Positions 1 to 64,000 of a stretch of DNA of 64,000 nucleotides are shown piece by piece. The DNA is taken from positions 1-64,000 of the forward strand of contig JABANP010000190.1 of assembly GCA_013115135.1 (NCBI GenBank). The letters are read 5' to 3'. Position 1 is the stretch's first letter. Each line of letters begins with the position of its first letter. This DNA comes from Perkinsus olseni. Lineage: Eukaryota > Perkinsozoa > Perkinsida > Perkinsidae. The notes beneath the pieces are model-generated. The model had not been told where the DNA came from and searched no databases. It saw nothing but the letters and a program-made list of their open reading frames with translations. The position numbers were made by a program, and so were the translations under genes.

Positions 1-1
1 T

Positions 2-2245
2 AACTACGCTTACGATCGTTGTCCGGGTTGTAAGCGATCGGTATGCAAGCGTGAGATCTCCAAAAAAGACTATCAGGGTGTAATCACTACCTCCAAGGGC
101 CTCTCTATCAAGAACCCCTTTCGTGGAGCTGATGATCAACGCTCTGGTGTCGCTTGGATTCAGGAGATCTTCAAGAGGACTATCGGTCAGAGGAATGTAG
201 TTCGCTACACCTTTGCCCGGCTCAACACCATACAATCTGTATGGGACGATCTTGTTCGTGATGAACCTCCACCTGCTCAGTGTTATCTCGACTACGATCT
301 ACACTGGGACCGTCTCATCAACAAGATCAACGACTGCTTTTAGTGATCAAGAAGCTCTGATGCGGTTGCAACATGACTTCAACCATCTTCAGCAAGATCC
401 TAAAGAGTCTATAACACAGTTCATCGCTCGGCTTGATAGCTCTGCGAATCAACTGTGCCTACTCGGTGTTGGTATCTTGGACAACGTCATCAAACGACGA
501 CTCTACGATGGGTTGCTCAGCGATCGTCTACGAGACAAGATGGATCGCGACGTTGACGATCACCGAGTGGACTACACCGAGTTCAAACGGCTACTGGTCA
601 AGTATGATCGCCGTAAGAAGACATCTTCCAGATCAACCAAGAAGGAAGTAGATCCTGCTACTCTAAGACTATATGGTGGACGACTCCTGATCAACGACAC
701 AATACTACTGTCAACCACATCGTGGGTACCGACACTGTTGAAGAAGATCAAGATATTGAGTATCTGCATGGCTCCAATCAGCCAGACGACGACACCTACT
801 ACGTCTACGCGGTTGTCCGAGATCAACAATCTATCACGTGCTATCGGTGCTTACAAGATGGACACCCAGCACGAGATTGTATGAATGATATCGGCAAGAA
901 GGACGATCGGTGCTCTCGGTGTGGTAATCCTACTCACGGTATCGATAAGTGCAACGTATCGATTACCGCTACTTGTCATCGCTGTGGTCGACAAGGTCAC
1001 CTAGCCTATGTGTGCCCGGATCCGTTACCTACCTCCACATCGCGGAACAAGGGATCCAAGGGTAAAGGGAAGGCATCGTCTAAGGGCAAAGGCAAACCTA
1101 GCGGGACTGCCCAAGCCACGACATCATCAACGACAACCGATCTACCGACATCAGCCCCCACAACACCCAATGTCAAGATCTCTGGTATCGACCCCAATGA
1201 CCACAACGATGCGCCAGAAGAATCGAGTGACGAAGATATTCCCAACGACAATCAGACTAACACCATCACGATGCTTCATGATACGAGCACTTTGACTACG
1301 GCTACTGAGACTATCTCAAACTGTATCCAACTGTGTAGTGTGATCCAACACAGATCCGAGAACAATGGTCTACCTACGCCTAAGTCATGCTCATCATCCA
1401 AGGCATCAACTGGTTGTGATATCGTCGTTGGCATCGTTAAGATAGGGCCTGAGACAAGACCAGTCCTCTTCGATACCGGTGCTGATATCTCATTAATCGC
1501 CATCGGTACTCTTCAGAAGATCTTCGGCGCTGATTGCCCTACCTTCCCGAAAAAGACCAAATCTAATGTCAAGGTGGCTAACGCGGATAGCATGCAGATC
1601 ATCGGCTTCGTCAGTTTACCTGTCCAGACCAAGCATATCAAGATCAACGAGCGCTTTGCAGTGACTGGTAACACCTTATCAAGCCCGGTCATCTTAGGTT
1701 GTCCCGCACTGCAACAACTCCAATGTGCTATCGTGTTCACCGTGACTGGCCCTATCGTCTTCACTGGTATAGAAGATCTCAGCTCGTCCTTCCACAGCCA
1801 GATCTACAAGACTATATCCAAGTCAGCTCGAGGCCGGAAGTCCAAGACTGCATCAGATGCGGACGAGGTATCTATCACTCATCAACCTACCACTCATGCC
1901 ATCCGTATCCTCGACAAGGGTGACATAACGGCGACATGCTCAACTACCAGACTATCTGATACTCCCCCGCATCCTGATCCACCACCAGGAGACACTGGTT
2001 CCATCGGCGACCCTCCCGACGAGGCCATCGACGAGGCCGATGAACTTGAGACCAACGCCATCACGGGTCTGAGGGTTTCGAAGAAGTATCTTGAGGATGA
2101 CGTCGACTCCGACGACATCAACTGGCCTATCAGCAATAAGGTTCCTACATCAAAAACCACGTCGGTGGCCCCGAGCTTATCTTGTCTAACAACAAGATAT
2201 GGGAAAGATCTAACTGTAGACCATCTAGCTCAACATCACCACTAA
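2..2245 (+). pseudogene. Gag with CCHC knuckles plus retroviral-type aspartic protease, frame-disrupted
   Basis: The reading frame is open from base 2 and runs to TAG at 341-343. Coding then continues one frame over (helical Gag region, about 345-640) and returns to the first frame by about 720. That suggests two compensating single-base changes. From about 835 there are three knuckles of the C-x2-C-x4-H-x4-C type (the second reads CSRCGNPTHGIDKC). They are followed by a Ser/Thr/Lys-rich linker and a protease with LFDTGADIS at about 1467 and the hydrophobic VILGC strand near 1690. The role is virion-like particle assembly, RNA binding and polyprotein cleavage. The first frame has no ATG in the window, so the start lies to the left. 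Confidence 0.75.
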
Positions 2246-3261
2246 GCCTCTGTGATACTGATGACTCTGACGACCCGAACCCCACCAAAATCGAGGACGA
2301 CCACGACTACGACGACTCTTCAGGAGATCAACTATTCAATGGTCACGGGTTGCATCTAGTATCTTCCAAGGATGTTACGCATCCTGAGTATCTAGTTCGA
2401 GATCAACCGCTACGAGGCCAACGTGTCTATGTTGATCACCGTGGTGCTATCAAGTTCATCGAGCCCGCCGACAGTAAGGTTTGTGATCTACAACTTGTCC
2501 GAGAGGTGAAGACTGAAGACCCCATCGACAATACTATTGAAGAGTGGAGAAGATCTACTACAACGCCACCATCATCGAGTTCTGGAGACGACGGGTTAAT
2601 TGATGGTACACAACAACGAGATCAACAACGACCTGCATCTGATCCTATCATCAAAGATGCTCCCGAAGATCAACCCTCCAATGACCATCCCCACTCAACA
2701 CAACAAGGCGAGGGTCCTTCATCTGATGAAGACAACCCTCCATCTATTGGTGACTATCCCGCCGTCCCCAACAACCAATCAACTCAAGATGATAACATCA
2801 CGAACGACATTGATCATGACGACATCGATGACATCAACGACGTTGACGAAGCTCAGGTATCACCTCTCCAAGATCGAGTTCAACCAAGAGGTCGACATCA
2901 GAGAAGAATGGTTCCACTGGCTGCCGGTTCTACCCTGACCCCACTACTGCTAGATCAAGGCATTGTGGCATCGCGATCAAGGTGGAGAAGTATCCGTGAT
3001 GTCGACATCATCGCCTTCTCCGATCGGGATGAAGAAAGGGCCCATGACGGTGACATCAACAAAAAGCAAGCTAGGTTGTACAAGTGCTATCATCTGGCCC
3101 AGCCCTATAGATGCGGATCTAGCATTGCGACGACTAGACGACATCGATCTCTGAGTAGCAAGCTGTACTATAGCTTAGGTATCGGTGATTCGAGGAGACC
3201 ATCGGATCACTTGAATTACCTTGAGCTACTATCCTGCTTGAGTATCCGCTGTGTATGTTAG
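2182..3261 (+). pseudogene. Acidic low-complexity C-terminal ORF of the first LTR element
   Basis: A third frame (-1 relative to the protease frame) is open here and overlaps the protease ORF end by about 60 bases. The protein is rich in Asp, Ser, Pro and Gln and looks disordered. A short folded-looking segment at about 2400-2490 (VYVDHRGAIKFIEP) resembles the region after the integrase core in Ty3-type elements, but that is a weak impression. No ATG begins the ORF, so it is either reached by frameshifting or is a remnant joined by deletion of pol. No catalytic motif is present. Confidence 0.4.
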
Positions 3262-4099
3262 CTATTAGCGTGATCTATTTCGTCCACATCGAGTTTGGCC
3301 GGTTGTATTGTTATGCTTGACTGAGGTTATCTTCCTTCGAAGTTCTGTGATATGATCCTTGCTTCTGCGCTTGGCTCCTTCTATCGATCACGTAATCGAT
3401 TTGCTACTATTCCTCGTGATCAGCCGCTGCCTATGCGCTTCGCATTGCATCTATCGCAACCTTCATTTCGAAGTAGCCTCAGGTATCTATTCCTCTGTGT
3501 CCCCAAGGTCATCTTCTCCTCTGTATCAAGGGCGAAGTTCTGGAGATTGATCTGATTGGTATCTATATCCTATCTGGGTCGGAGAAGTCTCTACGTCTTC
3601 ATCAAGGTCGAGGACAAAGTATCGAGAGATCCATCTCAGATCCATCTCAGATGAATATCAGACGATGAGGATGATGAGATAATCTATACCCCAGATCGTA
3701 GAATTATTATTTTGTGTATCTGTTCTTCGGGCACATCGCCCATTGTATCTGACTATTTATATCGTAATGTTATCATCACGATGCAAGTACCATTTGAGGA
3801 TCGCTCGCGGGGAATGTGGCAACCCGGGAAAGCGGAGCGAATATCACACGTTCTTGCATCATTTTATCGGCGCATCTATGATGGCGCACGCCTCATATCC
3901 AACCGTTTCGGATATCCGGCACTGATGGATCTACGATTAAGTGAACTTCGAATTGGATCTAACTCCGATTTAGAGTCTTGAATCTTCGGATTCTATCGTC
4001 TGCATCTGGTCGTTGATTGACTATCGTGAGTCATCACTGACCATCTGCTTATCCTAGTAATTGTATCAGACTTATCTTGTCGCGCTGAGAATAGTCGGG
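3262..4099 (+). other. Non-coding stretch, probable 3' LTR/UTR of the first element
   Basis: No credible coding region. Short repeats occur (an immediate duplication of a CATCTCAGATC-type unit near 3630-3650, and paired CTAACGCATCTAATGCGTC just downstream at 4150). Because the other LTR copy is outside the window, the LTR boundaries cannot be set. Confidence 0.35.
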
Positions 4100-4336
4100 A
4101 TGGTTGTGACTAGATCTAATAAGATTGGTGATTCAGAGTCTATCGCGTCTAACGCATCTAATGCGTCTAGAATCCCTAGACCTAAGACTAAGGCCAAGGC
4201 CAAGTCTAAGTCTAAGTCATCGACTTCGTATCTTTATGATGAATCGGATGATGTTCCTTCTGTTGATAGCAGGCATCCTCCTCCCATCGTCACCGCCACT
4301 CCCCCGACTCCATTCTCACAGCGCGCGCAACTTTGA
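4100..4336 (+). pseudogene. Orphan Gag N-terminus-like ORF (starts MVVTRS)
   Basis: The ATG at 4100 opens a 78-codon ORF. It has a basic, Ser/Lys-rich start (MVVTRSNKIGDSES), a KAKAKSKSKS stretch and a Pro-rich tail, then a stop. Such starts are typical of Gag in Ty3-type elements. With the LTR-embedded start of the 31.3-kb element as precedent, I read this as the coding stub carried in a 3' LTR, reading out into flanking DNA. A short unrelated gene is possible. Confidence 0.4.
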
Positions 4337-4416
4337 GAAGAAGTAGCGCTCGCCCAAAAAGATTCGGGTTCACTTGACCTATTTTATATCTTACCCTTAG
4401 ATATTTCTTCTACCAA

Positions 4417-6911
4417 ATGATAGAGCGTCTCAAGTCACTATTCCGGCGACCGACGAAAGATACCGATGCACTCATGCCTGTGACAGAAAAGGTCGACCCG
4501 ACCTCGCAGAAAGATATCCGAATTTATGGTATCTTTTTGGTACTATCAACCTTGCCGGTGCATCTTAAGTTGCTCCTGGCGACTCCCGGGTTAACCTATC
4601 TTAGCCCAGAGTCCCTCGGCGTATCTTTGGTCTTCATGAGTGGCTTGCTTGCATTGGTCGCATCTTTCTGGGGAAGATACTCTCGGATAGATAATCTCCT
4701 CTGGGCGTACTCGACCGTCATCTTGGCCGTTTTTGCCGGGGTAAAAAATTACCGGAATCGGATCACCACGGAATTCACCGGTTATAGAGATCCTGAGGAA
4801 AGGACGGTAATAAAGGGGAGGAAATGGGGGCAGGAGAAAAGGAAAAATTTGGTATTTTTCGTAAAATTTCCACGAGAATTTTCGAAAATTCTGCTCAATG
4901 ACCAGAGCGACGAATACTCTGAAAAATTCTGAAAATTTCTCGATCCCGTTCGAACTGAGATATTCAGGAAAATATATGATAATTCTATAAAAAATACGTT
5001 ATTCTCGATTGTGCTACTGATTCTCTTGCCCTCCAAATAAATTTTTTTGATAAGAAATGATTAGGGAAATTTTCGTAAATTTTCCGAAATTTTCGTATAT
5101 AAACTCATTTGCCGGTGCAACCGTGTAGGACACGGCATCTAATGCAAAGATTGGTTTCTACATCTTCCTGTGGGCTGGTGATCTCAGTCATAATGACCGA
5201 GGATAATACTTGGGTAATTTCGTATTGTTGCTACTCACCTTCTGCAGTGTAGCGGAGAAGTCACAGTAATGCAGAGCACTTAGAATCAGCTGGCGACGGA
5301 AGAGTTTCGACGACCGCTATTGTGTAGAATTGGCATGACAGCCGGCGGCGCCCTCCTTGCCGTGAGACGTTGCGGTTGTACCACGTAGAAGGGAAGCTCC
5401 TACCGAGAAAAAATCGCCCAGTAGTTCGACTTTCCAGTAGATCTAAGTCTCCCTTTCGGACGGGCGAGTAATGCGCCAGTTGGTATGCTCCTCGTTTTGG
5501 TCACAATTATCGAGGTTACGAGTATCCGAGGTTGACGCGTGAGTTTCATGAAATTAGTCGGGCTGAAGATTCCAGCGGTGGTGATTTTCGTTTTCGAGAT
5601 CGAACCTAGGTTTTTACACACGCTAGGATTTCCCTTTTTCCTCCGGCGTTACTCGAACTTCCTGACAATTTTTTGGAGAAAAAAAATTCACCCTTCCGCG
5701 GTTTTTCAAGTTTCCGGAGGTCACAAAATTTCGTGACATAGATTTTATCATCTCAGAGAATCTTAGGTTGACCCATGAAATTTCCGGAACGACATAGCGG
5801 TGAGTGTGAATATCTTCCGGCCTCTTTGCAGAAAAAATTATCCGAACATTATTTTTCCCGGAAAAAATTTATCGGAAATACTTTTTTTCAGAAGAAATTG
5901 TTCCGGAAATAATTTTTTAGGGAATAATTTTCCGGAAAAATAAATGATTTACAATAAATTCACAATAATTCATAATGGATAATAAATAATTCTCTTCAGG
6001 GCCTCAGCACCCTCTGCGTTGTTCTCGGCCTAGTTCCGCCAGCAGCAGCCGTCGCTGCGAATCTTATCATTGGTGACGCGCGCGGAGACGTTACGGGGTT
6101 GTGGTTAAGATATGCTACCAGATTGAATGTATGGCTCACTTTCCCGTTGGTATCTTTCGTCTGTGTGTATTACAAGCTTCAACCTCCTCTGTATTGTGCA
6201 ATAATATGCTTGCCCGCTTTGACCTCGTTGTTAAGATACCCAAAGATACGCCTCATTGTATTTTTCATAGTCGCCTTCGCAGACGTAAAATTTCTCGGCG
6301 ATTTTCCGTCTGCGTTTTTATCGACCTTTCCGGTTTTATACTCGCTCATGCCTGCAGAATATCTTTCGACCTTTGATATTCCTCGGAGTGATAAGATATC
6401 TTCCTAGTGAGTGTCTGCCGCTAGTCGGAGGTATCTTTTGGTCCTGTCTTTCGCATGAATCGACCTTCATTGTGTGGTCGTGCGGGTATCTTTTATCATG
6501 CATACTGTGGGTGCCTTTCGGTATCCTCTATACCTATTTCGTGGCGCGCGGGAAAGGGGATAATTTCGTGGCGCGTGACGGGAGTAAAAAGGAAAGGGGA
6601 TCGCGGTGTGCTAAACGAGAAGGTCCGGCGATTTTATATTCGCCTAATGCGCGAGGAGGAATCCAGGTAATCGAAAGGTCCCCGGATCGAATCCCCCCAG
6701 CGGCATTTTTAGGGTCTTGGCGGCGGCCCTGTAGTGTACGCGGATGATGATGGAGATACTGCCCATGACTTCTATGAGGCCAATGATAGAAAGGGGTGAT
6801 ATTATCACGAATTCGGAATTATTTACCCGCATATAATCGTCCTTCAGAGAGCTGCAGAAGCTGCCGAGGTCCAAGCTGCATCGTTGTGATGCGAAAAACG
6901 AAATTTACTGA
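4417..6911 (+). CDS. Multi-pass membrane protein, multi-exon, family not recognised
   Basis: The ATG at 4417 starts a 108-codon first exon with three hydrophobic segments (for example LGVSLVFMSGLLALVASFWG). It ends in phase 0 at 4740 before GTAAAAAATT. The next clear exon starts at 6000 after TCTCTTCAG and adds at least four membrane segments. Between about 6370 and 6405 coding moves to the next frame (a missed intron or a one-base indel) and continues with more hydrophobic segments to 6666. Exons 6713-6795 (acidic, YADDDGD) and 6848-6911 follow in consistent phase to a TGA stop. Introns are 6667-6712 and 6796-6847. One or two more exons may lie inside 4741-5999 (for example 5129-5177, with a FYIFLWA segment). 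I cannot name the family; transporter-like topology is only an impression. Confidence 0.6.
4741..5999 (+). other. Long first intron of the membrane-protein gene, possibly with hidden exons
   Basis: Starts GTAAAAAATTACCGG and ends TCTCTTCAG. Flanks at 4850-5100 and 5650-5990 are AT-rich with repeated GGAAAATTTTCG/AATTTTTCCGG words. The GC-richer middle (5129-5400) has candidate exons at 5129-5177 and 5269-5321 with plausible phase. Apart from those I see no gene. Confidence 0.45.
6667..6712 (+). repeat. 46-bp intron with tRNA-like 3' half, sense orientation
   Basis: Begins GTAATCGAAAGGTCCCCGG and ends TTTTTAG. It is clearly related to the intron at 8450-8499: the first 19 bases are identical, then [A/G]TCGA[A/T]TCCCC, then CGRCATTTTT. 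The middle matches a tRNA B box (GGTTCGANTCC) followed by a T run. Flanking exons join in phase 0. Confidence 0.7.
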
Positions 6912-7219
6912 ACTATTCTTAACCGCTGAAAAATTGCAATTCTACACACCTTCGCTCCGCTGTTACATTTTCTATTATCGAAAGATTTGTGTTGATCAGG
7001 ATGGTATCTTGAGGTTGAGCTTGGGTCGCATCTTTTCTATAGAAAGGATATGTAGGGGTATCTTAGGTCGATCCATGCAAGATATGCATTCAACCCGAGA
7101 AGTCGATCGATTTCTGTTTGCATTCCTCTTCCCCGAAGCTCGCGGGTTTAAAGGATTGGTATCTTTGGTTCATCCATGCAAGATACGGAATAGGTCACTT
7201 TTAGCCTCTCTATTTTAGC

Positions 7220-8602
7220 ATGAGTCCCCCCTCGTTAACGTTTCCACGAGTCACTTGTCTTGGCGCCGAAGAACCTCCTCTTTTGCCGCCGCAAATTTTG
7301 TACGCGGGAAAGATTTATTCTCAAGACGGTAATCTCAACTTATTTCGTATCTTGCATGCTTCAACCTAAGATTCGTAGGTTCCGAAAGGAGACAGGGAGG
7401 CGGGGATCGTCGTCGTGTATGGAATGAAGCCACTCTCCGACGTCTGGTCACGACTAGGTGTGTTGGGGAATTGCAAGATTGCAAGATTCCGTGGGAGTGC
7501 TTAGGCATCAGCTTGAACAACAGCGGGATAGAATTGAGCGAAAATGTTCAGCGGAGCGAAGCCGGAGTCAGCTGCGCAAAGCTTCGGTAAGTATCTTAGA
7601 GGTTGACCTTGCAAGATACAAAACAGGTTGGGATTGCGGCATTCGACTTCCTTCCAGGTCAAGCGCCCTGCAGCAACAAGAAGAGACCCTCAGAGCACTG
7701 GAAGAAATGTACGTTTAAAAATACCCTCGCTGGGGGTCGAACCGGGGACCTCTTGCTGGGCAGAGCTCCTCATCCTCGTCGTCATCATCAGCAGTGAAGG
7801 AAGACACTCGAGGGACGTCAAGGGCACAGGGAAACCTTTTAGTGGTAGGAGGAAATTTTCGCGATTTTTTTCATAACCAGAAAAAAATTCCGTGAAATTT
7901 TGGGAATTTCCCCTAATTTTTTCGTCGGAACGCGAAAAATTAATGCCTGAGAATATCTGCCGGTGGGATTCGAACCGAGGGTCTCTTGTTGTGGTATTTT
8001 TGTCATTCTCGTGATCCTGTCAGAGGAAGTACGTTTCATGGCTGGCTATGGACCAAGAAACGGATATACTGTAGGCGTATCTTAGCTCCAACCTCGTCGG
8101 ATACAGAACAGGTCAACTTGAGCGCTTTCTAGGCGTTGTGAGTTATGTGACACTGTCGACCGAAATGATGCAGGAGCTCGATGGAATCTTAAGGACCTAG
8201 CGGTTCCAGTGAGGTTGACCTTTTCGTATCTTCCAAGCAAAAGATACTCCACGCACGGCGTAGGTTTTGGAGGCCTCATTGTCACAGCACGCTAAAACGG
8301 TTGGCCACGTGTGGGCGCTGTCGCAGAAGGAAGGTGCGTTGAGGAAATGTAAGTGAATATAAGACTGCAAGATTTGCAGGGAGAAGGATGAGCCTCCCTG
8401 CCCCATCAACTACGATATTCAGAACTCTGACTTCTTCCAGTTCAAGCAGGTAATCGAAAGGTCCCCGGGTCGATTCCCCGCGGCGACATTTTTCCGCAGT
8501 TCCTCGGCTGAAGTCGTCCGACGGAGATCCCTGCAGAGTTCTTCGAGATTAACACTGCCTTCTACTCGTAGGACATCTCTTTCTGTGAAATCGATCGCGT
8601 GA
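7220..8602 (+). CDS. Charged, partly coiled-coil-like protein, about ten small exons, not recognised
   Basis: ATG at 7220. Exons 7220-7328, 7379-7457, 7505-7586, then 8024-8070, 8133-8208, 8264-8348, 8380-8449 and 8500-8602 all join in frame with GT-AG introns and end at TGA 8600-8602. The middle (7659-7712 and 7795-7852) is less sure, although one phase-consistent chain exists. The protein has a Pro-rich start, an Arg/Glu/Gln-rich helical stretch (RHQLEQQRDRIERKC) and a Ser/Arg-rich tail (SSRLTLPSTRRTSLS). Introns are very short, one only 31 bp (8349-8379). No catalytic motif or known family is recognised. The precise phase match over eight junctions makes a real gene likely. Confidence 0.6.
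7709..7794 (-). repeat. tRNA-like element within an intron, reverse orientation
   Basis: The host intron on the plus strand runs from about 7709 or 7713 to 7794 (ends CATCATCAGCAG). On the minus strand it reads AGGTCCCCGGTTCGACCCC, then AGCGAGGGTATTTTT. This is the same element as in the introns at 6667 and 8450 but inverted relative to the gene. The B-box consensus GGTTCGANNCC is matched. Confidence 0.6.
7853..8023 (-). repeat. Intron carrying another reverse tRNA-like 3' half
   Basis: The intron ends GATCCTGTCAG at 8023. Its AT-rich left part resembles the long intron at 4741 (AAATTTTCGCG, AAAAAATTCCG). At 7950-7997 the minus strand reads GGTTCGAATCCCACCGGC after ACAAGAGACCCTC, a B-box-like T arm. 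The donor (GTGGTAGG or GTAGGAGG near 7853-7856) is uncertain. Confidence 0.5.
8450..8499 (+). repeat. 50-bp intron with tRNA-like 3' half, sense orientation
   Basis: GT at 8450, AG at 8498-8499. The first 19 bases are identical to the intron at 6667, although the two lie in different genes. B-box-like GGGTCGATTCC is followed by CGGCGACATTTTTCCGCAG. Flanking exons join in phase 2 and stay open to the stop at 8600. Confidence 0.7.
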
Positions 8603-8627
8603 TCGATTTAAGATACGCCTGCCGGAT

Positions 8628-8966
8628 ATGCCAACCCTCAGCGCCTTCGTCCTTATCAAACACTCTTCTCACGCCAAGGTCAGTAATTTTTCTGAATATA
8701 TCTCAAAATATCTTCAATTTTGTTTCAGACGTGCATCAACCTTGGCGTCGTTACAGCCACCCTCACACGCCCCAGCGCCGCCCAGTCCGCCCCTCGCAGT
8801 CAACGACCGGCCAGTTGCCGATGCTGCCGTCATCAGCACCACCCAGACAACTACGGGCAACGACAGGCTTTAACATCGGACGAAGTAATGGTGTAGATCT
8901 TGCAATCTTGACTTATCTTGTGATTCCTCCACGCAGGAGAGCCCACTGGATCGCCTCTCCGGCTGA
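8628..8966 (+). CDS. Small Ser/Arg/Cys-rich protein, three exons, tentative
   Basis: ATG at 8628. Exons 8628-8678, 8729-8884 and 8937-8966 give about 78 codons ending at TGA, with introns 8679-8728 (GTCAGTAA...TTTCAG) and 8885-8936 (GTAATGG...CACGCAG). The middle exon is open in more than one frame. The phase-consistent frame gives a polar protein with a CRCCRHQHH cluster, which could bind metal. It starts only 26 bases after the previous stop. The 3' exon choice (donor at 8885 or 8891) is uncertain and no family is recognised. Confidence 0.4.
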
Positions 8967-9143
8967 CCTCTACTCAGTGGTTATCAAGTGCAGCCGGTGG
9001 GCGAAGACACTCGACTCCTAGTAGGTTAGTTTAGTGGCGTTTTCGCGCGCGCCCTGCTGATCGATTATGAATCATTGGTTTCCACGACGGGATAGTGGAG
9101 CGCATGGAGGTGTGGACTCTTTCTACAAAGAGGAAATATTGTG

Positions 9144-9226
9144 TTTTAGAAATGGGCACTGTTGGGATTGAGCCTGGGTGGGATGAATGACAGGTGGGAG
9201 TGCTAACCTATTGAGCTAGTCGAGTG
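9144..9226 (-). repeat. tRNA-like sequence upstream of CRIPT
   Basis: The minus strand shows an A-box-like TAGCTCAATAGGTTAGCA and, about 35 bases on, a B-box-like GGCTCAATCCC. Spacing is tRNA-like, but I cannot build clean acceptor and T stems. It is a degenerate tRNA or tRNA-derived SINE head rather than a functional tRNA gene. It lies in the gap before the CRIPT start, possibly in the 5' UTR or promoter. Confidence 0.45.
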
Positions 9227-9258
9227 TGGAGGATTCGAGTTGATTTATTTGCTCGCAA

Positions 9259-10128
9259 ATGGTTTGTGCGAAGTGTGAGAAGAAGTTGGCCAAGTTGGCG
9301 ACGCCGGACGTCTTTCGGTCCACGACGGGAGAAGCTCATAAAGGTAAGGGAATCTTGAGGTCGACGTGTGAGCGTATCTTGCAGACCGGAAGGATGTCGG
9401 AGTTAATAAATTGATCAAAAAACATGATAAGTCTACTCATGTGTAAGTCGCCGGGATCGAACCTCTGCGGGATTATGTGCATCGGCTTATCAGATGCAAA
9501 TCCTGCAAGAATAGCGTCACCAATCAAAACAAATACTGCAACTACTGGTAAGCTCAGTGGCGTATCTTTTCCTCTTCCCTGCCGCTCGAAAGCGAATTTC
9601 CGAGACCTGGAAAATCTTTGCTTCTCGAGTATTCATTAATTTCTCTTGCGAGGTGCTTCCGCGCATTCAGGGGGTCCCGCTGAAAATAGTTAAATTCAGC
9701 GACAGTTTCATTCCATTGAGTACCATCGGAAACGCTCTAATTCCCACTAGCTGCTTATTTTAGTATTCAATTAATACAAGATCTGTCCAAAATTTTTGTC
9801 AAAAAAATTTTGTCAAAACTTTTTCGTCCGACAAACTCATTTTATACAATAATTTGTATGTGTAATAATTTTCGTTCTAATACCACAAATACTGTTTTCC
9901 GCGGGAGACTCTGTAGATCGCCCGCACCGCGCTTTCACAGTTCACCGTCGCTCGTTCAAAATCTGAACTTGTTAAGAATCGTCGGTAAGAGTATCTTAGG
10001 TTGATCCTGGTTTTTTACACCTCACAAAGATTCTCCATTTTTCTTTCAGCGCCTACAAGAAGGGCAAGTGTGCAAGATGCGGTAAGAAAGTAGTTGACAC
10101 AAGTTCACACAATATGTCAGCAGTATAA
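9259..10128 (+). CDS. CRIPT: CRIPT-like cysteine-rich PDZ-binding protein, four exons
   Basis: Exons 9259-9343, 9385-9440, 9510-9547 and 10050-10128 join in frame to 85 residues. The N-terminus MVCAKCEKKLAKLATPD and the C-terminal CAYKKGKCARCGKKVVDT match the CRIPT family closely. The C-terminus ends -SAV, a PDZ-ligand-like tail. Known CRIPT proteins are small zinc-binding proteins of about 100 residues, linked to the minor spliceosome and to PDZ proteins. This one is shorter: the central CxxC pair is missing, leaving CxxC at residues 3-6, one in the NKYCNYC segment and one in CARC. Intron 1 is 41 bp and holds GTATCTT, intron 2 carries a reverse tRNA-like T arm, and intron 3 is about 500 bp. 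Confidence 0.9.
9441..9509 (-). repeat. CRIPT intron 2 with reverse tRNA-like sequence
   Basis: Donor GTGTAAGT at 9441 (phase 0) and acceptor CCTGCAAG at 9509. The minus strand reads CAGAGGTTCGATCCCGGCG, a good B-box/T-arm, at 9450-9470, followed by AAGTCG-complement sequence; an upstream GATAAGCCGATGC could be an A-box remnant. Confidence 0.6.
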
Positions 10129-10422
10129 CTTCAACACCAACAGCCGCCTTGCGTTATCGTCACTGCGCCACAAAATTCCGTCACTGCGCCACGAAATTCC
10201 GTCACGCGCCATTTAATCACATCAAACGAGAATCCTCCTTTTTGCAGAGATGCGTTACTTCCTTGCCGTAATGTCCGGCAATGAGTGTTGCGTTACCGCT
10301 CAAATTGCGTTACCGTCACTGCGCCACAAAATTCCGTCACTGCGCCACAAAATTCCGCCACGCGCCACGAAATTACTTCCAACAAAACCCGCCTTTTTAC
10401 ACAGATTATTAATATTACACAA
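10129..10422. repeat. Short tandem-like repeats between convergent genes
   Basis: The word CACTGCGCCACAAAATTCCG and close variants recur at about 10162, 10182, 10200, 10316, 10336 and 10358. No coding signal is seen. It lies between the 3' ends of CRIPT and the nuclease gene. Confidence 0.6.
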
Positions 10423-11283
10423 TCACACAGCAGCATCAACGACAACTGCAAAATGGTCGCTGCAAAACTTCGATTTTTCAACTTCTTCTCCGCAGTGAAC
10501 GAAACCGTTTTTTACTCGTCCAATGGCAGCCGCGCTCGCCCAGGCGTAATCGATCCGATACAGGGGAGTATCTTCTTGCGTGTGCGCAGTCTTCCTCAGA
10601 TCTCCGCAGCTCCGCAATACATCAACATAATCAGCCCGTAGAAGTCTCTCGGTAACTTCATCGCTCTCAAACGGCCATCCAAAATTCTCGTGTCGCTGCT
10701 TTAAATTGGACCACTCGTCAGTCGTGTAATCTTCGCTGGACAGTTCATTGAAGTCGCCCATTATAAAATGGGGAGTTTCCGGACAGAGACGTTCCCGAAG
10801 TTGTTCTATCAGACCGTCAACTTGCTTCACTCTCTCGTTCTCTCTCATGTGATCAAGATGCGTACAGCAAACAGAAAAATCGTCAAAATCGACCAACACG
10901 CCGTTTCTGATGATCTGAACAGCTTCACCGCGCCACAAAACCTCCGACCCTCCTTCCAGTGGAATTCTACTTGCTGATTTCACCGGCAGCCGAGTGATGA
11001 CGGCGTTGCCAAATTCGGGATTTTTGTTGGCGGTAGTACTAAAGAAAAAACTTTTATATTCTTCTCCCAAATGACGAGTAAGTTGATCGAGTCTTCTGTC
11101 TTTAATAGACACTTCGTTAAGACAAAGCACGTCGATCGGCATCAGCGACTTCAAGTACGCGGCCAGCTGCGACGGCGACCCTTTCCGGAAACCGAAAATG
11201 TTGTAGGCCACCAGACGAAGAACGCGGGGGTTCGATCGGGGCATCGTGAAGGAAGGAAAAACTGCAAGATTTGAATTGTTCAT
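10423..11283 (-). CDS. Endonuclease/exonuclease/phosphatase-fold protein
   Basis: Single open frame of 286 codons from the ATG at 11283; a second ATG at 11244 is also possible. The fold's motifs appear in order: a first strand with Asn (LRLVAYNIFGFRKG), the metal-binding Glu (VLCLNEVS), THLDH, MGDFNE with the catalytic Asp-x-Asn, RIDYAWAS, and C-terminal CSDHFAVVVD with the catalytic Asp-His. All key residues are present, so it should be an active Mg2+-dependent phosphodiesterase or nuclease. The substrate (nucleic acid, sphingolipid or phosphoinositide) cannot be told. It converges with CRIPT (295-bp gap, containing repeated GCGCCACRAAATTCC units at 10160-10370) and overlaps nothing. Confidence 0.85.
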   Translation of the reverse strand: MNNSNLAVFPSFTMPRSNPRVLRLVAYNIFGFRKGSPSQLAAYLKSLMPIDVLCLNEVSIKDRRLDQLTRHLGEEYKSFFFSTTANKNPEFGNAVITRLPVKSASRIPLEGGSEVLWRGEAVQIIRNGVLVDFDDFSVCCTHLDHMRENERVKQVDGLIEQLRERLCPETPHFIMGDFNELSSEDYTTDEWSNLKQRHENFGWPFESDEVTERLLRADYVDVLRSCGDLRKTAHTQEDTPLYRIDYAWASAAAIGRVKNGFVHCGEEVEKSKFCSDHFAVVVDAAV

Positions 11284-11505
11284 GATGATGATATCTTTTT
11301 GTGAAGATATTTTGGCTTGTGCAAGCGTCAACCTAAGATACGTTTCACAATATGAACAGCGCAAAACTGTTGATTTGATAATCATCATTATCATTACAAT
11401 TTTTACAGCAATAACTCCACGGCCAGAGAATGGCAAAAAGATGATTTTTATTATAATAAAGACAGTTGGTCATCATAATAATCAATATATTCATAAAATT
11501 CTGAT

Positions 11506-12374
11506 TTACTGATTATCATAAAAATCACAAAAATTAACAACGGTCCACATGTGCCCGTTAATTTTTCCCCGGACGACGACTCCGAAACGTCGAGAAATAT
11601 TGATAGTATATGGAATTATTCTTATTAAAGAATTCACGGTGAGAATGCGAAAGGTGGTGAGAATCCTAGTATCCGTGTCACCCATGGTTAACACAAGATT
11701 GAAAGATACGCTATCAACAACAGGATCAGTTTCAACATGAGAGTTCATGGGTGATTCAGATGAGGTCATCGGTGATGCCGAACTAAATAAAACGAGAAAT
11801 GTCACCAATAAACCCGCGGGAAAAAACCGGAAAATTTCGCGGAAAAATTTTCCAGAAATTTTTGAACGTTTCCAAAAAGTTCAATAAATATTTTTCCGAG
11901 AAACTCTGCACATTTCATTTAAAAATGTAATAACAAATTTGACAAAAAATTTTCCGACTAAATTTCCAATATTCAATTCGATAAGAAGGCCAAATTTTTC
12001 CTCTTCGCAAATTTCTCACGGAATCGATCAACCGTCGGGATCTTCTTCTTGCGTTGAGGTTGTTTTTATCCCGAGCAAGGACCTTCTCTTCAGCGGACCT
12101 GAAGGGAGTATCTTTGACATGCGTCACAAGCATGGTTCGACCTTTGGATATTCGCTATCCTCTCTCGCAGTCCCCGCATGCGTTCCAGTCGACCTTCTGG
12201 TGACCAGTCGTAATTCCAGAAGCCGTCCAAGTTCTGAGTTGAGGAAATGCAAGATTGCAAGATTTCAAGTGCCCTACGTCGCGACACACTTCGCGTGGCC
12301 TGATGCTTTCGTAGAGTATCCGAGGTCGAATCTTAAGGTAAGGCCGATTTTGATGCCACCGATGATAGATGTCA
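11506..12374 (-). CDS. Unidentified multi-exon minus-strand gene (3' part)
   Basis: Exons 12278-12315 (approximate right end), 12142-12233 and 12020-12098 join in phase across introns of 44 bp (12234-12277) and 43 bp (12099-12141). They give a charged helical protein (DGFWNYDWSPEGRLERMRG, then AEEKVLARDKNNLNARRRS). A terminal exon at 11506-11782 follows the acceptor TTTATTTAG and encodes an Ile/Thr-rich segment ending DFYDNQ. The phase between 12020 and 11782 does not reconcile, so an exon is missing or these are two genes. I recognise no family. Introns carry GATTGCAAGATT and AAGATAC-type words like those of the plus-strand genes. Confidence 0.45.
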
Positions 12375-14041
12375 TCTGACAACGAGAAAAGATACGCACA
12401 TCCAACCTCGAAGATACGCGTATCTAAGGTCGAAGCTAGGCGCTTTCAAACTCAAAAGATACGCTCGGGCACAGCTCTACACTCACACCACAAAGCCTCG
12501 CAGACCACTAAAATGCAATACATATATAATAAATGAATTTCACGCGTATACAATTTTGAGTTCACTCTTGCCTTGTTCAATCTCGCTCGCCCAGATGATC
12601 GATTATGATCGAACCTTCGACCTGTGTAAAGATTCATGCACTTTCTCACTTCGCTTTCCTTCTCTCTCTTCCTGGGTGAATCGGAACATGCCAGTCGCTC
12701 GGAAGCCTCCATCATTCTCGCACTCGGAAGAATTCGGGTGATGGTATCTTAGCTTACCTAATCAACCTCGCTTCAGCAAAAGATACCACTGGAAGCGATT
12801 TTACCATATGAAGTTGACATGCTAGTGAATGGGCCGATGAGGTCTTCGGCATCCCTCGAATCGAGGGGTCGGAAGGAAGCTCCCTTCGACAACCTAGGTC
12901 GACACGGAATAGAAAGATACTCCCAAATCATAGAAATGATATCGTCTTATCAAAAGATACTCTGCATACTCATAAATAATATATTTCTATCGGTTATTGT
13001 CCATGACCTCGGAAGATACTTTTAGCTCGAAAATACGATTTTCGCCAACCCTCAAAATGATTCGAGAATCTCTATTCTCGTGATAACCTCACGTCGAAAA
13101 AATTGGTAACAGCGATAATATTCAACCCACAACCTTCTTTCGACGACACGGAAATTTCCGCGAAAAATTTCGTTTCAACTAAGTCAGCAAAACAGCAAAA
13201 AACGACACGGGACTGATCGTTATCAATCTTGAACGCGGTGAGTCAACCTACTCCCTCCGGAAAATCCACAAGATACGAATCAATCCAAGAAAACACTGCA
13301 ACGTATCTTGCGCGATTCGCGCAACCCCTGCGTCGACCTCGGATACCCCAGCGTATCTTTTCCGTATATTACAGTTTGTACAGCTCAGCCTCACTCATCG
13401 ACCTCGGAAGCGTGGATGCTGTCTTCGGCGGAAGAACCGCTGGGTTCCGACAGAAGGACATGAACAATAACAACACTGGAAAGCCGGAAAAACGAGAAAT
13501 TCGCCCTTGGAGTAAAATCTCTAAAAATTTAAGATTTTCCCCGCGATTTCCTTGATTACCGCCTAATTCCTATTGCAGCCAAACATAACCTGCGTAGTCG
13601 CTGATACACAAAGTCGCGGGTTGACTTTTTGCTGTACGAATGAACCCGAAGAAAATAAAAATTAAATTTCTCGTCCGTGAAATTCCATGATCAACCTAAG
13701 ATACTCTTCGGCATCCCGGAGTTCAAAAACTCAACAACAGGTCGATAAAAACGATGGAATTTACTCGGACTTTCTCTTTTCAGATTGAGCCGCTCGCATT
13801 CGAACCGCCTTCGATTGAAGGGCTAGCGTTACCTACGAGGAGGTCCCAGGTTCGATCCCCACAACCCGCTGTATTCTACACTATAAAGATGATACGGATC
13901 GCAGTCAGGTCGACGCGGGCGGGAAGTTCGAATGCTATGAGAAAGAGGAAAATTATCGAAGAGGGTGGCAAAACACCAACCCGACCGAAAAAAGAAAGTT
14001 GGGGAAAAGTAAATACAAATTTTATCAAAAATCATCACACG
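12375..14041. other. Gene-like stretch with unresolved exons
   Basis: Dense AAGATAC motifs and several GT-AG pairs suggest transcribed DNA. Candidates are minus-strand coding at 12620-12715 (Lys/Arg/Glu-rich), plus-strand coding at 13373-13500 after the acceptor TATATTACAG, and plus-strand Lys/Arg-rich coding at 13891-14009. A plus-strand B-box-like GGTTCGATCCCC sits at 13851-13862 just before that last segment. Competing frames on both strands prevent a confident model. Confidence 0.35.
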
Positions 14042-14309
14042 TTAACGATTCCGGCAGAAATTAGTATCCGAATGTCCCCCAACAGAGCAAACGAACTTGT
14101 GGCGAAATTCGACGCTTGTGAGGATTGGTCCGGGAGCACGGCATCTCCTGTATACACAGTATGGCCGTATAAATCTTGGCCAATGGCCGCTTGTGAGGTG
14201 CGGAGTATCCTTCGAATCGCAACCCAATGATGATGAAACCACTGCCAATCAAAACTATTATGAATCTCCTCCCAACCCTCCGAGCTCTCAGATCCAATAA
14301 CCGCGTCCA
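14042..14309 (-). CDS. Cys/Trp-containing C-terminal exons of an unidentified gene
   Basis: Exon 14240-14309 (after the acceptor CGTGAG) joins exon 14042-14189 across a 50-bp intron (GTTTCATC...CACAAG) and stays open to a TAA at 14042-14044. Features include EGWEEIHNSFDWQC and GHWPRFIRPYCVYRRC. It lies directly downstream of TMEM18 in the same direction; its 5' exons are not resolved. A plus-strand ORF at 13754-14230 overlaps and competes, so either could be the shadow. Confidence 0.35.
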
Positions 14310-14428
14310 CTCACGAAGATGAGTACAAAAAAAGGGTAAGTTTGCTGTTTCCACTTTCTTGTCCGACAATAAGGCTTCAGTCGCAAAAACTACCGATTTT
14401 TCGCGAAAAAAATCCCGGGAAAATTCCT

Positions 14429-15104
14429 TCATTTTTCGGCCTCGTCAATGCACTTCCCAAGCAATGTATATTCAATCAGATCACCCATAATCTTCCCTGT
14501 GCGTAAGATACCCTCCCCCTCCCTCAGTACTACCAGTTGTATCAATAACACTCCCACTACCACCAATGACGTTATCACTACCGGGGCTCCAGCGAAGGCC
14601 CCGATGAAAAGACCGTTGGGGTCGAAGTAACTGATAACAGAAAGTAGCGGGTCGATTTCTCAGAATTTTTCCCTTTCTTTCGATAGAAATGCGTCCAGCT
14701 AGCGCCTAATTTTACGAACGTTCATACTACATGGAATGGCGAATCTAAGGTTGACTCTTGAAGGATATTCATGGAAGCTAGGCTTGGCGAGGGTTTGACC
14801 GCTGGATATTACTTCTGTGAACTGAAGGCTGTCCAGTTGTTGCGCCCCCAGGTGTTGAGACTCTCAAGACCTACAAAAGGAACAGCCGAGAATCAAACCC
14901 ACGCCCTCTAGGTGGATACCAGAGAGTGCTAACCGCTAGGGTACTACATGCTCCTGCAATTGCGGCTATGGATCCGATACCGATTGCCAGGGTAGTGTTC
15001 TCGTAGTTGTTAGCGAGCACCGTAACGGCCAACAGAGCGATACAGCTCGGGAGGAATATCTGCCATACATCCTCATACCATAACTTCTCCAACTCATGAA
15101 TCAT
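14429..15104 (-). CDS. TMEM18: TMEM18-family membrane protein, three exons
   Basis: Exons 14948-15104, 14813-14870 and 14429-14630 join in frame (417 bases) to 138 residues, close to the roughly 140 of known TMEM18. The diagnostic segment NNWTAFSSQNYFDPNGLFIG matches the family's N-W-x2-F-S-x3-Y-F-D-x2-G-x-F-I block. Hydrophobic segments lie at about residues 19-38, 43-60 and 93-117, followed by a charged C-terminus (IDEAEK). Known TMEM18 is a nuclear-envelope or ER membrane protein. The start is the first in-frame ATG; an in-frame TGA lies just upstream. Intron 1 (14871-14947) is a complete tRNA-like sequence, and intron 2 is 182 bp. Confidence 0.85.
14871..14947 (-). repeat. 77-bp TMEM18 intron that is itself tRNA-like
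   Basis: Starts GTAGTACC and ends TTTTGTAG. Inside are an A-box-like TAGCGGTTAGCA and, 35 bases on, the B-box-like GGGTTTGATTCTC followed by GGCTGTTCC and a T run. The exon bases GGAGCA just upstream could pair with TGTTCC, like an acceptor stem. So almost the whole intron is a sense-strand tRNA-like unit. Confidence 0.7.
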
Positions 15105-15131
15105 CTCACCCACCACCAGTCCATTCGCCAA

Positions 15132-18100
15132 TCAATTGCTTCTACCATCGTCGAGGGGCCGGCCGACAGCAACGTGTCTGACCAAAAGCAATTTCGTGGC
15201 GCAGCGGTAATTTCGTTCTCTACCCGGGATCTCAATCCTCCCGCCATCCACTGCGGTGGCGTTAAGGGAGGCCCACAGCTCATTCAGTAACGAAGAAATT
15301 TCACTAGCCATTCTTACGGGGAACAGACAGCGGAATGGAGAAAATCTTGCTCTCTTGACAACTCTCGCGAAACCTCAACGCTTTTATCCTGAAGCCCTTG
15401 CCATTCAGAATCCATCTGTTCCGGTCAACTTTTTTAAGGCGTAACAGCCTTACAGCCGAGCTACTAACACTCTCGTTCTACTGCCGTACGAACTCACAAT
15501 ACTCCAATCCAAGGCGGGCGAAATACCATTCCCAACTTTCCTACTTTTCCCTCAGTAAACCAACCAACTTTACTCCCTTGCCATTTCAAAGATCATTTTT
15601 GAAAGATGGCATCGTAGCACATCGTAAGGGAAACGACGGTGGAGGGCTCAGGTGATTCGCCGGAAATGTCTTGGAGCGGGAACTGATCTTGTAACTGGTT
15701 CTCGAGTGTGTCGCCTTCATTGCTCATAGGCCATTGTTTGGTTGGTCAGAAATCTCGGCCATGACGAATGCTTATAATTTATAATAATTTATAATCTATA
15801 ATTATTATAAGCATTTATACATTTATAAGTTATAAATGTATAAATGCTCATGTGTCGGACGCACTGCATAAGCCGGTAAGAGAGTCCTTAGGAAGGTATC
15901 CCAACAACTTTCAAATCATCATTGCGGCACAAGGCAAACAATGAGAACATCACATCCTTATTGTATACTCACCAAAGGGCCACCCAAAACACGCCTAACG
16001 ATGTGAATAGTGCTCACATTAGCAACACGCTGACATGTTTTGATATCCACTCCCACATGAAGCGCATTCTTAAGCCCTCTGGGAAGGGATTTCGAAATCG
16101 CACCCGTCACACCACTCACAATTGGCACTATCTTAATTGAAAACCCCGGATACAACACAACTAACTCTTGGAGTAAGCCTGATACTTCGACCTTTCCTCC
16201 TGTTCTTTACGCAACACAGAGAGGTCATCACACACTGCTACCTCACCCACAATAACAACTTTCCTTTGATTGAGTACACATGCAATATCAGGTTTATAAT
16301 GCCCAATCTTCTGCTTGCTTGGTTTATAAATGCTTATAATAATTATAATATAATTATTGATGCTTATATGTGCGTCTCCTGTGGACGCGTGTAGCACGCG
16401 TAGTCGAAAAATCTACGCAATTTGTATGAACACAGCATTCATCAAGGGTTGCTGAAATGGGGATTCCGAGCGCTGCGAAAACCACACGGAAACTGTTTCC
16501 GTGTGGTTTTCGCAAACAAAGGTTTTGTGTTTCCGGGAAACACCAATGGTAAACTTAGATGTCACGTGAGATCTACGCTCCGCCAGTGATGTAGCGAGTC
16601 GGTGGGCGGTCCAGGCTGGGTCTTCCATAAGTACTCCACAGATTGTGGACCACAGTCCTTAACCACTTCCGACACGGAAGTTCCTTGTCAATCCGTGAGA
16701 ACCAGATTGTCCCCTATACACACAACGAACCTCCTGCGCTGGAACCTCCAGCCTGGAGGTAACAATCCACTACTTTACTTTTCATACCCATATCTATCCA
16801 CCACCTTCCTCCATGAATGCTCTTTACGAATCCGACGAGCTCCAGGCGGTTGTCCACATCGTTGGGATGGATATGGTCCATGACCGTGGGAGGTATGTCA
16901 TACAAAGCTTCGGTAAAATTCATTTACTTCATTTTCTCATTGAAAGCTTCATTGCTCCCACGGACTGCGTTTCTGGTGATATTGGGTACGGCGACTCGCC
17001 GTACCCTGCCTCGCCGTCGGCGAGGTTGTCAGGACTACAGACAGAAGGGGCGACTTGAGGATCGTAGTAGTACTCCTCGTGGCTTTTATCGGCTACAGCC
17101 ACGAGATCGAGGGCATTGACTCTGAGTCAGAGTTAAATGGTACTGATGATTAATGAGATGATCTATCCGCATTACGGATTCCGTACAATTCAATATTATT
17201 GAATCAATAATGTAATACCTATCACACATTTCCTGAATGCTTAGAATTCCATTAGGGATTCTCGCCGCCGCCTGCGGGCCGCAGGCTGCGGCAGCACCAC
17301 CACGGCCAGCCGGAGTACCATCACAAGTGGCAGCTCCTCGGGGGCTCCCCCCGCCGCCTGCGGCAGAGCAGGGCTATGTCTCTCCGCATAACGACGCTGG
17401 AGCGGATGATCATGACGACGTAAGACCTGGTATATTAACCATCGATGCCACCTATTGATGTCAGGTTCGCCGGGCCAACGTGCCTATCCCTGAGGCCCTC
17501 AGGCTGAGGGCTGGTTCTCCACTACCGATCGCGGCAACAGATCAGTGTGGCACCGCAACCGTCAATGGCAGCCGGCACAACTTGTCAAGGAGACTAAATC
17601 CAGGTATCGCTGCAGTGGCTGTACAGTATCGTTGCTGATTGAGACTATTGATGGGTCATCGTATCTGGTTCGTGCCCCACGTCCTCGTCGGCCGCTGCTG
17701 CTACTCCTGCACGAGAAGAGCGAGCAAGGTTGAGGCGAGGTTGCGCGAGGTGGCAATCGGTGTGATTTGATCTGGGGATTATAGCAGATCATGGATATCT
17801 TACGTTAACACGAACGGTGAGCAGATTCTCAGTACTGCAAGGTATAGGGCTGCAAAATTCCCATACTGCAGAGGTTGGGAGTGTGCTGTCAGAAGAGGGC
17901 ACTGATGTGACAATTGTGTCGGTAATGTTCCTTAAGCTTAAGATATCTTAGCGTAAACTGGGGTGCAATCAGTAGTCATACAGTTAATAAGTTAAGTTTC
18001 ACCTGAGTATCATTTTTCTATGATTAATGATCTCGCGTTATCCCGGGAGACCGAGCGTGGCCCTGACAGTCACCTGCCAGAGTTGGGCAATATTGATGAG

Positions 18101-18799
18101 TTGCTGAGAAATGAATTACCCGGCTTCGACACCGCATCACTTGTCAAATGCCACAAGTGAGTGTATGGGCATCCATAGTAGCAGTGCAGTGGAGACCGTT
18201 AAGCATTCAAGCATATTTCGACGGCAATTCCTCGCACAGGTTCAAACCCCGTTCTTGTCGCTTGAGCTCTGAGCGTGCTGGTTCAAGCCTCTCGTCTATG
18301 AGCACCGTGCGAATCCTCTTCATGGAATTGCATTGGGACTCCCTAATAGGAGTACCAAACTGGGAATGCCAATGCAATTCGCTTCACATTTCAAAATTCA
18401 TCCCAAGTGCAACTTTCACCTTGAAGGTTGTTAAAATGATCCTCGTGGTCAATGAGTTTGCTCATGCCCGCGGCGACAGAGTGAGCGTATCGTCAACTCG
18501 ACAGCCCTCATTCGGATATGAAAGAGAATGCTTCGGCCGAGAATATCAAAAAGACTTTACGTCTCTACTTGAGGCTCTCAGGGACTGAAAAATCCGGCTG
18601 AAGAAACCGAGCTCGATAAAACGACGGTCATTCAACGCTCCCAAAATAGCTTCCCACCATTAGGGCGGTGCTGATATCATCGCTCATGAAAAGATCCAGC
18701 CCGGCTGCATAACAGCCGGCCTGATAACGTTGATAAGACTACTTCCACAAAAGCAGATCAGGCTCTGCTGCAGACCCGGGATTTCCATCAGAACGACTA
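15132..18799. other. Intergenic stretch without recognisable genes
   Basis: No ORF here resembles a protein I know. It holds AT-rich near-palindromes (15770-15845 and 16320-16365, TTATAA/ATTATAAG words), a GC-rich patch (17258-17370), a 12-bp inverted pair GAATTGCATTGG/CCAATGCAATTC at 18325-18380, and a B-box-like GGTTCAAACCCC at 18239. The word AGACTTTACGTCTCTACTTG at 18551 recurs at 20404 and 25969, i.e. at similar distances downstream of the secreted-protein genes. Confidence 0.6.
16475..16513. repeat. Perfect 19-bp hairpin with 1-nt loop
   Basis: Left arm 16475-16493 (GCGAAAACCACACGGAAAC), spacer T at 16494, right arm 16495-16513 is its exact reverse complement. A second palindrome, GTGTTTCCGGGAAACAC, follows at about 16527-16543. 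It could be a fold-back remnant or a terminator-like RNA hairpin. Confidence 0.85.
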
Positions 18800-19207
18800 C
18801 TACATCGAACGTTCAATGAGTATGCTGGTCGAGTAGCCAAGGTTGGTAACCATGAAGTCAGTGAAGAAAAACATTTCGTGAAATGCTTTCTCGGGCAGAG
18901 TTAGATCACACACCTCCTTCACGTGCTCCCTGGCGTTTTCCAACTTTTTCACACCCTCATCGGTCAGGTAATAATAGCGGGAACAGCCATCCTCTCCGTC
19001 TCCTCCCTCAACAGGCAGACCGACCTGGTATGTATGGTGGGATTTGTGCTGCACATAGCAGCGTATTCTGGCCTCGACGACGTGAGAAGTTCCATCGTGT
19101 TCAAAAGTAACTCCGTAGCCGTCTTCAAAGTAATGGCTGTACTTGGTGCCCAAAGCGCCCAAAGAAACCAGTAGAACCACGAACAGCAACGTGGCAATGA
19201 TTGGCAT
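18800..19207 (-). CDS. Secreted small protein, family A copy 1
   Basis: 135 residues from the ATG at 19207 (the longer ORF starts at a non-ATG codon). The N-terminal hydrophobic stretch MPIIATLLFVVLLVSLGALG is a signal peptide. Three cysteines are shared with the other copies, in contexts RC, DGCSRYYY and EVCDLTLPEKAF. The C-terminal block MFFFTDFMVTNL is the family hallmark (hydrophobic-Phe-x-Phe-Asn-Leu). It is most like the copy at 26221. No function is known to me; a secreted or surface protein is the likely class. Its upstream region (19260-19850) is similar to that of the other copies. Confidence 0.75.
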   Translation of the reverse strand: MPIIATLLFVVLLVSLGALGTKYSHYFEDGYGVTFEHDGTSHVVEARIRCYVQHKSHHTYQVGLPVEGGDGEDGCSRYYYLTDEGVKKLENAREHVKEVCDLTLPEKAFHEMFFFTDFMVTNLGYSTSILIERSM

Positions 19208-20707
19208 ACTAGGGGGAAGAAATGCCAGCAAATGCTAGGTAATTAATATTTGAACGTTTTTTACAGTCTTTGAGCGAGGGTGGCGCAGTTGACCAGCTGT
19301 CACGTCACATGCGTCGGCGAGTGTGTGGAGAGAAAGGTGCGTCAACAAGCTGTGCCATCATGATTCTAGGGCAATAGGAAGATCCGCATGGTACCGCCAG
19401 TAGCATACTCTAATGATTCTAACTTCCACTAGCTGACCGAAAGGGTTATGCGTGAAACCATGGATATCGGACTACAATCGAAGTGGGTTATCATGGCGCC
19501 GACACAGTCTTTGTCACAAGGGAACAAAGGAGACACTCTCCGAGGGATGTCACTTTGGCATCCCTGCATCCTTGATCTGTTTAACTTCTCCGTTGACTGG
19601 CATTGGTGGGCTAACTTGCAACCGCCGCGTGATTGGCTGACTGAGGAGCTTGCTTCGAGGCTCGGAGTCCGAGCTACAAGTCGATCCGTAAGTCGGGCGC
19701 TGCATGGCTTGACAAGAGATCGCTGGCAACGTTGTTGCGACACGGCTCCCTGTCCACTGGAATCCCCGGAAGGCGTTATCGATGGCTTCCTCCAGTGCGA
19801 CCCAAGATCGCCTGCTGTGATAGGAGCATTCACTATGTTAGAGCGATAGTTGCGAAACTTTCGCCAAAGAATACTTTCAGCATCATAACGTATGGCGGAC
19901 AAAGCGATATCGCAAGATACGAACTTCGCAGTAGACATCACGAGTAAGCATTGATCGCGTCACAGATATACCGTCACGGTATTACCGTGTAACCTCGTTG
20001 GTTCTCGTCGAGGACTGCGCGGTCCTCAACTATCCCTCTATATTTCCGACGACGATCGAAGGAGGGACCAACTAGCTGTACCAGGAACCCGCATTTGGTC
20101 GTATATGATCGGCTGACTGGAATACATGGCAATGTCCATCAAAATTATTACAGCCCTCAGCACGTTAGCTTGGGGGACATCAGCGGACGGTCCCACAATG
20201 GCTACCTCCGAGCCGGGAGTTCGCACTACCCAAAAGAATAGTGTAACTTCATGCGTTGATTTCGGCTGTTTACAAATATCGCTTTTGAAGGAAAGATATC
20301 ACTAATAGTGATTCACTATTAGCGTAACTGTTAACGCAACATATCTCTAAGCTATTTCTTAAGCCTTAAGAAGATGACGGAAGAGTTCGACCGCTAAAAG
20401 CAATAGACTTTACGTCACTACTTGAGTCCCGCTGGGTATGATCGAACGATTCCGCTGGTATTACCTAGTATTATGAAAAAGACAGATACGTGTATAATAC
20501 ACGTGTACACGTGTATAATACACGGTGGATTACTCACCCCGACACTAGTGCAAACGGCGAAGCTCGGCTTTCAACCGTCGGCGAAATGAAAATTGCAGAG
20601 GCATTCTGCCCGTGGCAAGTAGCCAATGCCAACCTTCACAGCGAAGAATCCACCATAATTGGTCGACCCCGTCTCACTGTGGTCAGGCTGCCTGTTTGAA
20701 GATCCGG
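19208..20707. other. Flanks of the secreted-protein genes, partly duplicated
   Basis: 19450-19850 is similar to 21430-21650 and 26930-27190 (shared words such as ACAGTC...CGAGGGATGTC and GAGCTTGCT), showing that the gene copies were duplicated with their upstream DNA. At 20488-20524 a near-palindrome of CGTGTATAATACACG units occurs. A short VANANL-like coding word at about 20614 resembles the gene at 22820. No intact gene is seen. Confidence 0.6.
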
Positions 20708-21115
20708 CTACCCGACAGGTTTGAGAGCTAGCTGGGTTTTCTGGTCAAGGTTGATGATCAGGAAGCCGCTAAATAGAAAAATATCGTGAAAGGCTTTCTT
20801 GGGCAGAGACAGACCGCAACTTTTCTTCACATCTTTGCGATAACTCTCGAACATGGCTTCGGACTCAAGGGTCATATGGTAGTAGTGAAAGCATCTTCCT
20901 CCATCGATAGGGAAAGTGGAAGTCTTAGTAGAGTAGGGAGAACGACCGTGCGGTCCTGATGGATCGAAACATTCTGTCTTGATCTCGATGTCAGAAGTTG
21001 GGTCAAAATCGAAAGTGATGCGGTAGTTCTCGGACCAATTGTACTGGTATTCGATACGAAAAGCAAATGCAGTAGCCACCAACAACGGAAGGAGGAGCGT
21101 CTGGATGGTTGCCAT
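20708..21115 (-). CDS. Secreted small protein, family A copy 2
   Basis: 135 residues with the signal peptide MATIQTLLLPLLVATAFA. Cysteines lie in KTECFDPS, GGRCFHYY and KSCGLSLPKKAF. The C-terminal block reads IFLFSGFLIINLDQKTQLALKP. The acidic-aromatic N-terminal half (YQYNWSENYRITFDFDP) is closest to the copy at 30148. ATG at 21115. Family-wide spacing of the three cysteines and the conserved end argue for selection. No known domain is recognised. Confidence 0.75.
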   Translation of the reverse strand: MATIQTLLLPLLVATAFAFRIEYQYNWSENYRITFDFDPTSDIEIKTECFDPSGPHGRSPYSTKTSTFPIDGGRCFHYYHMTLESEAMFESYRKDVKKSCGLSLPKKAFHDIFLFSGFLIINLDQKTQLALKPVG

Positions 21116-21748
21116 GCCGAGATAAGGTGAAATCCTGAAGGCAAACGAGTGGCCACGGTGTCTCGTGACCGAAAACCAAGTGTTCTCTCACAGGCTAACA
21201 ATTGGAAACTGCTTCCACAGTCGTAGCACTTCCAATGGAAGTCTTCCATGGCGCCGTTGAATTGTAAGCACGCGTGTAGTCGGTGGAGCCGCTCCGCCGA
21301 AGCGATACTGGCATTAGGCTGGTCTCAGATGGGATGCTCTAACTACCGGACTCTAGGGTGAGACTAGAGGCCGCAGTACGAGACCTCATTCGGCGACAGT
21401 ACCTCGCGGAAAGCTGGCACACGATGATATCGTTCTACATTCGATGTAGGTCATGATGACGGAGACAAGACATCCTGTATCAAACAAGGGACAGTCGCCG
21501 AGGGATGTATCTTAGGTGTCTCCGAATCTGCGCCCCTCAAATCTTGAAAACCTCAATCCTGGCTGACGACATCGAATCTGACTGACTCTGAAGCCAGCTC
21601 CCATCAAAAACGTCGAGCAACCCGACCAGGTAGAGAAGCCGCGCGCTGAATACCATTCAGTGAATGGTTCGAGTAACACTTGTTCGCTGCTAGCGCGCTA
21701 GCCGGTCGCTAGATCCTAACTTAGGAAATGCAGAAACCCAACTAAGGT

Positions 21749-21770
21749 CTTTAGCCAAAATGGCTACGGA
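21749..21770 (-). other. Spliced-leader relic
   Basis: The minus strand reads GTAGCCATTTTGGCTAAAG preceded by TCC, matching the 22-nt dinoflagellate/perkinsid spliced leader at 21 of 22 positions (A for C in GGCTCAAG). The next bases are ACCTTAG, not a GT splice donor, so this is not an SL RNA gene. It is best read as the 5' end of a trans-spliced mRNA that was reverse-transcribed and inserted. The sequence that follows on the minus strand has no recognisable ORF. Confidence 0.75.
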
Positions 21771-22819
21771 TTATATGCGAAATAATACTCAGTATGCACC
21801 TCATCACAGTATCATTGACTCAGCCTCATCAACTCGGACTGTTCCTCGGCCGGTCTTCCGGAACCGTCGCATAGGATATCCAGAGCGCCAGACCTGCGCA
21901 CGCCATAGACCCGACCCGAGGACCAGTATCGGCGCAGACATCGGACGCCGGCTGAGACACCAGTAGCATTAGAGATGCGCTTCAAACTGAGACCGATTTT
22001 CGGAGTCTTTCCGTTAGAATGGTATGAAGCTCTGCAGAGTTGTAGGGATCGATGACAGAAGTGATAATGACATAATAATTATGTAGTCTGCATGATGCGA
22101 CTACGACTGCGATAGAGCTGCGATATACGAGTTTTTCATCCCTAATGTCAGCGTGCTTCGCTGCGAAGCCTTCGCACTTACTAACACCAGTGTCGGAGTC
22201 ATGGCCCGAACAGTGTACACAATGCTGCTCGAAACCTTATTATTGTGCGGAATAAACGAGTGGTTTATCGAGGTCAAAACCTGCGCGGAGAGATGATATG
22301 TTATCTTGAGCGCACAATGGGACACTTCGTGTCCCGATTGTACCTCCTGCGCAAATGCGCGCTTTCTACACATTCCGTGACGTAACAGCTGTGGGAACTC
22401 GTGTCCAATAAGCTGCGCGGTGCGGTTCTGTTACTCATTATGCGCCGATCGTCTTGTGCATGCGTGCATAGCTTATTCCCCTCGAGAGACTAAGCTTAGA
22501 AGTAGAAGGTAGAAGACTTTATACTCCTTCTCGCCTTGCGTTGACTATGAGCAACAACGGAGAAGCAACAGGTTCTGTGGGGAAGTCGTAATCACTCGCA
22601 TCGAGGGACTCGATGAGCGACACTCGTTGGAGAGTGGAAATGGAACTGAAGGGACTTGAAGAGTCTTCAATGAAGACTATCGAAAGTCCCTTCCCGCTTT
22701 TTCTGGTGGACCATCCACCATGGATGACTCTCCAAGTTGGAGACTCCAACGATGCCCATCAATTCGCTTGAAGCAAATTCGAAGTTCGAGTTTCTTCTCA
22801 GCCCTTTTACTCGACTATC

Positions 22820-23208
22820 ATGTTTCGTATTCTCTTGCAAAGCCTGTTTATCGGTGTCGTGGCTACTATGAGAGTGGCGAACGCTAACCTCTTCAACAAT
22901 GACGAGACCTTCTACGTCAGTCGTGATGAAGACTTCCGCGTGAATCTCGGCCTGACAGAATTCGACTGCAGGGTCGCGTCACTAACACTAAAAGAGGGTG
23001 CGCAGACCTCCCAGGCTCTATTCCCCCCTGCCATGAGTTCGGATTCTTCATCTCCGCGACTGCTCAAGGTGTGCCCTCAATTCAGTTTATCTTGTCGCCC
23101 GTAAGCAGAGACATTGACGCTTTCACTTTCTGCTTCACGAGGCAGATCAGTATTGAAGTCGTAGGCGTAGATGTTACAAATTGCATCAACTTCATTTTCG
23201 AGAACTAA
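22820..23208 (+). pseudogene. Secreted Cys-containing protein with a single-base frameshift
   Basis: ATG at 22820, signal-peptide-like start MFRILLQSLFIGVVATMRVANA. At the six-C run 23023-23028 the frame breaks. One base more would continue it without stops through CHEFGFFISATAQG and FTFCFTRQISIEV to a TAA at 23206-23208, about 129 residues with four cysteines. As written, the frame ends at 23102-23104. Either one C was lost recently or this is an assembly error. The function is unknown; it is secreted like its neighbours but shows no clear family A signature. Confidence 0.55.
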
Positions 23209-24058
23209 AAGACTGAGGCGGTCTCTCGGTTGGCATCCGGAGGACGAGCGGCCTTCCTGTTATTATTAGAGCCGTCTGGGTTCAGCGCGCCGAGTCGGCG
23301 CCGCTGACGTATACGCGTACACATGAAGTTGATCGATCTTCACGGTCTTGCTTGGAATATCGACGGCCAATTGTCGCTCATGGATATCTGTTTTGCGGCA
23401 GGTGGTGCTGAGTCGGCACTACTGACCGCCATTAGTCTATCTCTGCGATGCAGAGATGTCACCGACTTCTGTATCAAAAGTTTTGTAAGCTCAAGCGCGC
23501 AACTGAGTATTGCTGATGTCTCCTCATTCAAATGGTGTTGACGGCTCGAATGTTGTCCTCAGTAGTCTTTTCTGAGCGGACTGATTTACCATCATCATAG
23601 AGGCTTGCATATCCTGAACCACTGGTTTGAAGCCAATCATATAGTATATGGTGGGTATATGACATATACCCACTCTCCATACTCCCTATTCAAGCTGTCA
23701 GGTTTAACCCAATGGATCATCAATGGCAAGGATTTCATTTCACCTGTAGTAGTACAGGGCCCTTGTAACAGGAGTCTACTATAGTCACCTGTACAGGCTC
23801 AGTACTGCCGAGGGTTCTGTCCACGAAGATGTGCAGTGATGAGTTATCGCTGACGACGAGAGTATGGTGTTCTGTAGAGCGGACGTGGCACAGTGCCGGT
23901 GGAACCCGGATTCCCTTTATCACTAGCGGACATAAGAGAGAATGGCATGCCTCAGGTGGTTGCGGAAGATCGACTTCGTGATGAAGTGTCTGGGAGACTC
24001 TGTAGCGGGCCGCTACAGAGTCTCCCAGCTGCTACTAGCGGAAGCACTGCCGCTGCGG
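23209..24058. other. Gene-poor spacer
   Basis: Short ORFs only. The 72-codon ORF at 23323-23541 (plus) begins with an ATG but matches nothing I recognise. A TATAC/GTATA-rich near-palindrome lies at 23641-23672. Confidence 0.5.
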
Positions 24059-24634
24059 CACAGGCCAAGCGCTTAGAGATTGCTTCCACAGCCGGAGTAC
24101 ACCGGAGGTACGGTTGACCAGCTACATGGACACGCTGATTCGGCGATATCGATAGCCTCCGGGAGTAAAACTGATCTCAGGTTGAATTATTGCTCCATCG
24201 TGTTGCACACAGTCGAGGTGAGGCGGGAGGGACTCCCTCCGAGGTCCGCCACTCTTCCTTCTGAGCTCACTCTTTCGAGCACGCTCTCAAGCTTGAAGGG
24301 CATCTTGTTGGTCTTGAAGTCCTGGGTCTGGGCAGATGCTGCAGACGCCCTTGGCTATGTGCTTAACACAACAGCACAGAGTAAGCCGAGAGGCAGAATT
24401 GTACTTGCGTACACCGCAAAAAAATAGCTATGGTAGAATAGACTTGACTTGGCGACCTATAGGAGCATAGCACTACGGAGTTCCGCTATACAGTACTCAG
24501 GGCAGAGGCATCACAGCAATGAAGGCAAGAACATAACAGTAAATACGAACTGTTCTTAACGAACCTTGATAAGTGCGGCAATGGTGGTACCAATGGCGGA
24601 ACAGTATCAGGCATAATACCTGAAAACTACTTTA
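24059..24634 (-). repeat. Segmental duplication, copy 1 (decayed)
   Basis: Nearly identical to 29572-30150 over its length. On the minus strand both copies carry a signal-peptide-like reading frame (STILPLGLLCAVVLST...). In this copy the frame is cut by a TAG where copy 2 has TTG (about 24355), and a stretch corresponding to GAGTGTAACGT is missing at about 24243. Copy 1 is therefore a relic. Neither copy has an in-frame ATG. Confidence 0.7.
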
Positions 24635-24636
24635 TA

Positions 24637-25232
24637 CGGGGTGTTCAGAGAACCTATTCTGAAATTCAGAATAGATTCCAGAATGCAAAACACCAAAATC
24701 GCGTTCAGAGAACTGGCCCCGAGGTACATTCTGGAAAGTGTTCCAGAATGGATTCCGAACGCGTTCAGTAGACTTAAGATTGTATTCCGAAACGTATTCC
24801 AGAATGCGAAATTTGGGTATGAGAAATTCGTTTTCTGAGCGAATATATTACGGCGCGTAGCTTTTCGTGGCGCGTGAAAGTTCTCCCCGACTTCATGATC
24901 CGTCCTGCCCAAGGATCGAACTCGCGGTCTTGCGGATAGGGACTGGGCGCTTTACCGTTAGGCCATTCGACTGGATTTCAGCGGCGACGCCTGTCAGGGG
25001 GCCAGGCGCTCGTACGCTAGCGGACGTTGCGCATGAAACGTTTCCAGAATCCATTCTAAGATTGCGTTCTGAGAATGCGATCCGTTGAACACGCTTCGGA
25101 ATCGTTTCTGGAACATATTCCGAGATATTTGAGAATGGAATCCTCTGAACACGATTCGAGAATCAATTCTGAGAATCGATTCTAAGAATACTTTCTGGAA
25201 TTGATTCCGGCTGATTTTTCTGAACACCCCGA
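24637..25232. mobile_element. 596-bp MITE with CGGGGTGTTCAGA terminal inverted repeats
   Basis: Left end CGGGGTGTTCAGAGAA at 24637, right end reverse complement of CGGGGTGTTCAGAAAA at about 25216-25231, flanked by TA on both sides (24635-24636 and 25233-25234). The duplicated region near 30156-30160 lacks the insertion and shows the empty site. Interior words TTCCAGAATG/CATTCTGGAA repeat many times in both orientations. TA target duplication and TIRs suggest a non-autonomous Tc1/mariner-type element. A tRNA-like sequence lies within it. Confidence 0.75.
24905..24976 (-). repeat. tRNA-like sequence inside the MITE
   Basis: The minus strand shows TGGCCTAACGGTAAAGC (A box) and GAGTTCGATCC (B box) at tRNA spacing, with a partly pairing T stem. 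The acceptor stem does not close, so a functional tRNA is unlikely. Probably a SINE-type insertion or captured tRNA pseudogene. Confidence 0.5.
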
Positions 25233-25340
25233 TAGGTTTGAGAATTTTTTGGAATGTATTATCAAGGTTGATGACGAAAAAGCCGCTGAAGAGATACATG
25301 CCGTGGAAGGCTTCCGCGTTCAAAGACAGGTTTTCGCAGA
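25233..25340 (-). pseudogene. C-terminal fragment of a family A secreted protein
   Basis: The minus strand encodes NAEAFHGMYLFSGFFVINLD, nearly identical to the end of the copy at 30148. The MITE at 24637 interrupts its 3' side, and upstream coding is lost. A dead copy from the segmental duplication. Confidence 0.7.
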
Positions 25341-25605
25341 GAAATTGATTTTTAACATCGCTTAAACAGGATGTGATGAATTCGATTTAATCGAATCGAA
25401 TCGATTACCACTTCGCGGTTCTCGCGATTATAATTTCGTGGTTAAAGCTATTTCGCGATTAATGGGTGTATCTCCGACGGAGATTCTCCGTTAGTGTCAA
25501 AAATCGGTATGCTGAGCCTGGTTTTTGATATCCCGTTGAACGGGACCCGTTCATACGACGAGTCGTAGGTAGATCTGTAAATGAATTCACGCGGTGCATT
25601 CCAAG

Positions 25606-25715
25606 GTAGAGAGCAGGACGAGTGTGTGTGGGAGTTTATAGTCTAACGGCGATCCCGGATAAGTTAGACTCTTGCCGATGTGCTCAGTTGGAGACTCTCT
25701 GTAGCGTTGACATAC
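25606..25715 (-). repeat. Dispersed repeat R1, copy
   Basis: On the minus strand: TCAACGCTACAGAGAG, then GCACATCGGCAAGAGTCTAA, then a GCCG...CGGC-like stem, then TTAGACTATAAACTC and a CACACA run. Same order as copies at 38766, 57850 and 63832. Confidence 0.7.
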
Positions 25716-26220
25716 CACAGTAAAGAGCAGGACGACCGATATACCTCTGGGCTTCCAATCCGGAAATTTCCGGGTTGTGTAGACCATGTGTATGCATGTG
25801 TAAACCAGGTATCACATGGGATAACAATGTAACACCCACCCCAAGGCCGGGTTGTCAAGGTGCCTCTCTGATCAACAGAATTGGGAGTTGCGAAGGCAAC
25901 AGAGTGTACTCAAACTCAACTCAGCAGATTGCTACAAAGGCAAGATTTCGACTGAAAATACCAATAGACTAAACGTCTCTACTTGAGGCCTTTGGAGGCA
26001 ATACGGAACTTCGGGAAAAGACTTTGAATAGCATCACGGCAATGAGTAGCTCTGATATCCGATATCAGCGACGATATCGGATATCGTAGCTTTTAAAGAG
26101 CCAACTGTATAATAGTTAGTATGACGATACTAATAAAACCCCCACAATACTATTGTGACAACAGCAGATCATACTCCCATTTCTGCTGAAAACTTTCGAT
26201 GTCCATTGGAGCAGAGATTT

Positions 26221-26628
26221 CTATACACGGTTCACAACTATATTGGTTACGTCGTCAAGGTTGATAATCATGAACTCGTCGAAGAAATACATATCTGTAA
26301 AGGCTCCCTTCGGCAGAGTCAGATCACAGTTCTTCTTTAGTTCTTCCCTAGCCTGCTGCAGCAACTTCACACCGTCATTGGTCACGTAATAATAGCGAGA
26401 GCAACCTTCCCCTCCATCCCCTCCGTCGACATTCAGAGTGACATGGTATGAATAGTAGTATGGGTATGGCACGTCGCACGTCATTCTGGCCTCGACGACG
26501 CGAGAAGTTTCATCATGGTCAAAAGCAACTCGGTAGCCCTCGTCGTCGAAGTCAATGCCGTACTTGGTGCCCAGAGCGCCCCAAGGAGCCGCTAGAACCA
26601 CGAGCATCAACGTCAGAATGATTGGCAT
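26221..26628 (-). CDS. Secreted small protein, family A copy 3
   Basis: 135 residues from the ATG at 26628, signal peptide MPIILTLMLVVLAAPWGALG. Three conserved cysteines (MTCDV, EGCSRYYY, KNCDLTLPKGAF) and the C-terminal block DMYFFDEFMIINLDD. Most like copy 1 (18800), sharing YRVAFDHDETSRVVEAR-type sequence. Intact, no frameshift. Upstream DNA (26800-27190) is shared with other copies. Presumed secreted; function unknown. Confidence 0.75.
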   Translation of the reverse strand: MPIILTLMLVVLAAPWGALGTKYGIDFDDEGYRVAFDHDETSRVVEARMTCDVPYPYYYSYHVTLNVDGGDGGEGCSRYYYVTNDGVKLLQQAREELKKNCDLTLPKGAFTDMYFFDEFMIINLDDVTNIVVNRV

Positions 26629-27279
26629 ACTTCGAGAGGGAAACGGATGCTGAGAGTGGAAACGGCTGCGGTGACTGCCAGTTCATCACAATGTGGGCGC
26701 CAGATCGTGCAGATGATCTGATGGCTGATAGACGTGTGTTATTCAGCTTCAAGACGCGTCACGTCACGTGTAACGCGGGTCGGTGACGGAGCGAGGCTAT
26801 GAGACAAATGATGTGCCGACCGGTTTTTTCGTCATAGCTGCAGGCCAGACGTAAGAGTCGTGTTCAATGAACATTGTTCATGATACCACCAGGAGTACTG
26901 CACACCCTTGAAGTTCCTGACTTCTATTCAGTTGAGGGAGACCAAGAATATCGTACTACATTCGAAGTACGTCATTATGAAGGAGACAACACAGCCTGTG
27001 TCACACGAGGGACAGTCGCCGAGGGATGTCTCTCGGGTGTCCCCGGCAGATCGTACAAACTTCAACCCTGTCCGACAACGAATTGGCTGGTTCCGGAGCT
27101 TGCTCCCAACAACGGTCAACAAGCCGGGCGTTATATATCCACGTTGTGGATTCCACACTCGGGGCGCTCGGGCTTTGAGATTCTCAAGGACGACTAGTAG
27201 GGCGCTAGTTAATGACTTTATCGGTGTTATTATTGGCAGATTGAACCATTGACTTGAGTTCTCTAATGATTAACATACA

Positions 27280-27399
27280 CATTGTATAGAAGGATCTATG
27301 CGGCACATAGCAGCTTATTCTGGCCTCGACATCGTGAGAAGTTCCATCGTGTTCAAGAGTAACGCCGAAATAAAGAGTTCCCGAGTTCCTGACGCACAA
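27280..27399 (-). pseudogene. N-terminal/middle fragment of a family A gene
   Basis: The minus strand encodes VTLEHDGTSHDVEARISCYV, very close to the corresponding part of copy 1 (18800), but the signal peptide and the C-terminal half are gone. It ends near a copy of repeat R2 (27196-27273). Confidence 0.65.
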
Positions 27400-29571
27400 A
27401 CTGCCGGCTCGGTCAGCCCGACTGACAATATCATTGTCAGTCGGTAATAACGACTGATAATAATATTGTCAGATAATAACGACTCGTTATTGTCACAATA
27501 ACGCTTTGTCGACTAACCAGGTCAGACTAACTCGTGTCTGAATCAGGCAGTCTGATACTTCCGCGACGGAAGCTCCGCCCCGGGAGTGGAGGGATGGAGA
27601 ATAATGGGGCTGGCCGCTACACGCATCACGTCATATACCCGCTGTGCGCAGCCAAACGCGGGAACCGCAGGCGTAAGGCAGTAGGGAGGGTAGTCGTAGA
27701 CCCCTTGCTACCCTCACTGAGGGTCCCTTACTGCCCTCAGGTTCGTCGCGGCCACCGCGCCGACTCCAAATCCCCATAGTCAGAGGTTTCACAGGATTAT
27801 TCAAAGAGGCTTCTATGAAGGGAGCCATTTCACGATTCTGTAATTGGATGCAAAAATGGAGTTTCACCGGCAAAACGCGTAGAAGAGTTTCACGCGAAGA
27901 ACACGATGAGTTGTGTACTCATGTCACTCCGCGTGATAAGGCTGGTGTGAAACGTGTTCTACACTGAGGTCGAAACTCATTTCGAAACGCGTTATAGCGC
28001 GTCATGGCGTAAGAAACACGCGTTTGTCACTACACGTGTGAAATGAGACCATTTGGAGTCCAAATTTTGGACGCGGCATACCACGCTGAAACCAGCAACA
28101 GAGCAATAGCGAATAGTCCCCCGAGGGGGTTATTCGTTAAGCGTTAATCGGAGGGGCCCCCGCAACCTCCCACGCTTGTCAAACGTTCAGTTGGGGACCG
28201 GCCAGTGGCCGGTCTACGCGAAAGGCTTCCGGACTTCGGAGAATCTCGCGATCTCCGCTGGAGATTCTCCGGGGACTCTAGGTCCTTAGTGTTTTCTTGG
28301 CCCTACTCGACCCTCCCTTCGTGGTTGTTCGGGGGATCGCCCTCTGGGATGTTTGTCTCCTTCGTGAGAAAGGAGGCAAACATCAAAACAGACGAACACG
28401 TTTGTCAGCCTTTCTGGTGCTTCCGTCCTCTGGAATGTCCACCCCTGTTCGTCTTCGGAGAGCAGTGAAAATTCGGGTGGATGCCTTCAAGCCTCGGTGT
28501 GAGCTCTCAGAACTTAGCGCTGTGTTATAGCCTACATCATGCCGGCTACGAAGAGCACAGTGTTCACGTCGAGACTTATTAGCGTTAGCAGCGGTTCACA
28601 TTTCTTCCGGGAAATCTTGAACGGCGCTTTGTTCTCCTTCACGGGAAAACATCGCTCCTGAAGCTAAGATATCACCATCATCGTTGACTATCAACGGAAA
28701 TGAAACCGCGGGGGACTAGGAGAAGGTTTTTCCGAAACCCGAATAGTGCAATAAGCACTGAGCAGCGGAGTGCCACTTGTGAGGCATCTCAGAGCAGCCG
28801 ACAGCCGTGTCAAACAGGTCGACCAGAACAGAGACGACAGCTCAGGTGCCAGAACTGTGACAGGCTGTCCCTGACCGCCACTGCGAATTGGTGGGCAAGC
28901 GAACGACAGTTCTCGACTAGAGAACTGTGACAGTTCTGACCAGGCCGAACCATTTGTGGGTGAGCGAAATAGGTGCCCGCTTGTGGGTGAGTGGGTTTGA
29001 TTCTCTCACGCATAAAATGAAAACCACAGATTGAAACGTTCCTTAATAACGAGCAATACATGAATTAGTCATCACGTCTTCCTGCTCTAAGGCTTCGACC
29101 GACTCCTTCTGCATCTTCCTCCATCCTCGCGGTCACCGTCCCAGTCGCCAGTCGTCCGACGCTTGCTCCCGCTGCTACTATATATTTTTTTTTCTTTTTT
29201 TGATAGCAAATATTCAATGGTGGGCCTAAATGAAAACCACAATTTAAAGGCTAAGTAGTTGATTTAAGACAATTCTCTACCTTGCTGGCCTGGCCAAACG
29301 GTCTGTCCCATAGCTTGTGTCGTATCCGGGTACAAGAGGTGGGCGGCGCCCACTTGGCGCCTCCTAGGTCTTGCTTTTACGGCAAAGCTTTGACCCACGT
29401 CGAACCCTGCTGGTTCAACCCAGAACTAAAGGGGGCAGTAGTAATGCGGGAGAGAAGTAGATAAAACCCCAAAAATGAAGTAAAAGAAACCAGTGAATCA
29501 AGGTAAGTACGGAGTAAGTGATGAAGTGAGAATCTAGGCGGCTGGGAGACCCTGTCCGGCGGCGGCACAGG
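27400..29571. other. Stretch without recognisable genes
   Basis: Contains ACAATATTATTATCAG-type repeats (27420-27500), a hairpin GAATAGTCCCCC/GGGGGTTATTC (28112-28137), repeated AGAACTGTGACAG words (28850-28940) and a T-rich run at 29182-29200. ORFs are short and unconvincing. Confidence 0.55.
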
Positions 29572-30140
29572 GCCAGCGCTTAGAGATTGCTTCCACAGTC
29601 GGAGTACACTGGAGGTACGGTTGACCAGCTACATGGACACGCTGATTCGAGATCGATTGCCTCCGGGAGCAAAACTGGTCTCAGGTTGGATTATTGCTCC
29701 ATCGTGTTGCACACAGTCGAGGTGAGGCGGGAGGGACTCCCTCCGAGGGAGTGTAACGTCCGCCACTCTTCCTTCTGAGCTCACTCTTTCGAGCACGCTC
29801 TCAAGCTTGAAGGGCATCTTGTTGGTCTTGAAGTCCTGGGTCTGGGCACCAGATGCTGCAGACGCCCTTGGCAATGTGCTTAACACAACAGCGCAGAGTA
29901 AGCCGAGAGGCAGAATTGTACTTGCGTACACCGCAACAAAATGGCTATGGTGGAATAGATCAAGATGATGACCTATAGAAACACAGCACTACGGAGTTAC
30001 GCTGTACAGTGCTCACGGCAAAAAATCACAGCAATGAAGGGAAGAACATAACAGCAAATACGAACTGTTCTGAACGAACACGACTTTACTAAGTGCAGCA
30101 TATGGCGGTACCAATGGCGGAACAATATCAGGCATACAAC
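29572..30140 (-). repeat. Segmental duplication, copy 2
   Basis: Counterpart of 24059-24634. Its minus frame (29629-29931) encodes about 100 residues with a strong signal-peptide-like start (STILPLGLLCAVVLSTLPRA) but opens at GTG, with no upstream in-frame ATG before a stop. It may be a gene whose start was lost, or coding reached by splicing. Just upstream on the minus strand, ACCATAGCCATTTTG weakly resembles the spliced leader. Confidence 0.55.
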
Positions 30141-30147
30141 CTGGAAA

Positions 30148-30558
30148 CTACTTAATAGGTTTGAGTATTATTTGGGATTCATGATCAAGGTTGATGACGA
30201 AGAAGCCGCTGAAGAGATACATGTCTTGGAAGGCTTCCGGGTTCAGAGACAGACCGCAATCTTCCTTCAGAATCTTTCTATAATTCTCGAACGACTTCTT
30301 AGCGCCGAAAGTCAAAGTATAGTAATGAGGGCATCCTTCTCCGATAATTGGGAACTTTTGGTTGAAAGTAGTAATGGGACGAGATCCTGACTTCCTCTGA
30401 TCTTCTGATGCCCAGCATTCAGTCGTGATCTCGTTGCTAGCAGTTGGATCGAAACCGAAGGAGATGCGGTACTTGTCGAACTCGTACCTGTAGTTGAACT
30501 GGAAAGCGCTTACAGTAGCCACTAGCAGCGGAAAGAGCAGCGTCAAGATGATCACCAT
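30148..30558 (-). CDS. Secreted small protein, family A copy 4
   Basis: 136 residues, ATG at 30558, signal peptide MVIILTLLFPLLVATVSA. Cysteines in TTECWASE, GEGCPHYY and KEDCGLSLNPEAF; end block MYLFSGFFVINLDHESQIIL. Closest to copy 2 (20708) and to the fragment at 25233. It lies within the larger duplicated segment; its upstream region 30650-30880 matches 21250-21430. Confidence 0.75.
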   Translation of the reverse strand: MVIILTLLFPLLVATVSAFQFNYRYEFDKYRISFGFDPTASNEITTECWASEDQRKSGSRPITTFNQKFPIIGEGCPHYYTLTFGAKKSFENYRKILKEDCGLSLNPEAFQDMYLFSGFFVINLDHESQIILKPIK

Positions 30559-31345
30559 GCTGGGACAAAGCTAAGTCCTGAAAACGGGGTCAACCTGTCA
30601 GGTGAGCGGCCAACGTACCTCGTGTGCTAATTAATAGAAATTGCTCTCCCAGTCGTAGCACGCCCAAGGTGCGGTTGCCCAGCTATCAGCACGCGTTTAG
30701 TCGGTGGAGCCATATAGACGTCCTCCAGGAATCAGATTGGTCTCAGATAAGGTGGAATCGGAGCCCCTCGGCCGCGCTGTATTTTTGGGTACCTCAAGAG
30801 CGCACGATAGACCGCAGGTTGAGGCTTTATTTCGGCGAGGGGTTCTCGCGGAGCGCCGGACACTCGAAGATACAAGATCATAGTTGCTATCGCATATCTG
30901 CGGATAGGATTCTTGCTGGACATGGAGCAGAAGTTGCGCCGGCAGGCTCTGTCTCCTCTGTTGCACGAAGTAGGACGATGGTCATGATGCAACCAGTAGC
31001 ATCCTTCTAGCTTCCCTTCAGTCAAGATGAGGGGGTATGCGCGACAGCAAGACTACAGCTGCAGGAGTATCCTACTACTCTTGACATATGTTATTATGGC
31101 AATCGTTCAGTATGATTTATAGTACGGGGTTATTGAAGACACTCCCCCGGAGGCTCTCTGACAGAGGGTGTCCGCCCAGAGCCAGGAGCTGACTGACTAG
31201 GATTGGCCGATGTGTACCTTCGGAAACACTGCCGTAGCTTCGAGCTTGTACGAGCGAGGTTCGAGGATTTGGCCACGGCTTGCAGCTCGCTGCTCATCTA
31301 GTAGCGTGACTCAACGTGCGCATGTGGCGGACTGTTCTGTATCGT
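30559..31345. other. Upstream flank of copy 4, no gene seen
   Basis: 30660-30880 is similar to 21241-21430 (shared GTCGGTGGAGCC, TTGGTCTCAGAT and TTCGGCGA words). The rest, up to the LTR, shows no convincing ORF. Confidence 0.55.
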
Positions 31346-31679
31346 TGTTGGTTTATCAGGCGCGGTACCCCGAGTGGCGACCAAGATATTTACAAGATTC
31401 TAGTCGAGTTGGCTAATGCGGTTGTTTAATAAGCGATGCACCCGGGTACGATTCCGGCTTGCTGTACTTTTGTATTTGGTTGCTGTCCCATCATTGCGTA
31501 TTTTATAGCTATTTATATTATCGATTACGCTATGGAGGGAGGGGGAGCCGTTGTCCTATATCGATTGATAAATAATCCTATTATCGGCCTCTGATGTCTG
31601 GTGTGGAGTCGACGAGTGATATGTCAATTGTGGGTGAGGATCACCCCTCGGTATCCCAATCCATCGGGACCAGTGAACA
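31346..31679 (+). repeat. 5' LTR containing the Gag-Pol start
   Basis: 334 bp, TG...CA ends. The ATG at 31594 and the next 28 codons lie inside the LTR. A tRNA-like segment (A-box-like TTGGCTAATGCGG, B-box-like GGGTACGATTCC) occupies about 31400-31466. AT-rich GTATTTTATAGCTATTTATA at 31499 could include the promoter. Confidence 0.9.
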
Positions 31680-34600
31680 TGGTGCACCGTCCGGGAAAGA
31701 TGGAAAGGGACCGGGGGACCTTCTCCGCAGGGCTATCGCAGCCGCGGCCCAATCGACCACCGAGACAGGCTGGACGTGGTATAGTGATAAACTAACATGT
31801 CTACAGATAGTTGAGCACGCCATTGGCGCCAACCCGAAATCTACTGCGATATCCCATATGCAATTCGTGGGAGCCGAAGGCAAGCCTATAGGCATTTCGC
31901 TGAAAGCTCTCTCGAAAAGCTGGGAGATTCAACAACACTGGGATGGTCCTAGGGAAGAGGGTTTGGAAAACCTTCGTTCTCGTAAGGGCTCCTGGCGTTG
32001 GACGAAGTTTCGCAGATTGTTGGATTTCTCACTTAGCGGTGTTCAGGGCAATGCCTCACCGTTACGTCTATTAGCGTATAGTTTCTTCCTACCGCGTTCT
32101 GTAGTAGCTGAACTACGTCAGATAGTCGTAGATCACATTGTTACAGCAGACGCAGAAGGAAAACCCACGCTCAATAGAGAAGCTGACATCTTCTCGTGGA
32201 AGGATATTCGCGAGCCAGATGATGTGAGTTCGAGCTCTACTGAGTATATCCTATCGGTCAAGAAGGCTTATGAGAAGTGGGTTAAGCAATGCTCCGAGTT
32301 CTGCAAGATAGCCGAAGACAAGATGACTCAGCTAGAGTCCTGTGAGGACTATAGTAACCCAGTTTTACTCCTACGACGATGGTCGAGCCTATACAAGAAG
32401 GCTGGTCATGTGGAGTTTAGTAGGGTAGTTGAGGAGGAAGCCTTCCTATGTGGCAAGCTTTCAGAAACGAAAGGTTTGACCCTGGACTGGTCATTCCGTG
32501 CCTGCTTGTTCGAACTATTCCTACAGAGCTGCCCGCGAGCCCATAATCATGACTCTGGGTTTGGCTCTTTGGTCAACGACGTTAGGAACAAGAGCACTTC
32601 TCCTCAAGACGTCCTCTCCAAGCTCCAAGCTACGGCTCTGCAGAACAAGGAGTCTTCTATTGATGATTACTTAGGGTTGGTCACTACTAAAGTGACTTCC
32701 CGAGAGAATCATCGGCCCAAGCGCCAATCTGATTATCAGAGTGCTATCCCCATGGCCAAGCGGAGCAAGACGCAGCCAGGTTATAAGAACACGGCACGGG
32801 ATACACAGAAACGGGCCAGTGAGGTCTTTCGCCTTCCGGCATCCGAGATTGCTCTAAGGAAGGAGCGAGGCCTCTGCTTCAAATGTAATCAACACGGTCA
32901 CATAGCAAGCGAGTGCCCTAAGAAGACTCCTTACGCTGTTGAGAAGAACAAACAACGTATCTCTGATGCTTCTACTAATAGTCAATCTGCCTACTTGCAG
33001 GATAGTGTAGAGTTGCCCACAAATGTTAATAGTGGTGGACGGATGGGGAATGCGAATGAAACCGATGCTTCAGTAATGCTGACTGATAATAAAGATCAGC
33101 AGAAGCTAGCTGTGACAACAGTGATGGGCTCGACTTGTCCTTGCCCGAAGTCTGGCCAATACCTCATCCTACGCGCCGGGATAGACTCCATGGCGGGGGT
33201 GAATATGGTTAAACAAGGCATAGTTAACAAGCTTAAATGCACAGAAAGTCGGACGCAGAACCCAGTTGTCATACATGGAGTGAATAGTGTTAGCAAGCTC
33301 GATAGAGAGTGTACGATATATATATCGTTACACGATCGCCAAGCGAAGCTCTCATTCGCAATATGCAGAGACATCAGCCTTCCGAACTCAGTGGACTTGT
33401 TGATAGGCAAACCAAGCTTCGGTCTACTCGGCATCGATCTTGTCCTTCCGAGCCCAGCAGAGCAAGATGCCATCAAGAAGCCGAGCTTGAGTAGGACTAA
33501 GGAAGAGATGATTCGATACGGAGAGACATACCTAGTGGAGCTCTTACAGAAACCGTATGCTCTCCCAGGTGCTTCCAAGTACCAGGGGACATTACAGAGG
33601 CTTGAGAAGGCTCCCGATAGTATTGATGTATCTGATCATCCGAGACAGTTATACAAGTATGTAATAACGTGGAACGACAAAGACCTTAGAGCCCCAAAAA
33701 GCTCAGTAGGAGCGCTCGGGGGGTCGTATGATTACTCTTACCCGATCTTGAATAGCATGACTGACAGTCAGCAACGGGAATTCCAACTAGAAGTTGATAA
33801 CTTCATTAAACATAAATGGTGGGTACCCGAAACTGACGATCAGAGATTGAATGACTCAGCAGACATAATGGGGAACGTTTGCACCTTCCCAGTGAGTCAA
33901 TCCTTATTGAAATCAACAAAGGTGCGACCATGCACCGATTGTCGATCACTAAACGCAACATTGCCCCAGGCATCGTATGATGGATTTCCGATATTCGAAA
34001 GTATATCTCTAGTGAGGGCACGATGGAGTTCAGACTACACTCTTGCCTTCCTCGATTTGAGTAAAGCGTTTTATCGCCTACATTTAGGCAATAACAAAGC
34101 GCTACGTATACTATCGAATAACAAAAGATATACATGCCATAGAGTAGCATTTGGCCTAATCTTTGGGCCTGCCGCCCTCAGTGGAGCAGTTTTAACCCTG
34201 CTTAACACTAGTTTCTCGGCACTGCTAGGCCGAAAGATTGAATGCAACTCAACACGAGACTTCATCGATTTGGTACCAGATTTATTCGTGGTACCTTATT
34301 ACGATGACGTGGTAGTGTGGGGTAACGCAAGGCTGGTCCAGAGATTCACGGACATCCTAGTGGAAATAGCTCCATTGATGGGAGCAGAGTTCCCCGAGAC
34401 TAAGCAAGATTGGCTCACGAACAAAGAACAACAAGGCTCAACGCCAAATAGAGTTTATAGACACCTCGGTTGTAACTGGTCTCGGGACGAGGAGGGCAAC
34501 CTGAGGATAGAATGCATTGTTCCTTCACGGAGCTCAATAATCATCCCGAATCCGATGAGCCGCACAGACGCCTTCAGGCTGGGGGGTTACCTCTACGATC

Positions 34601-37317
34601 CTCTGAGGCTCCATCCATCTGCGAGGCTCTCAGCTGATGTGCTGCGCAGATGGTTTGGGAAGTCTGAAGGAGGAAATAAGAGGAAGGCTTGGCAAAAGAA
34701 ATGGCCCCTTACTGACTCGACATGGTCCATGGTCAGCAAATTGATGGATAATGCATATCTCGATGGCTACGGATCATGCCAGCATAACCAGATAGGATCG
34801 CCGCGGTTCATAGTAGCCTTCTGTGACGCTTCGAACGAGGGATGGGGCTTGCTTCTCTATGCGGTGGAAGATGAATATGACCCATCATCAGATGTCTTTC
34901 CGCCTAAGGAAAAGCTTATCGAAGCACATGCCGGTGAATGGGACGATAAGAAAGTGAATTATCATGTGAACCGGAAGGAGGCTATTACGTTACATCGAAC
35001 AATGAAGGCCATTACAGAATGGTTACCTAGGTTCATGTTAGACGTCAGACAACGCCTCCAGGTATCCATTTACTGCGATAATAGCAGTGCAGTGGCTTGG
35101 GCTAATAAAGGCTCGGTCTCAATGCGTTCGTATGACAAGGTAGCCTTGCAGCGTCTATCTGAGTCAATGAGCGACATGAGAAGGGACTGCCAACTGCAAT
35201 TCAGTGTCACCTTGAATGTAAAATACATCCAGGGGTTGAAGAATACAATCGCAGATCGACTAAGCCGCAGTGATATCCGAAGTCATATGTTGCCACCGTT
35301 GAAGTCGAATACCCGTAAGACTCCTACACCGAAGGAACCTGATGAAACAGTAGTTATGATAGCAACCCCTTCGGGGGAGCTCGGTCTTGTTGATACTGTA
35401 GGATTACCTCATCGTGGTGTATGGAGTAGTCATGTGATGGACCCGATGTATGTACCTATGAGAATAGACAATGATCGTGACGAATTGCTAGATGTACTCG
35501 TAGCCTCACCGCTCGAGGGAGCTGCTGCAACTTCGGACTACGAGAGCCTTGTGGGCTTGGGGAACTGGCAGTTGTCAGATATATTGGATCATCTGAGAAG
35601 AGCTTTTAAAGATAAAGCCTTTCTCGAAAAAGAAGAAGTGACCCAAGGAGTCACCTACCTTGATTTGATGAGCTCATTACGACCCGATATATATCCCGAC
35701 TGCAGACCTAGTACCAAGGCTCAGAACCTGGCTGAGGGATCATCAAAGGGTCCATTATATAGATGGAACAAAGAGCAAGAGATTTTACAGGCTATTGACC
35801 CAAGAGAGGAAAAGCCACTTTGGTGTTATGTATTAATCACACATAGGGCCCAGATGTGGGCTATATACAAAGTGCACGATCATCCTCTGGCTGGGCATAG
35901 AGGTCTACCACGAGCTGTATTCTCCATGAGGAAGCTTCAGCTCTGGTGGCCGACTCAGGTATCTGATACAAATAGATTTATAAGATCCTGTAAGATATGT
36001 CAGCTTGCGAAGTTGCATGATGTTCCAAGTACGCAACCACTAGCTTATAGACGCTGGCAAAAGCGTTTTGAAACGATCCAGATCGATTGGATGGGACCTT
36101 TTGCCCCTACGACGCAGAACGACCCTTGCCCGCTTCTATCGCCAGACTCACCCGTATACTATTGCATTATGATCTGTGAAGCCACTAAGGTCATGATGGC
36201 GATACCATCTCGCTCGAATGATACCCGATGTCTGATAAGTTGCTTGATGCAATGGATAGCGGCATACGGCCCGCCGTGTACCCTGCAAATGGACAACGCG
36301 GGTGCACACCATAATGCATCAGAGCTTTACCCTTTTCTGCAATATTGGGATATACACCCTCGATATGGCCTCTCTAGACGACCGGAATCGCAGGGCCTTG
36401 TGGAACGAGCGATAAGGGACCTGAAAGATGGTATAAGGATGGCTAATATACAAACAGCAGCATCTACCCTACCTTGGTGGGCTGCAGTACAAATTGCCAC
36501 AGTTGTTCATAACAACTCGATGAAGTCTGGGATAGTTCCGTGCTCACCAAATGAACTTGCACTAGGGGATGAGAATTCTCTGATACGCAACCTTGGGCGA
36601 GGGGGCGGTGAGACGCCAGAATCGATCTGGGGGACAGTCAACTCTGTTGTGAAGGACCTCTTCGAAGCAAACCAGGTAGCGGTAGCAGAGCGTGCCCTTG
36701 CAGCTGAAACCCAAGAGTTGGCCAAGTCTCAACCGAAAGCAAGATTCGTACCTGGACAAGAAGTGAAAATGAGCCGAATTGTTAATGGCAAGAGAGAACT
36801 GAGTGGGCCTTACAAGATCCTTAGTATCAGTAATGACAACCCAATGGTATTTCAGCTTGAAGGCCATAAGTTTCCAGTACCGATAAGTCATCTTCTGCCC
36901 TTCAACATGAGTGTTGAACGAGATAGATACGACCATGCGGCGAAACCTGGCATTGATAGACTATCAGTAAGTCTGAAAGATAAAGCTCCTTGGGGAATTC
37001 CCCTCGACGAAGCAACTAAACGCCATTGGGTGGTATACCGTGTATTAGATGAAACAGATGAGTCTCCAGAGCCAATAACGACGATCTATATTGCACAAGT
37101 CATTGCTCATAAGGCAGATCAGAAACTCCTTGTTCAAGGACTTGACAGTACAAATAGAGGCTCGTGGAAGCTACCACCGAAAGGCCATCGATCTGATGCA
37201 CAGCACCTCATTCTCTATGATGACGTGGTGGGAAGAAAGGCTTTCCTTCCCACGGCGAAGAATCGCCTCCCAAAGATTGTTCAAGAGTGGCTCAATTCTG
37301 TAGGCGTTTCATGCTGA
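31594..37317 (+). CDS. Gag-Pol polyprotein of the 31.3-kb element
   Basis: 1907 residues in one frame. A Gag-like N-terminal region is followed by a CCHC knuckle (CFKCNQHGHIASEC) at residues 428-441. The protease position is at about 529-590, with DSMAG where DTGA/DSGA is usual (Asp 531) and LLIGKPSFGLLGIDLVL as the C-terminal strand. The reverse transcriptase has LDLSKAF (Asp 821) and YYDD (904-905). RNase H has CDAS (Asp 1078), RKEA, YCDNS and ADRLSR. Integrase has HPLAGH (from 1430) and a C-x2-C, then catalytic Asp 1498, Asp 1567 and Glu 1604, and SGPYKI at about 1737. All catalytic residues except the protease Gly/Ala pattern look intact. The ORF is uninterrupted, so Gag and Pol are apparently made in one piece. 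Confidence 0.92.
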   Translation: MSGVESTSDMSIVGEDHPSVSQSIGTSEHGAPSGKDGKGPGDLLRRAIAAAAQSTTETGWTWYSDKLTCLQIVEHAIGANPKSTAISHMQFVGAEGKPIGISLKALSKSWEIQQHWDGPREEGLENLRSRKGSWRWTKFRRLLDFSLSGVQGNASPLRLLAYSFFLPRSVVAELRQIVVDHIVTADAEGKPTLNREADIFSWKDIREPDDVSSSSTEYILSVKKAYEKWVKQCSEFCKIAEDKMTQLESCEDYSNPVLLLRRWSSLYKKAGHVEFSRVVEEEAFLCGKLSETKGLTLDWSFRACLFELFLQSCPRAHNHDSGFGSLVNDVRNKSTSPQDVLSKLQATALQNKESSIDDYLGLVTTKVTSRENHRPKRQSDYQSAIPMAKRSKTQPGYKNTARDTQKRASEVFRLPASEIALRKERGLCFKCNQHGHIASECPKKTPYAVEKNKQRISDASTNSQSAYLQDSVELPTNVNSGGRMGNANETDASVMLTDNKDQQKLAVTTVMGSTCPCPKSGQYLILRAGIDSMAGVNMVKQGIVNKLKCTESRTQNPVVIHGVNSVSKLDRECTIYISLHDRQAKLSFAICRDISLPNSVDLLIGKPSFGLLGIDLVLPSPAEQDAIKKPSLSRTKEEMIRYGETYLVELLQKPYALPGASKYQGTLQRLEKAPDSIDVSDHPRQLYKYVITWNDKDLRAPKSSVGALGGSYDYSYPILNSMTDSQQREFQLEVDNFIKHKWWVPETDDQRLNDSADIMGNVCTFPVSQSLLKSTKVRPCTDCRSLNATLPQASYDGFPIFESISLVRARWSSDYTLAFLDLSKAFYRLHLGNNKALRILSNNKRYTCHRVAFGLIFGPAALSGAVLTLLNTSFSALLGRKIECNSTRDFIDLVPDLFVVPYYDDVVVWGNARLVQRFTDILVEIAPLMGAEFPETKQDWLTNKEQQGSTPNRVYRHLGCNWSRDEEGNLRIECIVPSRSSIIIPNPMSRTDAFRLGGYLYDPLRLHPSARLSADVLRRWFGKSEGGNKRKAWQKKWPLTDSTWSMVSKLMDNAYLDGYGSCQHNQIGSPRFIVAFCDASNEGWGLLLYAVEDEYDPSSDVFPPKEKLIEAHAGEWDDKKVNYHVNRKEAITLHRTMKAITEWLPRFMLDVRQRLQVSIYCDNSSAVAWANKGSVSMRSYDKVALQRLSESMSDMRRDCQLQFSVTLNVKYIQGLKNTIADRLSRSDIRSHMLPPLKSNTRKTPTPKEPDETVVMIATPSGELGLVDTVGLPHRGVWSSHVMDPMYVPMRIDNDRDELLDVLVASPLEGAAATSDYESLVGLGNWQLSDILDHLRRAFKDKAFLEKEEVTQGVTYLDLMSSLRPDIYPDCRPSTKAQNLAEGSSKGPLYRWNKEQEILQAIDPREEKPLWCYVLITHRAQMWAIYKVHDHPLAGHRGLPRAVFSMRKLQLWWPTQVSDTNRFIRSCKICQLAKLHDVPSTQPLAYRRWQKRFETIQIDWMGPFAPTTQNDPCPLLSPDSPVYYCIMICEATKVMMAIPSRSNDTRCLISCLMQWIAAYGPPCTLQMDNAGAHHNASELYPFLQYWDIHPRYGLSRRPESQGLVERAIRDLKDGIRMANIQTAASTLPWWAAVQIATVVHNNSMKSGIVPCSPNELALGDENSLIRNLGRGGGETPESIWGTVNSVVKDLFEANQVAVAERALAAETQELAKSQPKARFVPGQEVKMSRIVNGKRELSGPYKILSISNDNPMVFQLEGHKFPVPISHLLPFNMSVERDRYDHAAKPGIDRLSVSLKDKAPWGIPLDEATKRHWVVYRVLDETDESPEPITTIYIAQVIAHKADQKLLVQGLDSTNRGSWKLPPKGHRSDAQHLILYDDVVGRKAFLPTAKNRLPKIVQEWLNSVGVSC

Positions 37318-37348
37318 CGCAAAAATCAGCGCGCGCCTTGGGGGGGCG

Positions 37349-37682
37349 TGTTGGTTTATCAGGCGCGGTACCCCGAGTGGCGACCAAGATATTTACAAGA
37401 TTCTAGTCGAGTTGGCTAATGCGGTTGTTTAATAAGCGATGCACCCGGGTACGATTCCGGCTTGCTGTACTTTTGTATTTGGTTGCTGTCCCATCATTGC
37501 GTATTTTATAGCTATTTATATTATCGATTACGCTATGGAGGGAGGGGGAGCCGTTGTCCTATATCGATTGATAAATAATCCTATTATCGGCCTCTGATGT
37601 CTGGTGTTGAGTCGACGAGTGATATGTCAATTGTGGGTGAGGATCACCCCTCGGTATCCCAATCCATCGGGACCAGTGAACA
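37349..37682 (+). repeat. 3' LTR
   Basis: 334 bp, identical to the 5' LTR except one T for G (37607; GTT versus GTG, both Val). It again carries the Gag start, giving a 69-codon orphan ORF from 37597 that reads into flanking DNA. Confidence 0.9.
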
Positions 37683-37770
37683 CGACCAAGTAGGGACTCT
37701 CATCGGGCCGGCATCTATATTCCCAGTAGACACTCAAGTCTTCTTCATCCAAGATGAGAGTAAGTTCGTA
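37683..37770 (-). pseudogene. Fragment of the 40138-type secreted-protein gene
   Basis: Similar to 40733-40835: shared GACCAAGTAGGG, CTCATCGGG, CGGCATCT and GATGAGAGTAAGTT words, with about 20 bases missing. It abuts the 3' LTR; the other side of the element does not continue the gene. Confidence 0.55.
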
Positions 37771-37963
37771 ATACTTCGTGCAACACATGCAGGCAGGCAG
37801 CCTTAGTGAACCGGAAGCTCTGATAGAACTGCTGGTCTGAGTAGGACTCGAACGGGTTGATTCCGTCGGTTAAGACGTGACGTTGTAACTGCTCTGCTTG
37901 CTCGGCAGCATGCAGGTCGTCAAGCTCCTGCGGATCTAGCAGATCGCGATCGTCGAAGTCCAT
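37771..37963 (-). pseudogene. N-terminal fragment of a PIF/Harbinger-type transposase or HARBI1-like nuclease
   Basis: The minus strand starts with ATG at 37963 and encodes NPFESYSDQQFYQSFRFTK followed by AACLHVLHEVL. This resembles the N-terminal region before the DDE domain in HARBI1-like proteins. It is cut off where the neighbouring gene fragment begins (about 37770). No catalytic region is present. Confidence 0.4.
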
Positions 37964-38175
37964 GAATAAAGGTATCTGTCGTTTTCAGAGTGGACCCCGG
38001 GAAGTAGCTTGAAGTTCAACTTCGGGTTGAACCACCGTTATTCGTTGTCCTCGGCTGGACTGAGCACATCAATGAATTTTCAGTAGTAGGAGAGATGTTC
38101 TAACGGTAGCGGGTTAAGCCGTCATCCGTGTGGGCGTGGGATCGATCCCTATGATGTTCATTTTCGCCGAAACGT

Positions 38176-38340
38176 GTGCTGAAAATGTCTTTTAAGGATG
38201 TCCTTATCCTCGGGTGAGGACGTCTTTAAGTTTAGGATCCTAAGGTTAAGTGAGGACAACCTTATGAAATGGCTTGTCCTTACTTAAGGATTCCTAAGGT
38301 TAGGATCCTAAACTTAAAGACATCCTTACTCAGGAAATCC
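38176..38340. repeat. Fold-back element
   Basis: Arms 38216-38243 and 38300-38327 are inverted copies (28 bp, two mismatches, centred on TTTAGGATCCTAA). Nested inside, TTAAGTGAGGACAA pairs with TTGTCCTTACTTAA. The outer words AAGGATGTCCTTATCC and CATCCTTACTCAGG extend the pairing. Confidence 0.75.
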
Positions 38341-38765
38341 TATGAAATAGGCCCCAGGTGGCGAGAGATGTGATCTCGTTGCGGTTGTTACTATCAATAC
38401 CAATATCAATTGTAACAATACCAGCTACTAGCTACCAATCATTCTATTCCCCCTTCTCAGCGAAACATTCACCATACCAAGAAAGGTCTCGGACGAACTG
38501 TCGTCCTACAATCATACATAGTTCTTGAGAGTACCAGAGATAGTTCTAGCCTCGCGAAGCTAGTAACGTGCTTTAAGGCAGCGACACAACATGTAGTGAC
38601 TACATGTTGACTACATTGTAGTCACACACAAACATCCCAGGCCGCCAGAATCCGATCAGGAAAGAAATAGAAACAACCGTGGGGAATTCATCGTGGCATT
38701 CGACGCATTGTTCCTTCCAGCACGTAGTGCTTTTCAATGTACTCAGTGGATTGCTTCTTGACAAT

Positions 38766-38872
38766 CCGTCTCATTGCACTGCATTTCAACGCTACAGAGA
38801 GCCCCCAACCATGCACATCAGGAAGAGGCTGAGCCGGAACCGGCGTTGGACTATAAACTCGCACAAACACAC
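38766..38872 (+). repeat. Dispersed repeat R1, copy
   Basis: CATTGCACTGCATTTCAACG, CTACAGAGAGCCCCC, TGCACATC, GAGCCGGAACCGGC, GTTGGACTATAAACTC, then a CACA-rich tail. Same layout as the copies at 57850 (plus), 25606 and 63832 (minus). Confidence 0.8.
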
Positions 38873-39493
38873 GCTGTCGTTTAGTTAATTACCCGCGGCT
38901 CGATCGGAAGTCAGTCTTAAAAATACCCTCCTGCCAAGCGGTGTCCGTTCTCCCTCTGTCGTCAGCGTGCAATGCGGGATTGAGCAGAGCCATCTATCAT
39001 TGACAGCAGATGCCGCACCTCTCTCGCAGTGGTTTTCATTGGCTTTATTCAGTAGCGCAACCCCAGTGGAACTGTTTTGCCTCTCTGACCTACCAACAGC
39101 GGGTCCAAGAGCACGATGATGCGAAGGAAGGCTGTACCGGGTAGCTGACTGCTGGATAGTTGCATCGCCCCATCACTAGATTCTTCGCTTGTCAGTGGCC
39201 ATCCAATCCGCCCGACAGATTCTTACATGTTGCTCAACCATCTCCTTGCCCGACGGGCAGCTCTTTCACTTCAACCGCGGCCACGCGTGCTCATCTTTCG
39301 GAACGATCACGCTACGGCGGCATTGATTGAAGCCGCCTTAACGACAGGCTGGTATGCCTTTTCCGCATTCACTCGTCTGCAAAGATCCCCTTCGAGCTTT
39401 AGTATACTTTCATGCCCTTTCCCCGAAGGAAAACTTTCCGTCAACTCTATCCTATTTTTGTACTTTCTGCTTCGGAAAACACCACGGCCATGA

Positions 39494-39626
39494 CTGTAGT
39501 TGTGCAAGTGCACAACTATGGCTCCTAAGCCTAGCCTGACGCTAGTTGAAGACTTTATCAGTGTTACTATTGGTAGAATCTCAGGATTCCACTAAACCAT
39601 TGACTTGGGTTCCCTAATGGTTAACA
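39494..39626 (+). repeat. Dispersed repeat R2, copy
   Basis: About 133 bp, nearly identical to 52389-52520. It contains the palindrome GTTGTGCAAGTGCACAAC, the shared CTCCTAAGCCTAGCCTGACG and the tail ACCATTGACTTG...TGGTTAACA. A partial third copy is at 27196-27273. Confidence 0.8.
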
Positions 39627-40137
39627 ATGACAGTGTGAGCTCCTATTCGCGGGAAATAGTTGAACATGCGAGAGCCATGCACGGATGATGTTTCGATGGA
39701 CCTGGCACGGTCGTACAGTTTATTGCCTTTTCCAAAACAAAAATACCATGGCTCTATTGAAAGCTCATGTCCCGACTGATTGTCACCTATCATGCAGCCG
39801 CGGAGACGCTTGAGGAGGAGATATGCAGAAGACCACGTTGCAGAGATGACCCGACTGGAAGACACGGCCTCTGATTATTCTGCCAACGCAACAGGTCTCT
39901 TCTAGGTGACAGGAGCCCCATCAAACCTGGAGAAAAAGTTAGTTTACTTGCCGAATCTAACGTTGACGAATTTGTTATGAGAACAGAAATTCAACGGTAG
40001 ACGACAGCCTCGGTAGCATGACGGTACTAGCGCGCTGACGAAGCAGCAGAAAAGAACTTCTCTTAAAGAAGTTTCAACCTCATGAGACAAGAAAAAAAAT
40101 ATCCGAGATATTTCTACACTTCGACTTGTTGATGTCA
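39627..40137. other. Spacer, no gene seen
   Basis: No ORF with recognisable features. It separates repeat R2 from the 3' end of the secreted-protein gene at 40138. Confidence 0.5.
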
Positions 40138-40935
40138 TCAACTTGGTGAAGACGGGGAGACGAGAGTGATAGATCGACCTTCGAAACGAGTGGTGAACTT
40201 GCCGACGGGTGCGAATGTCAAATCGACGAGGTCACCCGACTCAAGGGCCGCACCACAAGCGATTTCCAGCTTGTCCTTGAACTCATTGAAAGTGGTCTCG
40301 TCGGCTGGATCAATGAGATGTCTCGTTGCACGCACTGTGACCGGATTGATGCGGAAATCGGTCGCGACCCAAGATGACGGAGTCGAGCCGCATGTGACCC
40401 AAAGCTCCGCTCGGAGACGCTCTTCACGCACGTACAGGAGGTGAATAACACCATAGTTCGAACTGAAACTAGGATACCATTGATATGGAATGGGGGCCTC
40501 CTCAGCCAGGTTGCCACCCCTTGCGAAGGCCGCCACCTCATTCCCTAAAGTAGAGAGCACAGTACCGTCGATGTGGTAGCGGAAGGTCTTGAGGTCACCG
40601 TCGAAGATATCATACAGAGGAGGGCAGTGCCTACGAATCCGACCAATCAGGTTAGTTTTACCGTAGTCAATACCGAACGGGCCGGATGCATTGGTAGCGG
40701 GCGGTTGAATAACAGGAAACGGTCCGACCAAGTAGGGTCTGTCATCGGGTCGGCATCTGTATAGCCAATAGACGACCCATGCTGGGGTGTCGTCATTGGA
40801 TTCCCAATGTTCTTCCGAGATGAGAGTAAGTTGAAGGTCAACATCAGCACCATAGAGCACGTATTTGCCACGGATTTGAGCCTCCACCGAAGCCAAAAAT
40901 ATGACCGAAATGAACCAGGACAGGATAATAGCCAT
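40138..40935 (-). CDS. Secreted protein, about 265 residues, family B
   Basis: ATG at 40935, signal peptide MAIILSWFISVIFLASVEAQ. No internal membrane segment. Cysteines include YRCRPDD, RRHCPP, VTCGS and IACGAA. It shares a layout with the protein at 44665: an early G-x-Y after the signal, an YRC motif followed by Y-x-(V/A)-G-P, an R-x-RCP/RHCPP block followed by DGD, then LWVTCG/TFICG and a late CG(A/I). The two are diverged paralogues. The function is not recognised. A truncated relative lies at 37683. Confidence 0.75.
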   Translation of the reverse strand: MAIILSWFISVIFLASVEAQIRGKYVLYGADVDLQLTLISEEHWESNDDTPAWVVYWLYRCRPDDRPYLVGPFPVIQPPATNASGPFGIDYGKTNLIGRIRRHCPPLYDIFDGDLKTFRYHIDGTVLSTLGNEVAAFARGGNLAEEAPIPYQWYPSFSSNYGVIHLLYVREERLRAELWVTCGSTPSSWVATDFRINPVTVRATRHLIDPADETTFNEFKDKLEIACGAALESGDLVDLTFAPVGKFTTRFEGRSITLVSPSSPS

Positions 40936-43900
40936 ACGGGGTAGGTGAACTAAGAGATTGTTCTCGGGAAAGAGGCCAACACGGCGAGTGGCAACCGAGA
41001 TGTGATGAGCCGAAAGAGAATAGGCTACCTACGTGATCACTATCAAACTCTAGTAAGAGAAAGGCGATGACTCTCGAATACTAGCATCGTATACGATGCC
41101 CTAAATGACAATAACTCATAGGAACCGCTGAGTTCTGCCAACCACGAGACACGCACGCGCATAGCACGCTGCGCGAGTCACGCAGCGCGACAAGATCATA
41201 TACGCGCTGTCAAGTAGAACTCATTAGCAAGCAGAGTGAGGTCATTAGAAAGAAGAGCCTGCTCGGCTTCTTAGTGCCAAGGGACGATAACCGCACAGGC
41301 TGAAGACGGGCGGAGAAATCCGAGTTGTTGTCTACTGCAGAGTGCACTCATAATTTACGTGTCGTAAACAAAGCGACGTGACGTCACCCGTGTCACGGCG
41401 GGGTATGAACACAACGCTGCTACAGCTTCCATTTCCTTCCGCTGAAAGAGAAGAAATGCCGGAAGGCTTCCGGTCAAGCCACATGAAGTGTTCTTCGAGC
41501 GGATGTCAGTCCCATTGCCAACGCAAGACGGCGAAGGAGCAAATGGAATTATCTTCGAAGCTTGCTGTCAGGGGGATTTAGCTGCACACTGTACACGCAT
41601 GCACAAAAAATAATGTGAACGATATGATTCTGCGCAAGTCGGTTAGGTGGGACAATTTGCTTGTATTTCCGAGAGTTGTTTCGCTCGCTCCTTCGTACTA
41701 CATGCTCAATTTTGACGTATCGTCGTGCACGCGTCGCACGGATGTACTCTATACCGCACCGAGCCGCCCATCAACCCCGCTGAATTGATGTTCCTCTTGC
41801 GAGCACGCGGGGTTGCCTCTTTGCAGAATCGCAGCCGAAAGCATTGCACGGAACCGAAAACCAACAACCTCCGCATGCGAGACCCTCGCAGCGAGCACTC
41901 CGCACAAGATACGACCAGAAGCTTCAACTCAGAGGGCAAGTCTCGACCAACCGGACAACAAGCTCGACGCCAAGTTGCCAACATGAATTTGATGGCCGTT
42001 CTGTGAAGATGCGGCTCCCGTCACGTCACAGCTGCGAAGCTTCTGATTGCCTCCCGGCATTTCATATCGTATTCGTGAGCCTGCTCTGATCAGGCTGTTC
42101 TACAAGCCCCGTTGAGAGACCTCTCTTTTCTGCTCTCATTCTCGCGAGTTAGTTGTGCCAGTGCACAGCCATGGAACCACAGCTCAAGCTTGACGAATCG
42201 TCTATGACGATAGTGACAGACCTTATCATCACTTCAACCGTTGAAGTTCAACGCGACTTCAATGAGGTCGCTTTGAAGAGGTAACAGATCAGGGAGTGGC
42301 TCCCTGGGAGTCGTTTCATGATTTGTACAATGTACAGCGATTATACGGTAGTTGCGTGTCGGCCTGCCAGACTTTTGTTGAGCCCTGAAGGTCTGGATCT
42401 CGTTTGGCTGGTACCGGAAGCTCAAGAGAAAGCATTACAGACTGTAATTTACAGTGTTACTTTGAGACTCCTCCTAGCCGCGAATAAATTGGTCATTACT
42501 GAGTACTAATCTCGCGCGTAAAACTCCACGGTTCTCTCTTTACCAGGACGTTCTCATCACTGAGGCAGTACCAGTCAAGTATCAAGCATCAAGTTCATCA
42601 GCCTGACTGCGTCATCAAGCACAATCGGTTAGCCAGATTGATTCGATCCGGTTCAAGCTGGGAAGTACCGCAACTCTACCAGTTGAGAGCGGAAGCATCA
42701 TGTTTCTCATTTGCCTCGTGTGAGGAGGGGAGCTCTCCCTTCGTTTTGAGTCGTTGACCCAGTGGTGGACCACCAGCTCAGCAGCGGAACTTCAGCCCAT
42801 ATCTGAGCTGGGGATTGCTCAGACTGCCCACAGCAGCAGTGCCTCGGCGAAGGAGCTGTTCTCTATTGCTGCTCCCGAGGGAGATTAAAGTTCTCAATTT
42901 GAGAAAAGCGAAACACTACATGCTTCATCGCTCAATGAAGGGGCAGGCCGTGAAACGAGTGGGCCCTCTTCATGGTGACAACTCAGCTGGACATGTCCCA
43001 ACTCGCAAGGCGGCATCACAAGCGAATCACACGTGCGAAGGCTGTCCCCACCTCCTCAACCACTCAAGGTGAGTTGGGAAGTGGGGTTGCTGTTTCCGGT
43101 GCTTACGGCAACTTCAGATCCCGTGATGATCGTCTTCAGACGAGGTTTCCAAGCTCGCCAGACGAGGCCTCCACGGTGTACAGCGGTTGTAACGTCCTCG
43201 AGAGGTCGCGGCCGCTGTTGGGCTCCACTCCGAGAACATATATATTCATAAATATATGAGAACGAGTGCAGACTGTCCCCTGACGAAGTTCGTCAGACGA
43301 ACTAATGCTGGACGGCCATAGGAAGACGATCTGTACCCTTTGTGACCGCTGGACGAAATTGCTGAGCAATTTTTGCTCTGGTCGTAATGGTGACGCCCAA
43401 CTGTCCGGGACACCCTACCGGACAGGGAATGTCTCTCTCAGGTGAGCGCGCGTGCTCATCTATTGCATCTTTTGCGCGTGGGAAGTTCCAAATGAAAATG
43501 ACAAATACATTGCTGGCGCGAAGGGCTTGTCAAGGGACATGAGACAATCTTGTCGAGCCAACTCGCTCAAAGGTGTAGTGAACTCCCTCCGTCGTGGGTA
43601 CCATTATTTGTGATACTCTTGTGTGATTCTCTGAGCTAGGCTGTGCATTTGTCCCTCCTCGCTAGACCACGTCATTTTAATGTCATTACGATATTGTGGT
43701 GCATATTTGAGCATCAGGTCAGCATCTCTTCCTGTATCCCTGTTACTGGCTGAAGCATGGTTTTGTTAAGTCAAGAGGGAAATAACAACAAGGGTTGTCT
43801 GGGCCAGCTATCCTTGCAAGGGCGTTCTGAAACGAGCATCGTCACACCGGCTTCATTTCTGTCCCATAACGTCGTCACCTCCTGCTGCGCCCTCAAGCCT

Positions 43901-44664
43901 GCTTACTGCATCTTTAGCGTATCGAATCACCGAAATCAAGATCTCGGCGTATGCAATGCGCATCCCTCAGAGGGATCCCCTTTGCGCCGAGGCCACCTGA
44001 GCCAGCTGCGCGATGAAAGCTTTCTTTGTACATCGTTCTGTACACGTTACACTCGACACGTCTCTCAGTACAAAGGGCGGCAGCTGTCCCAGCCCCATCG
44101 GTACTGGCCTCGAGGCAGCGAGGCCCTCGCTGACCGTTTATGATAGATCGCTGCTGATCGATGCGATTATGGCCGGCTTGCAGACACTCTCCTTGTGCCA
44201 GGTCGCGACGACCAGGACTGAGGTCCCGGTTTCCACAAGCGCGTAAATGGATGAGGATTCACTCGCTAGCCTCGTTCCTGTCCCGCATCGTCTCGCGTGA
44301 CTCTAGCCGCGTCACGTCAACCCATGCGCGTCACGCCATGCTCTATCCTCGCGTACGCTCGTCGTACTTGGATTTCTGTTCCCCATTTCGCGCCGATCGC
44401 TTTCGATCTCATTCTCGTTCGACACATTTAACCCATACATACACATCATCTCATTGATCTTAGGAATCTAAGTAATCTGAGGAGAAGATTCCCTCAATTT
44501 TTGGTCATCTCGCGTTGGCCACGAGCGAAAGTAAAGAAACAACAGCCTCTCATCTCGAGATGATCTCCCATACGCGCCTAACGTACATTGGAGTCCCAGA
44601 TGCGGCAGCTTCTCTCTGACTTAACTATTCCCTATGGCTAGGTACTTTTTGCTCTCCCTCCCGT
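40936..44664. other. Spacer between the two family B genes
   Basis: No convincing gene. A degenerate tRNA-like sequence lies on the minus strand at about 42635-42710 (TCTCAACTGGTAGAGTTG as A box, GGATCGAATC as B box). The 42137-42170 stretch weakly resembles R2. At 43236-43260 a short TATATATTCATAAATATAT palindrome occurs. Confidence 0.5.
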
Positions 44665-45414
44665 ATGGCAATCATTCAAACGTTGCTGATCTCAGCTCTA
44701 CTACTCGCCTCTGCGAACGGTCAACTGCCTGGTCTATATACTACCGACGCTGCACCAGGTTTCTTCGCGGCGATCAAGATTAACGAGGATAGGTCCTTGA
44801 CTGTGATTTACAGGTGCTCCGTCAACGACGATACAAATCTTTATGCCGGACCGTATGGTTTGAGTCGCGTCTCTCTATCCGGCGAAAACTCCATTATCGG
44901 CGACGTGCCTGCAGAGATTAGGCAGAGATGTCCTCATGTCGGTCTTGTCGATGGTGACTTTCACATTCTCCACTTCGAGGCAAGTAAGCTCACCGTTCCC
45001 ATTGAGGGTGAGGCCAGGGTCTTATCGAGACGCTACGCAGCCCCAAAGCACGGTTACAGGACTCAAGAGTTGGACATTGAACTGAAGATTCTTGATGGTG
45101 TCCAGGGGACTATGACTTTCATATGCGGAGCGAATAAGGCTTCGAGGATCTCTGCCCATCTCGACTACAATTACGATGAAAGCAAGTATGAGGTGAAGGA
45201 GCTCTCCAAGTGGGAGGTACTCAGAGACAACCTGCAACGCTCTTGCGGTATAAACTTGTCGACGGATGACTGCCGGACTGTAGTCTTCAATACCCCGACT
45301 ACGGCTGTGACTCAGTTCAGAGGTGGTGTTATCACTTTTCAAGAAGAAAGTACATCAATCGAATCATACATAGGCCTTCTCATACTGCTTTCGATATTCG
45401 GTATCTTTCGTTAG
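44665..45414 (+). CDS. Secreted or GPI-anchored protein, about 249 residues, family B
   Basis: ATG at 44665, signal peptide MAIIQTLLISALLLASANG. Six cysteines including IYRCSVND, RQRCPHVG, TFICGANK and RSCGINL. The C-terminus is a hydrophobic tail (YIGLLILLSIFGIF) after a Ser-rich spacer, typical of a GPI-anchor signal; the paralogue at 40138 lacks it. Intact ORF, no introns. The signal peptide start MAIIQTLL is close to that of family A copy 2, suggesting exchange or common origin of leader sequences. No known domain is recognised. Confidence 0.75.
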   Translation: MAIIQTLLISALLLASANGQLPGLYTTDAAPGFFAAIKINEDRSLTVIYRCSVNDDTNLYAGPYGLSRVSLSGENSIIGDVPAEIRQRCPHVGLVDGDFHILHFEASKLTVPIEGEARVLSRRYAAPKHGYRTQELDIELKILDGVQGTMTFICGANKASRISAHLDYNYDESKYEVKELSKWEVLRDNLQRSCGINLSTDDCRTVVFNTPTTAVTQFRGGVITFQEESTSIESYIGLLILLSIFGIFR

Positions 45415-46280
45415 CCACATTCTTGAGGGCATGCAGTGCAGCCTGCACCTTGCAGGCGTCCTCGAAGCTTTGTTCTGAATCCTCATCAGTGATGAGTCGT
45501 CATGATGTTCGTCACGATGCAGATTTGCCATTTGGTACTAGACAAATTTCGAGTAGGAAAATCGTTGAAAGCTTCTGTTAAAGTGGCTCGGCCAGTTCTG
45601 TAGCACATTTTTACGCCTTTCGGAGCTCAGAAAGGCCTTTCACTACCTAGTTAGGTTCCGTGACTTTGGCATTGTTATTCTCACAACAGCTCTGCCAACA
45701 GGAACGATTTCGTGGCTACGGCCGTTCGGCGTTATCAGCTACATTTCACTTTGTGCAACTGCTTGTGTTGACTTGGGTAAAATAATAACACAGAACTGAC
45801 TTCTCACGTAGCACCGGGGGCAATAAGTGTGTTTGATCTTATAAGGATTTCCCAGACCGAAAGGCGCCGAGCCACCCAACTAGAATAGCTGACCTCATTA
45901 GACTGCTCTTCCTAGACTAGTAACCAGAGAGGGACGGTAAACCCCAGAGCGCGGTGTGAAGCCGGACTCCCTTGCGAAACACCAAACCAACCGGCGACCG
46001 CTCGTCGGTCGAGAATCACCGGGCCATGTGTGTATATCGCATTGCGAGAGTGCATAGCTTAGCATACTGCAAGGCCTGCTCCTGCTCCGCGATAACCGTA
46101 CCGAGACGAAGTTGAATAGGGAGAGCTCGCCATTGATGGACCGTCACCGTCGGTGACTCACCGAGCCTGCTCCGGGTGGAGACCCTTAACCTTCAGAGCC
46201 TCTGAATCAGAGGTCGGCTAAGAGCTAGCCTATCCGCAAGTAGGGCAAGTCGTTGAGCGGCAGTACCAGCTAATTCCACA
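45415..46280. other. Spacer without recognisable genes
   Basis: No ORF of note between the family B gene and the spliced-leader relic. Confidence 0.5.
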
Positions 46281-46302
46281 TGTGCGGCCATCTTGGCTCA
46301 AG
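46281..46302 (+). other. Spliced-leader relic at the 5' end of a LINE-like element
   Basis: GCCATCTTGGCTCAAG at 46287-46302 is identical to the last 16 nt of the perkinsid form of the spliced leader; overall 18 of 22 positions fit. It lies 40 bases upstream of the ORF1-like reading frame on the same strand. No GT donor follows (TTGTTTAC). Confidence 0.75.
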
Positions 46303-46342
46303 TTGTTTACTCCCCTAATCGTTCGGCCTCCAGCCTTCTGAA

Positions 46343-46869
46343 ACATTGCAGTCAAGCTCACCGACTTCCTCGCACTGCAGAAACAAGTTGGGGCCCTGAC
46401 GGCTGCTCTTGCAAGCAAGCAAGATAGAGTTATATTTAAGGAGACAGATGGCACCGAGACCAGCATCACCGATTATTTGACCAAAGTTGGTCAGAGAGTG
46501 AATACCATGGAGCAGGGTCTGATTGCTGTGACCAATGAAGTGAAAGCAATGGAATCGTGGGATGGAAGTTTGGACAGCAAGATCGACTCACAGTCCCATC
46601 TGCTCCGTTCGATCGCCGAGGCAGTACAAGCCAAGCCGCTTGCCGTTTCGTCAAGGAGCCTACCCCAGCAAAGCGCTGACCCCGTGTGTGAAGTGGTAAT
46701 GAGCCCGACGGTAAGTGAAGTGGTGATGAGCCCGACGGTAACCGGCTCGACAGAATATGGCACTGATGAAAGATTCAACGGTACTGGCTATTCAGGAACA
46801 ACTTGTTCCGAACAAGACCCTTCGACTTCAGAACCAACGCGCGGGTCGTGGTATACGGTATTCCGGAAC
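46343..46869 (+). pseudogene. LINE ORF1-like protein, N-terminal half
   Basis: The frame is open from the codon after TGA 46340-46342. It encodes a helical, probably coiled-coil protein (LQKQVGALTAALASKQDRV, VGQRVNTMEQGL, LDSKIDSQSHLL), with a tandem repeat EVVMSPTVSEVVMSPTV at about 46688-46740. It is interrupted at 46869 by the LTR retrotransposon and continues in the same frame at 51970. No ATG precedes the coiled coil, so the start is decayed. Confidence 0.6.
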
Positions 46870-47007
46870 TGTTGTCATGTCGCAGGCGCGCACGCCATTG
46901 TTTGTGAGACTGTCTTCTGCTAGGCTTAAGTGATTTACCATTGATCTGTTGATAAGTTATTGAGATTAACCTCTCCTATATCTGGGTATTGTGTTCCCTG
47001 GATTACA
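46870..47007 (+). repeat. 5' LTR (138 bp)
   Basis: TG...CA ends. One visible difference from the 3' copy (A versus G in TGTTGTCRTGTC). Its last base is the A of the Gag ATG. Confidence 0.95.
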
Positions 47008-48080
47008 TGGTGGAGAACTCCTTGGCTGATTCTGCGGAGAACCTTCCTCCCGCTGTTGTTAAAGTTTGTGCTCTACTTGGTGTTAAGGACAGTACTTTGC
47101 TTCGGTTCCTCCCTGATGCGGAGATTGACAAGTACTGCTCCAAGTTTGTTGGTCATGGAGCGGTGAGTTTAGAAGAAACTCTATCGTTCCGTTCTTATGT
47201 TGCGTCGTTGAGGTCTGCCCCTGCTCAGGCTGCGACGACTTCCAGTGATTTTGGTGCTGTATCCTTTGCTTCTGGTGATGATCATACTGCTGATGAGGTT
47301 CCTACTATGTCGCGGATGTTGCAGATCGTCAAGTCTATTAAGCTGCCGAACGAGAGGTGTTACGAAGGTTACCAAGATGACCGTAGTGTGACTTGGTTCA
47401 TTTCAGAACTCAGTAACGAAGCTCGACTCTATCAGCTCGATAGTAAAGGATGCTGGCTGCTGCTACAAAGTTCATGTTCTGCTTCCGTGCGCACAGGTCT
47501 GTTACAGTATGTTCAACAAAAATGTGCTCCTGGCAAATGGTTGGTTGACTTTTCAAGGATGTCAGGATTGGGTGTTGACTACCTTCGGTCTACTTACAGT
47601 GCTAGTGATGATCCTTCCTTCCTTGAGGACCGGATATCTTCGCTGAGACAAAAAGGCGATGAGAATGTGTTTCAGTACTTGGATAGACTCAATGTTGTGG
47701 TAGCTCAAGCTCGACTCTGCGGCCTGAATGTGTCTGAAGCTCAAGTGTGCAAATACTACAGGCAAGGTTTGAGGCGTGATTCGCTTAAAGCAGCAAATTA
47801 CCACTTCTCGCATGTAGTTGCGGCATCAAAGCTCGCCACTGAGTTGTATAACTTTGGACGGCTCAATGGTACACGATTCCAGGAGGATCGTGATGATAAG
47901 ACTACTTCTACTGGTAATGGCTCCAAATCTGGTTCTTTTTTTCTGAAGCTGAGTCCGAGTACATTAGGAGCAACAAGATCTGCTTTAGGTTTGCTAAGTG
48001 GGGTAACTGTGATAGAGATTCTTGCCATTTCAAGCACCTTCCTCTACAACAAATCAAGGATGGTCTGGTTGCTAAGGTGA
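47007..48080 (+). CDS. Gag of the 46.9-kb element
   Basis: The first ATG spans the LTR/PBS junction (A at 47007 in the LTR, TG from the PBS). 357 residues of mostly helical Gag (AENLPPAVVKVCALLGVKD and onward). The zero frame runs past the slippery site at 47936-47942 for 46 more codons to TGA 48078-48080. So most ribosomes would make this form, which lacks the zinc finger. The zinc finger is only in the -1 frame. Confidence 0.8.
   Translation: MVENSLADSAENLPPAVVKVCALLGVKDSTLLRFLPDAEIDKYCSKFVGHGAVSLEETLSFRSYVASLRSAPAQAATTSSDFGAVSFASGDDHTADEVPTMSRMLQIVKSIKLPNERCYEGYQDDRSVTWFISELSNEARLYQLDSKGCWLLLQSSCSASVRTGLLQYVQQKCAPGKWLVDFSRMSGLGVDYLRSTYSASDDPSFLEDRISSLRQKGDENVFQYLDRLNVVVAQARLCGLNVSEAQVCKYYRQGLRRDSLKAANYHFSHVVAASKLATELYNFGRLNGTRFQEDRDDKTTSTGNGSKSGSFFLKLSPSTLGATRSALGLLSGVTVIEILAISSTFLYNKSRMVWLLR
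47936..47942 (+). promoter_or_regulatory. Programmed -1 frameshift heptamer T TTT TTT
   Basis: Seven T's positioned as X XXY YYZ relative to the Gag frame. After a -1 slip, translation enters the frame that carries a CCCH zinc finger (C-x8-C-x4-C-x3-H at about 47981-48029), the protease and RT. That frame is open from 47942 to 49591. Confidence 0.75.
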
Positions 48081-49591
48081 ATTCTACTTCCACTACTACA
48101 CCCTCAGTTGATAGCAAACCGTCTGCTTCAGGAACAACATCATCTGCTGCTACTGGTCGTCCTTCGGCCGATGGTAACATCAAGCTTTGCGGCAGTACTT
48201 GTAGTTCGAACCACACGTTACGTGTTCCTCAACTTTTGACTTTTATGGTAGAAATTGACACCGGTTCCAGCTGCAGTATTGTTACACGCAAACTTGAGAC
48301 TGCGTTAACTCAATTAGGGTTATTGTTGGGCTCTGTTGGTGAGATGAAGACTTACCACACGGCGTTGGCGTCCTCTTTATTACATGCAGTAAGGCGAATT
48401 ACGGTTTGTTTGGCTTTGTTGGACGCTGATATGGGAGTTAATTATATTCTCTGGGAGCCCTATGTTATCGAATCTGACCCGCCAGGTTGTGATGGTTTGT
48501 TTGGCAGGGACGTGGTTAGCTGGGGTGGTGGCGCTAATAATGGCCTTCAGGTTGTGACTATTGATGGACCAATGGATATTTCGCAGTTCTCGTGCACTTT
48601 TAATGAACTACGTGAACTGCGCGGTTATCAGTTCAGTTCTGATGAGCTTTTACCACCTGATCGACAAGCAGTTGCTGAAGAGATCCTTTACCCTGTGCGA
48701 GATGGTAAGGTCGACTTGGATGACTCGATGGCCACTTTACCTGATGACTGTGATATTGGTAATACACTCAAGGTCGGGACGGGAGCTGGGAGGAAAACCG
48801 TGGAGGAGATTCCTTTTGATAGTGTTCCTCTTCCCGATTTATCTCATCCAACTTTTGCTCCCTGTGATGATCCGATCGATCGTGTTCTATACCAAAATGG
48901 TTGGTATCGTGTTTCCGTGCATAAGTGTGCTTCTACTAACAGTTTTTATTTTGCTGCTGAGATTTCTCGTGAGATTTCCGCTTGGATGGACCAGTTATCG
49001 TTTAAACCGGTTAGTAGAGTACATTGGCGCTGGGCCAAAGCCTTTTCGGAAGCCAAGACCGAGTGTTTGCGCCAGATCAATAAGTTCATTGATGATGATA
49101 AGCTCCGTCGTGTACCGTCTAGTCAGAATCTTTTCAGGAGTAATTACTACCCTGTAAAAGGGCGTAAACGATATCGTATTGTTCTGCCATTGCTAAAGTT
49201 TAATCAAGCGCTACGTTATATCTGCAGATTTGATCCTATTGTGAATCCGCAGCATAGAATGAGCGTTGCCTTACATAGGATGCGATTTGCCCCATCATTA
49301 AGTTTACTTGATATAAGTGATGCGTATATGAATATTCGTGTTTTAAGTTCATTGTCTGATAAGTTACAACTGTGGTATCATGGTAGTGCTTGGGCCTTTA
49401 GATATCTCATTTACGGTAGTAGCTGTGCGCCTCCGACTCTTGAGTACTCTGTCCAGTTTCTTGAGAGCCTCTGTCCATCTCCTTCGAAAGGTCTTCCACC
49501 GGCATGTAGTTTTATGGATGATTTGGTGAAGCCCCGTCATTTACATCATCAACAAGCAGGCCAAGCGGTTCGAAGCGTTGCAGAAGACTGA
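47942..49591 (+). CDS. CCCH zinc finger, protease and reverse transcriptase (Gag-Pol -1 frame)
   Basis: After the slip site comes ICFRFAKWGNCDRDSCHFKH, a CCCH-type finger where Ty3-type Gag usually has a CCHC knuckle. The aspartic protease follows with IDTGSSCSIV at about 48256. RT motif A is SLLDISDAYMNIRV (about 49300), motif B is LIYGSSCAPPTLEYS, and the catalytic box is FMDD (about 49512) rather than YxDD. The frame ends at 49591. The continuing Pol lies one frame over, open from 49530, so a second shift or an indel is needed after FMDD. Confidence 0.8.
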   Translation, partial: SEAESEYIRSNKICFRFAKWGNCDRDSCHFKHLPLQQIKDGLVAKVNSTSTTTPSVDSKPSASGTTSSAATGRPSADGNIKLCGSTCSSNHTLRVPQLLTFMVEIDTGSSCSIVTRKLETALTQLGLLLGSVGEMKTYHTALASSLLHAVRRITVCLALLDADMGVNYILWEPYVIESDPPGCDGLFGRDVVSWGGGANNGLQVVTIDGPMDISQFSCTFNELRELRGYQFSSDELLPPDRQAVAEEILYPVRDGKVDLDDSMATLPDDCDIGNTLKVGTGAGRKTVEEIPFDSVPLPDLSHPTFAPCDDPIDRVLYQNGWYRVSVHKCASTNSFYFAAEISREISAWMDQLSFKPVSRVHWRWAKAFSEAKTECLRQINKFIDDDKLRRVPSSQNLFRSNYYPVKGRKRYRIVLPLLKFNQALRYICRFDPIVNPQHRMSVALHRMRFAPSLSLLDISDAYMNIRVLSSLSDKLQLWYHGSAWAFRYLIYGSSCAPPTLEYSVQFLESLCPSPSKGLPPACSFMDDLVKPRHLHHQQAGQAVRSVAED

Positions 49592-51743
49592 TCCAGCCTC
49601 GTGTGGTACTTATCGTCAGGCGTTGAAGGTACTTGGTGCTCTTACTAATGATAGTGATGTACTGCCATTGAATTTGCTTCCGATTAAACATTCTTTGATC
49701 GGCTTGCTTGCATCATGGCGATCTTGTGACTCTGCTTCCTGGGATGATCCTCTGCCTAATGCTGTGGGTGAATGTTTACTGGATTGGCTGAGATTGGTTG
49801 TGAATTCCGTGTTACCACGTGTGCCTCGCTATGTTGATCCTGCTGCCGATCTAAGGGTATTCACAGACTCCAGTAAGTACATGCAGTGCTATCGTGTATA
49901 TTTTGCTGTTGATGATCCTGATACAGCTACTCCACTATTTCAAGAGCAGTTTGTATTGTCTCGTGGTCAACAGAACTTCCACATCAACACGCTTGAGTTG
50001 GCTTGCGTCTGGAGGGCTCTGAGCCGTCTACAGTTATTGCGCTGTGACACTGGCTTAGAGTTCACCGGCATTATACATGTTATGTTGGACTCGGCTACGG
50101 CTCTGAGTCTGCTTACGACTGGTCGGGTTGCCCGTGGTCCCTTTCAGGCTTTGAATCAAAAGTATCTTGACTTGACGCGGTCGGCGACTGAAGGCCTCAA
50201 GATTCAGTATCACTTTGTTCGATCTGGTTCTAATGCGGCTGATGTCGGCACTCGTCATGATGTTCTCCAGCGTGTTCTCGATTTGCGAGAATCGCTACGT
50301 CTTGAGAAGATTGAGACGGCTAAGATGGAAAAGAAAGGTGCGGTTCCAGATTCGGCCCTTGTAGTGCGTATTCGTGACCGTTTTGGATACGTCCGTGATC
50401 GTCGAAACGACGATGAAGATGCTTGCGTTGTTGGTCGCAAACGTCGACGTGTATCTGATGCTGCTGCTGGTGATAATATTGTTACTGGCAACGCACGGAA
50501 TGGTTCTCATGGTATATTCAATAATGCCCGCCCTGTTCGCTTGGATGAGCTCGATTATGCTGGTACGGTGTTAAGTGGACCTCTGCTTCAGGAGTACTTA
50601 CAACAGCGTATCGGAGCGATAGATGGGGTAGTTGAGCCTATGAGGATTGAAGATAAGGATATGCAGCTCGCTCTGATTCGTGCAGCTCGTAATGCGGCTC
50701 ACGATGGGATTGATGCTACCTTGTCGCGGCTTCAAAGGTCTTTCGTATGGTCTAATATGAAAGCTATGGTAAAGTCTGAGTGTGATGGGTGCACTCTTTG
50801 TAGTGTAACTAAAGTTGCACCTGGTGATAAATTTTTCAAGCAACCGCCAACAGTTGCGAGGGTTCTTCCAGTCCCTTTTCATAAAGTTCAGATGGATGTA
50901 CTTGGCCCTGTTGGAGGTTCTGCACGGATGTATGTTACTACTCTCTGCTGTTGTTATACTGGTTATGTTGCTACTCGTGCAACTCTCCGTTGTCCCACTT
51001 ATTCGGATGTGTTACTCCTGCTCAACTGGGTCTATCGTATTTTTGGTCATGTACCCGAAATTGTCCAAAGTGATAATGCTTCGATATTTGTGAAGGCTAG
51101 TCAAGGTGTACCCTTCACATGGCAATTTTCTCCTGTTCGAGGAAGTGTGTCGAATGGCATGATTGAACGGAAGCACCGCTGTATCAATACTAAGCTTCGT
51201 CGTTTAAATTTCCAGGGTGTCAAGCCCACTACTGATCGAGAGTGGCAAGATATGTTGGATAAGATTGTGGGTGAGTTGAATGCTTCACCAATTCCGAAGG
51301 CTGGTGGTTTGTCTGCTCTAGATGTTTTACTTCGATATCCTCCTACAGATTTGCTAACTGGTCTACCACGGTTACTTCCAAAGGATTCTGTTAAGATATG
51401 GGATGCGTATCGTACGAAGTGTGCAGAGCGTTCAGCTAATGCTATTGGTGTCAAAGATCGCCGAATTGAGCCTGGTCAAGTTGTTTATTTAAGGTGTGAT
51501 GATCACGCTCCTAAACTTGCACCACGGTATACGCCGGTTACTGTTGAAGCTATCCTGGGTTCTAATCGTATCAGGCTAACTGATGGTACCATTGTTCACT
51601 CCAAAGATTTGAAGGTATTACAGAATCATGTTCGTGAAGACTCTGATGATGACGATGGCAGTGATGATGATAGCGAAGATAATACTAGCTCTACTACTAG
51701 TGCTAATGGAGATGATAGTCGGATTGATAATGTTGCTGATTGA
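49530..51743 (+). CDS. RNase H and integrase of the 46.9-kb element
   Basis: Back in the Gag frame. RNase H carboxylates occur in FTDSSK (about 49860), NTLELACVWR, VMLDSATA and NAADVGTR. The integrase zinc region has AAHDGIDATLSRL and CDGC-TLC, but the first His of HHCC appears to be Arg. The core has QMDVLG, QSDNAS and GMIERKH, with 30 residues between the second Asp and Glu. A C-terminal region with PRYTPVTVEAILGSNRIRL is GPY/F-like, and an acidic tail ends at TGA 51741-51743. Confidence 0.85.
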   Translation, partial: SPVIYIINKQAKRFEALQKTDPASCGTYRQALKVLGALTNDSDVLPLNLLPIKHSLIGLLASWRSCDSASWDDPLPNAVGECLLDWLRLVVNSVLPRVPRYVDPAADLRVFTDSSKYMQCYRVYFAVDDPDTATPLFQEQFVLSRGQQNFHINTLELACVWRALSRLQLLRCDTGLEFTGIIHVMLDSATALSLLTTGRVARGPFQALNQKYLDLTRSATEGLKIQYHFVRSGSNAADVGTRHDVLQRVLDLRESLRLEKIETAKMEKKGAVPDSALVVRIRDRFGYVRDRRNDDEDACVVGRKRRRVSDAAAGDNIVTGNARNGSHGIFNNARPVRLDELDYAGTVLSGPLLQEYLQQRIGAIDGVVEPMRIEDKDMQLALIRAARNAAHDGIDATLSRLQRSFVWSNMKAMVKSECDGCTLCSVTKVAPGDKFFKQPPTVARVLPVPFHKVQMDVLGPVGGSARMYVTTLCCCYTGYVATRATLRCPTYSDVLLLLNWVYRIFGHVPEIVQSDNASIFVKASQGVPFTWQFSPVRGSVSNGMIERKHRCINTKLRRLNFQGVKPTTDREWQDMLDKIVGELNASPIPKAGGLSALDVLLRYPPTDLLTGLPRLLPKDSVKIWDAYRTKCAERSANAIGVKDRRIEPGQVVYLRCDDHAPKLAPRYTPVTVEAILGSNRIRLTDGTIVHSKDLKVLQNHVREDSDDDDGSDDDSEDNTSSTTSANGDDSRIDNVAD

Positions 51744-51814
51744 TGTTTTCTTTTTGGCATCGTTTTCACCTTTCCCCTCTGGTTGATTGCCTCTTTTTGA
51801 TAGTTTTTTCTTCC

Positions 51815-51826
51815 GGGGGAGGGGGA
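51815..51826 (+). other. Polypurine tract
   Basis: GGGGGAGGGGGA directly abuts the 3' LTR, the normal plus-strand priming site. Confidence 0.85.
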
Positions 51827-51964
51827 TGTTGTCGTGTCGCAGGCGCGCACGCCATTGTTTGTGAGACTGTCTTCTGCTAGGCTTAAGTGATTTACCATTG
51901 ATCTGTTGATAAGTTATTGAGATTAACCTCTCCTATATCTGGGTATTGTGTTCCCTGGATTACA
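51827..51964 (+). repeat. 3' LTR (138 bp)
   Basis: Same ends as the 5' copy; followed by GGAAC, the target duplication. Confidence 0.95.
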
Positions 51965-52212
51965 GGAACCAGACGAGAAAGAATGGCACTATCCCACCGA
52001 CGCAGCGAATCTTTGACCCCCAGGGGCTGCCTGAGTCTGTACGCAGTCGTCCTTCGGTTAGAGAGCAGCTCCTCTCGGTATTGCATAGCATTAAACTCAA
52101 CCCCAAGGACGATGTACTGAAAACGGCGAGAAGAATGGGTAAATATAATTCGGAAAACCCGAGTAGAGTGCGCCATATAGTGGTCTCCTTTACTACCCCA
52201 GAGGTTGCTTAA
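51965..52212 (+). pseudogene. LINE ORF1-like protein, C-terminal half
   Basis: Continues the frame broken at 46869. The stretch ending KTARRMGKYNSENPSRVRHI, then VVSFTTPEVA and TAA, resembles the C-terminal part of LINE ORF1 proteins (R-x-G-x4-N-x-R-x-IVVxF). The full ORF1 would be about 260 residues. Confidence 0.65.
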
Positions 52213-52388
52213 GATTTCGTCAACTCTTGCGGATCTGTTCTGAGGAACCACGGGTGTGGAGTCAGATGGTGGAGACCTTTCAACCAGAGAAGTAATCGGA
52301 GCCCCGAGCAGATGGACAGCAAATTCCTGGCCCTATCGACCAGACTCGACCAAATTGCGAGCATCGTCGGTGCGCGTACGAATGTAGC

Positions 52389-52520
52389 TGTAGTTGTGCA
52401 AGTGCACAACAATGGCTCCTAAGCCTAGCCTGACGCTAGTTGATGACTTTATTAGTGTTATTATTGGCAGAATCTCAGGATTCCACTAAACCATTGACTT
52501 GAGTTTCCCGATGGTTAACA
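52389..52520 (+). repeat. Dispersed repeat R2, copy
   Basis: About 132 bp nearly identical to 39494-39626. It lies between the LINE ORF1 end and the endonuclease-bearing frame. Just before it, 52311-52388 encodes another coiled-coil-like start (MDSKFLALSTRLDQIASIV), perhaps the ORF1 start of a different LINE copy. Confidence 0.8.
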
Positions 52521-54299
52521 GTAGCCCAGCAGGGTTTTCAGTAATTGGCGGGCCACGCTCCGGAGAATCTGCTCTTGTAAAATATGCCCGTAACACTACT
52601 GATAATGCTCAACTATTATCGTCCCATTTGTATAATACTTCTGAGCCGCTCTTCATCCGGCCAGTGTCGTATAATCTGTCTAATGTGGAACCCTTTTGTG
52701 CTGCCAATTCACGAAGAAACCTGTACCATTTACCCCCAGCAAATGTTGATATATTTTTTCATAGTGACCGCTGTTGCCGTATAACTTACAATGATGACTC
52801 TAGTGCTACGTGCTTAGTGTTGGAAAAGAAAAGAGAAGAAAAGAAAAGAGGCCGATCTTTTGAAAAGAAAAATAGAAGAAATGAAGAAGAGGAGAAAAAG
52901 AGGCCCAGTAGAGAACGCCCGAGTAGTAGTTATGGTGGAAGTAGCTGTAGTTGTAGTGATACTATTCAAGCTGAAGTGGAGACGTCACTAAATGCAGCGA
53001 TTGACCAAGCGCCAGGAAGAGTCCACAGGGGCAAACTCAACAGGACGAAGCTAGACCCAGCGAGGAGGAGAGTCGACAAGGAGTCTGAAACAGAGACCGA
53101 TACACCACCCAGGGAGATAGAAGACAGAGGCGACTGTACCAGCCAACCAGTAAGTCTGGGAGCTAGAGATGCAGAGGGTAGTGACGAGATGTGCGCCATT
53201 TTCGGGCATGAGCTCCGCTCGCGAGAATCCAGGACTTGTGACATCGGGCATAGCCAACTGCTAACAAAATCGCACAAGTTTACTGTGGGAACACTGAATA
53301 TCCGTACGGCACGTAAACCTCGGCAATTGGCAAACCTGGTGGGCCTTATTGAGAGCATGAAGCTGGATATATATCGTGTGCGAATCCCGAATGGAGACTG
53401 AGGAGAGATTAGACAACTACCAAATCCTAAACGCCACCAGCAAGGGTATCAAAAGTATCCTGTCCAAGAGAGCTCAGAATTCACTGATAAAATGGACCGT
53501 GCACCAAGAAAGGATAATATCATGTCGCTTGTTTGGGAAGCATTTTCGTATCACAGTTATTGGAGTATATTGGCCGGCCAACAACCGCAACAAGCAACCA
53601 GGATATTACGAGCGCTTCTCAGAAGAACTAGATACCGTCATATCCCGGGTCCCGGTGAGAGACATGCTACTCATATGTGGCGACTTCAACTGCACGGGGC
53701 CAAATCGAGAGCTTCTCGAGACATCAGCTCATACGAATGACTTATGCGTAGGTCAGTGGGACAAGTTTGAATACCTATCGGGCACGCCAACCTGGAGGCA
53801 CCCCAACGCTGAGCTTCAGGGTAATGTCCTTGACCTGATTATCATCAGACGACGTTATGTGAACATGATGGAGGCAATGGGGGTGAAGGATCCCCGCCCG
53901 GTGGAAACTGATCATAGGCCCGTCTGGGCCAGAATTGGACTACATATATGTAAAGGAATGGGACACCCAAACCGTGCCAAGGCCGGACAACTCATTCGGC
54001 GAATATGCGACTCCTCACCACAGACGCAAAGACTGGATCAAATGCTGGAGACAGCCTTGGAAAAGGACTCCAGTATACGATCACCGGACGGAGAATGGGA
54101 CGCCTTTCGGACACAACTCGAACATGCAATTCGTGAAGTCGAGAAGACGAATCACAGAAATAACACATCGCGACCCACTGAGAGGAAAGAAAGACGATCC
54201 AGGATGGCCACCGCGATACAGGATATGACCAAGTGCCGAGTGGCCGATGACAAAGCTATGTGGAAAATACTTCAAGACACGTTCAAGGTGCGCTCAGTA
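52499..54299 (+). pseudogene. LINE ORF2 N-terminal region with AP-type endonuclease, frame-disrupted
   Basis: The first frame (52499-53401) has a Lys/Glu/Arg-rich linker and then FTVGTLNIRTARKPRQLANL, the endonuclease start. At about 53376 the frame shifts by one and continues through CESRMETEE (the Glu motif region), ITVIGVYWPA, MLLICGDFNC, NVLDLIIIRRRY and VETDHRPVWARI. All landmark motifs of the endonuclease are visible. The reverse transcriptase that should follow is absent: the frame is cut at 54300 by a MITE and is not recognisable beyond it. Confidence 0.75.
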
Positions 54300-54875
54300 C
54301 AGGGTGGCTGAAGGCTGAGGAAGAATCATTCTTCCCTTCCCCAATAATTCCCGTTTTAGTTCCCGGGAATAATGGCCGGCGTGGAAGGGGACGAATAGAC
54401 CTCATTTGGGGAACTATCATAAAAATCGCCCTTCGCCCATGAAAACCCAAAATCAAAGCCCGGAAAACGCTGAGGAACCTTTTTGGCAGCCCTCTTGTCC
54501 GCTAGGCCAGAGAAAATTAGTGTAATGACCTTGAGCCCTGTCATTTTTCACGATTCACCCGTTCGGGGGTACACTCATCGAAGAGCGCAAGTACTGGGGC
54601 CCCTAGTATGCTATCCGCTATCTAGCCTCTTATCATCATCGACACGACCGGTCGGACCGGTGAGGCACGTTTTCATCGTAGCGGAGGCGTTTTATATGAA
54701 CATGATAGCAACAAAGGCAGGAGTCGCTCAGAAATACAGGTTCGTCGATATTTCATACATAATTTGTATAATTCCCGAAAAGGCAGATATTATTCCCCGA
54801 AATAATTCCTTTCTTCCCTTCCCCGGGAATATTCCCGGGAACTATGGGAATAATTCCCCACTTTCAGCCACCCTG
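54300..54875. mobile_element. 576-bp MITE with CAGGGTGGCTGAA terminal inverted repeats
   Basis: TIRs 54300-54312 and 54863-54875 are perfect 13-bp inverted copies; subterminal GGGAATTATTCCC/TTCCCGGGAAT words also repeat in inverse order. No obvious target duplication. It interrupts the LINE endonuclease frame. CAGGG ends recall hAT elements, but without an 8-bp duplication the superfamily is open. Confidence 0.75.
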
Positions 54876-57800
54876 CTTATGAGTCACTGCTGCTTGTAGG
54901 TCCTGGCATACATGTCTGATCTTAATATAATGGTAACGGCGCTAGAACCCGCAGGAGGATTATATTATGCCAATATTACTGCGCTTACAAGCCTCGATCA
55001 CACATTATATTTTCATGAACCGAATGTGAGAAATAGCGGCAGTGTTTGTCGCTGATCTTAACAACCTGCACCACTACCAAGGTTCGAGCAGATGAATGGC
55101 TGTTATTCGATATGAAGTGCTTAATATCTTCTCATGCCAGGGCACTATGTAACAACACTCACTCCATCATTACTGCTGATGAAACTGCCGTCTGTAGGTG
55201 TTTCCCAAATATTTACCCGTGATGGCATATTGGTATGTACCGCTATACAGGAGGGCTTAATAAGGCTCGGAAATCCGCCAATGAGAGTATTGCATAAACC
55301 TTCATTAGAGATATCACTTGATCGAGAAAGCAAGGATAACAACAACAGCAATGATGATGATCATCATCATCAACCCACGAACAGTAATGCATTCATATCT
55401 GCGATGCACATGAATTTTTTTAATGTTCAGGCAGTAGTAAGCTATGATGAGTTCATAACAGCGGCGATGAAAGGCAGTAAGACTAGTTTTTATAAGTTAC
55501 CAGCATCAGTGATGCTGCGTCATAGTTTGCTCATAACGAGACTTCGAGATCGAGCTATGCGTTATTGCTGCTGCCGGCGCTGCGGCGCGATGTATCGCAC
55601 CATATTCAACGATAGGATGCAGTTTCCCCTAGCCGAGATTCTCGGCTCGAGAAAGGGTACTTCTCGTGGTTTGCGAGTTGGGTGTTCGGAGGGAGAGTCC
55701 ATATCGCGAGTGTCTCGTCACTACACACCGTCAAACAGTGACTGTCTTCGCTATTTGCTTTGTCGAGTTGTGAAGTAGAGTGATACGTTTTAACTCAGTA
55801 TCGATCGGCTCATGCATAGTAACGCGTCGGTATGGACACCCGTTGTAGAACAGCATGCATGCATGGCATACACGTACGGGTTACCCGGATCTGAAGCTGA
55901 TCCGACAGGACATACGTAAACAGATCCTGCGAGGAAGCTTTTCAGTTCGACGGGAGCCCCTGAGCCTCAGGGCCTGAGGAAAGGCTTTTGACAAACCGTC
56001 AGCTTATAATCGTTTATTTCCGTTAGAGCATAGTCCCCATGTTGAGCGCGTGGGCGATTGAGCGCACTGAATCTAACGAAGCCGGAGTTGACGGTGGACT
56101 ATGAACTCGCGCACACACGCGCCCATAGTTAATCTTGACGTTCTAAAACTCCGGTCATATCAAGGCTGGTTGAACAATTATTTGAAATTGAACCTTGATC
56201 GTCCAGCGATCAAACTTTTGGCTCCAACAGACCTCCTCACCGCTAGCAGGCACTTCCGTACTACTAGCACGGTACGTCAGCGACACGGAAGTTGAGAAGA
56301 AACATTAATTTAAGTGTTGTTTCCTGAAGCGGACTGCCCGATCGGATTGTGCAGTTGAGCTCGGTCTCGGATCGATCGCAACGTTGGGGGGTCGCCAGGC
56401 AAAAGTGCCTTCTCCCCGGCTGCTCGATTCGCGACACGAGCTCTTTAAGAGAGCCTCTCTTCCCGATGTTAAGCGAGTTCGCGGACGGTAGACCGGGATT
56501 TTTGTACGGAAGTCGAAGATGACTGCGACAGGGATGCTGACGGTTCCGCAAAAAGATCAGTGCGCGTGGGATATCTCCAGCTAAGCGTGACCGTCCCACC
56601 CTGGTCAACAGGGATCAATCTAGGCGTATGAATGTACGCCTTCGGTGTACACTTGAAGAAGATTTTCCCCTTAAGGCGCATGACCCGAGGCCAAAAAGCA
56701 CAGGCGAAGTTTGCCCGAACGACGACGAGCCAGGCACTGGCAATGCCACATTGCCGTTGATACCTTGCGAGCCCCTGCCTATACGTAGAGAACCACGATA
56801 ATATCTTGTGGGTGCTATTCCAGCGCACCACCATATCCCTAGGTATGATGCGGAATCTATGACCATCAGGAAGGAACTCTTTTACAGACTGGTGAAGTAG
56901 ATCGAACGTGTTGTTCCGAACATCATGTTCGATTGTCTAACGAAGCAGCCATTAATACGGAGCTCTCTCGAGAGGCTTCCAATGACTTTGGTTGATCTAT
57001 TTGTACTCCACTCCAAGGAGGCCTCATCGTAGGAGTCGTCAATATCAGCAGATGCCTAGGACCCGTCGTCGTCGTCGTCGCCAGCGAGGGATTCCTCGTC
57101 TCGGAGCAGGTCTAGTTGTTCCTGTTGTTCACATTGGGGTGCTTCGAAACCTCCTGTCGACGTCAGTGCATTTTCGTCCGCTCCCTCCCCGGAATCACTA
57201 AACTGGTCGCTGGTTAGACGGTCTAACTTAGACCAGCCAAGCCCAGAAGCCAATGGAATTTACGACGCACAAATGAAATCTATGCGCCCAGCAGGTTAAG
57301 TGCACGAAGCCAGTCTCGCCCATACAATATTCAGTTCTGAGTAGGGCCAGAGCGCGAAAATTGGAGGCTCCAACTTGGAGCTGGCGTTATCCATGGCGAT
57401 TGACCGTACCTTCCCCAAGCAACCCGCAGCTTCCAGCTTGATTACGAATCAGATTCTGATTCGCTTCGATTATCGCTTCTGATTATCAGAAGCTGTTTCT
57501 TGGATATGTTGTGTATGATGACAATGCATAAGGATTCGAAGTGTAATCAAAACCGTTTCATGAGTAGATTCTGCGAAATGGGCGAGCGAAAAATCTGCCC
57601 GCTTCAGATTTGCCAAACTAACTTAGAATATTGTGCCGTATGAGGCTCTAGCCCACCCAGAATCCGCGAATAATGGAAAGAAAGTTGGTGGACTTTTTGA
57701 GTCCTCGAGATGATGCTTGTCGTGGCACACCGGACGAGGCTTGTGTGACGGTCGTAGGCACAGCCCTCGGATGTGTAAGCGGATCCTGCCAGGAGGAAAG

Positions 57801-58846
57801 GGAGCCTTTCGGGTTGAATGTACCCCTGAGGACAGCTCATTTATAATCTGTCTGATTGCACTGCATGTCAACGCTACAGAGTGCCCTTAACTGTGCACAT
57901 CGGCAAGAGTCTAACTAAGCCGGAATCGGCGTTGGACTATAAACTCACACACACTAAGCAAATCCCTTGAGGTTTTACCGTATTCCCTTGAGGACTTCCT
58001 CAAGGGTAATGCGCTTAAAATCCCTAAGTTATAGGCCCATAGGCCCTATATGTTAAGTGTTCCGTACGATGGGGTACTTCAATGACCTTCGCTTCGCAAG
58101 CGTGCGATACACATTTTACACATCACGGTACCGTAGCTCGGTACGGCACGCCTTTCGAAACCGTGAACGTTTTTATAAGCTTACGCGCCATAACCGTAAT
58201 TTTGTCCATGTCTACATAGGGCGCAGCTACTCTAGCTAAGTGCAGACGATGACCAAGACGAGACTCGTCTGACGAGTCCAGAGACCACGAGTCCATTTAC
58301 CTCCCTCGAGACCACAGGCTTCGAGCCAGGTGTTGGTATCGAGGGGTTGCTTGCCAGGTGATGGTATCGAGGGCTAGCTTGCGACCAGAAGAGGCCGTAA
58401 GTTGCAAAGCAGGAATGATACCGCGGTGAGCGAATGCTCCGACAGTGTCGGACCGACACCGACTAAACACAACACACCCATTAGAAGCTGTTTCATTTAA
58501 AGGGTGACCGAGGTAAAGAAACTAAACGCGTCTTATTAGCGCGCGTTTCTTCATGCAACTCGGGCTGTCGCTGAATGCAACAGTCTTACCCCTAAAGGCA
58601 GTAGTCTGACTACAATATCAACCCGACGCTAGCAAGCATGCGGGCGACGTGATTGAGAACTAGCGAAAAACCAACCAACACGTCAAGGCCCTTGACAAGC
58701 CCGGAAACACTTGGGCACGGCCAAGTGATAAAAAAGGTTTGGTAAGCGTAACGCTCAGAGCGTCCATTATATGCACCCAGACTACGTACGAGACTCTTGT
58801 AACAAGAGTCTTTCTGAAGAGACTTCACCGGGCAAAATAATGCCAA
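54876..58846. other. Sparse stretch with unrecognised ORFs
   Basis: The longest is 55134-55778 (plus, 214 codons, with an Asn/Asp/His-rich run NNNSNDDDHHHQ and a Cys-rich CCCRRCG). It matches no family I know. Overlapping minus ORFs at 56264-56834 are Arg-rich and unconvincing. A partial R1-like word (GGTGGACTATGAACTCGCGC) is at 56092. A CCCTTGAGG-repeat hairpin lies at 57964-58007. Confidence 0.45.
57850..57953 (+). repeat. Dispersed repeat R1, copy
   Basis: GATTGCACTGCATGTCAACG, CTACAGAGTGCCC, TGTGCACATCGGCAAGAGTC, TAACTAAGCCGGAATCGGCG, TTGGACTATAAACTCACACA. Closest to the consensus of the four copies. Confidence 0.8.
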
Positions 58847-60155
58847 TCAAGATTGTCGTGGAACGAAAGCCAAATAGAGCTTCTGTGGCAAGAAAGTAAA
58901 CCTATAACCTCGTTTCACCATGTTCAGCGGGGCAGCAGCGGATATATCTTCAAATTCTGCCAACAATGTAGCCAAGATAACTGTCACCTCTCGAATGGCC
59001 AGGTATCGCCCGGGACAATAACGCGGACCGCCCCCAAAGGCAAGATGATGGCTGACGCGACTCGCATCCACGGTTTTCCCATCATCCCCAAACCACAGTT
59101 CAGGCCTAAAACATAATGAAATCGCCGCTCTGATCCTGCAGAACAGATCCTTGCCTGAAATATGTTCCACCATGTACGGGTTGGGACATCGCCTTCCGAA
59201 GGAGCAGGAGGAATGACGTGCGGGCGGGAAACTCTACGTCTGCGACGCTTGTAGCCCTCGGTATTGGAGAGCGCCATAACACCGAACGGAGGTTGGAGCT
59301 GCATACAACAAGACTCAGCCCTACGGAAGCCTTGCGAATATTGCGCAGTACTCTCAATGTCTCCAAAACGCAGCATTGCAGGAAAGGTAAGCGTTCAGTA
59401 TCTTCCTTTGTAGTCGAAATTATTCCTTCCATAGAGTCAACCTCAGCCCTCGCCCTGCGCTGTGCATCGGGATAGAGGCAGAAGTAGTAGAGCGCCCAAG
59501 ATACAGTTACCGAGGCAGTGTCACTACCCGCTATCAAGAATCTGAGGACGTTGAAGATCTATCGCCAATACCACATCGGGCCGCAAATGCACGGGGAAAT
59601 GCCCTCACGTAGATAGGTTTCCGATGAGGTCGTTCTCCGGAAGGGCCAGCATTTTATCCAGCAGATCCGGCTTTTCACCAGACTTCGCCAACTTCCTGTC
59701 CTCTTTTCTTGCACGGATGATATCACCGCAATGTTCGTGTAGTAGCTTGGCATACTTATGGTACTGACAGAAGAGGCGAATCAGTGGAATTAGTATGGCG
59801 ATGATCTCATGCCCTACATTTTTCACTGCGGGGTCGAGGTTGAATGGAAAGATGTTGCGAGTAGAGAGAGGAAAAGCGGCCCGCTCCAGACCGAGTGACA
59901 CGCCTTCGAGATAGCCGTTAATAGTGTTCTGGACATCCTTTGATTTGCCATTAACTGCCTCACCTACAGAGTTATTCACGCGGTAGCCCTAGACGAGACG
60001 AAGTTGAATTCCGTACCATCTCCACCAAGAAAGTTGAAGTCGATTCCAAACGTCGTGACGCATAGAATGTCCAGTGAACAGCGCGGAATCCATTCTTCAG
60101 GTTTGCAAAGGATCCGCCCCTCTCGATCGCGAGATAACGCCTTAATTTCTTTTGC
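58847..60155 (-). CDS. Cytochrome P450, 5'-incomplete, at least three exons
   Basis: From the minus 5' end, exon 60155-59609 encodes the mid region (CSLDILCVTTFGIDFNFLGG, then LLDKMLALPENDLIGNLST). Intron 59542-59608 (GTGAGG...CCTCAG) joins it to the I-helix FLIAGSDTASVTVSWALYYF and the K-helix ETLR. A GC-AG intron at 59106-59154 leads to YFRPELWFGDDG and the haem-binding loop FGGGPRYCPGRYLAIRE with the axial Cys, then the stop at 58847. A one-base frame conflict remains near 59980 (an unrecognised intron or a mutation). The N-terminal membrane anchor and helices A-C are not found upstream. A haem monooxygenase is certain by motif; substrate and CYP family are unknown. Confidence 0.85.
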
Positions 60156-62602
60156 CTGACGAAAGCAGCAACTATAAGGCAGCAGTACTATTCACATTAT
60201 GCACAATCGTTCGACCATCCTACCAGTTTTGATGCAACATGTGCTATCTTTGGGAGCATTGCATCGCAGTGCACCGCATTGAATGCAGGTGCTCCTAGTC
60301 TTCGGTTCCTCTTCCATGTTTCTCCTTCGCTATTCACCATTCCCTTAACCTCGGCCTCATCCTCGTTCATCCGCCGGATAAAAGTGGGTGACCAATTATT
60401 TTCAACACCATCATTCTTAACACACGGAGAATTTCATCACAAGGGTGGTTCGTGCCAACACTTAAGCAGCAATTTCAACACTTGCCATTGCAGAGAGTTT
60501 TACCTAACACTTCTTATTTCAACACATCCTAGTGTTGAAGAAGCCCTACCAGAAACAGTTTTTTTCAACACTGCAGTGGTCTTTTTAAACACTTAACTTT
60601 CTCCTGATTCTACGCTCCTTTGCGAGGCTGCGAACTTCGCAGATACTCTGTGCTAGAGAGTAACATGCCCCGTAGAAAAACCGAGTAGAAAAACCGACCG
60701 AGCCGGCTGAGAGCTGCAAATTAGTGCAAAACGCAAGACCGAATACGCCGGAAACACGGAGTTCACGATCCCTAGAGCAGGGAACACACATCGAAAAGAC
60801 AGGAGGTCAGACATTCGATTAATTTGTGCACCGTTGAGTGACTTTCACTGGAAGGCTTCCGGAGTATACGCCCTCTGGAGGGTAGCATCTGTGTGACCAA
60901 GCGAGTGGTTGTGTGGAATACGCATTCGATTTACAATGAACTAGAAGTGTTGTATTTCCGAATTCCCGACCTCCGCTAATTCGGATTCGAAGAAGTTGAA
61001 GAAGTTTTCCGTGGTAACCAATGGTTACTAACCATGCTATTACTCGATGAACTACTTGCTGTGGTTTCCAGTCCATCCACGTCGGTAGGGTGGACCTGGA
61101 GAGCTTTGAACTTCTTGAAACGGGTTGGAGTCCAACCGTTGGACGTCCCCCATTATCATGCCGTTTCCTTCCCTGTACGATTTTGGCGGAGGTATCTGGG
61201 GAAAGGATATCACAGGAAGATGTCCTAGTCAACGAATCGTAAGAGCAGACTTAAGTACCTTGGTGGTTCGAAGTAGACGAGTGTCGAGCTGTTTCCCTGG
61301 GAGGGACTTCGGCAGAGCTTCGACTACTCCTAGTAGTCAAAGTTCCAGAGACCAGAGAAGCAATCTCAGAGACCATCGCCGGAGAAGTCCCCTCCTCGTT
61401 GTCATTTTCTGCTCTGCTAACGAGGCAAACATGATAACATTGCCTAGACTGGCAACACATAGGACATGTACATATCCGCATACCACGTGGGTCCCATAGC
61501 GTACGGACGAACTTTATCTCGTAGATACTGTACACCTGTTCCACCCAATCGCGGGGATTCTTATGCCTCCTGCTTTGCCGAGCACCCACAGCTGCCCCGT
61601 CTAGAGATCGCGACTGCCGAGATGAGCTCGCCACATAATACCGTAGGTGCGGCGTGGCTGTGTATACAATATGTGGATGACATTCCTGAGCATTAGCCAG
61701 GGAAGCTGGCTGAGGTTCGAGTCGCGTAGAGCAAGTTTTGCTATCATCGGTCTATATCATCGGTTTTCCAGGAACTACACGAGTGGCTGGTATTACAAGC
61801 AGGCGTAGAGCGACTCGAATCTATGCGTTCGTCAGCGAATCGACGAGAATAGATGGCAGAAGTGTCACTCCATTTCGAGGGGGGGGGCGCAAAGTAAAGC
61901 GGGCGAGCCGCAGTAACCAATCATTGAGACTCTGAAGAATGGAGCTTGGGCAAGAAGCCAGGCGCCACTAACGAGTCGTTAGTAACGATACCAACGCAAC
62001 ACAGACTAGGGCGAGAAACATACTGAACGTCAACCCAGGATCGATGCGAGAACGGCAAGCGTAATATAAGCAAAAGGCAAGGAGCGGAAGGGTTCGGGGA
62101 GCGGACTCCGCTCAGCGGAGACAGATATGAAGGTGCTCCAATAACAACTCTAATAGGCGAAGTGCCGTTCACGAATATGTATGTAAGTGTTGCAAAAACC
62201 AGCAAAACAACGATCTTTCGCAACACTCAAAAAGTGTTAAAAATGATGATGGTGAAAAAAGACTGCCGAACAAAAGAGTTGAAAATGACAGTGCAAGTGG
62301 TGCAAAAACAGGTGTTTAGAAAAACTCCGGTGAGGAAAAACGATTTACTCGATAAAAGTTGTCGGGCGGGCCTTCAGGATCTGGTGTATAACGTCTGTAT
62401 TGTAAATGACAACCAAGGGCTTCCCCATCAACCTGAGGAATACGATGTACGACGACAGTATCTCACCAAATCTTGGGATTGTACTTCATTTTGAATACAT
62501 CTCCATGCGTATCAGCTAGAATGTGGCAGAGATCGAAGAGGCGCACGGTAGGCCATGGTAAGAAGCCTAGTAGTGGGACATCTCCCTGAGAAGATCACTA
62601 TT
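60156..62602. other. Spacer with oppositely oriented AACACTT motif clusters
   Basis: 60398-60600 holds at least seven AACAC(T)/TTCAACAC words. 62180-62340 holds the reverse-complement type (AAGTGTTG, AAAAGTGTTAAAAATG). TTTTCAACACCATCATTCTT at 60398 is partly inverted at 62218-62262. Between them are only short ORFs (61251-61634 minus, 127 codons, unrecognised) and a B-box-like GGTTCGAGTC at 61713. It could be a DNA transposon without transposase. Confidence 0.4.
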
Positions 62603-62845
62603 TCACTTCCGATGGGGCCAGGGTGCACCTACGTTCACAGGACCCCCAAGCTCGCGAATCGATTCTTTCTTCTTCGTAATCTTCTTCTCCTTCTTCTTGA
62701 GACCACGAAGATACATGACTGCTAAAATTGACAAGGTTGCCGTAACCACTATTGTAGTATGTAATCGACCCTGGCGGGTGAGATTCCTCCAAACTGTCGA
62801 CCATGTGACAGCGAAGCGGCCCAGTGTGGACACAGCAGAATCCAT
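62603..62845 (-). CDS. Small single-pass membrane protein ORF
   Basis: 80 codons from an ATG at 62845. A polar N-terminus, one membrane segment (TTIVVTATLSILAVMYLRGL), then a very basic stretch (KKKEKKITKKKES) and a short tail. The positive-inside pattern predicts a cytosolic Lys-rich C-terminus, as in small ER or mitochondrial membrane proteins. I cannot name a family; no introns are evident. It could also be a chance ORF, but the topology is coherent. Confidence 0.45.
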   Translation of the reverse strand: MDSAVSTLGRFAVTWSTVWRNLTRQGRLHTTIVVTATLSILAVMYLRGLKKKEKKITKKKESIRELGGPVNVGAPWPHRK

Positions 62846-63831
62846 GGGAATGCAAAAGCTGGCACACGGAGCTATCCCTGGCAGACTGTCACTAACAGTT
62901 ATGATAGCAGACGACTAAACACAGACGCCGGTGTTTCGTCGTCACATCTGCGTATGAACAATTGAGAGAAACTGTACTGGAGGTACTGTAGCTCCGCACA
63001 GTATCGTTACCTGAGACTGAGCCCACAGATTGAGAGGACTCCTAACCTGAGCTGCCTGAGCAGCTAGTTAATGATGTTATTGGTGTAATCGTAGATGTTA
63101 TAGGAACAGAATCTTTCCTATGGACGAACAACACCGTGGCGAGGAACGCACGCGAATCGAGTGAGCCGAGATTGCTGGAAACTACTCGTGCTCATTCTCA
63201 GCCTCTACGACCTCAAATACCCATGCTCCTACCGAGGCTTCCCTGCTACCAAGACCCAATGCGGCCGTTCAGGTCCCTGAGGTGACCGGATCCGCCCTTT
63301 TCGTATCACGACGACAACCATTCTTTTGTACCACAGATTGTGCGGCGTCCGCACAAGGACGATTGTATCCAACCCCTAATCCAGTGCCTTCTGATTTCCA
63401 TGTGCATTGTTCGTGTATTCTTCCGCCTCCGAGCGGCTCGGACCGAGCCGTCCCCCTCATGAGTCAAACACACCAACTTTCAGCACACCACCGTGTTGCT
63501 AGTACGTTTTATTGCGAAGCGAGCGGAGCGTATACTGTGCAATATAATGGCAAAGACCTCGATTGCTGCTGCGTACCGATGGTACGGTACCCTCAATCCC
63601 AAACTTGCTATGCACACTTGCTCGTTGTGTCAGTACAGTGTGGCCTGTAGCTACTGGCTATTCATCGAATGATGAACCGGACTCGAGAGGAGTTTAGGAA
63701 AAACGTGTATTCAGCATCGTGAGGAGGACAGCACCCGATAGCCGGGACGATTGGCCGCACATTGTGCGCACAACCGCAAATGCGAACAAAGACCAAAGTG
63801 CGTAGCAGCAATGGAGGTAGTTATCACTATA
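62846..63831. other. Spacer, no recognised gene
   Basis: A 122-codon plus ORF at 63282-63650 has a Cys-rich end but no family resemblance. A GTTAATGATGTTATTGGTGT word at 63067 recalls R2. Confidence 0.4.
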
Positions 63832-63951
63832 GTGTGTGTGAGTTTATAGTCCAACGCCGGTTCTTCCGGCTTAGTTAGACTCGAAGCCGTGCTCGTGCTT
63901 AGTCGGGGGCTCTGCGTAGCGTTGATAAGCAGTGCAATGATTGCATTCACT
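63832..63951 (-). repeat. Dispersed repeat R1, copy
   Basis: Minus strand: CATTGCACTGCTTATCAACG, CTACGCAGAGCCCCCG, GAGTCTAACTAAGCCGGAAG, then CCGGCGTTGGACTATAAACT and CACACAC. Same order as at 57850. Confidence 0.75.
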
Positions 63952-64000
63952 ATAGTGCAACTGCCACTTCCATGGTCTTAGCTTAAAACTCTTACGGGAA

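Follow-up and report, generated by a model that had tools for sequence, protein, structure and literature searches.

Why do two introns in different genes begin with the same bases and continue into a body that resembles a tRNA? A preliminary description of the window, a stretch of 64,000 nucleotides from the clam parasite Perkinsus olseni, read the pair as introners, mobile sequences that become introns on insertion, and named a tRNA-derived SINE as a plausible source. Both introns are present where that description placed them (Table 1), the shared 19-mer GTAATCGAAAGGTCCCCGG is exact at 6667 and at 8450, and an open frame crosses each junction only in the phase that had been claimed. No third match to the 19-mer occurs in the window at up to three mismatches, and shuffled sequences give 0.04. 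Intron 1 combines the donor GTAATCG in its anticodon-loop part with a B box at 6684 and the acceptor TTTTTAG. Intron 2 has the GTAATCG donor, a variant B box, GGGTCGATTCC, at 8467 that lies one mismatch from the pattern GG[TA]TC[GA]ANYCC, and a ATTTTTCCGCAG acceptor.

Table 1. Coordinates of the element-introns, their exons and other elements in the window.
Feature	Position	Strand	Description
Element-intron 1	6667..6712	+	46 nt, sense, phase 0
Element-intron 2	8450..8499	+	50 nt, sense, phase 2
Exon part 5' of intron 1	6600..6666	+	frame SRCAKREGPAILYSPNARGGIQ; 5' limit is the analyst's choice
Exon 3' of intron 1	6713..6799	+	stop codon at end
Exon 5' of intron 2	8384..8449	+	frame RMSLPAPSTTIFRTLTSSSSS; 5' limit is the analyst's choice
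Exon 3' of intron 2	8500..8592	+	begins SSSAEVVRRRSLQ
Candidate intron from antisense copy	7709..7765	+	B box at 7733 on - strand; element AGGTCCCCGGTTCGACCCCCAGCGAGGGTATTTTT
Antisense tRNA-3'-half-like element	7950..7990, approximate	-	B box 7966-7976
Further copy AGGTCCCAGGTTCGATCCCCACAACCCGCTG	13841..13871	+	pattern match

Both introns recur in a duplicate locus (L041), intron 1 with 1 difference in 46 nt and intron 2 with 6 differences in 50 nt. When the joined window exons were compared with this locus, the changes were mostly synonymous: 5 of the 6 changed codons around intron 1 and 4 of the 5 around intron 2, with 1 non-synonymous change in each case, for the exon limits that we chose. 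In a coarser count of codon positions over 150 nt on each side, the upstream changes showed no phasing for either intron, and on the downstream side codon position 3 takes 6 of the 9 changes for intron 1 and 5 of 5 for intron 2.

The pair belongs to a larger set, as further copies exist across the genome. At up to two mismatches, GTAATCGAAAGGTCCCCGG occurs at 156 places (82 forward and 74 reverse), compared with 0 for the reversed control. AGGTCNCNGGTTCGATCCC occurs at 962 places at up to one mismatch (control, 1), and a longer pattern at 1,184 places at up to two mismatches (control, 14), some of which, in either search, may be tRNA genes. The core is carried by about a thousand well-conserved places. 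Within 264,888 bases comprising the window and the fetched loci, with identical contexts collapsed, the B-box pattern GG[TA]TC[GA]ANYCC has 153 matches and four permuted patterns have 2, 4, 0, and 5, the fetched loci being enriched for the B box because they were chosen by the 19-mer. The window alone holds 8 matches where 0.95 are expected; one palindromic site enters this count once for each strand. The limits of the putative intron at 7709..7765 were read by eye, and it is a candidate only.

The tRNA-like body that had been noted is real, with AGGTC, the B box, and then about 13 nt to the T run at tRNA spacing. The shared order is anticodon-loop AA, AGGTC, B box, C72, A73, and T run. Among 84 elements without the GTAAYC motif, a set that still includes a few near-matches to the 19-mer and near-palindromic B boxes read on the reverse strand, information is found only from about -15 to +26, with C at the 72 position in 0.75, A at 73 in 0.52, the T run at +22 to +26, and no upstream conservation beyond about -16. 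Judged from these sequences, a tRNA derivation of the element is supported. We infer that the window introns are probably members of a large, old P. olseni introner family in which a tRNA 3' half forms the body.

A complete tRNA gene was considered for the element and rejected: ARAGORN reported 0 tRNA genes in the window, Rfam searches of 10 loci at E≤5 returned no tRNA-family match (a tmRNA model hit a 13-nt T-arm fragment only), and no T-stem covariation was detected among the elements. A 5' acceptor complement was not found, and one pattern search recovered no parent tRNA gene with an exactly matching anticodon arm; the nearest genes by anticodon-arm pattern are tRNA-Arg(TCT) copies with 2–3 mismatches. 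tRNA 3' halves are fragments produced by cleavage in the anticodon loop, the mature ones ending in CCA. The P. olseni element shares their 5' limit in the anticodon loop but, unlike mature halves, its DNA copies run into the T run, as would a precursor or gene.

tRNA-derived SINEs have an internal B box, a tRNA-like body, and a T run, and are dispersed in two orientations. The P. olseni element resembles them in each of these respects, but it is only about 42 nt long and lacks an A box, a 5' half, and a target-site duplication. The SINE source proposed earlier thus stands for the B box and T run and falls for the A box or 5' half and the target-site duplications, and there is no support for a SINE with the complete tRNA part. 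A variant of our explanation is that a LINE moved a complete tRNA-derived SINE, whose copies were truncated at the 5' end and lost the A-box half on insertion. The conserved B box and T run fit such copies, and the window contains coding sequence for a LINE-type endonuclease-reverse transcriptase domain (E 8.8e-05, below its cut-off). However, full-length copies are not enriched (an A box or tRNA 5' half in 4 of 119 elements versus 2 and 1 in control windows), conservation begins at the anticodon loop, and no target-site duplication is present, and we regard this variant as doubtful.

Splicing was judged from public protein models and from the continuity of conserved domains. In spliced alignments, NHP2 (L049) matches the public P. 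olseni protein P0003 at 127 of 127 residues with 1501-1547 removed, a kinase (L085) matches P0093 at 373 of 379 residues with 10 introns, and phosphonopyruvate decarboxylase (L001) matches P0096 of P. marinus at 266 of 291 residues with 8 introns. Such public models may themselves be predictions, as P0003 lacks an exon that is present in P0001. At the domain level, the kinase piece gives a Pkinase match of 3.7e-35 that spans four element-introns, and the PAP_NTPase match of poly(A) polymerase, 0.0042 for the read-through ORF, improves to 3.2e-16 once the exons are joined at DDRSVR/CVNG. Motif VI of a DEAD-box helicase (RIG/RTGRAG) is obtained only after splicing, and the spliced Rpn3_C match of Rpn3 reaches the final profile position, 66/66. 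For these last two genes the read-through ORF scores higher than the shorter spliced piece (99.3 versus 96.6 bits for the helicase; 48.3 versus 20.8 bits for Rpn3, the latter below cut-off), so the support there comes from motif continuity and not from score. By these measures, the copies are spliced introns, and wherever protein mapping was possible they coincide with predicted introns of unrelated genes. In a blind test of open frames, 66 copies did not separate from random GT sites (median 103 versus 102, p 0.18), and because open frames are long by chance here, the protein and duplicate-locus tests were used instead.

Across the 40 ORFs near elements that were searched with Pfam, 9 have a family at E≤0.01, some below its own cut-off. 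In the helicase, poly(A) polymerase, Rpn3, and DUF3431 loci, the domain match has the element at its edge; the DUF3431 locus was left out of the intron counts. Other families near elements are a bromodomain (L002), importin (L057), UCH (L075), glutaminase (L079), and DUF745 (L095).

Element limits coincide with GT-AG splice sites in the mapped genes, as exact introners should, and all 22 introns of the three genes fit GT-AG, which was the only class that the aligner permitted. The donor position inside the element is not fixed and may be GTAATC, GTCGGC, or an upstream GTGAG or GTAGG. Exact B boxes in these genes number 10 in 2,212 nt of intron and 0 in 2,391 nt of exon (13 and 3, respectively, at up to one mismatch). 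Setting aside the intron through which each gene was found, a B box is present in 10 of 19 introns at up to one mismatch and in 8 of 19 exactly; random window 50-mers carry one at up to one mismatch in 2.3% of cases, although a few of the compared introns exceed 50 nt.

SINE-like elements often insert into introns, which are a common landing place for them, and tRNA-derived fragments could have entered introns that already existed, the element having created none. Several element-introns are long (61, 65, 85, 100, 203, and 229 nt), and there an older intron could have taken in the element. In contrast, 12 element-introns measure just 43–56 nt and hold little besides the element, which argues that the element itself is the intron. 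Perkinsus introns are reported from 39 nt upward (PMC3101222), and a 42-nt insertion into an intron of at least about 40 nt would give more than 80 nt. We therefore consider entry into pre-existing introns unlikely.

Similar introns occur in non-homologous genes, namely those for the kinase, phosphonopyruvate decarboxylase, NHP2, poly(A) polymerase, the helicase, and Rpn3, and the two window genes. There is thus good support for the introner reading, taken to mean that a single repeated element makes up exact introns across unrelated genes. Alike introns in unrelated genes would also be expected if a single intron had spread by reverse splicing into other mRNAs and been copied back. Orientation, judged by eye from the AGGTC flank, is sense in 10 introns, including the window pair, and antisense in 7. 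Reverse splicing yields sense copies only, so copies in both orientations exclude it; contradicted by the 7 antisense introns, each mapped by protein or domain, intron transposition could hold only for the GTAATC sense subset and is highly improbable.

In 17 alignments of duplicated loci, which come from overlapping sets and are 80–96% identical, 43 of 43 elements are common to both copies; no empty site was found, and gain was thus not observed. Direct repeats at the ends of 22 introns are 0–5 nt and no longer where an element is present, giving no target-site duplication, and no terminal inverted repeats were seen by eye in the element alignment. Between duplicated loci, the B box is the least divergent part, differing at 13 of 473 sites (2.7%) compared with 20 of 473 upstream (4.2%), 31 of 301 in the acceptor part (10.3%), and 46 of 684 further downstream (6.7%). 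Such conservation would suit a functional RNA or DNA signal under selection, such as a splicing enhancer or a TFIIIC site, with the motif being no trace of insertion. However, the occurrence of both orientations means that a strand-specific RNA signal fails as an explanation, 9 of the 22 introns mapped in three genes lack the motif at up to one mismatch, and an entire tRNA-spaced 3' half exceeds the needs of such a site. We find a selected signal quite improbable.

For an introner family built on a tRNA 3' half, we propose that exons received inserted DNA copies of tRNA 3' ends, which would comprise the 3' side of the anticodon loop, the 3' anticodon strand, AGGTC, the T arm with its B box, the 3' acceptor strand, C72-A73, and the T run. 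The copies may have come from a tRNA-derived retroelement without an A box or from reverse-transcribed 3' fragments. In sense copies, the 5' splice site would come from the anticodon-loop GTAATCG and the 3' splice site from the T run followed by AG. In antisense copies, GATTAC or GGTTAC at the anticodon end may act as a branch site that precedes a pyrimidine-AG, and a GT close to the acceptor end would be recruited. Because splice signals would be ready in the element, insertions could have been introns at once and hence tolerated, and the family would have decayed since. It is possible, as a more tentative extension, that tRNA 3' halves or unprocessed precursors are the mobile intermediates, copied into DNA, inserted either way and supplying a sizeable share of a eukaryote's introns; such halves would make introns because, depending on strand, the anticodon loop reads as a 5' splice site (GTAATC) or a branch site (GATTAC).

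The transposon inserted in rice catalase is reportedly a SINE. There, as is proposed for P. olseni, an inserted element became an intron, but rice offers a single plant case and P. olseni a genome-wide family. The origin of this rice intron from transposon insertion was described by Iwamoto et al. 1998 (as cited in PMC3443670). Introners are known from Micromonas, Aureococcus, dinoflagellates, and others, and are mostly consistent with DNA transposition, with target-site duplications in 49 of 130 families and terminal inverted repeats in 72 of 177 (Gozashti et al. 2022, PMC9860276). Like these, the P. olseni element is short, carries a splice site, lives in an aquatic protist, and, as a single family, accounts for exact spliceosomal introns across many unrelated genes; unlike them, it has a tRNA 3' half as its body, no target-site duplication, and introns from both orientations. 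The words tRNA, SINE, and Perkinsus are absent from the main text of PMC9860276. The introner elements of Amoebophrya (Farhat et al. 2021, PMC7789003) likewise form genome-wide repeated introns in an alveolate parasite, but their splice sites are non-canonical and accompanied by inverted and direct repeats, whereas the mapped P. olseni introns fit GT-AG, the one class allowed in their alignment. Among the matches listed from titles and abstract openings of the open-licence literature, neither tRNA-derived introners nor Perkinsus introners were found.

How new introns arise has long been asked, and the introners known so far mostly resemble DNA transposons. Short introns in unrelated genes that resemble the second half of a tRNA in either direction point to a new intron source. 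If this is true, an RNA-gene source of introns would be added, and intron creation would be testable with simple reporters. As 10 of 19 introns in three genes, not counting those through which the genes were found, carry the motif, a single class of element may account for much of this lineage's intron content, and its practical use would be as a rule for checking Perkinsus gene models.

The two window introns at 6667 and 8450 begin, as the preliminary description had claimed, with the same 19 bases: GTAATCGAAAGGTCCCCGG occurs exactly at both positions, against a shuffle expectation of 0.04 in the window, and has no third window site even at ≤3 mismatches. The further genomic copies that the description proposed to look for were found. 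Across 61.48 Mb (968 contigs), GTAATCGAAAGGTCCCCGG matches 156 places at ≤2 mismatches (82 on one strand, 74 on the other; reversed-pattern control, 0), while the core pattern AGGTCNCNGGTTCGATCCC at ≤1 mismatch matches 962 (control, 1) and a longer core pattern 1,184 (control, 14); tRNA genes may account for part of the core-pattern places.

We listed 66 distinct 19-mer copies and also collected B-box-like sites from the fetched loci. To lessen selection, the 84 of 119 elements without the GTAAYC motif were profiled, with duplicated pairs represented by one locus; this set retains a few near-matches and some near-palindromic B boxes read on the reverse strand. Information begins at about −15/−14 with AA, corresponding to anticodon-loop positions 37–38, and continues through AAAGGTC and the B box to C (0.75) and A (0.52) where a tRNA has positions 72 and 73, and lastly to a run of T from +22 to +26; both flanks are flat. 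Acceptor letters vary among elements; the tRNA 3′-half features otherwise stand at tRNA spacing. There is no upstream A box above control level (4/119 elements; 2 and 1 in controls), no T-stem covariation was detected among elements, and an Rfam search of 10 loci (E ≤5) gave no tRNA match, which speaks against both a tRNA gene and a complete tRNA-derived SINE. The suggested SINE source is thus borne out in its B box, T run and tRNA spacing but not as a complete SINE. Given tRNA spacing combined with these absences, the element is, judged from its sequence, a decayed tRNA 3′ half. One pattern search among tRNA genes gave no exact match to its anticodon arm; the nearest is a tandemly amplified tRNA-Arg(TCT) with TTCTAATCCAAAGG, a likeness that we regard as resemblance only. 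Tandem arrays of tRNA-Ile(TAT), tRNA-Arg(TCT) and tRNA-Thr(TGT), with unit spacing of ~166–186 bases, occur at loci L009–L038 and on contigs G000:C778, C823 and C179.

With either window intron removed, the frame is open across the junction in a single phase, 0 for the first and 2 for the second, in agreement with the differing phases originally described. Both introns are also present in L041 (contig C289), a duplicate of the window locus, and 5/6 and 4/5 of the changed codons in the respective spliced frames are synonymous, within exon limits of our choice. In a coarser 150-nt count, codon position 3 takes 6/9 and 5/5 changes downstream of the two introns, and there is no phasing upstream of either.

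Using a spliced aligner written for this analysis, which allowed GT-AG introns only, we mapped 10 introns in the L085 kinase gene (373/379 residues against P. olseni P0093), 8 in the L001 phosphonopyruvate decarboxylase gene (266/291 against P. marinus P0096; 121/122 against the last exons of P. olseni P0097) and 4 in the L049 NHP2-like gene (127/127 against P. olseni P0003). Element-introns also interrupt near-invariant protein motifs (Table). The NTPase match of the poly(A) polymerase, 0.0042 for the read-through ORF, improves to 3.2e-16 on splicing. The spliced helicase and Rpn3 pieces were shorter and had lower scores than their read-through ORFs, so the argument for these two is continuity of motif and profile end. 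On these alignments and reading frames, we consider the element-bearing stretches to be introns. Public Perkinsus models omit adjoining exons: P0095 (P. chesapeaki) jumps from FEAPSM to VHRDIKP, and P0003 is without one exon present in P0001, so these short introns are annotated inconsistently.

Table. Element-introns and other repeated or tRNA-like features (slash, intron position; size class, 43–56 nt)
Locus	Position	Feature	Orientation to gene	Size class
Window	6667-6712	Element-intron		yes
Window	8450-8499	Element-intron		yes
L085, kinase	765-849	Element-intron	antisense	
L085	1254-1296	Element-intron	antisense	yes
L085	1356	Element-intron		yes
L085	1501	Element-intron		yes
L085	1611-1710	Element-intron	antisense	
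L085	1803-1853	Element-intron	antisense	yes
L085		Near-invariant NYLHTSNI/VHRDIKP, split by an element-intron		
L001	269-319	Element-intron (1 mismatch)	antisense	yes
L001	1364-1414	Element-intron	antisense	yes
L001	1501	Element-intron		yes
L049, NHP2-like	1501	Element-intron		yes
L049		Near-invariant VPSRQAL/GTACQTKR, split by an element-intron		
L084, poly(A) polymerase		Element-intron in near-invariant DDRSVR/CVNGTRV		yes
L059, DEAD-box helicase		Element-intron in near-invariant RIG/RTGRAG		
L039	1481-1536	Element-intron within Rpn3 C terminus	antisense	yes
Window	8589-8608	AATCGATCRCGTGATCGATT		
L085	2379-2423	AATCGATCRCGTGATCGATT, inside 45-nt intron		
Window	9991; 13689	GTATCTTAGGTTGANC		
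L001	113-192	Intron with GTATCTTAGGTTGANC relative and inverted partner (..GATAC)		
Window	9150-9215 (-)	tRNA-like stretch, A-box and B-box-like parts by eye; not called by ARAGORN		
Window	18800-30700	ORF-and-flank family, several diverged copies, 60-95% alike		
Window	31346-37648	LTR-type retrotransposon, 300-base direct repeats 100% identical; 1,913-residue open frame, zinc knuckle and integrase zinc-binding domains		
Window	46870-51964	Second LTR-type element, 138-base repeats 99% identical; integrase zinc-binding domain		
Window	53361-54308	Endonuclease-reverse transcriptase-like domain, LINE-type element (E 8.8e-05, below cut-off)		

Within the three mapped genes, introns (2,212 nt) contain 10 exact B boxes and exons (2,391 nt) 0; at ≤1 mismatch the counts are 13 and 3. 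Leaving out the discovery intron of each gene, 10/19 introns contain a B box at ≤1 mismatch (7/9, 3/7 and 0/3 by gene), a share that applies to these genes, which were picked for holding an element; the corresponding figure for random window 50-mers is 2.3%. In the twelve element-introns of 43 to 56 nt, the element is the intron, and this tiny size speaks against insertion of the element into introns that already existed. Mapped element-introns are antisense to the gene in 7 cases and sense in 10 (window pair counted). Since the B box alone is almost a palindrome, orientation was assigned by eye, using the AGGTC flank. Given the antisense introns, these copies cannot have come from reverse splicing.

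In sense copies the donor is GTAATCG, which lies at the anticodon-loop end, and AG closes the stretch after the T run; alternative donors are GTC within AGGTC (L085 1356) and an upstream GTGAG/GTAGG (L059 and, by eye, L002). Antisense copies show, by eye, GATTAC or GGTTAC and then pyrimidines and AG (e.g., loci L005, L050, L055 and L060), and the GATTAC/GGTTAC would provide the branch site. The element may have been inserted as DNA via reverse transcription or repair. Target-site duplications, which the preliminary description proposed to test for, are not visible at intron ends, where repeats of 0–5 nt occur, likewise in element-free introns. The LINE-type domain in the window might have supplied the reverse transcriptase that produced the tRNA-half copies.

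The palindrome AATCGATCRCGTGATCGATT, a second repeated intron motif, occurs genome-wide with 374 pattern matches at ≤1 mismatch (189 forward, 185 reverse; control, 0), frequently scored on both strands. A third motif, GTATCTTAGGTTGANC, has 274 exact genome places (control, 0) and is partly tandem on contig C21, at multiples of 38 bases. The LTR-type retrotransposon at 31346 is probably recent, and the one ORF tested in the 18800-30700 stretch (20711-21187) had no Pfam match.

Introners have been found in 175 genomes and are mostly judged consistent with DNA transposition (PMC9860276), and Amoebophrya introner elements have non-canonical ends (PMC7789003). Perkinsus is reported to be rich in introns, the shortest 39 bp and the majority <100 bp (PMC3101222), and a review names inserted transposons as the origin of introns in Oryza, Drosophila, Oikopleura and Zea (PMC3443670). 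The words tRNA, SINE and Perkinsus are absent from the main text of PMC9860276, and our literature search returned no report of tRNA-derived introners among the matches listed.

In 17 duplicated-locus alignments (80–96% identical, certain loci entered repeatedly), sites differ by 2.7% in the B box, 4.2% in the upstream part, 10.3% in the acceptor part and 6.7% further downstream. The B box is possibly under mild constraint, but elements were selected by B-box motif. In the same alignments 43/43 elements are present in both copies, and 19 pair alignments contain no B-box indel; because elements are common to both copies and their B boxes free of indels, the burst must predate these duplications.
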